A stretch of DNA of 64,000 nucleotides from Corallium rubrum (Eukaryota; Cnidaria; Anthozoa; Scleralcyonacea; Coralliidae): the NCBI GenBank assembly GCA_964035015.1, contig OZ035997.1, positions 68,796,067 through 68,860,066 of the forward strand, written 5' to 3'. Positions within the stretch are counted from its first letter, which is position 1. Each line of letters starts with the position of its first letter. Below the pieces are notes generated by a model. It was given only the letters and a program-made list of their open reading frames with translations, made no database searches and was not told the origin of the DNA. Of this stretch, positions 1 through 64,000 are shown piece after piece. Position numbers and translations under genes: made by a program.

Positions 1-84
1 TTATTCCTTTTATGCGAGACATTAAAATTCTTGAATCGGTGAGTTGAACAAATATATAGTAATATAGATGTCTAATATATATTA

Positions 85-245
<161 letters not shown>

Positions 246-362
246 ATGCATACACACATACATACATATACACACACATACATACAAGGTCATAACAGGC
301 TTGACTGTGATTAATACAATTTACAAATTTGTCTTTTAATATATACTATACTATATATGTAG

Positions 363-1875
363 GATGCCGGAGTGACAATGAATGTTGATGGTAGAGATAG
401 TATGTTCAGAGGAAGTATTGGTCCATTCTCTGGTGATAATCTTGGATCCCATCTGCTGGGTGGATTTACTGAAAGTTTTAGCTCATTGCGAATATGCAGA
501 GTTTGCATGGCCACAAGTGATGATATACAGCATATGGTATGTGAACTGGATTTTTATATGTATTGTAATTTTTATATGTATTGTAATTAATAAGTGCATG
601 AGCAGGAATGTTTTATCAGGTATATACAAGATTGATATGAAGCAATATAGCTACTAAGTGTTTTATACCAGATAAATTGAACTGTAAGTTTATTACCTTG
701 ATGCAGAAATTTTGAAAATATAAATACCTACCTTCAACTGCACATGCATGTTGCTGCAAATCCCAGCCAAGAAATGCCATGTAAATTAGATAATCATTAA
801 ACATGGATTTCTTGCAGTATGGTTACACTAAAATTGATGTTTAAGTGCTTATATATAACTCTCTACTGTAAGTTCAAGGAAGAAATGTTTCAGCTGCGAA
901 CAAGACAAAGCCATCAAAGGCATTGTGAATTGGTGGAAAATGACCCATCCTTATCAGCTACTTATGGGGTAAAAAGAGCCTCAGTGCTAAATCAGTCATG
1001 TTACTTTCATGTTGTTGATGGCCTTGATCTTGATATCATGCATGACCAACTTGAGGGTGTTCTGCCTTTGGAAACAAAGATGTTATTGCGGAAACTCATT
1101 CAACATGATCATGTCATCACACTCGAGGCCCTAAACGAAAGGATAGCAACATTTGCCTATGGTCCAGCTGATCAAAAGAATAAACCAACTTCTCTAAAGC
1201 AGCAAATTTTTACTTCAGATTCTGCATCGATAAGCCAATCAGGTACTGTATTTACATGTTTATTATATTGTGCATAACAATTTTTCTGCATTTTGATTGG
1301 ATGAGTGGAGTATATAGTTATTTTGTTCATTGCATGTGGTGCAGTACAGTCTGATTATTACCATGCATGATCATGATTTACACCTACTTGTGATCATGAT
1401 ATTTAAAAATTCTTATTTGCACTGGGCTCCATGCACCCATCCTGATGACAGTATGAAATTATAATTTAAAACATGAACATACAATCAGGGTCATAAAATG
1501 TCTTAGTAGCGTATAACACAAAACGGCTATTAAATGCTTCATCTTTTCTCTATAGTCAGCTAATTTTGTCAGTATTTTTTACATTTACACACAATTTGTA
1601 CATTTATGTCTTACAGCAGCACAGATGTGGTGTCTTGCTCGCATACTTCCTTTACTTCTTGGTGATTTAGTTCAATCAAATGAAGAGAGCTGGGATAATT
1701 TGCTGCAACTATTACAAATTGAGGAAGTAGTGTTTGCACCAACAAGTACCACAATACTAGCTGCATATTTGGAAGTTTTGGTAAAAGACTACCTGGAGCA
1801 GTTTGCTAACATTTACAACAGGAGGATTATCCCTAAACAGCATTACATGGTTCACTATCCAAATCAGATTATTAG
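363..1875 (+). CDS. Transposase-like multi-exon gene, copy A (partial, three exons)
   Basis: Three exons fit canonical splice sites: 363-536 (after TATGTAG, before GTATGT), 873-1242 (after CTGTAAG, before GTACTG) and 1617-1875 (after TCTTACAG, before GTATGG). Phases agree (0, then 1, then 2) and the joined frame has no stop. Exon 1 carries SGDNLGSHLLGGF followed by CRVC. Exon 2 carries DLDIMHDQLEGVLPLE. Exon 3 carries MWCLARILPLLLGDLV and IPKQHYMVHYP. I recognise this order from a large uncharacterised multi-copy family in invertebrate genomes. The DIMHD and late histidine-rich motifs recall the TNP2-type transposase of CACTA/EnSpm elements; that link is inference. The 5' exons lie outside the window and no 3' exon is visible; a CACTA element starts 79 bp after the last donor. 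The frame is undamaged, unlike most transposon genes here, so a functional or recently active copy is possible. Confidence 0.7.
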
Positions 1876-1959
1876 GTATGGATGTTGAATTCTGTCCAAC
1901 AGTTAATTGTTTCATATATTAATTTATGGTCAATGTAAGTTTTGTGCATAATTACACTG

Positions 1960-2500
1960 TAAATCTGGCGGTGTTGTGGGAACACCTAACAGGTGTAATG
2001 TTACACGGATTTGGTGTAAAATTAAAGTTAACACCATTCAAGTGTAACTTAACACACCTAACGTGTACTTATACACTGCTCTTGGGTAAGGGTAACACTT
2101 CTTTAGTGTAAAATAGAAAACTGTCTTGTTGACACTTATTGGGGTGTAAATTTACTCAAAATGGTGTAATCTTACCTAAACTCAGTGTAATTTCACACAC
2201 TGTTAAAGTGTGAAAATACACTTGTTGGGTGTAAAAAACACCAACACTAGTGCAGTGTATATTGACGCGGTGTGACATTACACTAACTAAGGTGTGCTAA
2301 TACACTATTTTGGTGTAAATTGCAATGCAAAATTTCAACACCAATAAATGGTAGATTGACACTTCTTTCGTGTAATTTTACACCAGGAAAATGTCATTAC
2401 ACACTGATTTGGTGTGAAAACTGAGTCGTACATTAACACTACTTTAGTGTATAAACACACCAAAAATGGGTAATTTTACACCAGTAATTCTACAACTTGT
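1960..2500. repeat. Left subterminal GTGTAA/TTACAC motif array
   Basis: About 540 bp packed with GGTGTAA, GTGTAAA and TTACACC words in both orientations at roughly 15-30 bp spacing, each with a variable spacer. It mirrors the right-end array of the same element. It is expected to be the transposase or accessory-protein binding zone; this is inference from CACTA elements in general. Confidence 0.85.
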
Positions 2501-3276
2501 TAATGCTTTTAATTTACATTCTCGTGAATTGTTTACGCTAGGCCCAATGGCGTATTGTGTCATGCAAAGTAAACACAACATCAAAGTGAAATTTTCTGGT
2601 TAAATTTCTGCTTAAAGTTAAATTTTCTGGCAGCAACCAGGTTAAAATACTAATAGTATAAGTCCCTTACGAAAAAATTCTATAGGATCCATAGGAATTC
2701 CTATAGCAATAAACTTTTCTAGTAAGTAAAAATTTATTATTTTATAAAAAAATATACACTAAGTCATAATACGTAACCAGTATAAGGTATTCATCGGTCA
2801 TCATCGCGAAAGCGTGCATAAAAGCCGGCCGCGCTGAGCAATTAAGTAGACTATATACAAAATCAAGCCGTTGTCTGATTCTAGTATAAATGTGAGAGTT
2901 CTAAAAAAATAAATGCCCACAAGTTGTTTGAAACTCCTTTACTTCATCGTTTTAGGCTTTTAGCAATAAATTTTATTTGCCAGTATATATTTTTTCAAAC
3001 ATACCCATGATGCCATGCCCGACTGGAAGCTAGCGCCAGCGTTGCATTGCGGGATAGCGTCGTTTCGATAGCGTTGGTTCGTGGTCGTGATGGTTTGTGT
3101 AAATTCTTGGCGGGTGGGCATCAAATTAACTATTTTAAAGTATTCACCGGCATTTTAAATTGTTTGTGAGTTAGCTGGATAAGTTAATAATCAGTTATTT
3201 TCACCCAAAAGTGAAGTGGGCCGTGTTTGGATTCGAAGATTTGCCACTGATGCGAAGTTAACAGACAACAATCAAC

Positions 3277-5023
3277 ATGGATGATGGATATACTCATAGT
3301 GATATATTATATATACACTGTATGGGGAAGACGAAAGTCTGTTCAACATCGACTGGTTTTTATCGACATGGACCTGGCGACAGGCTGACTGAACTGTCCG
3401 ATATTGAGAGGTATAAGTCTTAATTTATTAACTTATAACAAGTGTTATAATTTTGCTGTTTTCTTAACAAACCTAAATTTGTTGACTCAGTGACTGAAAA
3501 TTTTACTTTTAGAATATAAATGACTATCCCTGATACTTGGGCACCTTTCTCATTTCAACCTGGGTTGGGGTTTCAAATGTGAAAATTTAAGAAACAATGA
3601 TTTATACAAATAATTCACTATTTACAAATAATGAGTTTAGTTGAGCTAAACAGTCTATGGACTGGAATAATTGATGTGGAACAGTAAACTCAGATGGGGA
3701 GACTAATGGTATATGTGCTACTCTGAGCGATGAACCATACTTAGTGATAGAGGAAAACTATATTCGACCAAGGCTTTCAGATTCAAACTGGCAACTTTAA
3801 TTTATTAGTCTGACACTCCACTGACTGAGCTGACTGTACCTGTACTTGCTCAAGTTGGGAGCAGGTTGTGAGATGATGGCACTTATATTTAATATTTAAA
3901 ATTCAAATCTGGTTTCTTCCATATTGAGAGACTTAACTCTTCATCTAGTTATGTTGTTGGAATAAATAGCTGTATTGTGGGACAGCAAACGCAGGTGGCA
4001 AATAATGATGTTCACTAGGTACCACGAATGACGAACAATTACTGGGTAACTGGAGAAAAAGCTTTACTCAACTGTGGCTGGGATTTGAAGCTGTGGCCTT
4101 CAGTTTACTAAAGGATTATTTAGTAAATAATCCAGTGATTGTTTATAAATAATTTCAGAATGATTTGATTAATAAGTAATCCAGATTTAAAATTTACTTC
4201 TAAATTTTTGGCTTCACCAATTTGATGTTCAGTTTAGTTTGTTTCTCTGAGTTGCGGGTGGAATGAGATGGGCTAGTGGGTAGAGTGGATTAATTACTAT
4301 ATAATCTATGGTTTATTCAAGCAATACATGGATTAATTCTTTGAAAGTTTTCATGGCAATAATGTAATATAAATAAGTTTTGTGGAAACACCACATAAAA
4401 TATTTCTTTGCTAAGCTTTGCTCTGATGAAGGCCTGAGTCAACAGGCCGAAAGCTTAGCAAAGAAATATTTTACGTGGTGTTTCCACAAAACTTATTTAT
4501 AATACATGGATTATTTATGAAGTAATCAAATTATCCTGATTTAATCATATTATTTACAAACCATTCCTGGGTTATTTACTACATATTTAATGGTTATTTT
4601 CATCCTTGGAAATTATTTACAAACATTCCCTTGAAACAAATAATGTATGGATTATTTAATTGTTTTTTAAATAATCCATTAGATTGTTTAGCTCGTATAA
4701 ATACATTTCTAAATAATGAATTTAGATAAATAATACCTAAAATTAAGCCTAAAATTAAGACATTATTGCCAGTCATATAATCATTTTTTTAAATTTGGCA
4801 CCCAAGTATTTCAACTTTGAAGCTCAGGTTTTCATTCAAGTAATTTTAAATTAAGCTTCCTTGTACAATGATTTTTAACTTTAGCATATAAAATACTGTC
4901 TAAGATTTTAAATTATTACATTGTTGAGCACAAGGCTTTCCAATTACTGGCAGTAGTAATTCATTATGTCCACACACTTTGTATTGCAGGACTAATAATG
5001 AAAAGATTTTACCTGGTGATTGA
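3277..5023 (+). CDS. Possible small two-exon ORF inside the CACTA element (55 aa)
   Basis: An ATG at 3277 opens 3277-3410, which reads MDDGYTHSDILYIHCMGK and ends in GAG AG followed by GTATAAGT, a good donor. A good acceptor, TGTATTGCAG, precedes 4990, and the joined frame then runs TNNEKILPGD to a TGA at 5021-5023. The 134-bp exon lies downstream of the GC-richer patch, and both splice signals are plausible. The product would be only 55 residues with no family I recognise. It could be a remnant of an internal gene, a captured host exon, or chance. Low confidence. Confidence 0.25.
4369..4501. repeat. Foldback (palindrome) with ~55-bp arms
   Basis: ATAAATAAGTTTTGTGGAAA on the left is mirrored by TTTCCACAAAACTTATTTAT on the right, with near-complete pairing in between (AAATATTTCTTTGCTAAGCTT against its inverse). 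The loop contains CTGATGAAGGCCTGAGTC. A related word, GACTCAGGCCTTCATCAGAG, recurs inverted at about 39823-39843, so this belongs to a dispersed family. Confidence 0.9.
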
Positions 5024-5459
5024 CAAAGAAATCCAGAACAATATCAAAGCAAAGTTGAATAACATTGAAAAATGCCATAAGTTGAAAAAAATAATTAACT
5101 ATTGTAAATAGCTAGTTACTGTATTCCACTACTGCAATTTTTTTTATTTGTAATTCTTCTGAATTTGTTTTGGTTTTTTTTCTTATTATGGGTCAACTAA
5201 GAACATAGGCAGTTATCTGAAAAATGCAAATATTTATTAAAAGTCCCCACTAAGGTTTTAATTTTTGTGAATGAACTTTTTCAATGAGTTTTTACTAAAT
5301 AGTTTAATGTAACCACAATAGTGATTTCTTATTGTAAATTTTAGTTGTACAACATTGTTAATTTTCAACTAGTAATAAAAGCAGTTAACCTTTTTATACT
5401 ACTGTACTTTTTAATGTTTTTGTCCATTGTAGGTACTATACTTTTACTCCCTGTCAGTT

Positions 5460-6152
5460 AAACAATTAAGTGTATTAAGTTTACTCTCCAAGTGTAAATT
5501 TACACCAAGATGGTGTCCACACAGCTGCCAGCTATTTCACACTCATACAGTGTAAAAGAACATGTTTTGGTGTAAGTTTACTCTCCAAGTGTAAAGTTAC
5601 ACCAAGATGGTGTCCACACAGCCGCAAGCTAATTTACACTGTATTAGTGTAAAAGAACATGTTTTGGTGCAAGTTTACTCTCCAAGTGTAAATTTACACC
5701 AAGATGGTGTCCACACAGCTGCAAGCTAATTTACACTGTATTGGTTTAAAAGAACATGTTTTGGTGTAAGTTTACTCTCCAAGTGTAAATTTACACCAAG
5801 ATGGTGTCCACACAGCTGCAAGCTAATTTACGCTGTATTGGTGTAAAAGAACATGTTTTGGTGTAAGATTACTCTCCAAGTGTAAATTCACACCAAGATG
5901 GTGTCCACACAGCTGCAAGCTATTTTACACCAATACAGTGTAAAGACACACCTCTAGTGTAATTTTACACGGTTGAAAGGTTAGATTACACCAGTTTTTG
6001 GTGTAGTTTTACACCAACTTATAGTCAATTTACCCTTTCGGCAGTGTAACATTACACCAGTTTTGGTGTTAGTTTACACCTTTTTGGTGTCCCCACAGCT
6101 GCAAGAATTTACACCGATTTTGGTGTTGTGGCAACACTCCCAGATTTACAGT
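5460..6152. repeat. Right subterminal GTGTAA/TTACAC motif array
   Basis: The array includes the 97-bp repeats and then a denser stretch, 5940-6130, of single motifs (TTACACCAGTTTTGGTGT-like words). It runs up to the right terminal inverted repeat and is the counterpart of 1960-2500. Confidence 0.85.
5477..5961 (+). repeat. Five 97-bp tandem repeats in the right subterminal region
   Basis: Units begin AAGTTTACTCTCCAAGTGTA at 5477, 5574, 5671, 5768 and 5865, an exact 97-bp period. Each holds TTACACCAAGATGGTGTCC and CATGTTTTGGTG, so every unit carries several GTGTAA motifs. The repeats amplify the motif array of the CACTA element toward its right end. Confidence 0.95.
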
Positions 6153-6154
6153 GA

Positions 6155-6970
6155 AGACAAGACACAAGACACAAGACACAAGACACAAGACACAAGACAC
6201 AAGACACAAGACACAAGACACAAGACACAAGACACAAGACACAAGACACAAGACACAAGACACAAGACACAAGACACAAGACACAAGACACAAGACACAA
6301 GACACAAGACACAAGACACAAGACACAAGACACAAGACACAAGACACAAGACACAAGACACAAGACACAAGACACAAGACACAAGACACAAGACACAAGA
6401 CACAAGACACAAGACACAAGACACAAGACACAAGACACAAGACACAAGACACAAGACACAAGACACAAGACACAAGACACAAGACACAAGACACAAGACA
6501 CAAGACACAAGACACAAGACACAAGACACAAGACACAAGACACAAGACACAAGACACAAGACACAAGACACAAGACACAAGACACAAGACACAAGACACA
6601 AGACAAGATACAAGACACAAGACACAAGACACAAGACACAAGACACAAGACACAAGACACAAGACACAAGACACAAGACACAAGACACAAGACACAAGAC
6701 ACAAGACACAAGACACAAGACACAAGACACAAGACACAAGACACAAGACACAAGACACAAGACACAAGACACAAGACACAAGACACAAGACACAAGACAC
6801 AAGACACAAGACACAAGACACAAGACACAAGACACAAGACACAAGACACAAGACACAAGACACAAGACACAAGACACAAGACACAAGACACAAGACACAA
6901 GACACAAGACAAGATACAAGACACAAGACACAAGACACAAGACACAAGACACAAGACACAAGACACAAGA
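6155..6970. repeat. (ACACAAG)n heptanucleotide array
   Basis: A near-perfect 7-bp array starting directly at the CACTA right boundary. It has two single interruptions with an ACAAGACAAGAT core, near 6600 and 6908. It is open in five of six frames for about 390-420 codons (TRHKTQD or VLCLVSC), an artefact of a unit lacking stop triplets. Confidence 0.98.
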
Positions 6971-7306
6971 CAAGATACAAGACAAGATACAAGACAAGAT
7001 ACAAGACAAGATACAAGACAAGATACAAGACAAGATACAAGACAAGATACAAGACAAGATACAAGACAAGATACAAGACAAGATACAAGACAAGATACAA
7101 GACAAGATACAAGACAAGATACAAGACAAGATACAAGACAAGATACAAGACAAGATACAAGACAAGATACAAGACAAGATGCAAGACAAGATGCAAGACA
7201 AGATGCAAGACAAGATGCAAGACAAGATGCAAGACAAGATGCAAGACAAGATGCAAGACAAGATGCAAGACAAGACAAGATGCAAGACAAGATGCAAGAC
7301 AAGACA
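6970..7306. repeat. 12-bp arrays (ACAAGACAAGAT)n then (GCAAGACAAGAT)n
   Basis: The heptamer array passes into about 17 copies of a 12-bp unit, then at about 7180 into about ten copies of the same unit with one A-to-G change, with one shortened unit near 7270. Confidence 0.97.
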
Positions 7307-8275
7307 ATATATAGATATCATCTATTTATAAATAGGTATAGGATATAACAGTGCATAATATAGATATAATTGTTGTTTTCTACTTACTTGTCTATACTTG
7401 TAAATATCTTTCTGTCTCTATATCTTTTCGGTCATCTATATACATGTATAGTTAAACTCTGGCCTAGAAATAACACATGAAAATTGATGATAAAAAATAA
7501 ATATACTTGCAAATTTACAATGCAGTAATTCGAATAAATCCAAATTACAATGCAAATGCATAACAATACCTGAGATGTAAATTAGGCAAAGTGAGGCAAC
7601 CTGCAAGGTAAGTGCCAAGGCAAAGTGAGGTAAGACAAAACAATTAAGGCAAGAGAAGGGAAGGCAGTCCTTTAAAACTGTAAAATGTTTTACCAAATAC
7701 CAGACACTGTCAGATAGCAAAATTTTATGGGATACTGCCTACAGGGCACCAATACCCAGATCTGGCACATCTCTAAAAACTTTACAATACTTATACAGAA
7801 CAACATTATATAAATATCATCTTTAATAATTTATAAATAAGCCACATTAAAAATAAACATATTTTTCTACTTACTTATTAAATAGTTAGTAGAATAAAAT
7901 TATATCTTTCTGTCTTTTTGTTTGGTTTTCTAGATTATACTCAAGCCTAAAAAATACATGAAAATTTAAGATATTGAAATAGATAGACTTGCAAAGTTAC
8001 AGTAATATTTTCAAAATATTGTATTTCAATGCAATGGACTCCAATACAATTAATGCATGTAATACAATGCAATGTAATGCAAAACAATGCAAAACAATGC
8101 AACGCAACACAATGCAATGTGACACAGTCCTCATTACAATGCAATAAATGTTAATACACTGCAAAACTATACAATACAAGACTTTACAACACTCCAATAC
8201 AATACAATATGCAATAACAATACAAAAACAGTACAGTGCAGTGTAGTACATTACAGTGCAGTGCAATACAGTACA
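7307..8275. other. AT-rich spacer with two copies of block X and degenerate pentamers
   Basis: No coding signal. Two diverged copies of an AT-rich block occur at about 7310-7490 and 7795-7995, recognisable by ATATCATCT, TTTCTACTTACTTGTC, ATATCTTTCTGTCT and CTCTGGCC-like words. From about 8030 to 8275 the sequence is a degenerate mix of pentamers such as AATGC, AAAAC and TACAG. Confidence 0.7.
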
Positions 8276-8521
8276 TATATCTTATTAGATGTTTTGGTGT
8301 GTAGTATCGCTGTATATTTTTACTCGTTTGTATTTTGACGAGCCTGCGTATCACTGTATAGTTTTTCTCGTTTATATTTTGACGAGCCCGCAGGCTCATC
8401 AAAATACAAACAATGAATAAAAATATACAGCGATACTACACACCAAAAAAGGGCGAGTCAAAATACAAACAACGAGTAAAAATATACAGCAATACTACAC
8501 ACCAAAACATCTAACAAGATA
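8276..8521. repeat. Foldback element (block Y, copy 1)
   Basis: Starts ATCTTATTAGATGTTTTGGT and ends with its inverse, ACCAAAACATCTAACAAGAT. The arms repeat GTGTAGTATCGCTGTATATT and CAAAATACAAACAACGAG. The centre contains additional partial inverted copies, so this one is expanded relative to copy 2. Confidence 0.88.
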
Positions 8522-8768
8522 TTTACTATACAACTGCTCTGATAAACAAATTTTTATGGAAAAAGAAAACTCTAAAAAGGCCGGAGAAGTGGTGTGACTT
8601 GCACCAGGACAAAATAATAAGCATACATGAAGTAGTCTCCCGTGTGATAACTTTCATTTGCTAACAATCCAAATAACCAGTGCAAATACCTAACTATGCA
8701 AATATCACTGTATATTTGCACTAATTTTTAGCGTTATTTGGACAGTTTTTAATGCAGTTGTATAATAA
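8522..8768. repeat. MITE-like block Z, copy 1
   Basis: Bounded by TATACAACTGC on the left and GCAGTTGTATAA on the right, which are inverted. It contains CAAATTTTTATGGAAAAAG and TGACTTGCACCAGGAC, both shared with the second copy. Confidence 0.75.
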
Positions 8769-8769
8769 A

Positions 8770-8970
8770 GTACAGTACAGTACAGTATACAGTACAGTAT
8801 ACAGTACAGTATACAGTACAGTATACAGTACAGTATACAGTACAGTACAGTACAGTACAGTACAGTACAGTACAGTACAGTACAGTATACAGTACAGTAC
8901 AGTACAGTACAGTACAGTACAGTACAGTACAGTACAGTACAGTACAGTACAGTACAGTACAGTACAGTAC
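8770..8970. repeat. (ACAGTACAGTAT)n then (TACAG)n array
   Basis: A few 12-bp units made of two ACAGT pentamers plus AT are followed by a pure TACAG pentamer array. This is the same two-pentamers-plus-AT design as the ACAAGACAAGAT unit at 6970. Confidence 0.95.
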
Positions 8971-8994
8971 AAATACAGTGCAGTGCAGTACTAG

Positions 8995-9292
8995 TAAAGT
9001 ATTAATTAGTACAATATTATAAAAATTATTTATTCAATTATAAATAGGTATTAAATATAGGTATGAGACAAACAACACTTAAAAGAAAAATGTTTGAAAA
9101 GTTACAATATAATACAATACTACAATGCAATGCATTGCATTGCACTGCATTAAGCAATGCAATACGCAATACAATACTATAAAATGCAATGCCATGCCAT
9201 GCCATGCCATACCATACCATATACCATACCACACCACACCACACCACACCACACCACACACTACAATACAATACAATACAATACAATACTTA
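8995..9292. repeat. Block X copy followed by ATGCC / ATACC / ACACC pentamer arrays
   Basis: An AT-rich block (about 9000-9110) is followed by short arrays of different pentamers: TACAATG mixtures, ATGCC x4, ATACC, ACACC x6 and AATAC x5. Confidence 0.85.
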
Positions 9293-9329
9293 TATCTTAT
9301 TAGATGTTTTGGTGTGTAGTATCGCTGTA

Positions 9330-9365
<36 letters not shown>

Positions 9366-9435
9366 CAGGGCGAGTCAAAATACAAAGAACGAGTAAAAAT
9401 ATACAGCGATACTACACACCAAAACATCTTATAAG
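9293..9435. repeat. Foldback element (block Y, copy 2)
   Basis: A compact palindrome of about 65-bp arms from TATCTTATTAGATGTTTTGG to CCAAAACATCTTATAAGAGA, the same family as 8276-8521. The arms match closely through GTGTAGTATCGCTGTATATT. Confidence 0.92.
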
Positions 9436-9710
9436 AGATTTATTATACAACTGCTTTGATCAACAAATTTTTATGGAAAAAGAAAACTCTAAAAAAGCCA
9501 GAGAAGTAGCGTGACTTGCACCAGGACAAAACCAAGACAAAATAATAAGCATACATGAAGTAGTTCCCAACTGATAAATTTGATTGGCTAACAAAATCTG
9601 TCAAACCGGTTTTCTACAAGTTTTCTACTATCCAAATAACTAACTATCCAAATATCGCTGTATATTTGTACTCATTTTTAGCGTTATTTGGACAGTTTTT
9701 AATGCAGTTG
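9436..9710. repeat. MITE-like block Z, copy 2
   Basis: Bounded by TATACAACTGC and GCAGTTGTACAA. It is very similar to 8522-8768 but longer in the middle. The pentamer array starts at its right edge. Confidence 0.75.
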
Positions 9711-12700
9711 TACAATACAATACAATACAGTACAATACAATACAATACAATACAATACAATACAATACAATACAATACAATACAATACAATACAATACAA
9801 TACAATACAATACAATACAATACAATACAATACAATACAATACAATACAATACAATACAATACAATACAATACAATACAATACAATACAATACAATACAA
9901 TACAATACAATACAATACAATACAATACAATACAATACAATACAATACAATACAATACAATACAATACAATACAATACAATACAATACAATACAATACAA
10001 TACAATACAATACAATACAATACAATACAATACAATACAATACAATACAATACAATACAATACAATACAATACAATACAATACAATACAATACAATACAA
10101 TACAATACAATACAATACAATACAATACAATACAATACAATACAATACAATACAATACAATACAATACAATACAATACAATACAATACAATACAATACAA
10201 TACAATACAATACAATACAATACAATACAATACAATACAATACAATACAATACAATACAATACAATACAATACAATACAATACAATACAATACAATACAA
10301 TACAATACAATACAATACAATACAATACAATACAATACAATACAATACAATACAATACAATACAATACAATACAATACAATACAATACAATACAATACAA
10401 TACAATACAATACAATACAATACAATACAATACAATACAATACAATACAATACAATACAATACAATACAATACAATACAATACAATACAATACAATACAA
10501 TACAATACAATACAATACAATACAATACAATACAATACAATACAATACAATACAATACAATACAATACAATACAATACAATACAATACAATACAATACAA
10601 TACAATACAATACAATACAATACAATACAATACAATACAATACAATACAATACAATACAATACAATACAATACAATACAATACAATACAATACAATACAA
10701 TACAATACAATACAATACAATACAATACAATACAATACAATACAATACAATACAATACAATACAATACAATACAATACAATACAATACAATACAATACAA
10801 TACAATACAATACAATACAATACAATACAATACAATACAATACAATACAATACAATACAATACAATACAATACAATACAATACAATACAATACAATACAA
10901 TACAATACAATACAATACAATACAATACAATACAATACAATACAATACAATACAATACAATACAATACAATACAATACAATACAATACAATACAATACAA
11001 TACAATACAATACAATACAATACAATACAATACAATACAATACAATACAATACAATACAATACAATACAATACAATACAATACAATACAATACAATACAA
11101 TACAATACAATACAATACAATACAATACAATACAATACAATACAATACAATACAATATAATATAATATAATACAATACAATACAATATAATATAATACAA
11201 TACAATACAATACAATACAATACAATACAATACAATACAATACAATACAATACAATACAATACAATACAATACAATACAATACAATACAATACAATACAA
11301 TACAATACAATACAATACAATACAATACAATACAATACAATACAATACAATACAATACAATACAATACAATACAATACAATACAATACAATACAATACAA
11401 TACAATACAATACAATACAATACAATACAATACAATACAATACAATACAATACAATACAATACAATACAATACAATACAATACAATACAATACAATACAA
11501 TACAATACAATACAATACAATACAATACAATACAATACAATACAATACCCCCCCCCCCCCCCAATACAATACAATACAATACAATACAATACAATACAAT
11601 ACAATACAATACAATACAATACAATACAATACAATACAATACAATACAATACAATACAATACAATACAATACAATACAATACAATACAATACAATACAAT
11701 ACAATACAATACAATACAATACAATACAATACAATACAATACAATACAATACAATACAATACAATACAATACAATACAATACAATACAATACAATACAAT
11801 ACAATACAATACAATACAATACAATACAATACAATACAATACAATACAATACAATACAATACAATACAATACAATACAATACAATACAATACAATACAAT
11901 ACAATACAATACAATACAATACAATACAATACAATACAATACAATACAATACAATACAATACAATACAATACAATACAATACAATACAATACAATACAAT
12001 ACAATACAATACAATACAATACAATACAATACAATACAATACAATACAATACAATACAATACAATACAATACAATACAATACAATACAATACAATACAAT
12101 ACAATACAATACAATACAATACAATACAATACAATACAATACAATACAATACAATACAATACGATGCAATACAATACAATACAATACAATACAATACAAT
12201 ACAATACAATACAATACAATACAATATAATATAATATAATACAATACAATACAATACAATACAATACAATACAATACAATACAATACAATACAATACAAT
12301 ACAATACAATACAATACAATACAATACAATACAATACAATACAATACAATACAATACAATACAATACAATACAATACAATACAATACAATACAATACAAT
12401 ACAATACAATACAATACAATACAATACAATACAATACAATACAATACAATACAATACAATACAATACAATACAATACAATACAATACAATACAATACAAT
12501 ACAATACAATACAATACAATACAATACAATACAATACAATACAATACAATACAATACAATACAATACAATACAATACAATACAATACAATACAATACAAT
12601 ACAATACAATACAATACAATACAATACAATACAATACAATACAATACAATACAATACAATACAATACAATACAATACAATACAATACAATACAATACAAT

Positions 12701-15700
12701 ACAATACAATACAATACAATACAATACAATACAATACAATACAATACAATACAATACAATACAATACAATACAATACAATACAATACAATACAATACAAT
12801 ACAATACAATACAATACAATACAATACAATACAATACAATACAATACAATACAATACAATACAATACAATACAATACAATACAATACAATACAATACAAT
12901 ACAATACAATACAATACAATACAATACAATACAATACAATACAATACAATACAATACAATACAATACAATACAATACAATACAATACAATACAATACAAT
13001 ACAATACAATACAATACAATACAATACAATACAATACAATACAATACAATACAATACAATACAATACAATACAATACAATACAATACAATACAATACAAT
13101 ACAATACAATACAATACAATACAATACAATACAATACAATACAATACAATACAATACAATACAATACAATACAATACAATACAATACAATACAATACAAT
13201 ACAATACAATACAATACAATACAATACAATACAATACAATACAATACAATACAATACAATACAATACAATACAATACAATACAATACAATACAATACAAT
13301 ACAATACAATACAATACAATACAATACAATACAATACAATACAATACAATACAATACAATACAATACAATACAATACAATACAATACAATACAATACAAT
13401 ACAATACAATACAATACAATACAATACAATACAATACAATACAATACAATACAATACAATACAATACAATACAATACAATACAATACAATACAATACAAT
13501 ACAATACAATACAATACAATACAATACAATACAATACAATACAATACAATACAATACAATACAATACAATACAATACAATACAATACAATACAATACAAT
13601 ACAATACAATACAATACAATACAATACAATACAATACAATACAATACAATACAATACAATACAATACAATACAATACAATACAATACAATACAATACAAT
13701 ACAATACAATACAATACAATACAATACAATACAATACAATACAATACAATACAATACAATACAATACAATACAATACAATACAATACAATACAATACAAT
13801 ACAATACAATACAATACAATACAATACAATACAATACAATACAATACAATACAATACAATACAATACAATACAATACAATACAATACAATACAATACAAT
13901 ACAATACAATACAATACAATACAATACAATACAATACAATACAATACAATACAATACAATACAATACAATACAATACAATACAATACAATACAATACAAT
14001 ACAATACAATACAATACAATACAATACAATACAATACAATACAATACAATACAATACAATACAATACAATACAATACAATACAATACAATACAATACAAT
14101 ACAATACAATACAATACAATACAATACAATACAATACAATACAATACAATACAATACAATACAATACAATACAATACAATACAATACAATACAATACAAT
14201 ACAATACAATACAATACAATACAATACAATACAATACAATACAATACAATACAATACAATACAATACAATACAATACAATACAATACAATACAATACAAT
14301 ACAATACAATACAATACAATACAATACAATACAATACAATACAATACAATACAATACAATACAATACAATACAATACAATACAATACAATACAATACAAT
14401 ACAATACAATACAATACAATACAATACAATACAATACAATACAATACAATACAATACAATACAATACAATACAATACAATACAATACAATACAATACAAT
14501 ACAATACAATACAATACAATACAATACAATACAATACAATACAATACAATACAATACAATACAATACAATACAATACAATACAATACAATACAATACAAT
14601 ACAATACAATACAATACAATACAATACAATACAATACAATACAATACAATACAATACAATACAATACAATACAATACAATACAATACAATACAATACAAT
14701 ACAATACAATACAATACAATACAATACAATACAATACAATACAATACAATACAATACAATACAATACAATACAATACAATACAATACAATACAATACAAT
14801 ACAATACAATACAATACAATACAATACAATACAATACAATACAATACAATACAATACAATACAATACAATACAATACAATACAATACAATACAATACAAT
14901 ACAATACAATACAATACAATACAATACAATACAATACAATACAATACAATACAATACAATACAATACAATACAATACAATACAATACAATACAATACAAT
15001 ACAATACAATACAATACAATACAATACAATACAATACAATACAATACAATACAATACAATACAATACAATACAATACAATACAATACAATACAATACAAT
15101 ACAATACAATACAATACAATACAATACAATACAATACAATACAATACAATACAATACAATACAATACAATACAATACAATACAATACAATACAATACAAT
15201 ACAATACAATACAATACAATACAATACAATACAATACAATACAATACAATACAATACAATACAATACAATACAATACAATACAATACAATACAATACAAT
15301 ACAATACAATACAATACAATACAATACAATACAATACAATACAATACAATACAATACAATACAATACAATACAATACAATACAATACAATACAATACAAT
15401 ACAATACAATACAATACAATACAATACAATACAATACAATACAATACAATACAATACAATACAATACAATACAATACAATACAATACAATACAATACAAT
15501 ACAATACAATACAATACAATACAATACAATACAATACAATACAATACAATACAATACAATACAATACAATACAATACAATACAATACAATACAATACAAT
15601 ACAATACAATACAATACAATACAATACAATACAATACAATACAATACAATACAATACAATACAATACAATACAATACAATACAATACAATACAATACAAT

Positions 15701-16064
15701 ACAATACAATACAATACAATACAATACAATACAATACAATACAATACAATACAATACAATACAATACAATACAATACAATACAATACAATACAATACAAT
15801 ACAATACAATACAATACAATACAATACAATACAATACAATACAATACAATACAATACAATACAATACAATACAATACAATACAATACAATACAATACAAT
15901 ACAATACAATACAATACAATACAATACAATACAATACAATACAATACAATACAATACAACACAATACAACACAATACAACACAATACAACACAATACAAC
16001 ACAACACAATACAACACAATACAACACAATACAATACAATACAATACAATACAATACAATACAA
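9711..16064. repeat. 6.35-kb (TACAA)n pentanucleotide array
   Basis: About 1,270 copies of TACAA, almost perfectly homogeneous. Exceptions are a 15-C run at 11548-11562, short TATAA variant clusters at about 11155-11195 and 12225-12238, one CGATG variant at about 12162, and a CAACA-rich variant edge at 15957-16025. The minus strand is open in all three frames for over 2,100 codons (YCIVL), because TTGTA contains no stop in any phase; it is not a gene. Confidence 0.99.
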
Positions 16065-17184
16065 TATTATAAATATCATCTTAAATAATGCATCACCTAT
16101 AAAAATTATTATTACTTCTATAGGTGTGGGATTAGCTACACTTAAAAATAAACAAATTGTTTCTTTCTACTTACTTGTCTTGTTTAGTTGGTAGAATATC
16201 TTTCTGTCTTTGTGTTCGGTGTTCTATCGTTAAGCTCTGGCCCAAAGAAAGAATTGAAAAAAGCCTTTGATATATAAACTTTTATTTATAAAACAAAGAA
16301 TTGCAAAGAGTAACCACAAACTGTTTTAACTTACAAAATACATTTATAAAATACAAAAACTAGTGACGATTTAACTTGTTTTTACATGCCAAACTTAGAT
16401 ATTTTATGTATGGTCAAACACTGTCAAAATTTATATTTTTCGAAGATACAAACGCTATTTATCTCGCTGTGGAACACTGCAATTTAATCCAAGATACAGA
16501 ATACTATTACTAATAGTTCACACTCCTTCAGTTTACTAACCTCTTTTTATCAAAGTAACGCGATTTCTTCAACTTTTTGGCGTCGTTTGTCGTGATCAAT
16601 CGTTTCCAGTTTTTGTTTGTACAGTGCCGTCACTGCAGTGTTTAACAAGCTTTTTTGACGTCAAAAATCCACATATTTAGACAGATAGCACTGGATAAAC
16701 AAGAGGTTTCCTAAGGCACCACTTTGATGACAAATTATGACGTTTTTTGTAGATGTTCACTGTAAAAAGATGGATTTTTTCCTTGTGTCCATTCAGACTA
16801 AACCAACCCGCCATCTTCTTGCTTGAATTAGTGTGTTTTAGCGGGAAATTTCTTGAGATATGATTGGCCAATAAAACTATGAACAAAGCCTCCGACTTTA
16901 ATCCGACGGCTTCCGATGACGCATATCGATCGCAAAAAGTATTTATGTTTTTTGAGCATACTTTTTCATATTTAGGCAAATGCCTTTCTGTAGAAGCTTG
17001 TTGTGTATAAGCATATTATTTTAAGCATTCGTGTTGTTTCTTGTTGACCGCGGGTGCTCTAGGATACAGGCTATATAGGATATCCTGTTGGATGGATATG
17101 GTACAATTTTTGTCATTCTAAGTCTCAAACATAGGGTTATTTTTTTTTTGTGGAACAAAAAGCATGTTTTGAATAAACAAGGCA
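16065..17184. other. AT-rich spacer beginning with block X
   Basis: 16065-16265 is another copy of block X (AAATATCATCTTAAATAAT, TTTCTACTTACTTGTC, ATATCTTTCTGTCT, CTCTGGCCC). The rest has no coding signal I trust. A 100-codon minus-strand ORF at 16677-16979 has no recognisable features. Confidence 0.6.
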
Positions 17185-17345
17185 CGGTTGTTTAATTGTT
17201 ATTGATTAATTAATTAATTAATTAATTAATTAATTAATTAAATTGTTTGATCCATGATTGATTGATTGATTGACTAATTATTTATTAATTAATTGATTGA
17301 TTGTTTGAATGAATGATTGATTGATTGATTGAGTTTTACTCAATT
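17185..17345. repeat. (TTAA)n and (TTGA)n simple repeats
   Basis: A TTAATTAA run at about 17205-17240 is followed by TTGATTGA runs to 17335. Confidence 0.95.
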
Positions 17346-17359
17346 TTATTCAGTTTTAC

Positions 17360-18025
17360 GCTATATATTTGCAACGGTTGGAAAGTTGTGCAAATTTAAC
17401 TACAAATTTGCTTTTTAAATTGACATGAGCAAATTCATTAGTAAATTTTTGCAAAGTTACAAAACCGCAAAATGTAATTAGCACTTATAATGGCCAATAA
17501 AATGGCCGTGCATATATTTTAAATCTACCAGATCTATTTATAGGTTCTTAATTTTTTTCAAGAGTACCAAGTCTATTAACTCAGCCTAATCAGATTCTGA
17601 TAATTTACTAAGTTTGCCAAGCTTTGATCAAAACATCAAAAAAATTGTATTTTTATAGAAGGCACTTGCAACGTTCAGTTTTACAATAAATTTGCAATAG
17701 CGTCAATGTTGGAAATTTAATGATGAATTTGCATTAAAAATTGACTTGAGCAAAGCCATTAGCAAAATTTTGCAAACTTAAAAACAGCAAAGTTGAATAA
17801 ACTATTGGGCAAAGTCATGCAAATTTATTTTCAAATTTGCTATAAATTTACCTTCATAGGCAAATTTATTGCAAATTTGGTAACTAATTTGCAAAGGGGC
17901 AAATTCATATGCAAAATTGTTGCAAACGTATTTGAGTGCAAATTTATAACACACCATTAGCAAATTACATGCAAATTTAGTTTAACAAATTTGCAAGTTA
18001 TTTGCAAATGTGCAAATTTAGTGCA
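17360..18025. repeat. GCAAATTT/AAATTTGC motif array
   Basis: About 660 bp with dozens of GCAAATTT, TTTGCAAA and CAAATTTGC words on both strands at 10-30 bp spacing, with variable spacers. The texture resembles the subterminal arrays of the CACTA-type elements, but I see no CACTG end beside it. Confidence 0.75.
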
Positions 18026-19184
18026 ATTTCATTTTTTTGTCCTGTGGTAGTTGTGAATTATCTTGTGATTTATCTCATGGTCACCCTGCTTTTACCAGGG
18101 AGCATGGAATTGATGTGCGGGTCTTGGGGACCGGTCATTATTTGTTCAACATTTTTTATGACCCACTCTATCAGGCAGGAAAATTTTTGAAGCCTGTCCA
18201 AACAAGTGTAAAATTTTTCATGGCTGGTCCTTTAAACAATGTGAATTTTTTTTCGATCGGTGATGTATACAAAAATTAATATTCAATTCACTGAGGTGGA
18301 CAATATATAGCCTCATGGCCTGAAAAAGGTAGGAAAAAGTTGCAATCAAACTAAGACCTATGCTCATAATCCAAGGGCAATCACAAAAAACACTCTTTAA
18401 TAATACATGTATATATATATATATATATATATTTAATCAATGGTTGCAGTCATCATTTGTTTTGAAGATTCTACATATAGTGTTGTGCGGCATAGGGCCA
18501 TAGGCAGTATATAAATACGAATACAATACTATTAAAGGTTTATGTCATGTTATTTTTAGCCAAAAACTGTCTTTATACATGTATATTCAAATTCTTTTGT
18601 TGAAAACTTCAGAATTAAAATTGTATATACATTGATTCAGGAGAATGTCCAGACATCAAGACCAATTTCACACAAATTGACCTTAACTAGTCTTCATCAG
18701 TACTTCTCTGCAGTTTTCTAGTATCTCTTTTGTGTTTTTAGATAATTTAAAACCGTAATTGTGGCGTTTCATGCAATTTTAGGGCAATTTTGTTTGTGTC
18801 AGAATAGTGAGATGAAGCGTGAGCTTATACGGTCTTCAGGACAGGATCTCAGGTGCTTGCAACGTATGTAGAGTGTTACACTTAATAAATTGCTGTAATC
18901 GACAACTATCTTGATGGTTAAGAGCGAACAAAGCGAATAGATGATGAATAGTTTAATACCGACACATGTATAAATTATTCGTGCGCGCGACTGAACGGCG
19001 AATAAATTTCTCAAATAACACTGAAATGTAATTTAATGTACTAACCGTAGAAAATTCAAACACTTCTTCCCGGCGATTTTTCCATTGAGATTGAAAAACA
19101 CGTACATTTGTAAATGAAACTACCAACTTCACTCCTCTTTCAAAGAATCCGCCATTTTGAAAATATTTTGGCAACGTCCCACTT
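18026..19184. other. AT-rich noncoding stretch
   Basis: Contains an (AT)n run at 18408-18430. Short ORFs at 18037-18279 and 18799-19174 have no recognisable motif, and I see no exon-like structure. Confidence 0.55.
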
Positions 19185-19414
19185 ACCCCAAACGTATGGA
19201 GTAAATTTCACCCCCCGTAAATCCCAATAAAAATTCACCCCAGTTGAAGGGGTAAATACCGCCAGGTCCGCCATTACTCTCGACAGAGGGGTAAACATTT
19301 GGCCACATTGCCCCAAATCCAGGAGTAGTTTTTACCCTTTGAAAAGTCACCCCATCCACTTTGGAAATTTTACACCTAAAATGGGGTAATTTTTACTCCC
19401 TGAAATTTACAGTG
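19185..19414 (-). mobile_element. Right end of a CACTA-like element with GGGGTAA motif array
   Basis: The sequence ends AAATTTACAGTG at 19414; its inverse begins CACTGTAAATTT, close to the ends of the element at 1955. Just inside is a dense array of GGGGTAAA, GGAGTAAA and TTTACCCC/TTCACCCC words. The element's left end was not found. The satellite begins at the next base. Confidence 0.65.
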
Positions 19415-20397
19415 TATAGCCTATTATTAATGCCCTTTACACTTTCGCTCATCACGTTTGTTGTAAAACAGCTAAAAAGCTCTACTACATCTCAAATTGT
19501 TCCTCTTACCATAACAAAGAGTTTGATATAAGTTAGAACAAGACAGGTGCAGTAGAACAAACGTTACAAGTGAAGCCGTCAGGCAGCAAAATACGGAAAA
19601 TTAACTATAGCCTATTATTAATACCCTTTACACTTCCGCTCATCATGTTTGTCGTAAAACAGCTAAAAAGATCTAATACAGCTCAAATTGTTCCTCTTGC
19701 CATAACAAAGAGTTTGATATAAGTTAGAACAATACAGGTGCAGTAGAACAAACGTTACAAGTGAAGCCGTCAGGCAGTAAAAGACGGAAAATTAATTATA
19801 GTTAATTATAGCCAATTATTAATCCCCTTTACACTTTCACCTATAACGTTTGTTCTAAAACAGCTAAAAAACTCTACTATATCTCAATTTGTTCCTCTTA
19901 TCATAACAAAAAGTTTGATATAAGTTGGAACAATACAGATGCAGTAGTACAAATGTTACAAGTGTGAAACCGTCAGGCAGTAAAATACGGAAAATTAATT
20001 ATAGCCTATTATTAATACCCTTTACACTTTCGCTCATCACGTTTGTTGTAAAACAGCTAAAAAGCAATACTATATATCAAGTTGTTCCCTTATCATAACA
20101 AAGAGTTTGATATAAGTTGGAACAATACATATGCAGTAGTACAAACGTTATAAGTGCAACCGTCAGGCAGTAAAAGACGGGAAATTAATTATAGTTAATT
20201 ATAGCCAGTTATTAATGCCCTTTACACTTTCACCTATAACGTTTGTTCTAAAACAGCTAAAAAGCTCCACTATATCTCAATTTATTCCTCTTATCACGAA
20301 AAGTTTGATATGGGTTGGAACAATACAGATGCAGTAGTACAAACGTTATAAGTGTGAAACCGTCGGGCAGTAAAATACGGAAAATTAATTATAGCTT

Positions 20398-21492
20398 ATT
20401 TTTTTTCGGTCCGTATCCTACCAAATCCTGCTTTCTGATTGGTTAACGAGCGGTCCGTATGAGCCCGTACGGACCGCTCGAGATAATTTTTTAATGTGTT
20501 TTATAGGCCGTAAAATTGATCGATTTTCATAACTATTTCGCTTGCCACAGAAAAAAATATATTCAACAGAGAGCTACGGGGATACAAATGAGTTTTATTA
20601 TCCAAATCGCTTTGACAACTTCGTGTGAAAACAGCGAATTTTAAAAGAAAGCGAGAATGCCGTGAAAAAGCAAAATTTCAGCCAGCGACATTTATAAAGT
20701 TTTAAAGTAGTATTGCTCAACGACGTATGAAAACAGTTTAAAACAATAGGCAAAACATACATAAACTTGTGAACACAGTATTTTGAATCACTAAATGAAA
20801 CTATATAGAAGTATATATTAAAAAAACATACCACGAGAGGACAGAAAAGCTGAAACCTTTTGATACTAAACTGTCATTCTTCTGTTGTCCAACAACAAAA
20901 CCGCTACAAGTCTTTACCCTTTAGTCAAATATTTTCCACATGCCAACCTCGTATCGTGTCATGTCTTTGAAAAAAGTTTCAAATGGCTTCCTACAAGCAT
21001 TTTCGTCTTCAAACTCGAACGACCCACTCCTTTCAATTTCCATGCAGTCAGCCGAGTATTGAAAACGATTTTTCAAACGAACAGCCAAAAACGAGCAAGC
21101 GACGAAGAAGGCGAAGAATCTTTATCAACTAAACTTTAAAAGCTCTGGATCTTCAAATTTTGACTGTTTTTTTATCACAAAAGACGTTCCAAGCTTCCCT
21201 GTCAGACTGCATGTCGGCAGTTGTTTACTGTCGAACGATAAACTTTGGACTTTTGAATATCACGTGAATGTCACGTCGATTACGCAATTAATTATGTTAA
21301 TTTACTTAATTATGTAAATTATAAATCGTACGATTAATAAAAAAAATAAATATGTTATTTACCGTTTTGGTCGGTCCGTATAGAGAAATATTTCCCTCGG
21401 TCTCAAAAACGACCCTCGGCCTGCGGCCTCGGGCAGTTTTTGAGACCTCGGGAAATATTTCTCTATACGGACCTCCCAGCCGGTAAATAACA
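20398..21492. repeat. 1.1-kb insert in satellite, copy 1 of 3
   Basis: A monomer is broken after AATTATAGC by a block starting TTATTTTTTTTCGGTCCGTA and ending GCCGGTAAATAACATATA, after which the satellite resumes with CTATTATTAACGCCC. It contains a 33-bp hairpin (GAGCGGTCCGT to ACGGACCGCTC, 20449-20482) and a large palindrome at 21351-21491. Short ORFs inside recur identically in all copies but have no recognisable motif. Confidence 0.9.
21351..21491. repeat. Palindrome within the 1.1-kb insert
   Basis: ATAGAGAAATATTTCCCTCG on the left pairs with CGGGAAATATTTCTCTATAC on the right, extended by CTCAAAAAC/GTTTTTGAG and TGTTATTTACCG/CGGTAAATAACA. The loop is CCTCGGCCTGCGGCCTCGGG. It is repeated at 1,694-bp offsets in the other two copies. 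Confidence 0.93.
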
Positions 21493-22091
21493 TATATCTA
21501 TTATTAACGCCCTTTACACTTTCGCTCATCACGTTTGTTGTAAAACAGCTAAAAAGCTCTACTATATCTCACATTGTTCCTCTTACCATAACAAAGAGTT
21601 TGATATAAGTTAGAACAATACAGGTGCAGTAGAACAAACGTTACAAGTGAAGCCGTCAGGCAGTAAAAGACGGAAAATTAATTATAGTTAATTATAGCCA
21701 ATTATTAATCCCCTTTACACTTTCACCTATAACGTTTGTTCTAAAACAGCTAAAAAACTCTACTATGTCTCAATTTGTTCCTCTTATCATAACAAAAAGT
21801 TTGATATAAGTTGGAACAATACATATGCAGTAGTACAAACGTTATAAGTGCGACCGTCAGGCAGTAAAAGACGGGAAATTAATTATAGTTAATTATAGCC
21901 AGTTATTAATGCCCTTTACACTTTCACCTATAACGTTTGTTCTAAAACAGCTAAAAAGCTCCACTATATCTCAATTTATTCCTCTTATCACGAAAAGTTT
22001 GATATGGGTTGGAACAATACAGATGCAGTAGTACAAACGTTATAAGTGTGAAACCGTCGGGCAGTAAAATACGGAAAATTAATTATAGCTT

Positions 22092-23186
22092 ATTTTTTTT
22101 CGGTCCGTATCCTACCAAATCCTGCTTTCTGATTGGTTAACGAGCGGTCCGTATGAGCCCGTACGGACCGGTCGAGATAATTTTTTAATGTGTTTTATAG
22201 GCCGTAAAATTGATCGATTTTCATAACTATTTCGCTTGCCACAGAAAAAAATATATTCAACAGAGAGCTACGGGGATACAAATGAGTTTTATTATCCAAA
22301 TCGCTTTGACAACTTCGTGTGAAAACAGCGAATTTTAAAAGAAAGCGAGAATGCCGTGAAAAAGCAAAATTTCAGCCAGCGACATTTATAAAGTTTTAAA
22401 GTAGTATTGCTCAACGACGTATGAAAACAGTTTAAAACAATAGGCAAAACATACATAAACTTGTGAACACAGTATTTTGAATCACTAAATGAAACTATAT
22501 AGAAGTATATATTAAAAAAACATACCACGAGAGGACAGAAAAGCTGAAACCTTTTGATACTAAACTGTCATTCTTCTGTTGTCCAACAACAAAACCGCTA
22601 CAAGTCTTTACCCTTTAGTCAAATATTTTCCACATGCCAACCTCGTATCGTGTCATGTCTTTGAAAAAAGTTTCAAATGGCTTCCTACAAGCATTTTCGT
22701 CTTCAAACTCGAACGACCCACTCCTTTCAATTTCCATGCAGTCAGCCGAGTATTGAAAACGATTTTTCAAACGAACAGCCAAAAACGAGCAAGCGACGAA
22801 GAAGGCGAAGAATCTTTATCAACTAAACTTTAAAAGCTCTGGATCTTCAAGTTTTGACTGTTTTTTTATCACAAAAGACGTTCCAAGCTTCCCTGTCAGA
22901 CTGCATGTCGGCAGTTGTTTACTGTCGAACGATAAACTTTGGACTTTTGAATATCACGTGAATGTCACGTCGATTACGCAATTAATTATGTTAATTTACT
23001 TAATTATGTAAATTATAAATCGTACGATTAACAAAAAAAATAAATATGTTATTTACCGTTTTGGTCGGTCCGTATAGAGAAATATTTCCCTCGGTCTCAA
23101 AAACGACCCTCGGCCTGCGGCCTCGGGCAGTTTTTGAGACCTCGGGAAATATTTCTCTATACGGACCTCCCAGCCGGTAAATAACA
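22092..23186. repeat. 1.1-kb insert in satellite, copy 2 of 3
   Basis: Nearly identical to 20398-21492 at a 1,694-bp offset. I noticed only scattered single-base differences, such as ACCGGTCGAG for ACCGCTCGAG in the hairpin arm. It carries the same palindrome at about 23045-23185. Confidence 0.9.
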
Positions 23187-23785
23187 TATATCTATTATTA
23201 ACGCCCTTTACACTTTCGCTCATCACGTTTGTTGTAAAACAGCTAAAAAGCTCTACTATATCTCACATTGTTCCTCTTACCATAACAAAGAGTTTAATAT
23301 AAGTTAGAACAATACAGGTGCAGTAGAACAAACGTTACAAGTGAAGCCGTCAGGCAGTAAAAGACGGAAAATTAATTATAGTTAATTATAGCCAATTATT
23401 AATCCCCTTTACACTTTCACCTATAACGTTTGTTCTAAAACAGCTAAAAAACTCTACTATGTCTCAATTTGTTCCTCTTATCATAACAAAAAGTTTGATA
23501 TAAGTTGGAACAATACATATGCAGTAGTACAAACGTTATAAGTGCGACCGTCAGGCAGTAAAAGACGGGAAATTAATTATAGTTAATTATAGCCAGTTAT
23601 TAATGCCCTTTACACTTTCACCTATAACGTTTGTTCTAAAACAGCTAAAAAGCTCCACTATATCTCAATTTATTCCTCTTATCACGAAAAGTTTGATATG
23701 GGTTGGAACAATACAGATGCAGTAGTACAAACGTTATAAGTGTGAAACCGTCGGGCAGTAAAATACGGAAAATTAATTATAGCTT

Positions 23786-24880
23786 ATTTTTTTTCGGTCC
23801 GTATCCTACCAAATCCTGCTTTCTGATTGGTTAACGAGCGGTCCGTATGAGCCCGTACGGACCGGTCGAGATAATTTTTTAATGTGTTTTATAGGCCGTA
23901 AAATTGATCGATTTTCATAACTATTTCGCTTGCCACAGAAAAAAATATATTCAACAGAGAGCTACGGGGATACAAATGAGTTTTATTATCCAAATCGCTT
24001 TGACAACTTCGTGTGAAAACAGCGAATTTTAAAAGAAAGCGAGAATGCCGTGAAAAAGCAAAATTTCAGCCAGCGACATTTATAAAGTTTTAAAGTAGTA
24101 TTGCTCAACGACGTATGAAAACAGTTTAAAACAATAGGCAAAACATACATAAACTTGTGAACACAGTATTTTGAATCACTAAATGAAACTATATAGAAGT
24201 ATATATTAAAAAAACATACCACGAGAGGACAGAAAAGCTGAAACCTTTTGATACTAAACTGTCATTCTTCTGTTGTCCAACAACAAAACCGCTACAAGTC
24301 TTTACCCTTTAGTCAAATATTTTCCACATGCCAACCTCGTATCGTGTCATGTCTTTGAAAAAAGTTTCAAATGGCTTCCTACAAGCATTTTCGTCTTCAA
24401 ACTCGAACGACCCACTCCTTTCAATTTCCATGCAGTCAGCCGAGTATTGAAAACGATTTTTCAAACGAACAGCCAAAAACGAGCAAGCGACGAAGAAGGC
24501 GAAGAATCTTTATCAACTAAACTTTAAAAGCTCTGGATCTTCAAGTTTTGACTGTTTTTTTATCACAAAAGACGTTCCAAGCTTCCCTGTCAGACTGCAT
24601 GTCGGCAGTTGTTTACTGTCGAACGATAAACTTTGGACTTTTGAATATCACGTGAATGTCACGTCGATTACGCAATTAATTATGTTAATTTACTTAATTA
24701 TGTAAATTATAAATCGTACGATTAATAAAAAAAATAAATATGTTATTTACCGTTTTGGTCGGTCCGTATAGAGAAATATTTCCCTCGGTCTCAAAAACGA
24801 CCCTCGGCCTGCGGCCTCGGGCAGTTTTTGAGACCTCGGGAAATATTTCTCTATACGGACCTCCCAGCCGGTAAATAACA
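23786..24880. repeat. 1.1-kb insert in satellite, copy 3 of 3
   Basis: Third copy at a further 1,694-bp offset, sharing the ACCGGTCGAG variant with copy 2. The unit of amplification is this insert plus three satellite monomers. Confidence 0.9.
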
Positions 24881-26244
24881 TATATCTATTATTAACGCCC
24901 TTTACACTTTCGCTCATCACGTTTGTTGTAAAACAGCTAAAAAGCTCTACTATATCTCACATTGTTCCTCTTACCATAACAAAGAGTTTGATATAAGTTA
25001 GAACAATACAGGTGCAGTAGAACAAACGTTACAAGTGAAGCCGTCAGGCAGTAAAAGACGGAAAATTAATTATAGTTAATTATAGCCAATTATTAATCCC
25101 CTTTACACTTTCACCTATAACGTTTGTTCTAAAACAGCTAAAAAACTCTACTATGTCTCAATTTGTTCCTCTTATCATAACAAAAAGTTTGATATAAGTT
25201 GGAACAATACAGATGCAGTAGTACAAATGTTACAAGTGTGAAACCGTCAGGCAGTAAAATACGGAAAATTAATTATAGCCTATTATTAATACCCTTTACA
25301 CTTTCGCTCATCACGTTTGTTGTAAAACAGCTAAAAAGCAATACTATATATCAAGTTGTTCCCCTTATCATAACAAAGAGTTTGATATAAGTTGGAACAA
25401 TACATATGCAGTAGTACAAACGTTATAAGTGCAACCGTCAGGCAGTAAAAGACGGGAAATTAATTATAGTTAATTATAGCCAGTTATTAATGCCCTTTAC
25501 ACTTTCACCTATAACGTTTGTTCTAAAACAGCTAAAAAGCTCCACTATATCTCAATTTATTCCTCTTATCACGAAAAGTTTGATATGGGTTGGAACAATA
25601 CAGATGCAGTAGTACAAACGTTATAAGTGTGAAACCGTCGGGCAGTAAAATACGGAAAATTAATTATAGCCTATTATTAACGCGCTTTACACTTTCGCTC
25701 ATCACGTTTGTTGTAAAACAGCTAAAAAGCTCTACTACATCTCAAATTGTTCCTCTTACCATAACAAAGAGTTTGATATAAGTTAGAACAATACAGGTGC
25801 AGTAGAACAAACGTTATAAGTGAAGCCGTCAGGCAGCAAAGTACGGAAAATTAACTATAGTCTATTATTAATACCCTTTACACTTTCGCTCATCACGTTT
25901 GTTGTAAAACAGCTAAAAAGCTTCACTATATCTCAATTTATTCCTCTTATCATCACGAAAAGTTTGATATGGGTTGGAACAATACAGATGCAGTAGTACA
26001 AACGTTATAAGTGTGAAACTGTCGGGCAGTAAAATACGGAAAATTAATTATAGCCTATTATTAACGCCCTTTACACTTTCGCTCATCACGTTTGTTGTAA
26101 AACAGCTAAAAAGCTCTACTATATCTCAAATTGTTCCTCTTATTTTAACAAATAATTTGATATAAGTTGGAACAATACAGATGCAGTAGTAGTACAAACG
26201 TTATAAGTGTGAATCCGTCAGACAGTAAAATACGGAAAATTAAT

Positions 26245-26866
26245 TATTATACACTTGTTGACTGGCGCCGAGGGAAACATCGAGTTTTACGGACCCGAAG
26301 GTTTCAATGTCACCCGAGGGTGACATTGAAGCCTGAGGGACCGTAAAACTCGATGTTTCCCGAGGCAAAAGTCAACAAGCGTTTTGTTATATACCAAAGA
26401 CTTTTAAAATAGAAAATACCAAGTTGACTCGAAACTTGCAAAAGGCAAAAAGACCTACCAAAACACTGACTTTGTCTTCGTAAATAATTTCAATTCAACT
26501 AAACAAATACACCAGACTCAACAAGTACAAAGAACGGCTTTAAATTTATCCAGGTTTTCTTCAGACCTTCTTTGAAGGTGTGTATAGATATTCTTTCCTT
26601 TGGAAAATGGATTATTTCATAGCAAACAAGCTCGAAACAGCTCTTGTTTTCAAAATGTTCCGAAAAGTCCAAAGTTCTTGATCTGATGCAATAATCATTG
26701 TGTATTCACGTGAACAACGCATGATTAAGCTGACGTCAGAGGGAAACAGTGCAATGTTTCCCTTTTTCCGAAAGAAACATTGAGTTTGTTGAACAACACG
26801 TGACCATGATTTGACGAATAGGATTTCATCTTTGGCAAACGAAAGTCTTTGGTATATAACAAAGCC
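26245..26866. mobile_element. Foldback-type insertion in the satellite
   Basis: Interrupts a satellite monomer. It contains a 126-bp palindrome at 26254-26379 (CTTGTTGACTGGCG and GTCAACAAG arms, CATCGAGTTTTACGG paired with CCGTAAAACTCGATG) and an outer inverted pair, TGTTATATACCAAAGACTTT near 26385 and AAAGTCTTTGGTATATAACA near 26845. It encodes nothing recognisable and is probably a nonautonomous DNA element. Confidence 0.75.
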
Positions 26867-28394
26867 TATTATTAATACCCTTTACACTTCCGCTGATCAC
26901 GTTTCTTGTAAAACAGCTAAAAAGCAATACTATATCTCAATTTGTTCCCCTTATCATAACAAAGAGTTTGATATAACTTGGAACAATACAGATGCAGTAG
27001 TACAAACGTTATAAGTGCAACCGTCAGGCAGCAAAATACGGAAAATTAATTATAGCCTGTTATTAATACACTTTACGCTTTCGCTCATCACGTTTGTTGT
27101 AAAACAGCTAAAAAGCTCTACTACATCTCACATTGTTCCTCTTACCATAACAAAGAGTTTGATATAAGTTAGAACAATACAGGTGCAGTAGAACAAACGT
27201 TATAAGTGAAGCCGTCAGGCAGCAAAGTACGGAAAATTAACTATAGTCTATTATTAATACCCTTTACACTTTCGCTCATCACGTTTGTTGTAAAACAGCT
27301 AAAAAGCTCCACTATATCTCAATTTATTCCTCTTATCACGAAAAGTTTGATATGGGTTGGAACAATACAGATGCAGTAGTACAAACGTTATAAGTGTGAA
27401 ACCGTCGGGCAGTAAAATACGGAAAATTAACTATAGCCTATTATTAATACCCTTTACACTTTCGCTCATCATGTTTGTCGTAAAACAGCTAAAAAGATCT
27501 AATACAGCTCAAATTGTTCCTCTTATTTTAAGAAAGAGTTTGATATAAGTTGGAACAATACAGGTGCAGTAGAACAAACGTTATAAGTGAAGCCGTCAGG
27601 CAGCAAAGTACGGAAAATTAACTATAGTCTATTATTAATACCCTTTACACTTTCGCTCATCACGTTTGTTGTAAAACAGCTAGAAAGCAATACTATACCT
27701 CAATTTGTTCCCCTTATCATAACAAAGAGTTTGATATAAGTTGGAACAATACAGAGGCAGTAGTACAAACGTTATAAGTGTGAAACCGTCAGGCAGTAAA
27801 ATACGGAAAATTAACTATAGCCTATTATTAATACCCTTTACACTTTCGCTCATCACGTTTGTTGTAAAACAGCTAAAAAGCTCTACTACATCTGAAATTG
27901 TTCCTCTTATTTTAACAGAGTTTGATATAAGTTGGAACAATACAGGTGCAGTAGAACAAGCGTTATAAGTGAAGCCATCAGACAGTATAATATGGAAAAT
28001 TAAGTATAGCCTATTATTAATACCCTTTACACTTTCGCTGATCACGTTTCTTGTAAAACAGCTAAAAAGCTCTACTATATCTCAGTTTGTTCCTCTTATC
28101 ATAACAAAGAGTTTGATATAACGTGGAACAATACAGATACAGTAGTACAAACGTTATAGTAAGCCGTCAGGCACGAAAATACGGAAAATTAATTATGGCT
28201 TATTATTAATGCCCTTTACACTTTCGCTCATCACGTTTGTTGTAAAACAGCTAAAAAGCAATATTATATCTCAGTTTGTTCCTCTTATCATAACAAAGAG
28301 TTTGATATAACGTCGAACAATACAGATGCAGTAGTACAAACGTTATAATAAGCCGTCAGGCAGTAAAAGACGGAAAATTAATTATAGTTAGTTA

Positions 28395-28620
28395 CACTGT
28401 TAATTGGAAGGAGTAAATATAACTCCAAAACTGAAGTTAAAAAAAAAGGTTCAAAATATTCCGTTTTTCGGAGTAAAAAGTTACTCCATTTTAGGAGTAA
28501 AATATATACTCGCATTTTGGAGTTAAAATGATCCCGATTTTGGAGTTAAAATTACTCCTATTTGAGAGTAAATATTAACTAGTCGAATATGGAGTAAAAT
28601 TATGTTATGATGTAATTCTA
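28395..28620 (+). mobile_element. Left end of a CACTA-like element with GGAGTAA motif array
   Basis: Begins CACTGTTAATTGGAAGGAGT immediately after the satellite. It is followed by an array of GGAGTAAA, GGAGTTAAAA and TTACTCC words at 15-30 bp spacing. Same syntax as the arrays at 1960, 5460 and 19185 but with a different core word. No right end was found in the window. Confidence 0.65.
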
Positions 28621-29085
28621 GAGCAAAAATGCTGCATTATACCAGATGTAAATGGAAACTAATTTCTTGATTTAAAATGTATTTCTTGCTTCATAAAACT
28701 GATAATAGTCATAGACAAACGAGCCGCCGAGCCGTCTTGGCTGTGTTATATTATTTAACACGACAAAATATTTGAAAAAAGGCAACATTGAGGTCTCCAT
28801 ACTCCATAGGAAGGAAATCTCTATGGTAATCTCCACACTTTTACGACCTTTTCAAAAAACACTCCACGAGATCACGTGGGCTGTGGCTGTCAGAGCTACG
28901 ATTACAACCACGGGCGCTATATATAAAGCGCCCTGATTACGACCCTCCATGAATAACAAGACACCTGGGTCAGGTGTGCACTTGGGCTACTGGAAAGTGC
29001 AGAGGTCTCTATAACGCATGAGCAAAGAGGTGGGAGTCAGCCGAGGAAGATCAGATCGAACGCTGAATGTGCAGGTCTATCCTGA
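28621..29085. other. Noncoding stretch before the ISL2EU-like element
   Basis: Relatively GC-rich from about 28850 onward. No reading frame or RNA gene that I can support. Confidence 0.5.
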
Positions 29086-29168
29086 ATAGGCGAGTTTCAG
29101 GGCGTTGCGCGCACATCACTTTTTAAAAGGACTGGCGGGCTCCATTCAAAGTAAACAAGACAAAGACA

Positions 29169-31211
29169 ATGGCGGATGACACTATCAAACAATCTAAACG
29201 AGTCTCTGGAAATGTTTGCTGCGCTGTGAGTTGTTTAAATCGTCAGGGAAGAGATCCTGTTAGCTTCTACAGGATACCTGCGGCGAAAAGCCGTCGCAGT
29301 GACTGGATAAGGGCTATAAGTCGCGCTGGAAATTGGCGTCCATCTTCCAACACTCGTTTGTGTTGCGAGCACTTTATATCAGGCAAGAAATGCAAGAATC
29401 CTCTATCCCCGAACTATCTACCACGAGTATTCTCCCATAAAAAGTCGAAAATAAGCATTCCCACAATCACCAGAACCGGTACCAGTGGAATAGTTTCCAA
29501 AGAGGATTCCAGTGCAGGGGAAAGTAACTCTGGTTTGACTACTGCTAAAGACAAATATTTGGATTGTGAGACTGTATTAGATGGCGAAACTTCAGAAAGG
29601 TAAATATCATTATAAGCTTCAGAAGCTGGATATAACAGCGTAGCAAGCTTAAGTTTATTGTGTTTTGTATTTAGCTTTCATCCCAGTCTGGCTACTGCCA
29701 CTTTACGTTCGCTAAATAATGCTGCACTGTCAAAATTATTATAACAAGCTTAAGGTTTTTACCTACTGTATAGTATATAATGGTTTCTTTTTAAAGAAGA
29801 TACCAATTCATATTTAGCAGCATGCCAGGAAGCTTACAAATGCTATATCTTTGAGGACCATGGGTGATATCTCATGTACTGATGTTGAACAACTACTGAC
29901 TCCTACAACTTGTGATGAAACAGTTACCTGGTAAGTTAAAGTCTTGGTTGTACATGGGAGTCTTTGCATATTGTTTACAATTGACATAGAACTCTCATAT
30001 TGCAAACTTGGGTGTACTAGTGTTTTGAACAAAGACATTGGATTTGCTCTTATGTTATTCATTTTCCATCAATAATATCTCAAACTCCTCATGTACATCC
30101 TCATGTATATAGCCATTAACTTTTGTTTCTAGTAACTAGAATTCTTGACTCTTTTTAGTGACTTCACCAATACATTTAGTGTTCAAACAGCTTATGCACC
30201 AGAGACTATGCTAAAAAGAATTAAGGAACTTGAAGATGAAAACAAGGAACTAAAAGTGAAACTGTTGACCTTGGAGAACATTAGAAGTGATTCCAAACTG
30301 GTGAAATTTTACACAGGGTTTGTTAACTATGAAACATTCATTGCTCTATTTGATTATCTTCAGCCGAAAGCTGAACAATGAAATATTGGAATGGCAGAAA
30401 TTCTGTTGGTGGTAAGCATTACACTTGTGGGAAGAAGTCCGAACATGTCCTGAGCAAACTTGATGAGTTTTTTATGATAATGGTAGACTCAGACTTGGAC
30501 TATTGTTAAAGGATTTGGCTGCACGCTTTGGAATCTCTGAAAGTTCCTGCTCAAAGATTTTTTTTACTACATGGATCAATTTCCTCTATTTTGAGTTAAC
30601 AGCGATGTGCCAATACACATCAAAGGAGAAAACACTAGAGACAATGCCAAAGCAATTTCACAACTTTCCATGCACATGTGTCATCATTGACTGCACGGAG
30701 ATATTTACCCAGAGGCCTTCATCATTGGAAACACAGCGGCAGACATTTAGCAATATAAGCACCATAACACATTTAAATTTCTTGTTGGGATCAGCCCAAA
30801 TGGTGCCATAATTTATGTTAGTAGGGCATGGGGAGGTCGTGCTTCAGACAAGCACATAACACACAACTCTGACTTTCTAGATAACGTAGAGTATGGTAAT
30901 CAAGTAATGACAGATAGGGGCTTCGATATTGAAGCAGGGGCTTCGATATTGAAGCAGAACTTACTTCACTTGGTGGAAGTCTAGTGATGCCCCCATTTAA
31001 AGGGAGTCACCGTTCCCAGCTCTCTCCTGAGGAGGTCATGAAGGGAAAGGGAATAGCCGAAGTTCGGATTCATGTTGAGCGAGCTATAGGAAGGATTAAA
31101 ACATTCCATATTTTAGATACAGATATGAAGTTAAGTATGAAAGATGTAACAGAGCAGATTTTTACTGTTTGTGCATTTCTTACAAATTTCCAGACACCAT
31201 ATATAAAATAG
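29169..31211 (+). pseudogene. THAP-finger DDE_Tnp_4 transposase, broken by frameshifts
   Basis: Exons 29169-29599, 29829-29930 and 30159-31211 join in consistent phase (2, 2) at good splice sites. Residues ~16-90 form a THAP C2CH finger (CCAVSCLNRQGRDPVSFYRIP, then W, then CCEHF, and PNYLP). A short coiled coil follows (IKELEDENKELKVKLLTLE). Then come an HTH-like segment (LLKDLAARFGISESSCSKIF) and the catalytic region with IIDCTEIF, DRGFDI and HVERAIGRIK, which supply the D, D and E of the DDE_Tnp_4 family. Damage in the last exon: single-base deletions near 30378, 30487 and 30745, and a 20-bp tandem duplication (GGGGCTTCGATATTGAAGCA) near 30915-30955. The first two exons are intact. It cannot make a full transposase as it stands. 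DNA cutting and joining in the nucleus is the family role. Confidence 0.88.
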
Positions 31212-31237
31212 ATTAGAATATATATTTATATATACAG

Positions 31238-31959
31238 TCATGTAATGAATTCACATAGCTTTTCTGTACATGTCTTGCCACTGGGAAGGGTCTGGATGCC
31301 ATTGGCAACTATAGATTCAAGAGCAAATAGCACTGCTGCGGTGTGAGAGCATACTTCACCAAGTCTAAATGAGAAAGGAAAAGAATAACAAATTTCGTGT
31401 ACAATACTTATATTAAATATTGTAGCAAATATTATTAAAAAGTTACATCTTTTTCACATAATTAGTAAAGTTTTAATCCAAGCTACTTCAGTCTTTACCC
31501 AGCAACGCAAACACAGTGAGCACCATATACTTCACTGGTGTCTTTTCCCAAGCATACAACAACTTTATAAGTTTCTGTTGTGCTTTGAGAAGGCAAGCAG
31601 TCACACCTGGAAGTAAAAAAAGTTATATTTGAATATCGTTGGAACTTTCCAAAAAGCAACTTCCTCTACAAAGTAAAATAACAAGCATTCAGTTCTGCAA
31701 GATTATTTTTAACATCTGACAATTACCTGAACAAACAAAATGGGGAGTTTGTTGGTTTGGCAAATTCCAACTTATTCAGATGTCCTTCCTCAAACAGAGA
31801 ATACGCTCTCAGCGTTTTGTATGCTCTTATGCTTTGCTGATCAAATGATTTGTCATTCGAGTGAAGTAGGTAGTTATCTGGTATAGTTTCCGGAAGTTTA
31901 ACGTTGTTGTTGCTCGCTTGTACCACTGCTTGTACAGGTTTTGCAAGTCTATCCGCCAT
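31238..31959 (-). CDS. SWIM zinc-finger partner protein of the ISL2EU-like element
   Basis: Starts at an ATG just inside the right inverted repeat. Exons 31959-31727, 31606-31499 and 31364-31238 join in phase through AG/GTAATT, TTCCAG and GG/GTAAAG signals to a TGA at 31238-31240, giving 155 residues with no internal stop. The second and third exons read CDCLPSQSTTETYKVVVC, AHCVCVAG and LGEVCSHTAAVLFALES, a SWIM finger (CxCxnCxH). In ISL2EU elements this finger is normally followed by a YqaJ-type nuclease domain; here the frame stops just after it (TCTEKLCEFIT) and only 26 bp separate it from the transposase stop. The nuclease part is therefore missing. The role is unknown; DNA or protein binding is the family expectation. 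Confidence 0.75.
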
Positions 31960-32030
31960 TACATATTTGAATGGAGCCCACCAGTCCTTTTAAAAAGTGA
32001 TGCGCGCGCAACACCCTGAAATTCGCCTAT

Positions 32031-34344
32031 GTCAATTTAAAGTGTCAGGATGATATGTGTCCTGATACCTAGGGGACTTCTCTGTCCCACATGTGGGATG
32101 TTAAACTAAAAGCATATAACAAAAAAAACAAAAACAGTAGGGGTGTTGTGGTCAGGGTCTGAGGTGGAACTTTCTCCCTAGGGTGTTGTGGTTAGATTTA
32201 GGGTTACTGGTGGTTGTCGTTAGGTTTAGGGTCAATTGGTTAGAGGTGGGGGTCAGGGTTGGGTTTCATTTTCTTTAATATTCAGGATTATCTGGAATTC
32301 TAGACCACTCCACGATTCAGGATAATGGGTCATTCCAGAAAAGATCCATACCTCCCCCACAGAGGAAATTTGTGCTGTCCGGGGAGGGGAGGGGGATTAA
32401 GGTCAGTAGCAGTAAGGTTTAGAAGAGAGTATGTTACAGGTCAGGATGAAGAACATTTTAAACATTGATTTCATATATAGTTTTGTCAAAAGTTTTTTCT
32501 AGAACACAAAGAGTGGAACTATACTTTTGCCTCACTATTATGCTCAAAATCATGTTGACATAATGTGGACAACCCTAAGGGTCCAAGGCTCAAAATCTTG
32601 AGTGATGAACACTCATTACAGGAACAAATGCATGAAGCTATACCAGTATAGTAATCACAATGTAAATTTTTAAGAGATTTGTTTTATTTGAGGCTCCATG
32701 TATCCATGTCTATGTGACTATACACGGATAACCGATTTCAAACTGCTCAAACAAAATCGTTTAAACATGGCATAAAAACTTTGTTCTATAAACTAAATTT
32801 AGACAACGACTATCTAAATAAGCTTACGTACTGTACCAATGGAAATAACGAAACAGCTCACCTTTACTTAAACAGATCACAATCATTTACAATGTCTAGT
32901 ATCTAGTTGATTCCTTGTTTCTTTCGGAGAACACGTAGTCAGACAAAGGTGTCATAGACGTAGCCATACTAAAGGTCCGCCTTCGCATTGATTGAAGAGT
33001 CTTTGAGATCACAACACTAATAGATATATATAGTCATTTAAACATGTCCTATTGTCCTTCACTCCTTCAGTTTAAAGTTTCCAATTATTTTTAATACACC
33101 TTGATTCGCTGACAGTCCGACTACTCTGACATCTTTGTTTGAGATGACTGCTGTGTAGTGTACCAAGAAATGTCATGGAAATATTCAAAAACATCGATAA
33201 AATGGAAAGAAAAGCTTCGTTCAAGAGACAACTCGCCATGAATATCGCCAGCGACCGCGCGGAGGACTAATAACGCGTCGCAAAAAAAAAAGAATCGCGA
33301 AACCTAGACTCGGCTACCCCAGGTAGCCCGAGTAATTATTTCCTGCACGGGGGGCCCTAGCCTGCGAACCCGGACGTATTTCCCCATACACGCGTGTGCT
33401 AAGCGGCGAAGCCTTTAATATTATTGAAAATATAATAGACAACTCACGACGAACGGAAGAAATGTCATAAAAACCCAACATTTTTGTAAAAATTCGCACA
33501 ATATGAAATTCAAGATAGCTTTGTAATATGGAGAACCCTTGTTTTGACAGCGAAGTTCATGTGTGTCACAGGTAAACAAACGACTATTTTATATTCATAT
33601 AATACTGTAAAATCGTTCATATTGTTATATATAATATAGCAAAAATACAACTGGTGCTGATTCGATACTCGATATTATCGAAAAATACGACTTTGGCTAC
33701 GTCGTATCTTTTTATGTAATAGTTCAAATACGAGACGGAGGACTTTACCGAGATTTCAAAGTCCAAGTGCTTTTTGAAAAGGAGAGCCTTCTTAATGCAC
33801 GAGGGCTTTGTAATCCCGGTAAAGTCCGACGTCGAGTATTTGAACTGACTTCTCAAACTCAAAACTCCGAAGATACCTCTGAAACGTAATATAATTTTCC
33901 TTATTTCAAAGTCCCAAGACTTTTAAAACGTATTTTGCATTATTTCAAGGTACTAGTACTTTTCCTCCGATTTCAAAGCACTGAGTAAACATTAATTTCT
34001 TTTGTTTTTGGTTCATGAATTATTAATGATTTGAGATGTTTTCGATAATATCGAATGTGGATACTGGAAGTCATGAACTTTGTTGATATTCAACATTTTT
34101 ACAAATGTAGTATTGGATCCTTTCGTTCTACAGGCATGATCCTTTAGTAGTACTTGCAGCAACAGAATGGATGTGTCACCTTCAATATCTAATGAGAATA
34201 TTAAGTATGTACTGTATAAGTATAATGGTTGTTCATTGATCAGTTGATAATAATTATATATAGTATGACAGCAACATTTAAGTAATGTTTGCTACTTATT
34301 TTACCCAATGGGAACTTGTTCTCTATTTAAACAATTTATGTATA
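32031..34344. other. Noncoding stretch with repeat fragments
   Basis: 32326-32400 is the left half of a dispersed MITE (GGTCATTCCAGAAAAGATCC) also seen at 63046. 32150-32265 has diverged GGGTGTTGTGGT / GGTTTAGGGT words. 33721-33846 is a foldback. No gene is visible. Confidence 0.6.
33721..33846. repeat. Foldback, ~50-bp arms
   Basis: GTTCAAATACGAGACGGAGG pairs with the inverse of CGACGTCGAGTATTTGAAC, and GGACTTTACCGAGATTTCAA with CTTTGTAATCCCGGTAAAGT, with scattered mismatches. Confidence 0.8.
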
Positions 34345-34507
34345 CAGTTGAACCTCCCTTTAAGAGACCACCTCTAAGAGTAAGCGACTGGTCACCTCTC
34401 TTAAGCAATTCCCCGAGTTTTAAGTGATCACTTCCATTACTGCATGCAACCACAGGTACACAACATTTTGGGTGCAGTGGTTGCTAGCTTATGGGAGGTT
34501 TGACTCT
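34345..34507. mobile_element. Short Tc1/mariner-like MITE
   Basis: Starts CAGTTGAACCTCCCTTTAAG after a TA and ends GGGAGGTTTGACTCTA. The CAGTTGAACCTC-type end is typical of Tc1/mariner-derived nonautonomous elements. About 163 bp, no coding capacity. Confidence 0.6.
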
Positions 34508-34750
34508 ATTTGTATCCGTCCCCCATTCTTTTCCCTGCTTACATTTAATTACAGTATTGAACATCGATGCATACCGTCCAGTAGTTGAATCAAGATTGCT
34601 GGATGATTGGTGAGGATTCCTTGACAGGCAACTACTTAAAAAGCTATTTTCTTTGCCTTAAATATTTGGTACAATTTGACCGTGGCAGTTATACATATAC
34701 TGTTCAGTATTACATTGGAAACTAGTGATGCATTACAGTTGATTTTTACA

Positions 34751-34782
<32 letters not shown>

Positions 34783-36472
34783 CTTTTAACTGCAATGTTC
34801 TGATCAGTTCATTCTGATTTTTTTTTAAACTACAGTATACATTTAATTGATTTCTAGAACCCAGCAGCCAATCAAATGCATAGTTCAATAATGAACTTGT
34901 GAGCATCCAAATGAACTTCGAAATATTGCAGTGAAAAGTTATAAAAAAATTACTGTAATTTGACACCTGGCAAAATTCCAGCTTAATTAGATACACACAC
35001 TCAGTTTACTTTACAGTTTACAGTGTACAGTATCTATAGGTAGGACATGTTTGATTTTTTCACCATTATCTAAATTGCGTTTAGAAATTCAAAGGAGTCT
35101 CTACAGTGACATGCTCAATCTACGGTCTCTACAGTGACATGCTCATACACTCTTGGATACAGTTTAATACATGTAACTATACTGTCTACAGCACATACCG
35201 GACTTGTTGCTGCATTCATCAAGCAAAGCTTGGGCCACGTCCTTGAGCAGATATTTCATTGATAATGTATCTTTATTTTGGGCAAGATTTATTATTTTCA
35301 TTAGGTATTGTCCTTTGAATTTTAGCATGAACAACTTTAGCATAAAAATACTACGGGATTACACTTTATACTGCATTAGTACATGTACGTTCATGTGAGT
35401 CCTCACAGACACATGGTATTCAGTTGTGGAACTGTATTTAGTTCATGACATTACCTCAAATCCTGAAATCAGCCGCAGTGCTGGATATTGAGTAATTAAA
35501 TTCTTCAAATTTGTTGGGCTTGTTAAGATTTTATTTCTCCGGTATGGGAAGGTCACACACATCAATTCTTTTATAAGGGCAACATTTTTGTTTGTAGTTT
35601 TCAACATTTCTTTCTTCATTACGTCGATATGATTTAGGACATGTCTTCAGTTTCTCCTAATAGGTCGAGACCAGATACTTTTCTAAACTTTGCTGGTTTA
35701 TTTGTTTCTTCAGGGGAAGAGGTGCTGATGTGATGAAGTCTCTTATTTTTCCTTATGTTCTTGAAGCGGAATTTTATTGATTGCTCCCATGAATCCTATG
35801 AGAACAATATTTATTGCACATGAAAGTTGTGTCTTTTTATTGTTTTTCTTGATATGTTTAAGGTTATATTGTAGACCTTCAGCCCAGGTAATATTTTGGG
35901 AAAACCTTTAGCACCCTGTCCATTTATTGCAGATACCTAAACATATGTATATTGTTGGATAGCTTAATATTTAAGAACAAGATTTTTTGTTCAAACCAAA
36001 TATATTTTTGACTGCCATACAGTGCACTAAATATTACATTTTCCCAAAACATACCCTGAAGCAGTGAAGGTCTACAGTATATCGTTAATCGAAGAGAGTG
36101 TAATTTCATGTCATTATAATTATTGATCAATCCAAAATTCCAAATTGATTAACAATTATTCATCAACAAATTCAGGCTGTAACTGCAGAAAATAAAATAA
36201 ATAAAGTTAACCATTTCTATTATTAATTTCCTGTACATGTACAGTATGTATAGGTTAGCAGGTTTAACTCATTAAGGGCAATGGTGTACTTTAATATGTA
36301 AAGATCACACTACATATGTCACATTGTATAACGAGTTGTAAAATTAGGAATAATATTGAAGTTTAAATATTTGAACAATTAGTCACACGAAACTGCATCT
36401 CGGTAACTGATCATTATACAGTGTGATGTATGCAGTGGGATATTTAAATACATATCAAACAAATGTTATTGT
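34508..36472. other. AT-rich noncoding stretch
   Basis: Contains an (AT)n run at 34753-34781, a direct repeat of GTCTCTACAGTGACATGCTC at about 35096 and 35124, and a weak inverted pair (TAATATTTTGGGAAAA near 35889, TTTTCCCAAAACATA near 36040). No exon I can support. Confidence 0.55.
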
Positions 36473-36480
36473 TATACATG

Positions 36481-36808
36481 CAGTGATGGATCCAGCTTGA
36501 TCTGGTAGGGGGTGCTGAGTGAGCGAAGTGAGATCAGGCCTGTGGTGTGGGGTGTGACCGAGGCAGGGTGGAGCGCCGCTGAGGGAGCTGAGGCAGGGGT
36601 CTGAGGACACAGCTTGCAATTTGAATTGTCTATTGTACATTATCATGCTATTATCTTATTTTGTCTCTATTTTATTTTTGTTAAATTTGTTTGAAAATTG
36701 CCTTGCCAAATCCAAAAATATTGGATTTGACAAGGCAATTGGCACCCCCTTGGCCAAGGCCAGGGTGGTGTGCACCTCTCCCCCCACCCCCCTGTAAATT
36801 CATCACTG
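36481..36808. mobile_element. hAT-type MITE with 8-bp target duplication
   Basis: Begins CAGTGATGGATCCAGC and ends ATTCATCACTG. It is flanked by TATACATG (36473-36480) and TATTCATG (36809-36816), an 8-bp duplication with one mismatch, as expected for hAT. It also contains a small hairpin, TTGCCTTGCCAAATCC with GGATTTGACAAGGCAA. Confidence 0.8.
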
Positions 36809-37098
36809 TATTCATGTATGGAAAGCACTAGCTGCTTCTGACAGACTGTGATTGTCTGCTGCCAGGGCAAGAGTTCTCTGTAATGCCCCAGGCATTGTGG
36901 AATTGTTAATGCATTGTGATACAGAACCTAAAGCTGCCTAAGTATAGGATAAATACCGAGAACGGAGGCTTTAAGCCAGATACAACCCGAGGGGCCGCAA
37001 ACTTACAACACGATTTAAGGAGGTTTCCTAAGGGAATTATTAAGCCACATGATTTGCTTTTATTTTGAAAAGAAGAGAAAAAAAATGCTATATAAAGA

Positions 37099-38691
37099 GT
37101 GAACATGAATATGTTCAGTTTTACATACTTGTTTGGGGTAACGTCAAGGTGGTCGAACATGGATGACGACGAAGAAAGTGATTGTGAAATGTGGATTACG
37201 CAAGACAAATTTCCGCAGAATGTCGCCAATTTTCTCCCAGAATCGCCAGAGAAATTTGAACTCAAAGACATCGAGCCAATAGCGACGATAGAGGTGGAGA
37301 AGCAACCCGATAATTTGATCAAGAAAGAGAAATGTTCTGGGCCATTATTAGTCGAACATATAAGCGACTTCGAGTAGCAAGAACGTATTAAAGATAGAAT
37401 ACCGAAATGCACAGTCGACAATACCAAATGGTGTTTTACGGCATGGGAAAATTGGAGAACAAAACGAAATTCAGAGCCTGTGAATGACGAGGATGAATTT
37501 ATTAAAGTTGGCGAGGATATCTTGGCATTTACAAACGAAGAACTTAATTACTGGCTAGCGAAGTTCGTTCTTAAGGCCCGAAAGAAAGAAAATGGCGAAG
37601 TCTATCGTGGAAATACACTGTATCAAATTGCTTGTGGGTTGCAGCGTTATTATGAGGGAAAATGGTAGGCCAGAATTGAATATCTTCAACGACGCTTCAT
37701 TTAAATTATTCCAGGATAGTATAGATGCTGAAATGAAAAGGTTAATTTCAGTTGGTGTTGGTGTCGACGTAAAGCAAGCCGAACCGTTCACAATAGATGA
37801 GGAAGGGGTTCTTTGGAACAAAGGTCTTCTTGGCGGAAACAACCCTCGGAGCTTGTTAGACACCATGGTTTTTCTTCTGGGAAAATTGTTTGCGTTGAGA
37901 GGAGGGAAAGAACATCGCAACTTGAAATTCAAACAGTTTACGCTGATCAGTGGTGAGAATGGTCGACTGGATAAGCTATGTTACAATTCCTTTGGAGAGA
38001 AAAACTGCAAAGGAGGGCTGAAAGACAAAGTATGGACCGAAGAGAATTGAACACCACGTGAATCCCAGTAATGCTTCTCGATGCTTGGTTGAGCTTTACA
38101 AAAAATACGTTTCTAAATGGTGGGTGCTAATTTTAATTTGGTTAGAATTTGCAGTTAAGTTATTTCGATGTAAACACCACGTATATGACCGTAATTAACC
38201 GATCGGTAATTTTTATTCTTGTTTTCAGTGCAAAAGAAAGTCTAGATGGACCATTTTATCTCCATCCAAAAGTGAAGTACAGTGACGAAGCTGGGTCAGT
38301 GTGGTATTTAAACGTTCCAGTTGGGCATAATACATTAGCAAAGACCGTGAAGCGGCTATGTACAGAGGCTTGCATTAAAGGAAACCGAACGAATCATTCA
38401 CTAAGAGTTACGACTGCAAAAAGAGGAGTAGAGCTTGGGATTCCTGATAAAATGCTAATGGAGCGAACAGGGCATCGTTCTGTTTCGTCCCTGCATATGT
38501 ATCAACGAGCTTCAGAGGAACAGAAAGAATTGGTATCCACCGTCCTTGAAAACTGTGAGAAAATGGGGGATGAGCCGAAACCAAAACGTTTATGTATATC
38601 GAAAGAAGAAGAAGCTCCGATCAGCAGTGCACGTGTGTCAAATGTTATATTTAGTAATTGTTCATTGCACATTGACAAATTCTATACGTAG
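37099..38691 (+). pseudogene. Crypton-like tyrosine recombinase (DUF3504-type), decayed
   Basis: The reading begins near an ATG at 37099 (or 37159, MDDDEESDCEMW) and runs through TKWCFTAWENWRTKRN and ARKKENGEVYRGNTLYQIAC, the N-terminal pattern of metazoan DUF3504/Crypton-related recombinases. It passes a TAG at 37375-37377, a frameshift near 37660 and another near 38035. A likely intron (38120-38228, donor ATG/GTGGGT, acceptor TTTTCAG) leads into the catalytic domain: NHSLRVTTAKRG, ERTGHRS and LHMYQR supply R, H-x-R-type and Y residues. The last exon (38229-38691) is intact. Relatives include Cryptons and host genes of the ZMYM/QRICH type. It is unlikely to be active. Confidence 0.75.
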
Positions 38692-40214
38692 ATTTGAGAA
38701 AATTCGCTTGTACTAGCTATAATGTTTCTAAAAATGTTGTGTTGAAATAGTTGTGATTTGGGAAACGTGCTATGTTCATTTTGTTGGGGGTTTTTGTGTT
38801 GTTTTGATAATGTTGAGATTAAATTGTTTTCCAAGCTAGTTATATGCATGTTGGCAACTGAAGGAATCGTATATACAATCCCTGAAATAGGTGGGATTGT
38901 ATATACAATCCCTGAAATAGGTGGGATTGTATATACAATCCCTGTTAGCTATGCGAATGCCATTGTAAATCAGCTAATCAGTACATTAACCCATATTTCC
39001 CCTGGGACAATTTAAAGACCGCCCCAGCTTTAGGTTTCTTCGTCAGATAAATCCCTCAAAGGAACAAAAGAAACCGACTCAATCGTGTTGTAAGAAGTGA
39101 TAAAGTGCCATATAATAAACTACTTATTTAACCTCAACTGTTTGGTCTTTATGGTAAAATATCAAACCTCAGCATTGCTGTATAACCTAGCTATGGCCTA
39201 ATCGGTCGGTCAATACAGCAATACCTCAGTTTGATATGTTACCGTAACGACCTCACTCGCAGTTTTAAATATTAAAGTAGTTAAAATTAAATTATGTTTG
39301 TAAAGATGATGATGCCACATAATCAATGTGAACAACTAATTTACACGATTAAAAAACTAAAACGTATACCTTAATTCTATACATGTAAAGTAATTTAAAT
39401 TAACAGTTATATTAACATTAATGTATTCAACTTACAGTTCCACATCCAAGATGGTCAAACAGAAAGGGATATTCTTTAACGATACACATAGTTCTTTTTT
39501 AGATTCATTGCATGTACTCTAATGGAAGAGCAGATATCCCTGGTAAACTCATTCCTGTTGGCTTCGGACAGTTTTTTTGCTCTCAAGAGCTTTACTCACA
39601 CTTCGAGAAAACTTGAAATTGAAATAGAGGTGAATTATTATTCTTGTTTAATTATTTTACTCAAGTTAACAAGTTATATAATTATTCGTTCAAAATATTT
39701 CTCCATTTATGATTGTTGAAGATCGTGCACTTAAATACAATTTCTCATAACAAGCTAAGGCTACATGTAATTGGGATAATTTGTGGAAAAACTACTTTAT
39801 TCATTGACACTTTCAATCTAATGACTCAGGCCTTCATCAGAGCAATCGAATTGTCATAATGCGCTGGTCTATTACTGAAATATACTAGTCTAATTAAAAG
39901 CTACTGTACATGTACAGCTGTTGGTGAGGTTGGGAAAATAAAATAAAATGGGCTAAAAGCTACTTGTAATAAAAAACAGTAAAACTAGTTTTCATGCTAA
40001 GCTTCAGTAAGGAGTGCAAAATGGCCATACTAGCAAGTTGCCAAAATTGGCAACAAGATTTTTATTGCTTTTTAGGATCCCTGTAGGCCTGTAACACATC
40101 TAGACAGGTAGTTTGCTATCAGCACAAAATTCCAGGGGATTGAACAAGCTCCCAGCTTCCAGCATCATCCAATCAATGTTTCATAATTATTAACTTCAAC
40201 ATTAAATTGACTAA
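38692..40214. other. Noncoding stretch with small repeats
   Basis: 38866-38942 has tandem units (ATTGTATATACAATCCCTGA, ~30 bp, two and a half copies). A hairpin lies at 39154-39243 (GGTAAAATATCAAACCTCAG paired with a CTCAGTTTGATATGTTACC arm). At 39823-39843 the word GACTCAGGCCTTCATCAGAG relates to the palindrome at 4369. No gene seen. Confidence 0.6.
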
Positions 40215-40907
40215 TTTACTTGGACTAATCACATCGGAAACTTATGTTCAACCCTCAATAGTAGGCTTGCATTACTGCGTCGGATTAAGCCTTTCTTAAC
40301 TAAAGATTGTGCTCTTCGTTTTTATAACTCATGCATTCATGCCAATATTATTTACTGCTCTGTCACTTGGGGTAATTGTTCCAAAACACTTTTGCAAAGA
40401 ATTCTTCGCCTTCAAAAGCGTGCAGCACGCATTATCTTAGATGCTGAGTATTCTACTCCTTCTGTTCTCCTTTTTTCCCAGCTTAAGTGGATTCCAATTT
40501 TTGATCTAATTAAGTTTAGAAAGCTGCTTCTACTATTAAATATACTAATCAACCCTAATGCTCCAACGTCTTTTAAATTTATGTTCAATTTCTTATCTGC
40601 CACTCGACAACACGTTCGTACTAGAGCCTGCTTATATGACCTAAAGCTTCCTTACCCGCGTACTAATTCTGGTAAACGAACAGTTCTCTACAGCGCCTCA
40701 ATTCTCTTTAACGCCTTAGATAATGATTGCAAACAGCTTGCCATGTCACCTGCATGTACTTCTGATGCTTTCACATTAAGATTAACTACTACTAAACGCA
40801 AACTCAGAAATTACTTTCTTCATAAACTTACCTGTATTAACCATCTGGAAGACCTTTTTTGCGTCAATCGTAATTTTTTATTGAATTGTAAATGTGTTTC
40901 TACTTGA
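40215..40907 (+). pseudogene. 5'-truncated LINE reverse transcriptase C-terminus (CR1/L2-like)
   Basis: A continuous frame of about 230 codons starting just after a TAA, with RLALLRRIKPFLTKDCAL, HANIIYCSVTWGNCSKT and LQRILRLQKRAARII, the region downstream of the RT catalytic core in CR1/L2/Jockey-group non-LTR elements. The endonuclease and RT core are missing, as is usual after 5' truncation during target-primed integration. A stop at 40905 is followed by a short 3' UTR with an AATAAAG-like signal and a TTCTA-type tail. Confidence 0.82.
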
Positions 40908-41065
40908 CTAGTTTATCACTTGACATTATTTCCATATATAGTGTATTAGTTATGTCTGTTGTATTTGTAAATATTGTAATATTGTGAGGGCCGTATGTTA
41001 GATAACCTTTACGGTTAATACGTCTTTTCCCTCGAAAAATAAAGTTTTATTCTATTCTATTCTTA
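40908..41065 (+). repeat. LINE 3' UTR and TTCTA tail
   Basis: GGGCCGTATGTTAGATAACC and ACGTCTTTTCCCTCG precede AATAAAGTTTTATTCTATTC, ending in a short TTCTA-type microsatellite tail as in CR1/L2-like elements. Confidence 0.7.
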
Positions 41066-41408
41066 CTACTGTAAAACTTAAAGATTACACGTGGTCATGC
41101 TAAAATGAAAATTTTTGTAAAAACTTGTTATCCCATGCAAGCCTTATACCCTGAAAACATAAAGATTAAGATACACAATTTTAATTTGATTAATTTTGCA
41201 TAATTAATCTTTGAATAAATCTAGGCTTTTTTATTTGATTGGTATTAATGCCATTTTTCACTTTTATTATAAATAATATCAAAATCAAGGAGAATAATAA
41301 GCTATACGAATAATTTATTTAATTGTTTGTGTACACTATCATTTATTCAATTATTTCATGTATCATTAATTTTGCAAAATTATTCAAAACAAACAAAATT
41401 GTGTGGAA
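41066..41408. other. AT-rich spacer
   Basis: No gene, RNA or repeat I can support. Confidence 0.5.
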
Positions 41409-42040
41409 AATGGAAAATACAAGTTTGAGAGTCCAAAAACACGTGATTAAACAATTCGGGAAAAGAATAAAACTAAATGTTATCGATAGTTAAGCAGTCT
41501 GACAATCAACCGCTGTTATCAAATAAATACTAACAGTTGTTGCTATGGCAACAATGACGTTGACGTTTCAAAATGGCTGCCAGTTACCCGTCAAACTAGT
41601 TTAATTCGGAAAAAAGTTTGGTGACCCCAATTTTTTTTTCTTTAAAACTTTTCTTGAAGTAGGAGTAATCAATAGGCCGATTTAAAAAAAATTCTGTAGA
41701 GCGAAATTTTCTAAAAATTAATAAACATGATTTTTCCAGAAAAAATTATTCGTTCTACAGAATTTTTTTTAAAATCGGCCTATTTGATTACCCATACTTC
41801 AAGAAAAGTTTTAATGAAAAAAAAATTTGGGGTCAAACTTTTTTTTTAATTGAATTAGTTTTGAAGGGTAATTGCCAGCCATTTTGAAACGTCATTGTTG
41901 CCATAGCAACAACTGTAGCTATTTATTTGGTAACAGTTTTTTATTGTCAGACTGTTTAACTATGCATAACATTTACCTTTTATTCTTTTTCCGAATTGTT
42001 TATGCACGTGTTTTGGACTCTCAAACTTGTATTTTCCATT
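41409..42040. repeat. ~630-bp palindrome (foldback element)
   Basis: The left arm runs from TGGAAAATACAAGTTTGAGA through TGTTGCTATGGCAACAATGA and CAAAATGGCTGCCAGTTACC to AATAGGCCGATTT. The right arm returns in inverse order (AAATCGGCCTATTTGATTAC, CATTGTTGCCATAGCAACAA, TCTCAAACTTGTATTTTCCA). Arms are about 300 bp around a short A/T-rich loop near 41700-41740. It encodes nothing recognisable. Confidence 0.93.
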
Positions 42041-42349
42041 CCTTCAAGAAACTGTGGAGCCACCTTAAGTAAGTATATACTGTATCATGTTTCTACAAAA
42101 AAAAATTCAATTGCCAAATGACATACAAAGCCATTATAGTATCCGTATCCTCCCAGTCGACACCTTTATTTTTGGTTTAATTTCAGTCAACTACAATTAC
42201 CTGTGGTTTAATACTTCGAAATGAAATTTAGGACTTATATTGTATAATGGTACCTGTACTGTTAATACAAATATTTGGGGGAATAGAGATATCTTTGCTG
42301 AAACATGTGTTCATAAATTATTCAATGTTGTGTTATGTTTTTTACATAC

Positions 42350-42727
42350 CTTTTTAGGTAACTGATACGCACACAACCAACGTTCATCAGGTTCATCCTC
42401 CTCCTTTATGAATGCTGGTTTAACCTCTGCTTGACAAGTTACCTGGAAGCTGCATACTGGTTTTAACATGGAGTTGTATTCTGTTGAACTTACGTTTGGT
42501 GTTTCCTCCACTTCAACAAATGAGATGGGAAAAGCTTCAATTCTGGTTGCATTGAAGACAGCCTGCACAGGAGTACCAGTGTTTTGGTCATTGCTTGCCA
42601 CATCAAATGACTGTGTATTCCCAGCTGAAGCCAGTGCCCTCCTTATTAAAACTATTTGACCTGCTTTAATTCCGCAAGTCTTTAAGAGGCCATCATCTGT
42701 ACTTTCAAGTACATCTAACACATTTAA
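42350..42727 (-). CDS. Internal exon of an unknown protein with a SAM-like segment
   Basis: A 378-bp exon bounded by acceptor CTTGACAG and donor AAAAAG/GTATGT, phase 0 at both ends, 126 codons without a stop. The start, VLDVLESTDDGLLKTCGIKA followed by GQIVLIRRAL, resembles the second half of a SAM domain (acidic residues, L, GI..G, then a final helix). The rest (FVEVEETPNVSSTEY, AFIKEEDEPDERW) is acidic and unfamiliar. I see no neighbouring exon on this strand. It may belong to a host gene or a transposon-borne gene; the product is not assigned. Confidence 0.5.
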
Positions 42728-42899
42728 CTGTCAAGAAAATGTCAAGATGATTAAGAATCATTGCAACAGCTATATTTTTACTGCAAAGATCACTTAAATC
42801 TGTGTTCCACGTGAATTTTAACAAAATGGTATTTGAACAATGGGATTTTTGAAAATTGACATGTACTGTATATTAGATATAATTTCTTGCAATAACGTT

Positions 42900-42975
42900 A
42901 ACCCTTTCCCTACTACACCGCCCACTCTGTTATTTTACTCTGGCTATATAACGCCAGACGATTTTACTCGTCTAT
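42900..42975. repeat. Dispersed repeat fragment split by the BEL element
   Basis: AACCCTTTCCCTACTACACC, then ACGCCAGACGATTTTACTCG. The same words AACCCTTTCCCTACTACACC recur at 48239, and a diverged CTAATGCCAG...ACTCGTC repeat occurs at 57020-57200. The retrotransposon inserted within this family. Confidence 0.7.
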
Positions 42976-43152
42976 TGTCATATATAATCCGTAATTAATT
43001 TGATTGATTGATGACGTTGAATCATGTGATTCACAACATGTATGAAAGGAATCGAATGTTGATAGTTAGTGTACTTGTGACCTTTACCAAGTAATGGTAA
43101 AACGATTAAAGGATGAGAAATAGAAAGTCGAGGTATTATTCGAATCATTACA
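42976..43152 (+). repeat. 5' LTR of the BEL/Pao element
   Basis: TGTCATATATAATCC to GAATCATTACA. By eye it differs from the 3' LTR at about two positions (CATGTGATTC versus CATGCGATTC, GTTGATAG versus GTTAATAG). Confidence 0.95.
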
Positions 43153-43184
43153 TGGTGCCCAACGTGGGGCAGTGAAGTATCAAC

Positions 43185-44366
43185 ATGAGCGACAATGTAG
43201 CGCGGGCACGCGCGATCCATGGTGGAAATCATGGAGTAATGACCAAGTTGAGCAAGGAGGCTGAAGAGTTACTTACCACTGGTCAAAACCAAATCATTAA
43301 AGACCAAAGCTGTCAAAAGCGGTTGAGGGTCATAGCCGAATTGTTGGGAGAGAAACTAACATTAGTTAAGTCTCTGGATGACGAAATTAATACGAAATGT
43401 GAAGTCGCCGAAATAGAAAACGAAATCGAAGAATCCGATATAATCAATTCACGAGTTATGGAAGTGCAAAGAGCCATTTTGGAAGCGACCAGTCAACGGG
43501 TGTGTTCGAATGACAAGGAATTTGTACCTAATAACGACAACGTGCCAGCTGTAGAAAACACTGGAAATACGAATGGAGACATGATGGAGGCTCCGAGTAG
43601 CGATATTGATGAAAATTTGGCCGACCCGATTATAGAAATTCAACCCGACGCGACTATTGATTCTGCATTACATGGCCCTCAACCCACAGGAATTCCAGGT
43701 ATGTCAGCCACATCTTCATTGCACTTTAATAATAATGCTAACCAGTACAATCCTTACCAAACACGATCAAGATTACCAAAGCTAGTTCTACCTAAATTTA
43801 GAGGGGAAGTTACACATTGGCAAGGCTTTTGGGACAGCTTTAACAGTTCTATCCATTCAAATTCCCATTTAAGTCCAATCGATAAGTTCAATCATCTCAA
43901 TTCCCTGTTGGAGGGTGAAGCACTACGCGCTATTCAAGGTTTAACACTTTCAGACGCGAACTATCAGGCTGCCATCGATATTTTGCATAAGCGTTTCGGC
44001 AAGACGCAACACATTATTTCCACGCATATGGATGCTCTTCTCAAAATACAACCTTGCAATAGTGAAAGAGCATCTCAACTTCGATCTGTTTACGATAAAA
44101 TTAGCATAAACGTCCGAGGTTTACAGGCGCTCGGAGTTGACCCCAGTCAATACGGGAGTCTGCTAATACCCGTGATCATGTTCAAACTCCCGCCAGATGT
44201 TCGGCTTTTGGTCGCGCGAAGCGTCACGCTAGAGGTCTGGAAAATGTCAGAGCTATTAGATGTAATCTTAAAGGAAGTCGAGGCGCGTGAGATAAGTGAT
44301 AATGTCACGACGCAGATAAGGGCAATATCCTGCCGAGAAACCGGACGCCAATGTCAACAGCTTTAA
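43185..44366 (+). CDS. BEL/Pao gag-like ORF with DUF1759
   Basis: An ATG 32 bp after the 5' LTR opens 393 codons. The N-terminal part is a predicted helical, charged segment. Residues ~195-300 match the DUF1759 gag region of BEL elements (LPKLVLPKFRGEVTHWQGFW, then IDKFNHLNSLLEGEA and LHKRFGKTQHI). The frame runs out at a TAA at 44364, where the next part continues in another frame, suggesting a one-base deletion near 44340 that split what is normally a single gag-pol frame. Confidence 0.88.
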   Translation: MSDNVARARAIHGGNHGVMTKLSKEAEELLTTGQNQIIKDQSCQKRLRVIAELLGEKLTLVKSLDDEINTKCEVAEIENEIEESDIINSRVMEVQRAILEATSQRVCSNDKEFVPNNDNVPAVENTGNTNGDMMEAPSSDIDENLADPIIEIQPDATIDSALHGPQPTGIPGMSATSSLHFNNNANQYNPYQTRSRLPKLVLPKFRGEVTHWQGFWDSFNSSIHSNSHLSPIDKFNHLNSLLEGEALRAIQGLTLSDANYQAAIDILHKRFGKTQHIISTHMDALLKIQPCNSERASQLRSVYDKISINVRGLQALGVDPSQYGSLLIPVIMFKLPPDVRLLVARSVTLEVWKMSELLDVILKEVEAREISDNVTTQIRAISCRETGRQCQQL

Positions 44367-47300
44367 TTAGTAACGATGTCCCACGCGTCAGAGGAAATCA
44401 GATTAAATGTGCGTATTGCTCTGGAATGCCTTATTCTGCTTCGTGCGAACGCGTGACAGAACGCTCGGCTCGCTTAGAATGTCTAAAGAGAGATCGAAGA
44501 TGCTTTGTTTGCTTGAGGGTCGGTCACAGAAGCGATCAATGTAAGGCTAACAAAAACTGTCGACGTTGTCACGGTAACCACCATCAGTCAATTTGTAATC
44601 AAATAACACCAAATGCTCCGAATTCCACTATCCAAAACGAGAACTCGCGTGACACGCAACTTTCCACCGTAGGGGATAACGACCCCGGCAGTCAACCCAC
44701 TTCAACAACAAGCAACGTTGCGCATAACCACGCCGAAGGTGAAGAAGAGTTTGGTGATTCAACAACGGCTATCGCGCGTACTAAACCAAGGGGAAACGTA
44801 TTGCTGCAAACAGCGACAGCAACTGCAATAAGCGAAGACGGGACGAAGTCGTCTAAGGTAAAGATATTGTTTGACAGCGGAAGTCAACGGTCGTATGTGA
44901 CAGATGAGCTGAAATCAAGGCTTAACCTGTCATTGACGAAATCTGAAACGCTTCATCTCAACACCTTTGGAGTCAAGAGTTTTCGCAAACAAACTTGTGA
45001 CGTTCTAAGCTTGAAACTGCAAGACAACAACAATGAAGTCGTCAGTATTTCTGTGCTTAGCTTCCCTATCATCTGTTCACCACTATCTACATGCGTAGAT
45101 GTCAACGATTACCCCCATCTAGAAGGTCTATCCTTGGCAGATAATTCCAGTTCTCAAGAGCCCATAAATGTGTTAATTGGAACGGACTACTATTGGGACT
45201 TCGTGATGAACGAAACCGTACGCGGAGAATCCGGACCCACTGCGGTCAACAGCAAGTTTGGATGGCTGCTCTCCGGTCCGACTGGATGCGTTAAAAGATC
45301 CAAAAACACGTCCCTGACCACTTTGGTCATATCGGGAACTAGTGGCGACTCGCAACACTGCACGCGAGACGATCTACTTATCAACACTCTGAAGCAGTTC
45401 TGGGAAACGGAGTCCATTGGAATACGAGGAGATTCGGGGAGCAACGAAATCGGCGATGGGTTCAACGAAAACGTATTTTTCAATGGAGATCGTTACGAAG
45501 TGGAACTGCCATGGAAGGAAGATTGTCCTACAATTTCAAACGACTATGAACTGGGTGTCAATCATTTAAGATCATTGCAACGAAGAATGTCAAGGGAACC
45601 AGAGTTAATTCAAGAATACAATCAAATTATTCAAGACCAGCTTAAAAATGGCATCGTGGAAAAGGTTTCTGAGGACGGAGTCGAGAAAAGGGAAAGCGAA
45701 ACCGTACACTACTTTACCACATCACGCTGTGATTCGACGAGATCACGCAACGACGAAGCTGAGAATCGTTTACGACGGTTCTGCCAAACTACCTGAACGT
45801 GGTTACTCATTGAACGATTGCCTAGAAACCGGTCCCAATTACACACCGCAGTTATTCGATATGCTCATCAAATTTCGTTGGCATAAAATTGGTCTTACGG
45901 CGGATATCGAGAAGGCGTTCCTCATGGTGGCGATCAACGAAGTCGACAAGGACAAGCTCCGATTCCTGTGGTTTAAAGATCCAAATGACGTCAACTCTGA
46001 GTTTTTACATTTGAGATTCACCCGACTTGTGTTTGGTCTCAGACCTTCGCCTGCTATATTAGGATCAACCATCCGTCAACATCTCGACAAGCAAACGGAA
46101 TTCAATCTCGAGCTGATTGAACTATTAAAGAACGCTTTTTACGTTGATGATCTTGTTAGTGGAGCCGAGAACGAAACCCAGGCGCTTGAGTTGCATTCGA
46201 AGTCCAAATTAATCATGCAACCAGGTGGATTTAATTTGCGTAAATGGAGTACCAATTCCAACTGTGTGAAGGAGTCGATCAATGTTTCTGAGAAAGGCGT
46301 TGGGTCACCAGCGTCAACTGCAATCACGAAGTCTATTTGCGAAGAAGATGAATCTTATGCAAAGGCGACAACCGGCTCTTCAATTAACATACCCGACACC
46401 ACCGACAACAATACAACCCAGGTTTTAGGATCTATTTGGGACACCAAGGAAGATCAAATGGCATTAAATTTTTCGAATCGGTGGAAGAAGCGAAATCCCT
46501 CCCGGCAACAAAGCGATCTATATTGAAAATCGCAGCGAAGATTTTTTATCCACTTGGATTTTTGAGTCCATTTACGATACAGTGGAAGGTCCTTTTCTAA
46601 TTGCTTTGCAAGGGAGGTACGGATTTGGATGATCAACTGAGTGAAGAATTGTCGAAGGAACTGAGTTCACTGATAAACGAGCTTCAATCATTGAACAGCG
46701 TTCGTGTCCCGAGATGTTACTTCCGCAACAGAAATGACGTGGAATCAATGCAACTTCACTGCTTCAGCGATGCCTCGGAAAGAGCCTACGCAGCTGTTAT
46801 CTTCCTTCGAACAACGTACGGGAGCGGACAAGTGGAAGTGAAGCTAATCGCATCGAAGACCAAGGTAGCTCCGCTAAAGAAACAGAGATCCCTAGGCTAG
46901 AATTGCTTGGGGCAACTATTCTCATCCGACTTGCAGCAACCGTCAGGAACGCTTTACCTGCCATCCGCAAGCAAGACACCTTACATTGGGTTGACTCCAT
47001 GGCCGTTTTATGTTGGATTCGGAACTCGAAGCCTTGGAAACAGTACGTGATGAGTAGAGTGGTGGAGATACGAGAGAGCACTACAGCAGAGTCGTGGAAA
47101 TTCTGCCCAGGGGAAAGGAATCCAGCAGACATCCATCACGAGGAATGAAAGCGAGCGACTTAGCCCAGGAAACGCGTTGGTGGAATGGTACAGAGTTTTT
47201 GTACAAGCCAGAAAGCGAGTGGCCTCGAGAATGTAATGCAAGAAACGAACCGGAATTCGCTATGAAGGAAATCGTAAAGAATCCTAAATCAATCGTACAC

Positions 47301-47830
47301 GCATACAACCAACGCCAAATTCAAGTCACTTTGAAATCATCAGTACTAATGAATCATTGACCCGACGAGTTAAACATCAAAGACTGCTGAATCAATTTAC
47401 GGCCACCTGGAGAAGGGATTACCTGTTCAATCTAAGAGAGTCGCATGCCACAATTACATCGAAGAAAAGGGAGAATCCAAACATAGCTGTTGGTGATGTA
47501 GTACTGCTTCGGAACGACTCGACCAAGAGAATGCTGTGGAAATTAGCAATTGTACAAGAATTGATAGCGGGGAGCGACGACAAGATAAGAGCAGCGATTG
47601 TTAGAGTACCTGATACCAGAAACTTACTTAAGGAGTGTAAAACACTTGATTCCTCTCGAAGTGAGTTCACACGCAGAGACGACCGAAGCAAGGAAACCGG
47701 AGGAGAATGTAAGACAGCCAGTCGAAGCTGGAGCCAAACTACGCCGCAGGGCGGCGATGGACGGAGAACTATTACGCAGACTGAGGTCGTAAGAGTATTA
47801 ATTAATTCAACTTTTTTAGTCTTAACATAA
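44351..47830 (+). pseudogene. BEL/Pao pol region, multiply frameshifted, integrase core missing
   Basis: In order: a CCHC-type knuckle region (CLRVGHRSDQCKANKNCRRC, 44500-44600); an aspartic protease/DUF1758 segment with LFDSGSQRSYV (44868); reverse transcriptase (45790-46170) with GLTADIEKAFLMV and YVDDLVSG; RNase H with HCFSDASERAYAAV (46760) and LHWVDSMAVLCWIRN (46980); and a C-terminal DUF5641 segment (47360-47620, DVVLLRNDSTKRMLWKLA). Frame changes occur near 45700, 46470-46600, 46880 and 47130. Between about 47310 and 47357 the sequence jumps from the region before integrase straight to DUF5641, so the DDE integrase core is deleted. Confidence 0.88.
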
Positions 47831-48004
47831 CGTATATTATCAAACTACAGTTGCAAGTGAAGAAGCACTTTGGCTTCGAGGACAGAACAAAAAACCCACC
47901 AGAACTTGTACTCATATATTACGTTAGCATTAATTTGTTATTGTTCCTTGTTCTTGTTCAAAAATGATACATCTGATTCACAGTTAGTGAACAGATGCGG
48001 GGAG

Positions 48005-48181
48005 TGTCATATATAATCCGTAATTAATTTGATTGATTGATGACGTTGAATCATGCGATTCACAACATGTATGAAAGGAATCGAATGTTAATAGTTAGTG
48101 TACTTGTGACCTTTACCAAGTAATGGTAAAACGATTAAAGGATGAGAAATAGAAAGTCGAGGTATTATTCGAATCATTACA
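48005..48181 (+). repeat. 3' LTR of the BEL/Pao element
   Basis: Same length as the 5' LTR with about two mismatches by eye. Confidence 0.95.
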
Positions 48182-49056
48182 CCTATAGGAAACACACAGT
48201 AGGCAAAGGGTTAACTGAGCCATCTGACTCTCTCTTGCTTAACCCTTTCCCTACTACACCGCCCAAATAACTTTAACTTTTCTACTTTTAACAGATTTGC
48301 AAGAAAAAAAAACAAGAAAAATTTATAACAATGTTAACCGCTTCTGCCAATAAATACGGGTTTGTGCCTAACTTATGTCGTAGTTGACTAGTTGCGAAGC
48401 CTTTCCACTCTATACTGTTAGTCTCTCTCGATAAACCATTTTGGTTTTCATCGCATTGTTTTTGGGTTTCACACATTGCCAAACGAACCAAAAACTATAC
48501 ATTCGTAACAAAACTACTTTTACTCTTATACTTATGAGATAAAATAGCTTTTAATAGCGAAGGGTTAATCGCGAAAAGGATGTTTTTGACGCGAAAAGAT
48601 TTGAACTAAAAAACACACTAAAATAAGCTTTTTCTAACGAAACATTACCTCTTCTTCATTCAAAATGTCAATTGTCTCTGCTCTCACGCCAGAATTTATC
48701 AACAAATAGTAGAGGGTAATGTCCATTTTCCGTTTTCCAAAGAGTCTGCAAATTTACATCTTCGTTCTTTAGTCCAAAGGCAGAAAGAAAGAGCCAAGGC
48801 ACCCAAAGGAAAGATGCAAGCGTCATTTTATCACGTGACCGTGACGTAAAATTACGAGCGTGCCTGCACCATACCAAGGGACCCTCCCAAGGGACAAAAC
48901 CAGTGAGGTTTAACCGAAATGGTCTAGTTTAACTTAGAAATAGCAACAACCCACCCCACCCCATTAAGAAAAAGATGACAGAAATTAAGCATGCAAAATA
49001 AAAGCGCAAAGTCTTGAGTCTATTGCACAGACTTATTTTTTGAAACAACATTGGTG
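48182..49056. other. Spacer upstream of copy C
   Basis: Continues the dispersed repeat cut by the BEL element (AACCCTTTCCCTACTACACC at 48239). The remainder is possibly the upstream region of the copy C gene. Short antisense ORFs here have no recognisable motif. Confidence 0.5.
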
Positions 49057-49719
49057 ATGGTTTATCGTTGTAATCTGTGCGTCCGTTTTGTAAGCGTAAG
49101 TCTTCATCCTTTGTCGAATCACCTATGTCGTGTCCACAAAAACGATCCTGGCTTTCGTGTACTCTGTGGAATTGATGGTTGTTCTCAGACCTACAAAAAT
49201 GTTTTTTCATTGAGAAATCATTATATTCGCAAACATGGCAATCTCTTTAATGATGTTGCTCGAGGTTTACAGGGAGGTGACAATGACAACCAAGGTCAAA
49301 ATGACGACGACGATCAAGATAATGACGGTGGACAAGACGGTGGACAAGATCCGTTTTATTTCGAACAAGAGGTAAAACGAGTTAAAAAATCAAACGCCCT
49401 TTGTGTGATGCAAGTGAAAGATGAAAGCAAGATTCCCCAAACAGTGGTGGATTCGATGGTGAGGAACACAACACAAATCGTGGTAAACAGCGTCGAACTC
49501 TTGGAATCCGGACTGAGACATTGCCTTACCAATGCTGGCTTACAGGTGGAAAACATTCCAGGGGTCACAGAACTATTTTCTGAAGAAAGTGTAATACGAA
49601 GACCGTTTGCAGGATTCCACAATGAAACAAGTCAAACGACGTACTACAAAACTAACTTTGGCCTAGTGGTAAGACAATTATGTTTGCCATTTAATATCAG
49701 TTCATATACAGTCTAACTC

Positions 49720-50155
49720 GCGGCAAATGCAAACAAGACTGCCACCACAACCATCACCACCACATCGCACCACTGCATCAGTATACACAGTAGTCATAAT
49801 AGTGTGTGTACTCACATCTGCATTTGGAAAACGTATGTCTCTCAATGGTATCCAAATCCAAACACCATCACTATACTAGTTTTATAAACAACCACACAAA
49901 ACCACAGTGCAATCATGGGTGCAGTTGAAGGCCATCAACACATTCATAGCCCACCATGGCACCACCATCAACAGATCCAACAAGCTTTCCAGCTCTAATA
50001 CACTGCATCTACCACATTCATTTGTGGCCTCATGATTCACCCCGAAGCATGCAGTGCTACTGGCATGCAATAATACCATGCAACCATGATAGAAGTCACA
50101 ACTACACCTACTGTACCATTAAACATAATACATTTTGACTAATTATTAATATTAG
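49720..50155. other. Intron 1 of copy C with CA/ACC-rich low-complexity sequence
   Basis: Rich in CCACCACAACC, CATCACCAC and CACCATC words. No coding signal. Confidence 0.5.
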
Positions 50156-50565
50156 GAACCACAAAAAATTGTGCTAAGAAGGTATCATAAGAAGGTTAGA
50201 AAAGGAAACAAGCTTAAAGACAAACCAAAAGAAGATACAGTCTATTATATCCCACTGATCCAAAGCTTACAGCAGCTTCTAAACAATGATGCTGTTCTGA
50301 AAGAGGTTAGCATTATGCTGTAATTAATTGTGTCACATTTTAACAGCTAATTCTGTGAGCCATGCTGACCCGGTTAGCTGGGGTAATAAAGTTTAAAGAA
50401 AATAATGCACCAAAAATGACAATGTTTCAATGGTCTTAGTTTGACCAAAAGAAAAATTTTCTGAATTATCTGTTGATCAAATCATTGTGAAAATAATGGA
50501 ATAATAATTATGATGTCTTTTGAATAACCCTGATTGACAACAATTACTGTAGATTGACAACCCTC

Positions 50566-52934
50566 TAGAGCTGTGCGATTAACCGAAAAACTCGGTCGGT
50601 TCGGTTCTTTTTTTGGCACCGGAAGTCGGAACCGAACATGCGCAAAAGAACCGGAAGAATCGGTAGTTTCGTTTTCCACGTAAAACCTCGTTTTCCACGT
50701 TAAACCAAATTTCCAAAATGTCTACCGAAGAAAACACTTCAACTTCAAACGACCCGAAGTCGGACGATAAAAATCCCGTTTGGAATTTTTTTAGCAAAGA
50801 CGAAAAGAAACAAAAGTACGCAGTATGTACGTTGTGTCAGAAAGCAATGAGTGCGGAATATGGTAATACTTCAAACCTACGAAAGCACATACAAAGTTAG
50901 CACAAGTTGGAGTTCGCTGAACTATGCAAGTTAACGGCGTCTCGCCCTTCGAAAAGATCGCAAACTACGCAAAGTGGAAGACTGATGACGGGCCTTCAAC
51001 ATCTAAACATCGAAAGATCGATTAATTTTTCGTGGAAAGAAAGTGGCCCCGAACTGACAAACGACAGAAAGAGTGTACTCAGAAACTGGCACAAATGATA
51101 TGCCTTGATCTGCAACCAATAAGCATTGTGGAAAACGAAGGTTTTAAAGACTTTGTCAGCTGCCTACAGCCTTCATTCAATATACCTGATCGACGGGTCT
51201 TGCATAATAACATTATACCTGAACTTTATAGAAGCCAGAAGTCTTACCTTCAGGAAAAGTTGAATGAAATCAAATCATTTGCGATAACATTGGACCACTG
51301 GACATCAACAGCCCTACACGCCTATATGGCAGTTACTGCCCACTTTCTTTCGGAGGACTTTACTATTAATGATTATTGTCTTAGTGTGCGCCATATGCCT
51401 CAATCGCATGATGCAAAAAACATTGCCGATGAACTCTGTTCATGTCTTAGAGAATGGATTCCTGACTACGAGGAAAAGTTATTGCAAATTTATACAGTTA
51501 CCGACAATGCAGCTAACGTGAAAGCTGCTATGCGACGCCTATCACCTGAAAAGTTCAAATCAATTTTTTGCTTTGCACATACACTACAATTAGTAGTGAA
51601 TGACGCTGTGGGAGCATTTCCAGAATGAGTCATTAAAAAGGCAAAAGTGATTGTCAATCATTTTCACAAAAGTGCCAAGGATTCACATAAACTAACTGAA
51701 ATACAAAAGACTTTGAACATTAAGCAGCATAAACTAAAGAATGAAAGTCCAACGCGATGGAATTCGTTGTACTACCTAATGGATAGAATTGTCGAACAGC
51801 GGCAGGCTGTAACTGTTGTTTTGGCCTCAAACGACAAAGTCAACAACCTTCAAAATCATGAGTGGAAGACTGCGGAGAGTTACGTGAAAGTTCTCAAGCC
51901 CTTTGAAGATGTAACTTCCATGATGTCAGCCTCTAGATATCCTACGTTGTCTATGGTTATTCCTGTATTAAATGTCCTAAAACAGCAAATGGATGGAAGT
52001 GAAATGGATGACTTTGGAAGAAAAGTATGTGGAAACATAAATGAACGGTGGCCTGACTATGAAAGTAACCTTGATTTAGCTATTCCTGCTCTCTTGGATC
52101 CCAGGTTCAAGGAATATGCCTTCAGCAACGATGGAGCTAAGGAATCTGCAGTACAGGAAACAGTTGATTTGATGTGTCATAACACAAACAGTGTTCAAGC
52201 TAATCAAGCTATTGGATTCGGATCTACATCGGATGAGTCTTCTGGACAATCTTCTACTCAAGAAGCTTCGACAAGATCGGAAACAGCATCTGGTAGTGGT
52301 AATGTGTGGGGGATATTTAAAAAGATGGTTGCTAAGAAGAGAGCAAGTCATACACAGGGTGAGTCGAGGGAAGTGATCAAGCAAAATTTACAAAAGGAAT
52401 TTTCTATTTTCTGTAATGATGATCTGTTGGAACAGATAAATCCCCATTCGATTGATGGAAGAGTAACTGTAGAAAATATCCAAACGTTTCAAAACTGGCT
52501 CAAACTTACCTTAGCATACCAGCCACATCTGTGCCAAGCGAGAGGTTATTTAGTAAGGCAGGATTGGTTATTACCAACAGACGTTCATGTCTTGAGCCAA
52601 ACTTTGCTGAGCAGCTTGTGTTTCTTGGACACAATTTAAAACAATGACTGAGACAGTGAGACTTGATTGTAGCTAAAAGCTCAGGGAGACCCCGATACAT
52701 CAAAGACATTCAGAGTTATAACTATAAGACATTTTTTTAAAATAATTGTTGTGTTTCATTTAACTTGTTATAAGTTGTTCATTTTGAAGTTTTATCATTA
52801 CAATTTGTTGAGCAAATGCTTTGAATTGTTGAATTGTTCTTTTTATAAAAGTACCGAAACCGGCACCGAACCGAGGTTCTTTTACCCCCAAAAGACCGGA
52901 ACCGAGGTGAAAATTCTGGAACCGCACAGCATTA
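50566..52934 (+). mobile_element. hAT element with 8-bp target duplication
   Basis: Ends are TAGAGCTGTGCG at 50566 and CGCACAGCATTA at 52934 (inverse TAATGCTGTGCG). The 8-bp target duplication CAACCCTC is perfect (50558-50565 and 52935-52942). Subterminal sequence on both sides is rich in GGTTCGGTTC / GAACCGAACC words. It carries one transposase gene in + orientation. Confidence 0.95.
50718..52647 (+). pseudogene. hAT transposase, broken
   Basis: An ATG at 50718 opens a BED-type zinc finger (VWNFFSKDEKKQKYAVCTLC, then SNLRKHIQS and H). A TAG at 50898 interrupts it, and there is a frame change near 51040. The catalytic region follows with LDHWTSTALHAYMAV, YTVTDNAANVKAA and CFAHTLQLVV, a TGA at 51626-51628, then NESPTRWNSLYYLM and LDLAIPALLDPRFKEY. 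The C-terminal dimerisation part continues in another frame after about 52515, with ATSVPSERLFSKAG and FAEQLVFLGHNLK. Two stops and at least two frameshifts make it inactive. The layout is that of BED-hAT transposases. Confidence 0.9.
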
Positions 52935-53079
52935 CAACCCTCACAACAGAAATGATGGACTTCTGGGAGACTATTGTGATGGAGAAGACTTCCAAGCTCA
53001 CCCACTATTTTCAAGAGATCCACACACGGTGGTCGGTAGCCATGCTTTTTTCTCCCTCTTTGATATTGTGACATGACTA

Positions 53080-53535
53080 GTACTCAGTTTCCTACCATGC
53101 TAGTCCGACGCGGCTCGACATATTCCAATTTGGACGGCGAATTATTCCATAAATAATGAAATAATCATTTACATTGTAGCAGAAATTTAAGAATAATACA
53201 TTCATGAATGCCATACTGAACAAAAAATCTCAAAAAATTCACAAAAAACTATAAAAAATCGCATCTAAATAGACCATGTCTTTATTGATAGTTTTGTGAA
53301 TTACACACGTGCTTAACATGACCAAACATAACTTTCTAGGGGTCCCTGAGTTGGGTATTTGTCGCTAAAACAATTTCGTCTTGACCCCCTTGTTTGGTAG
53401 TTTGTTTGCTCAGAGAAATCGACAAGAAAGAAGCGATTTTTTGTGATTGTTGTGTATTTTAATTGAAATTACCGTTTAAAACTAAACCGCGTTAAAACTT
53501 TTCAAGCAGAATGTGAAGATTCATCTATTATCTTT
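53080..53535. other. Noncoding stretch
   Basis: AT-rich. No feature I can support apart from possible upstream sequence of the next gene. Confidence 0.45.
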
Positions 53536-56500
53536 ATGGCAGGATGGCCAGCAACTCAGAACAGTGGTAAGAAAATGCCTTTTAATTCGCAAACTCATTT
53601 GCATTACAATGGTGCAGTTGTTGCTAAATGTGACTCGAGAAGGAAGTACAATACATTTTGGGAAGACTCACAATTCTACCAGCTGAGAAAAAGCCAGGGA
53701 CAATTATCAAAAGACAGAGTCGAAGTTCATGCTGCTGAGGCGAATCTATTGACAAAGAAAAACGAATTTGATACTCAGGTTGCGGACGCCGAACAGAAGC
53801 TAGAAATTGCAAGTAAGTCAAATTGTTATAAGATCTTGTTTGACAGCAAAAATAATTAATTAAAAACCGTGTAGAGTCTGTCTAGTGCTTGAGTCTGTGG
53901 TGTGAACAAAGATGTCTCCCAATGTATTACAGTGTATATCTTTTGTGGACAAAGTCCTACTAGTACTTGATTTTGATGAAGGCACCACTGGGGTGGTGGC
54001 ACATTTTAGATAAATTGTGTATTTTATATATTTCCATGGTTAAATATGTACTATAATTAATTCTTTCTTTTTGACAGAATGTGACTTGGATACATCCTTC
54101 AGTAAAAGAGAAGAAATTGAAAAGCAGCTTACTGAACAACAACAAAAGCTTAATGAGATATCCAGTCACTATGAGAAACTAAAGACTCTCTTGGATCAGA
54201 AAGGTTATTCCCGTACACGAAGGCAGAATACGAGTACTAGTCTTGCGACTATTAGCAGCGGTAGCTCAAGTATGCGGTATAGAAGACGACATGAAACCAA
54301 AAATGTTCTGGAGTATATCCATGGTAGGGAAGAAGGTGCATTACTTGGTGCTTGGGACTTTGTGGCTGCAAATGCTAAGAAAGAGATGATGGACACATTG
54401 TTTGGGAAGTACAGGCGGGGTAAATACTTGGAAGGTGTTGTAAATGATGCTATGAAAGGGTATAGTCAATCCAAAGATTCGCTAACACAAGCAGTTGCTT
54501 TTAAATATCAGAACTTCCTGTCACGCAGGAAATTTACAATGCTATGTAAAACACAATCCTCTGTTTTTGATGCAGATAATGAAGTGTGGGTTCCCCGTAA
54601 TGTTAAGTGTTTGGGTGTTGACATACAGCTCTTCCGTAACCGAATATCAGATTCAAAGTGTTGAGAAAGTTGTCAAAACCCTAGATATTGGTTGTATTAA
54701 TCAAATTCCCAATGTATCAGGAGTCACAAGGACAGTAACTGGACTAGTGTTCATGATAATTGATCTGCATCTAAGACTGCCACATCTCTGCCGGCAGCTT
54801 GTGTGGTTCAATGGCAATACTAACCATTTTATTTTTCAGTTTTCTGATGATGGGGCCCCTGAAACTAGTCAACTGACCATGTCTATAGGTAGTATGACAT
54901 TTTGGAACTTAGGGGAAAGGGTTAGGAGTAGAGAGTTCCAATATCTATTGCATTGTGTCAGCCTTGGTGAGAAGGATAAAACCCTTGAGTTGCTATGGCA
55001 ACAACATACTGAAGAAATGATGTTGCTTGAATCAAGTATTTTTACTGTGTGTGGAAAAGAATGCACTCTTGAATTTCAACCAAGTGCAGATATGAGCTGG
55101 CAGAGTTGGGCTTGTAATGAGTTAAATCAAGCTGCAACATATCCTTCTCCTTATGCCAATGTACATAAGGGAAATATGTGTACCATGGGTGGAAGTATTG
55201 GTTTCACTAACCTATGGCAGCCATATGTTCAAGATATACGCGAGAAGCATGTGAACATGGTTAACACATATCTTGATTCCCTGCCCAATACGCTTAGCGA
55301 AAAGGGTCGCCATGAAAAGAAACTGGCATTCATGGCTGATAATGGTATTCGCCAACTTGGTAAACCTCGGATTGGAATTTTTTCAGACAGAGTTATGCCG
55401 GATCCACTACACTGTGAGATCAATGCTTGGCAGCACCTCTTAGATTTAATTTATAGTGAGTCAGTACAGAGAGGGCTTTTTGATAAATTTGTTAAGACGT
55501 TGTCTGCACCTGTTGGATTAGAAGCTGTTTCTGAAGGTGGTACTAATGGGGTTGATGGAGCAACTGAGTCAGGTTTTATCTGCTACTGAAGGGCAAATAG
55601 CTGGGTCTGATGCAGTGTAAAAGAGGTAAGTGCATTGGTGGACCAATTGGTTGGTATGGATGACTCAGGGTGTGGTATCAGTATTGATTGTGAAATGGGC
55701 AGGTCTGGAGAACTCGATACTGATATTTCACCTGGAATGAGAAGGCAATTTTCGATGCTTGAATTGGAAAAGAGTGCTGCTGACAATATGGGTAACATTC
55801 TAAAAGATTCAGCATCTACTTTATTACCTTGTGGCACTTCAATTTATGGATGTGGACTTGCCTTCCTTTCATCCAAGGTATTAGAGCATTACAATGATGA
55901 AGCTAAACGCTTCAACAAACTAAGTACTCGGCTCATTGGTAAGCAGGCAATATCCCTTGCACAGCATAGTTATAGGCTTGTTGACTGCTTGAAAGCAGAA
56001 GAGGAAACTGAGGGGGAAAGGTTAAAACGGTTAGCTCTTTCGAAGGTAGTGGAATTCTTGAGAAATGCTGGTGGGTTATTTAACAAAATTCATGTTAATA
56101 GCCCAGCTGAAATTGATCAGTTGGAGGAATTTTGTCAACTTTACTTTAATATTTTAGTTCTTTTTTTCCCTTTAAGTATAAACGTGACTGTTTGGACAGT
56201 AGCATATGCTTTGCCATATCATGCAAGAAAATTGTATGATAAATTCAGAGTTGGTTATGGTGTGATCTCTCTTCAGGCTAAATAAAGAGTCCAAACATGC
56301 TGGGCTGAAAGGAGAACTGGCATTGACAAATAGGTCAAGAAAAGACACCTCTGCTGGGAAGTGGTGACAGGTTATGAGGTCAAATTATGTTAGGTCTTTC
56401 TATCTACCAGAGCATCAACCTTCACCACCATCCTACACATCACATTTCAAGTCCCGCACACCTCCTCATTGTGATAGGGATATCCCCTGTTTTTGCGATT

Positions 56501-56850
56501 GTGGAAGAAAGAAAGAAATTGTTGATCCGCATTGTGAGGTGTGTCATGAAAGCTCACTTGTTGTAAGCTGTGCACAACTGCAAAAATTGTCAGATGAGGT
56601 TATTGCAAAACTCAAACCAATTATTTATGGTAAATGTAACAAAAGGTTTGCAGATAATGTTGGGCTGAATGTACATGTCAAAACAATGCACAGTTCTCTA
56701 CCTGTTAGCTCAATGGGTGTAACAAAAATTCCAAAATCTATGAGAGCGGAAGAACTTAAATATTCTTTGAGGGTTAAAGGGCTTTCTACTTCTGGTGGGA
56801 AGGCTATACTGGTGAGACGTCTGGAAGGTGCAATGGCAGCAGATTCATAA
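53536..56850 (+). pseudogene. SAP-domain, coiled-coil protein of an uncharacterised multi-copy family, decayed
   Basis: Exon 1 (53536-53812, donor GCAA/GTAAGT) starts MAGWPATQNSG and leads into a coiled coil that continues in exon 2 (from 54078 after TTTGACAG; KREEIEKQLTEQQQKLNEIS). A long conserved body follows, with SGVTRTVTGLVFMIIDLHLR, QFSDDGAPETSQLTMSIGS, EFQPSADMSWQSWACNE and SDRVMPDPLHCEINAWQH. Near the C-terminus are a zinc-ribbon-like CDCGRKKEIVDPHCEVC (about 56500) and a final SAP motif (MRAEELKYSLRVKGLSTSGG, about 56740). Damage: a probable one-base insertion near 54658, a stop at 55587 with disordered sequence to 55635, a frame change near 56282 and TGA in place of a Trp codon near 56365. 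I recall this sequence pattern as recurring in large numbers in cnidarian and sponge genomes with no assigned function, which suggests a mobile origin. Confidence 0.65.
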
Positions 56851-58838
56851 GGGTTTTGCTTTAAACAGAGTTGTAAAATAAAATGGGGCCATTACGGCTG
56901 GCTCAGGCATCAAACATTGTTGATGGGTAAAACATTCTTGTTTTAATTGTATTATTTTCAAAAAGCCTTAATTTATTTAAACCATTGGCAGCTGTACTGA
57001 CCCCTTTTATTTTTTTCTCTGTCTAATGCCAGGAAATTTTACCATCAAAGGGAAGTCTCCAGGTGGCAGGTGGCAATGTGTAAAATTGCCTATTTTCCAT
57101 TGACAGCTATACCGCCCGTAAACGACCCCTTACTGTCTAATGCCAGATAGTATAACTCGTCAAAGTCTCCAGGTGCATGGTAATGGGTTAATAATTATAT
57201 CTGCTAGTAATGCCACTGACCCAATAACCATGTCCATAAAAAATAAATTGAAATCACATGATAATGTAGGTAGTCTGGTGTATGGGTATGTGAAATGGTT
57301 AATTTAAAATTCACATTGATATCTGGCTTTCTTTGAGGCAAATCAATTATCATGACCATCTAGTAGTTGTTGAAAATAATATCCTGTTGAAAACCTATTC
57401 TTGATTTTGTAAATAGTCATGCCAATATTTTTGACATGCAATTACCATTATTAAATAGTCATGCCAATATGTTGGGTCAATCATGGTGTACTGTTCTTCA
57501 AAAAACTTCAGTAGAAATCTATTGTCAGACAATACAATAGCAAGCTTTAGAATTTTTAAAATAAAAAACAATGGCCACTCCGAGAAGGGTTAACATTTTA
57601 ATTCAACGTTTCGACTAACTTGCTGAATTAACTAACTTGTTGAATTAAAATGTTAACCCTTTTCAGAGTGTCCATTGTTTTGTATTTTATCAATTTACTC
57701 AGTCGTAACCATAATTTTTAGAATTTTTAGTTTTTGGTCTTTGTGATGTGTTCTATGCTTCGATACACCGTGATATCACCAATATGTTTGACATGCAAAT
57801 ATCATTAATTTTGTAAATAGTCATCATATCAATATGTTTGACATGAAAATAGCATTATTTTGTAATTGGTCAGGCTAAGAGTTATGTTTGACCACAAACA
57901 CCAATGAATATTTAGGGAATAAATAGAAATTGTAAAATTGTATAAATGTGGAAGTAGTTTAAAGGGGGTGTAGTGTGGTATAAATAAAATACTCGGTGGT
58001 ATATAATTATATTTCAAGAAGTATATATTAGAAACTGCTAGTAATAAACTGTTGTTCTTGAATAATTACTAATAAAGTAGATTCCATAATTATATTAAAA
58101 TCTTAACTATATCAATGTCTTATTTTTGTGTTTCAATGATACACAACAAGTGGGTATAATGCACAATACATGCATTGTTCAATTACTTATACATGACAAA
58201 ATCTTAGCAGTACATCACCTTTTAACATTTCATATAACTGGGTCAATCATGGTGTACAGCCGTTCTTCAAATAATTTCGGTAGAATCTATTGTCACAATG
58301 CAGTAGCAAGATTATAATTTAGTATACAACAGTACATTTTATATTCATTTCATTTCTCTGAGGATGATTATAATACAGTAGAAAGCTTTAGAATCTTTTG
58401 TTTTTGGTCTTGTGACATGTTCTGTGCTTCGGTACACCATGATATTACCATCTAATTAATAATTAAAAACAGTGCATATTCAGCACTAAACTATTACATA
58501 CACTATACTTGTTTATACCAAATCAATCATATTAAACAAGCTCTACCATTTTGTATTGAGCATTTTCTATTTGGTCAAGATATATAAAAAACAGATAATG
58601 GGTAATCTCACAGTAAATTAGAGTGCTTAACACAAAATAGTAGAGCAATTGTTATAGTAAATATATAACAAAGTAGCTATAGCTCCGGCAATTTTTCTAG
58701 GGCTATTAAGGGTTAAAATTAGGGATATTTTAGGAATATTTAGGGGTAGTTATTTTATGGATAATTATTAGGGTCAAAATTACCAGAAAAATAGCCACAG
58801 CGAATATATAATTGTTTACTGTTTATCTACTATTAATA
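56851..58838. other. AT-rich noncoding stretch with small repeats
   Basis: 56985-57205 holds two diverged ~120-bp tandem copies (CTGTCTAATGCCAG, AAGTCTCCAGGTG). A hairpin lies at 57570-57677. ATAGTCATGCCAATAT-like words recur around 57415-57840, and TCAATCATGGTGTAC with a following CTTCAAA recurs at 57478 and 58242. No gene seen. Confidence 0.6.
57570..57677. repeat. Hairpin, ~45-bp arms
   Basis: CAATGGCCACTCCGAGAAGG and GTTAACATTTTAATTCAAC pair with GTTGAATTAAAATGTTAAC and CAGAGTGTCCATTG. The loop repeats TAACTTG words. Confidence 0.85.
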
Positions 58839-58839
58839 T

Positions 58840-59550
58840 TCATACTGTACTTTTGTTCATAAGGGCTTGAAGTCGTGAGTCCATGGCGAAATCGCTTCGG
58901 TCATACCTTTGTACATAAAAGGTTACGGTAAGCTTTTGCTGCTTTGTCTTGTACTCCAGCATCAATGGTGTCGCTTTATCAACAACAACAGCTGCCCTGC
59001 CTGCATAGGTTAGCATGTTTCTGTCATTCACCTTGGTCTTGTTGAAGTGCCTTTTCTTCAAGAAGTTTTGGCCAAGAAACCTCACAGGAGAGAACACCTT
59101 CGATGCGTTGGTGAAGGTCTTGATCGTCACTGACATGCTTGTCTTGTCGTTTGTCAAACATCCGCCATAGCCAACACAAACATTGCAAATGTGGTGGAAT
59201 ATAGTATATGGCACAAACAACTTAATCGGTGGCATGAGTCCGGTGTTTCTCGATCTCCCCAACTTCGAAAACATGCCTTTACCTATCTCTTGTAGGTAAC
59301 CATCTATAAGGGGGCCAGTTAGCTCCAATTTGTTTGAGGCTCTCTCCTCAAATATAGGATCTAGATCCCGCATCCCGTAGTTTGGCTTATTTGTGCAGTT
59401 CCAGACTGCACCTAGCCAAACCTTCTCGATAGTGAACTTCATTTCAAGTATGGGCCGATTCCAAAGTCGCTCAGATCTCTCTGTATCATCTGCCGAGCAC
59501 CCCAAATTCAGGTTTGCCAAACGAGAAGAAATATCAATAGCATCCGCCAT
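58840..59550 (-). CDS. Intact 236-aa orphan ORF, function unknown
   Basis: A single uninterrupted frame from an ATG at 59550 to a stop at 58840-58842, starting MADAIDISSRLANLNLGCS. I do not recognise the family. It has no signal peptide or clear membrane segment, is mixed hydrophobic/basic with several aromatics, and its C-terminal third is Lys/Arg-rich with alternating beta-like stretches (KQQKLTVTFYVQRYD). Base composition is more GC-balanced than the flanks. The neighbours are noncoding AT-rich sequence and a Tc1-like MITE. It could be a single-exon host gene, a transposon-borne gene, or a captured foreign gene; none is shown by the sequence. It is notable as the longest intact non-repeat ORF of unknown origin here. 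Confidence 0.6.
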   Translation of the reverse strand: MADAIDISSRLANLNLGCSADDTERSERLWNRPILEMKFTIEKVWLGAVWNCTNKPNYGMRDLDPIFEERASNKLELTGPLIDGYLQEIGKGMFSKLGRSRNTGLMPPIKLFVPYTIFHHICNVCVGYGGCLTNDKTSMSVTIKTFTNASKVFSPVRFLGQNFLKKRHFNKTKVNDRNMLTYAGRAAVVVDKATPLMLEYKTKQQKLTVTFYVQRYDRSDFAMDSRLQALMNKSTV

Positions 59551-59802
59551 GTTAAAATTTTGGAGGGAAATTTAAAATATTCTCTTATGGGGGGAAACCG
59601 CTAGTTAGTCGAGAGCCCGTGCTTCCGGGAGAAAAATTCATAGCAATTGACCACCGTGACAAGCACTTCAGATACTATTATTCTTTGATGAGTTAGAAGT
59701 ATGTAATCCACTTGGATCACATGCAACTACCCACAAAATAGGTAATTAAAACAAACATATAATATTATGCAATAGTGATATATTATTACATAGTGTATAG
59801 TA

Positions 59803-60488
59803 CAGTTGAAGCTCTCCTTGCAACCACCTGATTGTAAAACCCTGTTTGAATTGTTACAGTACTGAAACTCTGTAATATCACGGTTCCCTCGGTTTCTTTT
59901 GTTCTCGCAGGTACATTTAACGTCTAAATTACCTAATCCATAAACATTAGGTACGATTAGTAACTAATCATGCCTAGGTGCGATTACTAACTAATCATAC
60001 CTAGGTGTGATTAGAAACTAATCTGCATATCTAATGTTTATGGAAAACGCTCGTTTATCCACACGCATACATACTGTAGCACGATTGCAAACTTTAATTT
60101 CACAAAAACAATTCTACACATACTTTTACGTATAAGCATGCGAGTCACAATGACTTTATTTCATCTTAATCTTTATTCACACGGGACTTTTACATCTTCC
60201 TCGCAAACCGTAATATTACAAAGTAATAGCATGGCGTTTCGGTTGATTAGTGATTAAATGTCCCTCAAGCCTCGGGAGATTTAGTAAAAGTCCCTCGGGC
60301 TTCGCGCTCGGGACTTTTACTAAATCTCCCTTGGCTTTTGGGTACATTTAATCACTAATCAACCTCAAAGCCATGCTATTACTTATCACTACTAATATGA
60401 GAGCACATTCTCTCTTACCAGCTCTAGTTAAGACCACTTTTTCAAATTCCCAAGGTGGTCGCTCAATACGAGAGGTTGACTAGTACTG
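59803..60488. mobile_element. Nonautonomous Tc1/mariner-like element
   Basis: Left end CAGTTGAAGCTCTCC after a TA; right end GAGAGGTTGACTAGTACTG before a TA. The inner parts of the arms share ACCACCT / AGGTGGT. Inside lie a triplicated ~30-bp unit (CTAATCATGCCTAGGTGCGA, 59945-60025) and a long palindrome at 60230-60378. No ORF. Confidence 0.6.
60230..60378. repeat. Palindrome, ~65-bp arms
   Basis: AATAGCATGGCGTTTCGGTT and GATTAGTGATTAAATGT pair with ACATTTAATCACTAATC and AACCTCAAAGCCATGCTATT. The centre is AAAAGTCCCTCGGGCTTCGC and its inverse. Confidence 0.92.
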
Positions 60489-61251
60489 TAATATGTTTCA
60501 TTATATTATCAATACAATGTATTCTGTTAAGTATCAATTTTAAAGTATAAAATCGAATAGCCAAAAGGTGGTAATTTAACTGCCAATACTGTAAAGAACT
60601 GCTGTTTCGAACAAAAATCTATCAATACATCATAAGAGCAAACTGACAGTTTCCTCTGATTAATTTTTTATCTGATGTTGCTCTATCATTGGGCTTTTGT
60701 TCGAATTGCCATCATTTCTTACATACTGTATTGCCAGTTTACCATTTTTTCTAATGGTGCTTATGTGTAAAGGGGAATAGCATCAGGGGTTATTGTTACC
60801 CATTGTCATCTGGGGTCTCCTTTTGATGTTCTTTTAAATTTTGAAAATGACCCTAAACTTTGTTTGAGTAAGCTATGGTGGTTATCATCGAAATAAAAAT
60901 GGCAATCTGTTTTTTTCTAAAAGCCAAACCGAAAAAACAACACACTTTAATAATAAAACGGCCCAAGCTTACTTGGGGGTACTGTACTGTAGACAGCGAA
61001 AATGAAAAGGGACATTTGTGGCTTAAAAGGAAAGGGGTTAAACAACACAAGCATTATAATATAATATAATATAAATTACATTAATTTATTTAAATTAATT
61101 ACATATATATTAATAAATATTATATTTTATAGATAAATTACATTGTTATACATTGTCTTGTAATTAATGTCACTGCACCTTCAATTTGAATAAAGTTAAG
61201 CCAAAACTTTGGTGTATTGCTGAAGTAACACAAAGTAAATCTTTTTGCAGG
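60489..61251. other. AT-rich noncoding stretch
   Basis: No gene seen. An (ATATA)-rich run lies near 61055-61130. Intron sequence upstream of the copy B exon is possible. Confidence 0.5.
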
Positions 61252-61728
61252 GAATTTCTATTACACTTTGGGGAACATATCACCAGAAAAACGCTCCAGT
61301 TTAAATGCCATTCAGCTTTTAGCCATATCCTACAGCAAGCATCTCAAGCAATATGGGGTTGATCACATTTTGGGAGCTTTAATTAATGATATCCAACTAC
61401 TTGAACAGGTATGCGTGGATACACCAACCTGTTTTTTAAAAAAGAGAGAAAATAGTTGTAAAACTTCTTTCATCACAATGAAATCCACTTATTGTACTGT
61501 AGCTAAAGTATGTACACTTAATGCATGTACCTGTAATCTGCAATTTCATGTATTTAGGATGATGGTCATGTTTTTATGATCAATAGTCAACAACGATCAT
61601 TTAGAGGAACCATATCATATGTTTCCGGGGATAATTTGGGCTCACAGTTCATTGGCAGTTTTAAAGAAGGCTCACAAGCACAGAGGAGATGCAGAGAATG
61701 TATGGGAAATGCAGAAGTGCAATCACAG
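61252..61728 (+). CDS. Transposase-like multi-exon gene, copy B (two exons)
   Basis: Exons 61252-61408 (after TTTTTGCAGGG-type acceptor, before GTATGC) and 61558-61728 (after TATTTAG, before GTACGA). Exon 1 reads YYTLGNISPEKRSSLNAIQL then KHLKQYGVDHILGAL. Exon 2 reads DGHVFMINSQQRSFRGTISY then SGDNLGSQFIGSFKEG and CRECMGNA. Exon 2 (171 bp) matches copy A exon 1 (174 bp) in position, phase and motifs. Frames are open. No exon after 61728 was found, because the following 300 bp are repeats. It is a fragment or a gene with a long next intron. Confidence 0.7.
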
Positions 61729-61816
61729 GTACGAAAAATATTAATTTTTAGTCCCTACATCCTATGAATTCTTTTCCTATGGGCTATTCCCTCATACACC
61801 AGTTTTTAACATATTG

Positions 61817-62330
61817 CGGTGCCCTGAAAGTTGGCTTGCGGGCGCAGCTAACTTTCAAACGCTTTATATTCCGTGTGTGAGTTCGTTCGTTCGTTCGTTC
61901 GTTCGTTCGTTCGTTCGTTCGTTCGTTCGTTCGTTCGTTCGTTCGTTCGTTCGTTCGTTCGTTCGTTCGTTCATTCGTTAGGAATCAATAGTATATTTTT
62001 GACGCAACATTTTTAACGCGATGTTTTGAATGCCACAGATGAAGCAATAGCAAGCGATATTTTTGGCGCCACGGAAAACAACCGGAAGTGAATTTGTTAT
62101 TTTGGCGGCTTTTCGATGACATGTCAATTTCATCAAGTCCGAAGAGCTTGTGGGAGTTTTGTCTTCTAGACCAAGATTGTGGTGCCCTGAAAGTTTTGCG
62201 GCACCCTAAAGCGCAGCTAACTTTCAGACCGCTTTATATTCTGCCTGTGATTTCGTTTGTTCATTCATTCGCGAGGAATCAATAGAAACCGACATTTTTG
62301 GCATCACGGAAAGCAATCGGCTTTTCGGCG
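61817..62330. repeat. Diverged tandem duplication enclosing a TTCG array
   Basis: GGTGCCCTGAAAGTT, GCGCAGCTAACTTTCA, CGCTTTATATTC and GAGGAATCAATAG/TAGGAATCAATAG appear in the same order at 61818-61992 and 62180-62287. Only the first copy has expanded its TTCG tract; the second has TTCATTCATTCG. Confidence 0.85.
61880..61976. repeat. (TTCG)n tetranucleotide array
   Basis: About 23 near-perfect GTTC/TTCG units, unusually CpG-rich for this AT-rich window. Confidence 0.97.
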
Positions 62331-63045
62331 ACAGCGACATGTCAATACGATCAAGCCCAAAGACTTTTGCTGGCCAAGATTAATTTGAGCTGGAGAAACG
62401 CATTTGCGAAAAGAAATATTATCGAGGTAAGTGAACTATGGTATCCTCATGAACAAAAATATGTTAAATCGTTTATGGACCCTATTATAAAGAGCCGGTT
62501 GCTTTTGCTTCGCTATAGAAAGTTAAAACGCATACGTGTGGACATGGCCTATTCTTTGCCAGAGCTATAAGATTTTCATTCTGAAGCAAAAAGCATTTAT
62601 AGTGAACTTGACTTATACTGTATATATATTTCTTCCCCGTACTTACTTATCCAGACTAGAAACTACGATTTTTAAATATTTTTGGCTTACATATTAATTT
62701 TAGTTTTATATTTAATTATTTATGTAATAATGCAAAATGATATTCCTGTTGAGGGTATGAAAAATATGTCACTGTATATTTTCTACTAAAAACTTGCATC
62801 TATATAATTATAATTTAATAGTACCATGTATATAGGTAGCGTTCTTGGTAGCTGAAGTCAATTGCAACTATGCCCTGTTCAGCCACTTATTGCCACTATA
62901 TGGTATTAAAGTGATTAAAACAAACAGATTTTTGATATCTACTTTATTCATAATCATTTGGATTTTGCATCAAGACAAAGTGAAGCCAAGAAGTTTGCAT
63001 GCATTTCTCGAGCTGCAAAGATGAACATTCAAATCAAAAGAGCAA
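62331..63045. other. AT-rich noncoding stretch
   Basis: A 90-codon ORF at 62298-62570 overlaps the repeat and has no recognisable motif. Otherwise no feature. Confidence 0.5.
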
Positions 63046-63226
63046 TGGGTCATTCCAGAAAAGATCCATACCTCCCCCACAGAGGAAATTTATGCCATCT
63101 GGGGAGGGGATGGGGGTAAATCTACTTCTGATAATAGTAAAATGTACTAGGACGTCCGAAGGGGGAGGGGGTCAACTTCACATTTCCTCCATGGGGGAGG
63201 TGTGGATGTTTTCTGGAATGAGCCAA
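63046..63226. mobile_element. MITE with GGTCATTCCAGAAAA ends
   Basis: TGGGTCATTCCAGAAAAGAT at the left is mirrored by TTTTCTGGAATGAGCC at the right, with CCTCCCCCACAGAGGAAAT mirrored by ATTTCCTCCATGGGGGAGG. The left half also occurs at 32326-32400. Confidence 0.8.
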
Positions 63227-64000
63227 TGAGCCAACTACAAATACAGAGTATACAAATGGTGAATCCATATTATTAAACGTACTTCTAATTTTAAGGCTTA
63301 TTGATTTTAAGCCAAAAGGGGCTTATTAGAGGGAGTGGTATACAGTATTTAAGGCAGGGGCATAATAGAGTGAGCAACCATAATATAGGGAGCTTTATTT
63401 AATTTTCCAACTCAGAGAGAAAGCAGGGTGGGTGGGTGGGTGGGGGGGGGCTTAACCATATTTGAAACTTGATCCTTGGTCTTCTGTCAGTGTCATGCCT
63501 CCCTACCTCGCATGCTTGTAGCTTTATAACTATTTTGTCACACTGTAAACTTCCCATAATAAGCCCTTGCCTTATCTTTTTTATTATTTTTTACAAAATA
63601 GCCAAACTTCGTTGCAGTTATTTGCATAATCTTGTGGCTCGTGCCCATAGCCTGCAATCCTTTTGGCCAAGATGCACTCCACTTGGACACTGAATAGATA
63701 TCTATTCTGTGACTTGGAGCACGGATCTAGGAGCAGAATGCATGGTTGAAGTACACACTGTGCCAGTACTAACTTCATATAAATGATTTCCTCTAAAACA
63801 TAGGACTTAACCCTAACCCTAACCCTAAAAGAATCTACTGACCAGTGCAAGACTTTTGTATTAAACTCTCAAAATTTTAAAACATACCATCTGATAACAT
63901 AGATATAATTCTGTATATTTATTAAAGTGCATATACGAGAATTTTTTTTCTTTTCTAAAAATCGGCCGTATCGCGACGATTCTAACGATATATAACACAC
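63227..64000. other. Noncoding end of window
   Basis: Contains a G-rich run (GGGTGGGTGGGTGGGTGGGG, about 63427-63450) and three CCCTAA telomere-type units at 63809-63828. No gene seen. Confidence 0.6.

Follow-up and report, generated by a model that had tools for sequence, protein, structure and literature searches.

CACTA-superfamily-like transposons of Corallium rubrum carry family-specific words in a shared subterminal layout

Introduction

How can a transposase and the many sites that it binds change together? This joint change is an old open problem, and it is hard because every site must switch. A stretch of 64,000 nucleotides of the Corallium rubrum genome, here called the window, raises the question at three places. 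A preliminary description of the DNA had noticed at each of them a CACTG end combined with an array of short inverted words, and the word appeared to differ between the elements. We analyzed these ends, their relatives elsewhere in the genome and the transposase genes in their vicinity.

Results

Four element ends share one register

Four ends in the window (E1 left, E1 right, E2 and E3) are built in the same register: 15 bases counted from CACTG are followed by a 5-base word, 7 bases, the inverted word and then the array. The word is GGTGT in E1, GGAGT in E3 and a mixture of GGGGT and GGAGT in E2. When the whole 64-kb window was scanned in both orientations for G.GT[AT]A (250-base windows, 50-base steps), the mean was 1.0, and all 20 windows with at least nine words were located at the three named places. 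The combination of a CACTG end with an array of inverted words that vary by element was confirmed at all three, most weakly at E2, and dense arrays occurred in the window only at CACTG boundaries, not at random without such ends. The commonest spacing between neighbouring words is 11-12 bp for GGAG and GTAG and 10-11 bp for GTGT. Tandem blocks of 97, 37, 72 and 23 bp are found inside the arrays.

E1 is one element with the GTGT word

1955-6153, plus strand: E1, a 4199-bp element with the ends CACTGTAAATCTGG / CCAGATTTACAGTG and the word GGTGT/AGTGT
1955-2490, plus strand: E1 left subterminal array; its 35 [AG]GTGT words lie in both orientations
5476-6153, minus strand: E1 right subterminal array, 39 [AG]GTGT words, partly in a 97-bp tandem repeat (4.7 copies)
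363-1885, plus strand: T1 exons of a finger-bearing transposase homologous to T3, whose start lies 5.3 kb upstream of the window (L050:1807)

The positions 1960 and 5460, previously given as places of CACTG ends with arrays, belong to this single element; its ends lie at 1955 and 6153, and 5476 is the inner edge of the right array. GTGTAA/TTACAC occurs 15 times in the left array and 27 times in the right one, compared with maxima of 8 and 6 in 200 dinucleotide shuffles. In the left array 22 of 34 neighbour offsets measure 10, 11 or 21 bp. A second copy of 4121 bp is present at G000:C1:8381902-8386022. No target duplication was seen at the ends of E1. The element contains an unexplained small open reading frame (3262-3420), and a search of its interior for a T1/T3-type transposase exon gave no match. 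T1 itself was not accepted as the E1 transposase: its last recognised open reading frame stops 70 bp upstream of the E1 left end, and the list of finger-exon matches has none in the 4121-bp copy. E1 looks as if it had been inserted into an intron of T1.

E2 and E3 flank a satellite

19190-19414, minus strand: E2 right end, CACTGTAAATTTCAG followed by GGAGT, 7 bases and ACCCC, with mixed GGGGT/GGAGT words
19415-28394, no strand assigned: satellite of about 191-bp tandem units that exactly fills the interval from the E2 right end to the E3 left end and lies outside both elements
28395-28600, plus strand: E3 left end and array, word GGAGT(A/T)A
28395-42238, plus strand: E3 body, collinear with a copy on C20 (L031) apart from insertions
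29089-32027, plus strand: nested THAP and DDE_Tnp_4 transposon with its own inverted ends, outside E3 proper

The place at 19185 does combine a CACTG end with an array; 19414 is a right end, and the body of E2 extends to its left. The orientation of the two flanking ends also rules out the satellite as part of an element. A clean GGGGTAA family is not supported for E2, whose words are mixed (GGGGT 6, GGAGT 3, GGTGT 1, GTAGT 1). GGGTAA (4) and GAGTAA (3) barely exceed their shuffle maxima of 3 and 2, and its most frequent 6-mer occurs 4 times, fewer than the 9 reached in shuffles. The E2 end has 12 copies with 98-100% identity over 235 bp, including the copy in the window and one within an inverted duplication, and a full-length partner of 7652 bp is located at G000:C1:43549769-43557420.

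The E3 array (28395-28600) contains seven GAGTAA and three GAGTTA, with a shuffle maximum of 2 for each; its top 6-mer count of 7 is below the shuffle maximum of 8, the named words exceeding the shuffles. The right end of E3 was not found by a fuzzy search of the window, L031 and L051 or by an array search of L048 and L049. The nested transposon, which we take to be Harbinger-like (ISL2EU), sits in a 5.0-kb stretch missing from the C20 copy of E3. Both this stretch and the inverted ends at 29089 and 32027 exclude it as the owner of the E3 ends, and its THAP protein (29127-29600), as part of a nested insertion, was rejected as the DNA-binding partner of E3.

The elements resemble the CACTA superfamily

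Loci for comparison were chosen by similarity to E3. In seven of the nine element pairs examined both ends are CACTG, while two (L016, L019) combine CACTG with CACTA; on C1, CACTG pairs facing inward are present. Target duplications of 2 bp were found in 8/9 pairs (chance 0.08 per pair) and of 3 bp in none, the eight including L016 and L019, whose shared flanks represent one event, and L034, which lies within a TA repeat. A duplication of 2 bp is the figure of the animal TRC elements, unlike the 3 bp of plants. The CCC ends of SmTRC1-type TRC elements are absent; the four window ends and the fetched pairs start with CACTG or CACTA. Short elements with the same ends are also present. Several have interiors that we assume to be SINE-like (5S- and tRNA-like), and these gave no Rfam match in sequences from five sources (L006, L011, L018, L024 and the window).

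CACTA (En/Spm) transposons are marked by terminal CACTA/CACTG inverted repeats, a short target duplication and short direct and inverted motifs arrayed next to the ends, and all three features are present in this set. E1, E2 and E3 are CACTA-superfamily-like transposons of word-specific families. The proposal of related CACTA-like elements with diverged words was supported as families with one grammar and different words, except that a clean GGGGTAA family is not supported for E2.

Words change coherently between families

Genome-wide patterns were applied independently of similarity to E3. Three word-specific end patterns gave 103, 61 and 44 matches and their reversed controls none. A loose pattern of the layout matched 1129 times and its reversed form 88 times; among the first 100 matches listed, 25 are an unrelated repeat. 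ACTGT was discarded as a further word, since 25 of its 26 occurrences among these 100 belong to this repeat and neighbouring pairs face outward in 8/9 cases.

Alignment of a GTAG end (L030) with a GGAG end (L029) revealed the switch most clearly. The four aligned words, located at +16, +28, +39 and +65, all differ, each at the same word position, and the other word bases are identical (16/16). Between the words 43/52 bases are identical and 9/52 differ. The comparison of GTAG with E3 is less clean, with 12/20 word bases and 42/52 other bases identical. Words change coherently between families.

Tandem duplication and gene conversion might homogenise any word, so that words would diverge between families with no selection from a protein that binds them. 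The tandem blocks in the arrays show that homogenisation without selection could operate, but four words changed at one shared base among 16 unchanged word bases, with 9/52 differences between them, and a 15-5-7-5 register kept across all words make such drift improbable.

Homologous finger-bearing transposases lie near two word families

49018-49716, plus strand: T3 first exon, which encodes two C2H2-like fingers; candidate transposase of E3, located 20.6 kb inward from the E3 left end and in the polarity of E3
50156-50314, plus strand: T3 second exon, 43% identical to T1
52933-53070, plus strand: T3 core exon fragment, 43% identical to T1
59663-59743, plus strand: T3 core exon fragment with the sequence DELEVCNPLGS; identity to T1 48% over 27 aa
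61241-61740, plus strand: T3 exons 61241-61411 (49% identical to T1) and 61558-61740 (37%), with a CxxC motif

The finger spacing of T3 was judged by eye, and the C2H2 Pfam matches of T1 and T3 fall short of the curated cut-offs; the single match to attain its cut-off, by a narrow margin, is zf-BED in T1 (20.7 vs 20.6 bits). The joined T1 exons matched no Pfam family with E < 0.1, and Transposase_21 (PF02992), the transposase of the CACTA superfamily, had no match in the T1 and T3 fragments. Two of 98 finger exons share an open frame (836 and 833 aa) with Transposase_21, at 29.6 and 29.4 bits, barely above the cut-off of 28.6, and with a finger-exon identity of 23-26%.

Three GTGT ends are located 5-8 kb upstream of homologous finger-bearing transposase exons. 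On the side of the element, four finger exons lie no more than 15 kb from GTGT ends (0.19 expected under a uniform model), among them T1, which sits outside the E1 left end. A single finger exon lies between the two ends of one GTAG pair, which are 20.8 kb apart (0.14 expected). Besides T1, the GTGT-linked finger exons are at G000:C1:54774042-54774668, C20:2168597-2169223 and C128:26910-27347, and the GTAG-linked one is at C1:66622244-66622891. These uniform expectations are optimistic, as ends and transposases cluster in the genome. Outside the ends, T1 is again the one finger exon within 15 kb of GTGT ends, GTAG ends also have one, and 92/98 finger exons have neither a GTGT nor a GTAG end within 15 kb. 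The link between E3 and T3 is positional (20.6 kb), and 0.52 such links within 25 kb are expected by chance; among the matches listed, all 99 other GGAG ends lack a finger exon within 25 kb on their inside. GTGT and GTAG ends are thereby linked to finger-bearing transposase exons that are homologous yet distinct, which is in line with arrays that have DNA-binding proteins of their own.

Two alternatives bear on who reads the words. One holds that they serve as sites for a host factor or as a signal of nucleosomes or DNA shape, with a different host protein for each word. The helix-length spacing would also fit a host factor or nucleosome phasing, but dense arrays are confined to element ends within the window and the GTGT and GTAG families have transposase exons of their own nearby, and we regard this idea as very improbable. 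The other assigns the words to a separate element-encoded protein, for example an anti-silencing protein or activator like TNPA on Spm ends or VANC on VANDAL motifs, with which the word would still co-evolve. The subterminal motif binder of plants is a separate product (available part of PMC2613891), VANC motifs grow as tandem repeats and differ between related elements (available part of PMC5735166), E1 has its small reading frame, and Pfam support for the fingers is under the cut-off. On the other hand, the C2H2-like finger pair, a plausible DNA-binding module, is situated in the first transposase exon itself, and a second conserved protein was not identified in the elements, which were read only in part. 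We consider a separate binder possible but rather unlikely.

Discussion

The data are best explained, with reasonable though not high confidence, by a radiation of CACTA-superfamily-like (En/Spm-like) cut-and-paste transposons in which paired transposase fingers read the words, and word and fingers co-evolve. The fingers are likely the readers, and each family is probably paired with its own transposition enzyme through its word. Bound to words at the two ends of an element, the finger pair of the transposase N-terminus would bring the transposition complex together; catalysis would cut at CACTG and insert at a 2-bp target, mostly TA. Block duplication may spread one word through an array. If the fingers change and all words then follow coherently with a change of one base, the resulting families would no longer cross-mobilise.

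Alternative word states coexist in one genome in alignable ends, and the aligned pair changed at the same word base throughout. Homologous finger-bearing transposases are linked to two word families. The idea of co-evolution becomes directly testable. It is about as likely as not that this one animal genome contains a natural CACTA family series with coherent one-base switches (GGAGT to GTAGT, GGTGT, GGGGT and AGAGT) and a conserved spacing grammar, each word being read by its own diverged two-finger C2H2 transposase; such a series would be a recognition code showing how the specificity of transposons divides.

The VANDAL elements of Arabidopsis, presumably Mutator-like and hence of another superfamily, are compared with the C. 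rubrum elements by motif logic alone. They have short tandem binding motifs that vary between related elements, and co-evolution of these motifs with the element's binding protein has been proposed; VANC, however, is an anti-silencing protein, the motifs lie in non-coding regions, and a fixed register from the ends is not mentioned in the available part of the source (PMC5735166). Among plant CACTA elements (En/Spm, Tam1, soybean Tgm/Tgmt*), subterminal motifs vary by family within a species, a joint evolution with the protein that binds them has been proposed, and the likeness to C. rubrum extends to CACTR-type ends and dense direct and inverted family-specific motifs. According to the same partial source, the plant elements have a 3-bp target duplication, CACTA as the usual end and 12-20-bp motifs for which a separate protein is the presumed reader, whereas those of C. 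rubrum usually have CACTG ends, 5-bp words in strict register and finger-bearing transposases (PMC2613891).

In animals, SmTRC1 shares the 2-bp target duplications and a Transposase_21-related transposase and carries a region of tandem repeats as well as a motif repeated within its 54-bp end (available part of PMC1636069). Spongebob/EnSpm-4N1_HM is likewise an animal TRC/CACTA element with 2-bp target duplications (PMC4298943, in part). The ends of both start with CCC, unlike those described here, and the accessible text of PMC1636069 and PMC4298943 mentions neither word arrays nor word switching. Buster1, an animal hAT element, has short subterminal tandem repeats, which are used to distinguish hAT transposons, but belongs to another superfamily and has a single motif without a switched-word series (PMC4298943, in part). 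As to the claim that no named description of such a series is known in animals, our literature searches found none for CACTA elements. The principle itself is already in print for CACTA and VANDAL elements of plants, and subterminal repeats that mark families have been noted for an animal hAT element (PMC2613891, PMC5735166 and PMC4298943, each in part).

Word arrays at the CACTG ends

The preliminary description had proposed that CACTG ends are combined with arrays of short inverted words of the G-N-GTAA type at three places, here assigned to the elements E1 (1955-6153), E2 (right end at 19414) and E3 (left end at 28395). Word counts at these places were compared with shuffled sequence, the ends were then traced through the 474-Mb genome, judged to be of animal type by its genes and transposons and containing the window at C1:68796067-68860066, and linked transposases were sought. 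E1 harbors 15 GTGTAA words in the left and 27 in the right array (shuffle maxima 8 and 6), and seven GAGTAA and three GAGTTA words are present in E3 at 28395-28600 (shuffle maximum 2). In contrast, the words of E2 (19190-19414) are mixed (GGGGT 6, GGAGT 3, GGTGT 1, GTAGT 1) and exceed the shuffles only slightly, making E2 the weaker case. All 20 dense windows (at least nine G.GT[AT]A words; 250-base windows, 50-base steps) were located at the named places, which argues against a random occurrence of arrays in this stretch.

Despite its mixed words, E2 is a genuine repeat family: there are 12 copies of its terminal 235 bp at 98-100% (including E2 itself and one in an inverted duplication), and on C1, the contig of the window, one of these copies closes an element of 7652 bp on its right side. 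A TACAA pentanucleotide array (9711-16066; 6.4 kb, approx. 1271 copies, 99% match) occupies the place where a full-length E2 body would lie.

A common layout of the ends

At all four ends in the window, 15 bases from CACTG are followed by a five-base word, seven bases and the inverted word.

E1, left end: word pair GGTGT/ACACC
E1, right end: word pair AGTGT/ACACC
E2, right end: word pair GGAGT/ACCCC
E3, left end: word pair GGAGT/ACTCC

A loose form of this layout fits 30 places in the loci fetched from the genome. The words agree within one base in 28 of them, which is not independent evidence since the loci were picked by similarity to E3, whereas the genome-wide pattern is independent and gave 1129 matches versus 88 for the reversed pattern. 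Among 100 matches listed, the words were GGAGT (52), GGGGT and AGAGT (4 each), ATAGT (3), GTAGT, GGTGT and AGTGT (1 each) and eight others, each a single word; ACTGT accounted for the remaining 26, 25 of which belong to one unrelated repeat. The same 100 matches contained 17 inward-facing neighbour pairs of 997 to 7904 bp and 10 outward-facing ones, eight of which are the unrelated repeat. Word-specific patterns matched 44 (TAGT), 61 (GTGT) and 103 (strict GGAG) times genome-wide, with no match for the controls; one TAGT match, on contig C30, appeared unrelated by eye. GTGT ends form 13 inward pairs less than 60 kb apart, six of which have an E1-like length of 3.9-4.3 kb. Within the arrays, words alternate in orientation for the most part. 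The offset between neighbours is most often 11-12 bp for GGAG and GTAG arrays and 10-11 bp for those of E1; larger steps, e.g. 21, 25, 37 and 49, also occur.

Two GGAG ends placed face to face form 111-bp miniature elements, found 10 times among 100 GGAG ends listed (e.g. C1:44842775-44842885). The interiors of several short CACTG elements (L006, L011, L018) resemble tRNA- or 5S-derived SINE heads in their motifs; they gave no Rfam match.

Target duplications of 2 bp, TA in most cases, flank eight of nine element pairs from the fetched loci or the window (chance rate 0.08). Two pairs (L016 and L019) have flanks in common and represent one event, and another (L034) is located in a TA repeat, which leaves six of seven as informative, independent cases. 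No target duplication is present at E1, where it may have been erased by the simple repeat forming the right flank.

A word switch between families

A GTAG end (L030, with which L028 agrees completely in this region) and a GGAG end (L029) can be aligned gap-free over their first 72 bases, a stretch that includes four words. Each word differs at position 2 only, while the remaining word bases are identical (16/16) and non-word bases agree at 43 of 52 positions. Comparison of the GTAG end with E3 was less clean (word bases 12/20, others 42/52), owing to two degenerate or shifted words among the four that E3 has there, as judged by eye. Tandem blocks within the arrays (97 bp in E1, 37 and 72 bp in GTAG, 23 bp in GGAG) provide a plausible route by which a word spreads through an array.

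Sequences in and around E3

A copy of E3 on contig C20 is collinear with 28393-42238 apart from insertions. The THAP and DDE_Tnp_4 transposase at 29127-31208 was rejected as a part of E3: it is enclosed by separate inverted ends at 29089 and 32027 and falls in a 5.0-kb stretch absent from the C20 copy, placing it outside the E3 system. Also missing there is 36953-39091, an insertion with a tyrosine-recombinase-like ORF, presumably Crypton-like. An LTR retrotransposon at 42976-48181, which we take to be BEL-like, has 177-bp flanking repeats 98.9% identical. The satellite at 19415-28394 (unit approx. 191 bp; larger block in three copies at 1694-bp spacing) exactly fills the gap between two CACTG ends and was rejected as an element part, lying outside both adjoining elements; parts of its larger block recur in L011, L035 and L043. 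A large inverted duplication, which takes in the left end of E3 and a portion of the satellite, relates 26880-38433 to C1:68870225-68881788 (9457 bp at 99.84%, 3241 bp at 100%). An E2-end copy at C1:68899505 suggests that it extends further, and it could reflect recent biology or an assembly fold-back.

Linkage of finger-bearing transposases to the ends

Two homologous transposase genes (first exons 26-30%, core exons 37-49% identical) lie in or beside the window.

T1: from L050:1807 into the window, 363-1885
T3: exons from 49018 to 61740

The cysteine/histidine spacing in each first exon indicates two C2H2-like fingers; their Pfam C2H2 matches are under the cut-offs, and zf-BED in T1 barely attains its own. 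The T3 finger exon identified 98 places in the genome. At three places a finger exon lies inside a GTGT end, at distances of 5.0, 6.8 and 8.0 kb, and the gene is downstream of the end each time; two of the three exons have identical scores (40% identical to T3) and the third is weaker (29%). T1 provides a fourth link, being on the element side of the E1 right end, yet outside the E1 left end. A GTAG pair (C1:66615115-66635919; 20.8 kb) brackets one finger exon, 45% identical to T3 and with two internal stop codons. A uniform model predicts 0.19 (GTGT) and 0.14 (GTAG) finger exons within 15 kb, values that are optimistic due to clustering. On their outer side, GTGT and GTAG ends each have a single finger exon as well (T1 in the case of GTGT), and 92 of the 98 have no GTGT or GTAG end within 15 kb. 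E3 and T3, 20.6 kb apart in correct polarity, are the only GGAG link among 100 GGAG ends listed, with 0.52 links within 25 kb expected by chance.

The CACTA transposase domain Transposase_21 has 71 matches genome-wide and none in the T1 and T3 fragments. Two of the 98 finger exons share an open frame with it, barely over the cut-off (C20:4840715, 836 aa; C1:48724727, 833 aa); these exons are 23% and 26% identical to T3, respectively. A further set of large ORFs at 54044-56850, ending in a SAP domain, is possibly an additional transposase family nested near T3.

Discussion

Our analysis establishes the end grammar, the words, the target duplications and, for two word families, linkage to transposases. 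We propose that the transposase binds the words at either end of an element through its fingers and that its catalytic part would cut at CACTG. Short derivatives carrying the matching word could be moved by the same enzyme, and families may split when a change in the fingers is accompanied by spread of the altered word through the array.

The literature searched, with Repbase and most subscription journals outside its scope, contained no description of animal CACTA-like ends with subterminal words. For CACTA elements of animals, CCC ends and duplications of 2 bp have been described (PMC1636069, PMC4298943); the second of these papers also notes subterminal repeats that mark families for an animal hAT element. 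In plant CACTA elements, subterminal motifs vary among the families within a species, and they were proposed to co-evolve with their binder (PMC2613891). Likewise, VANC proteins and tandem motifs of VANDAL elements were proposed to co-evolve (PMC5735166).
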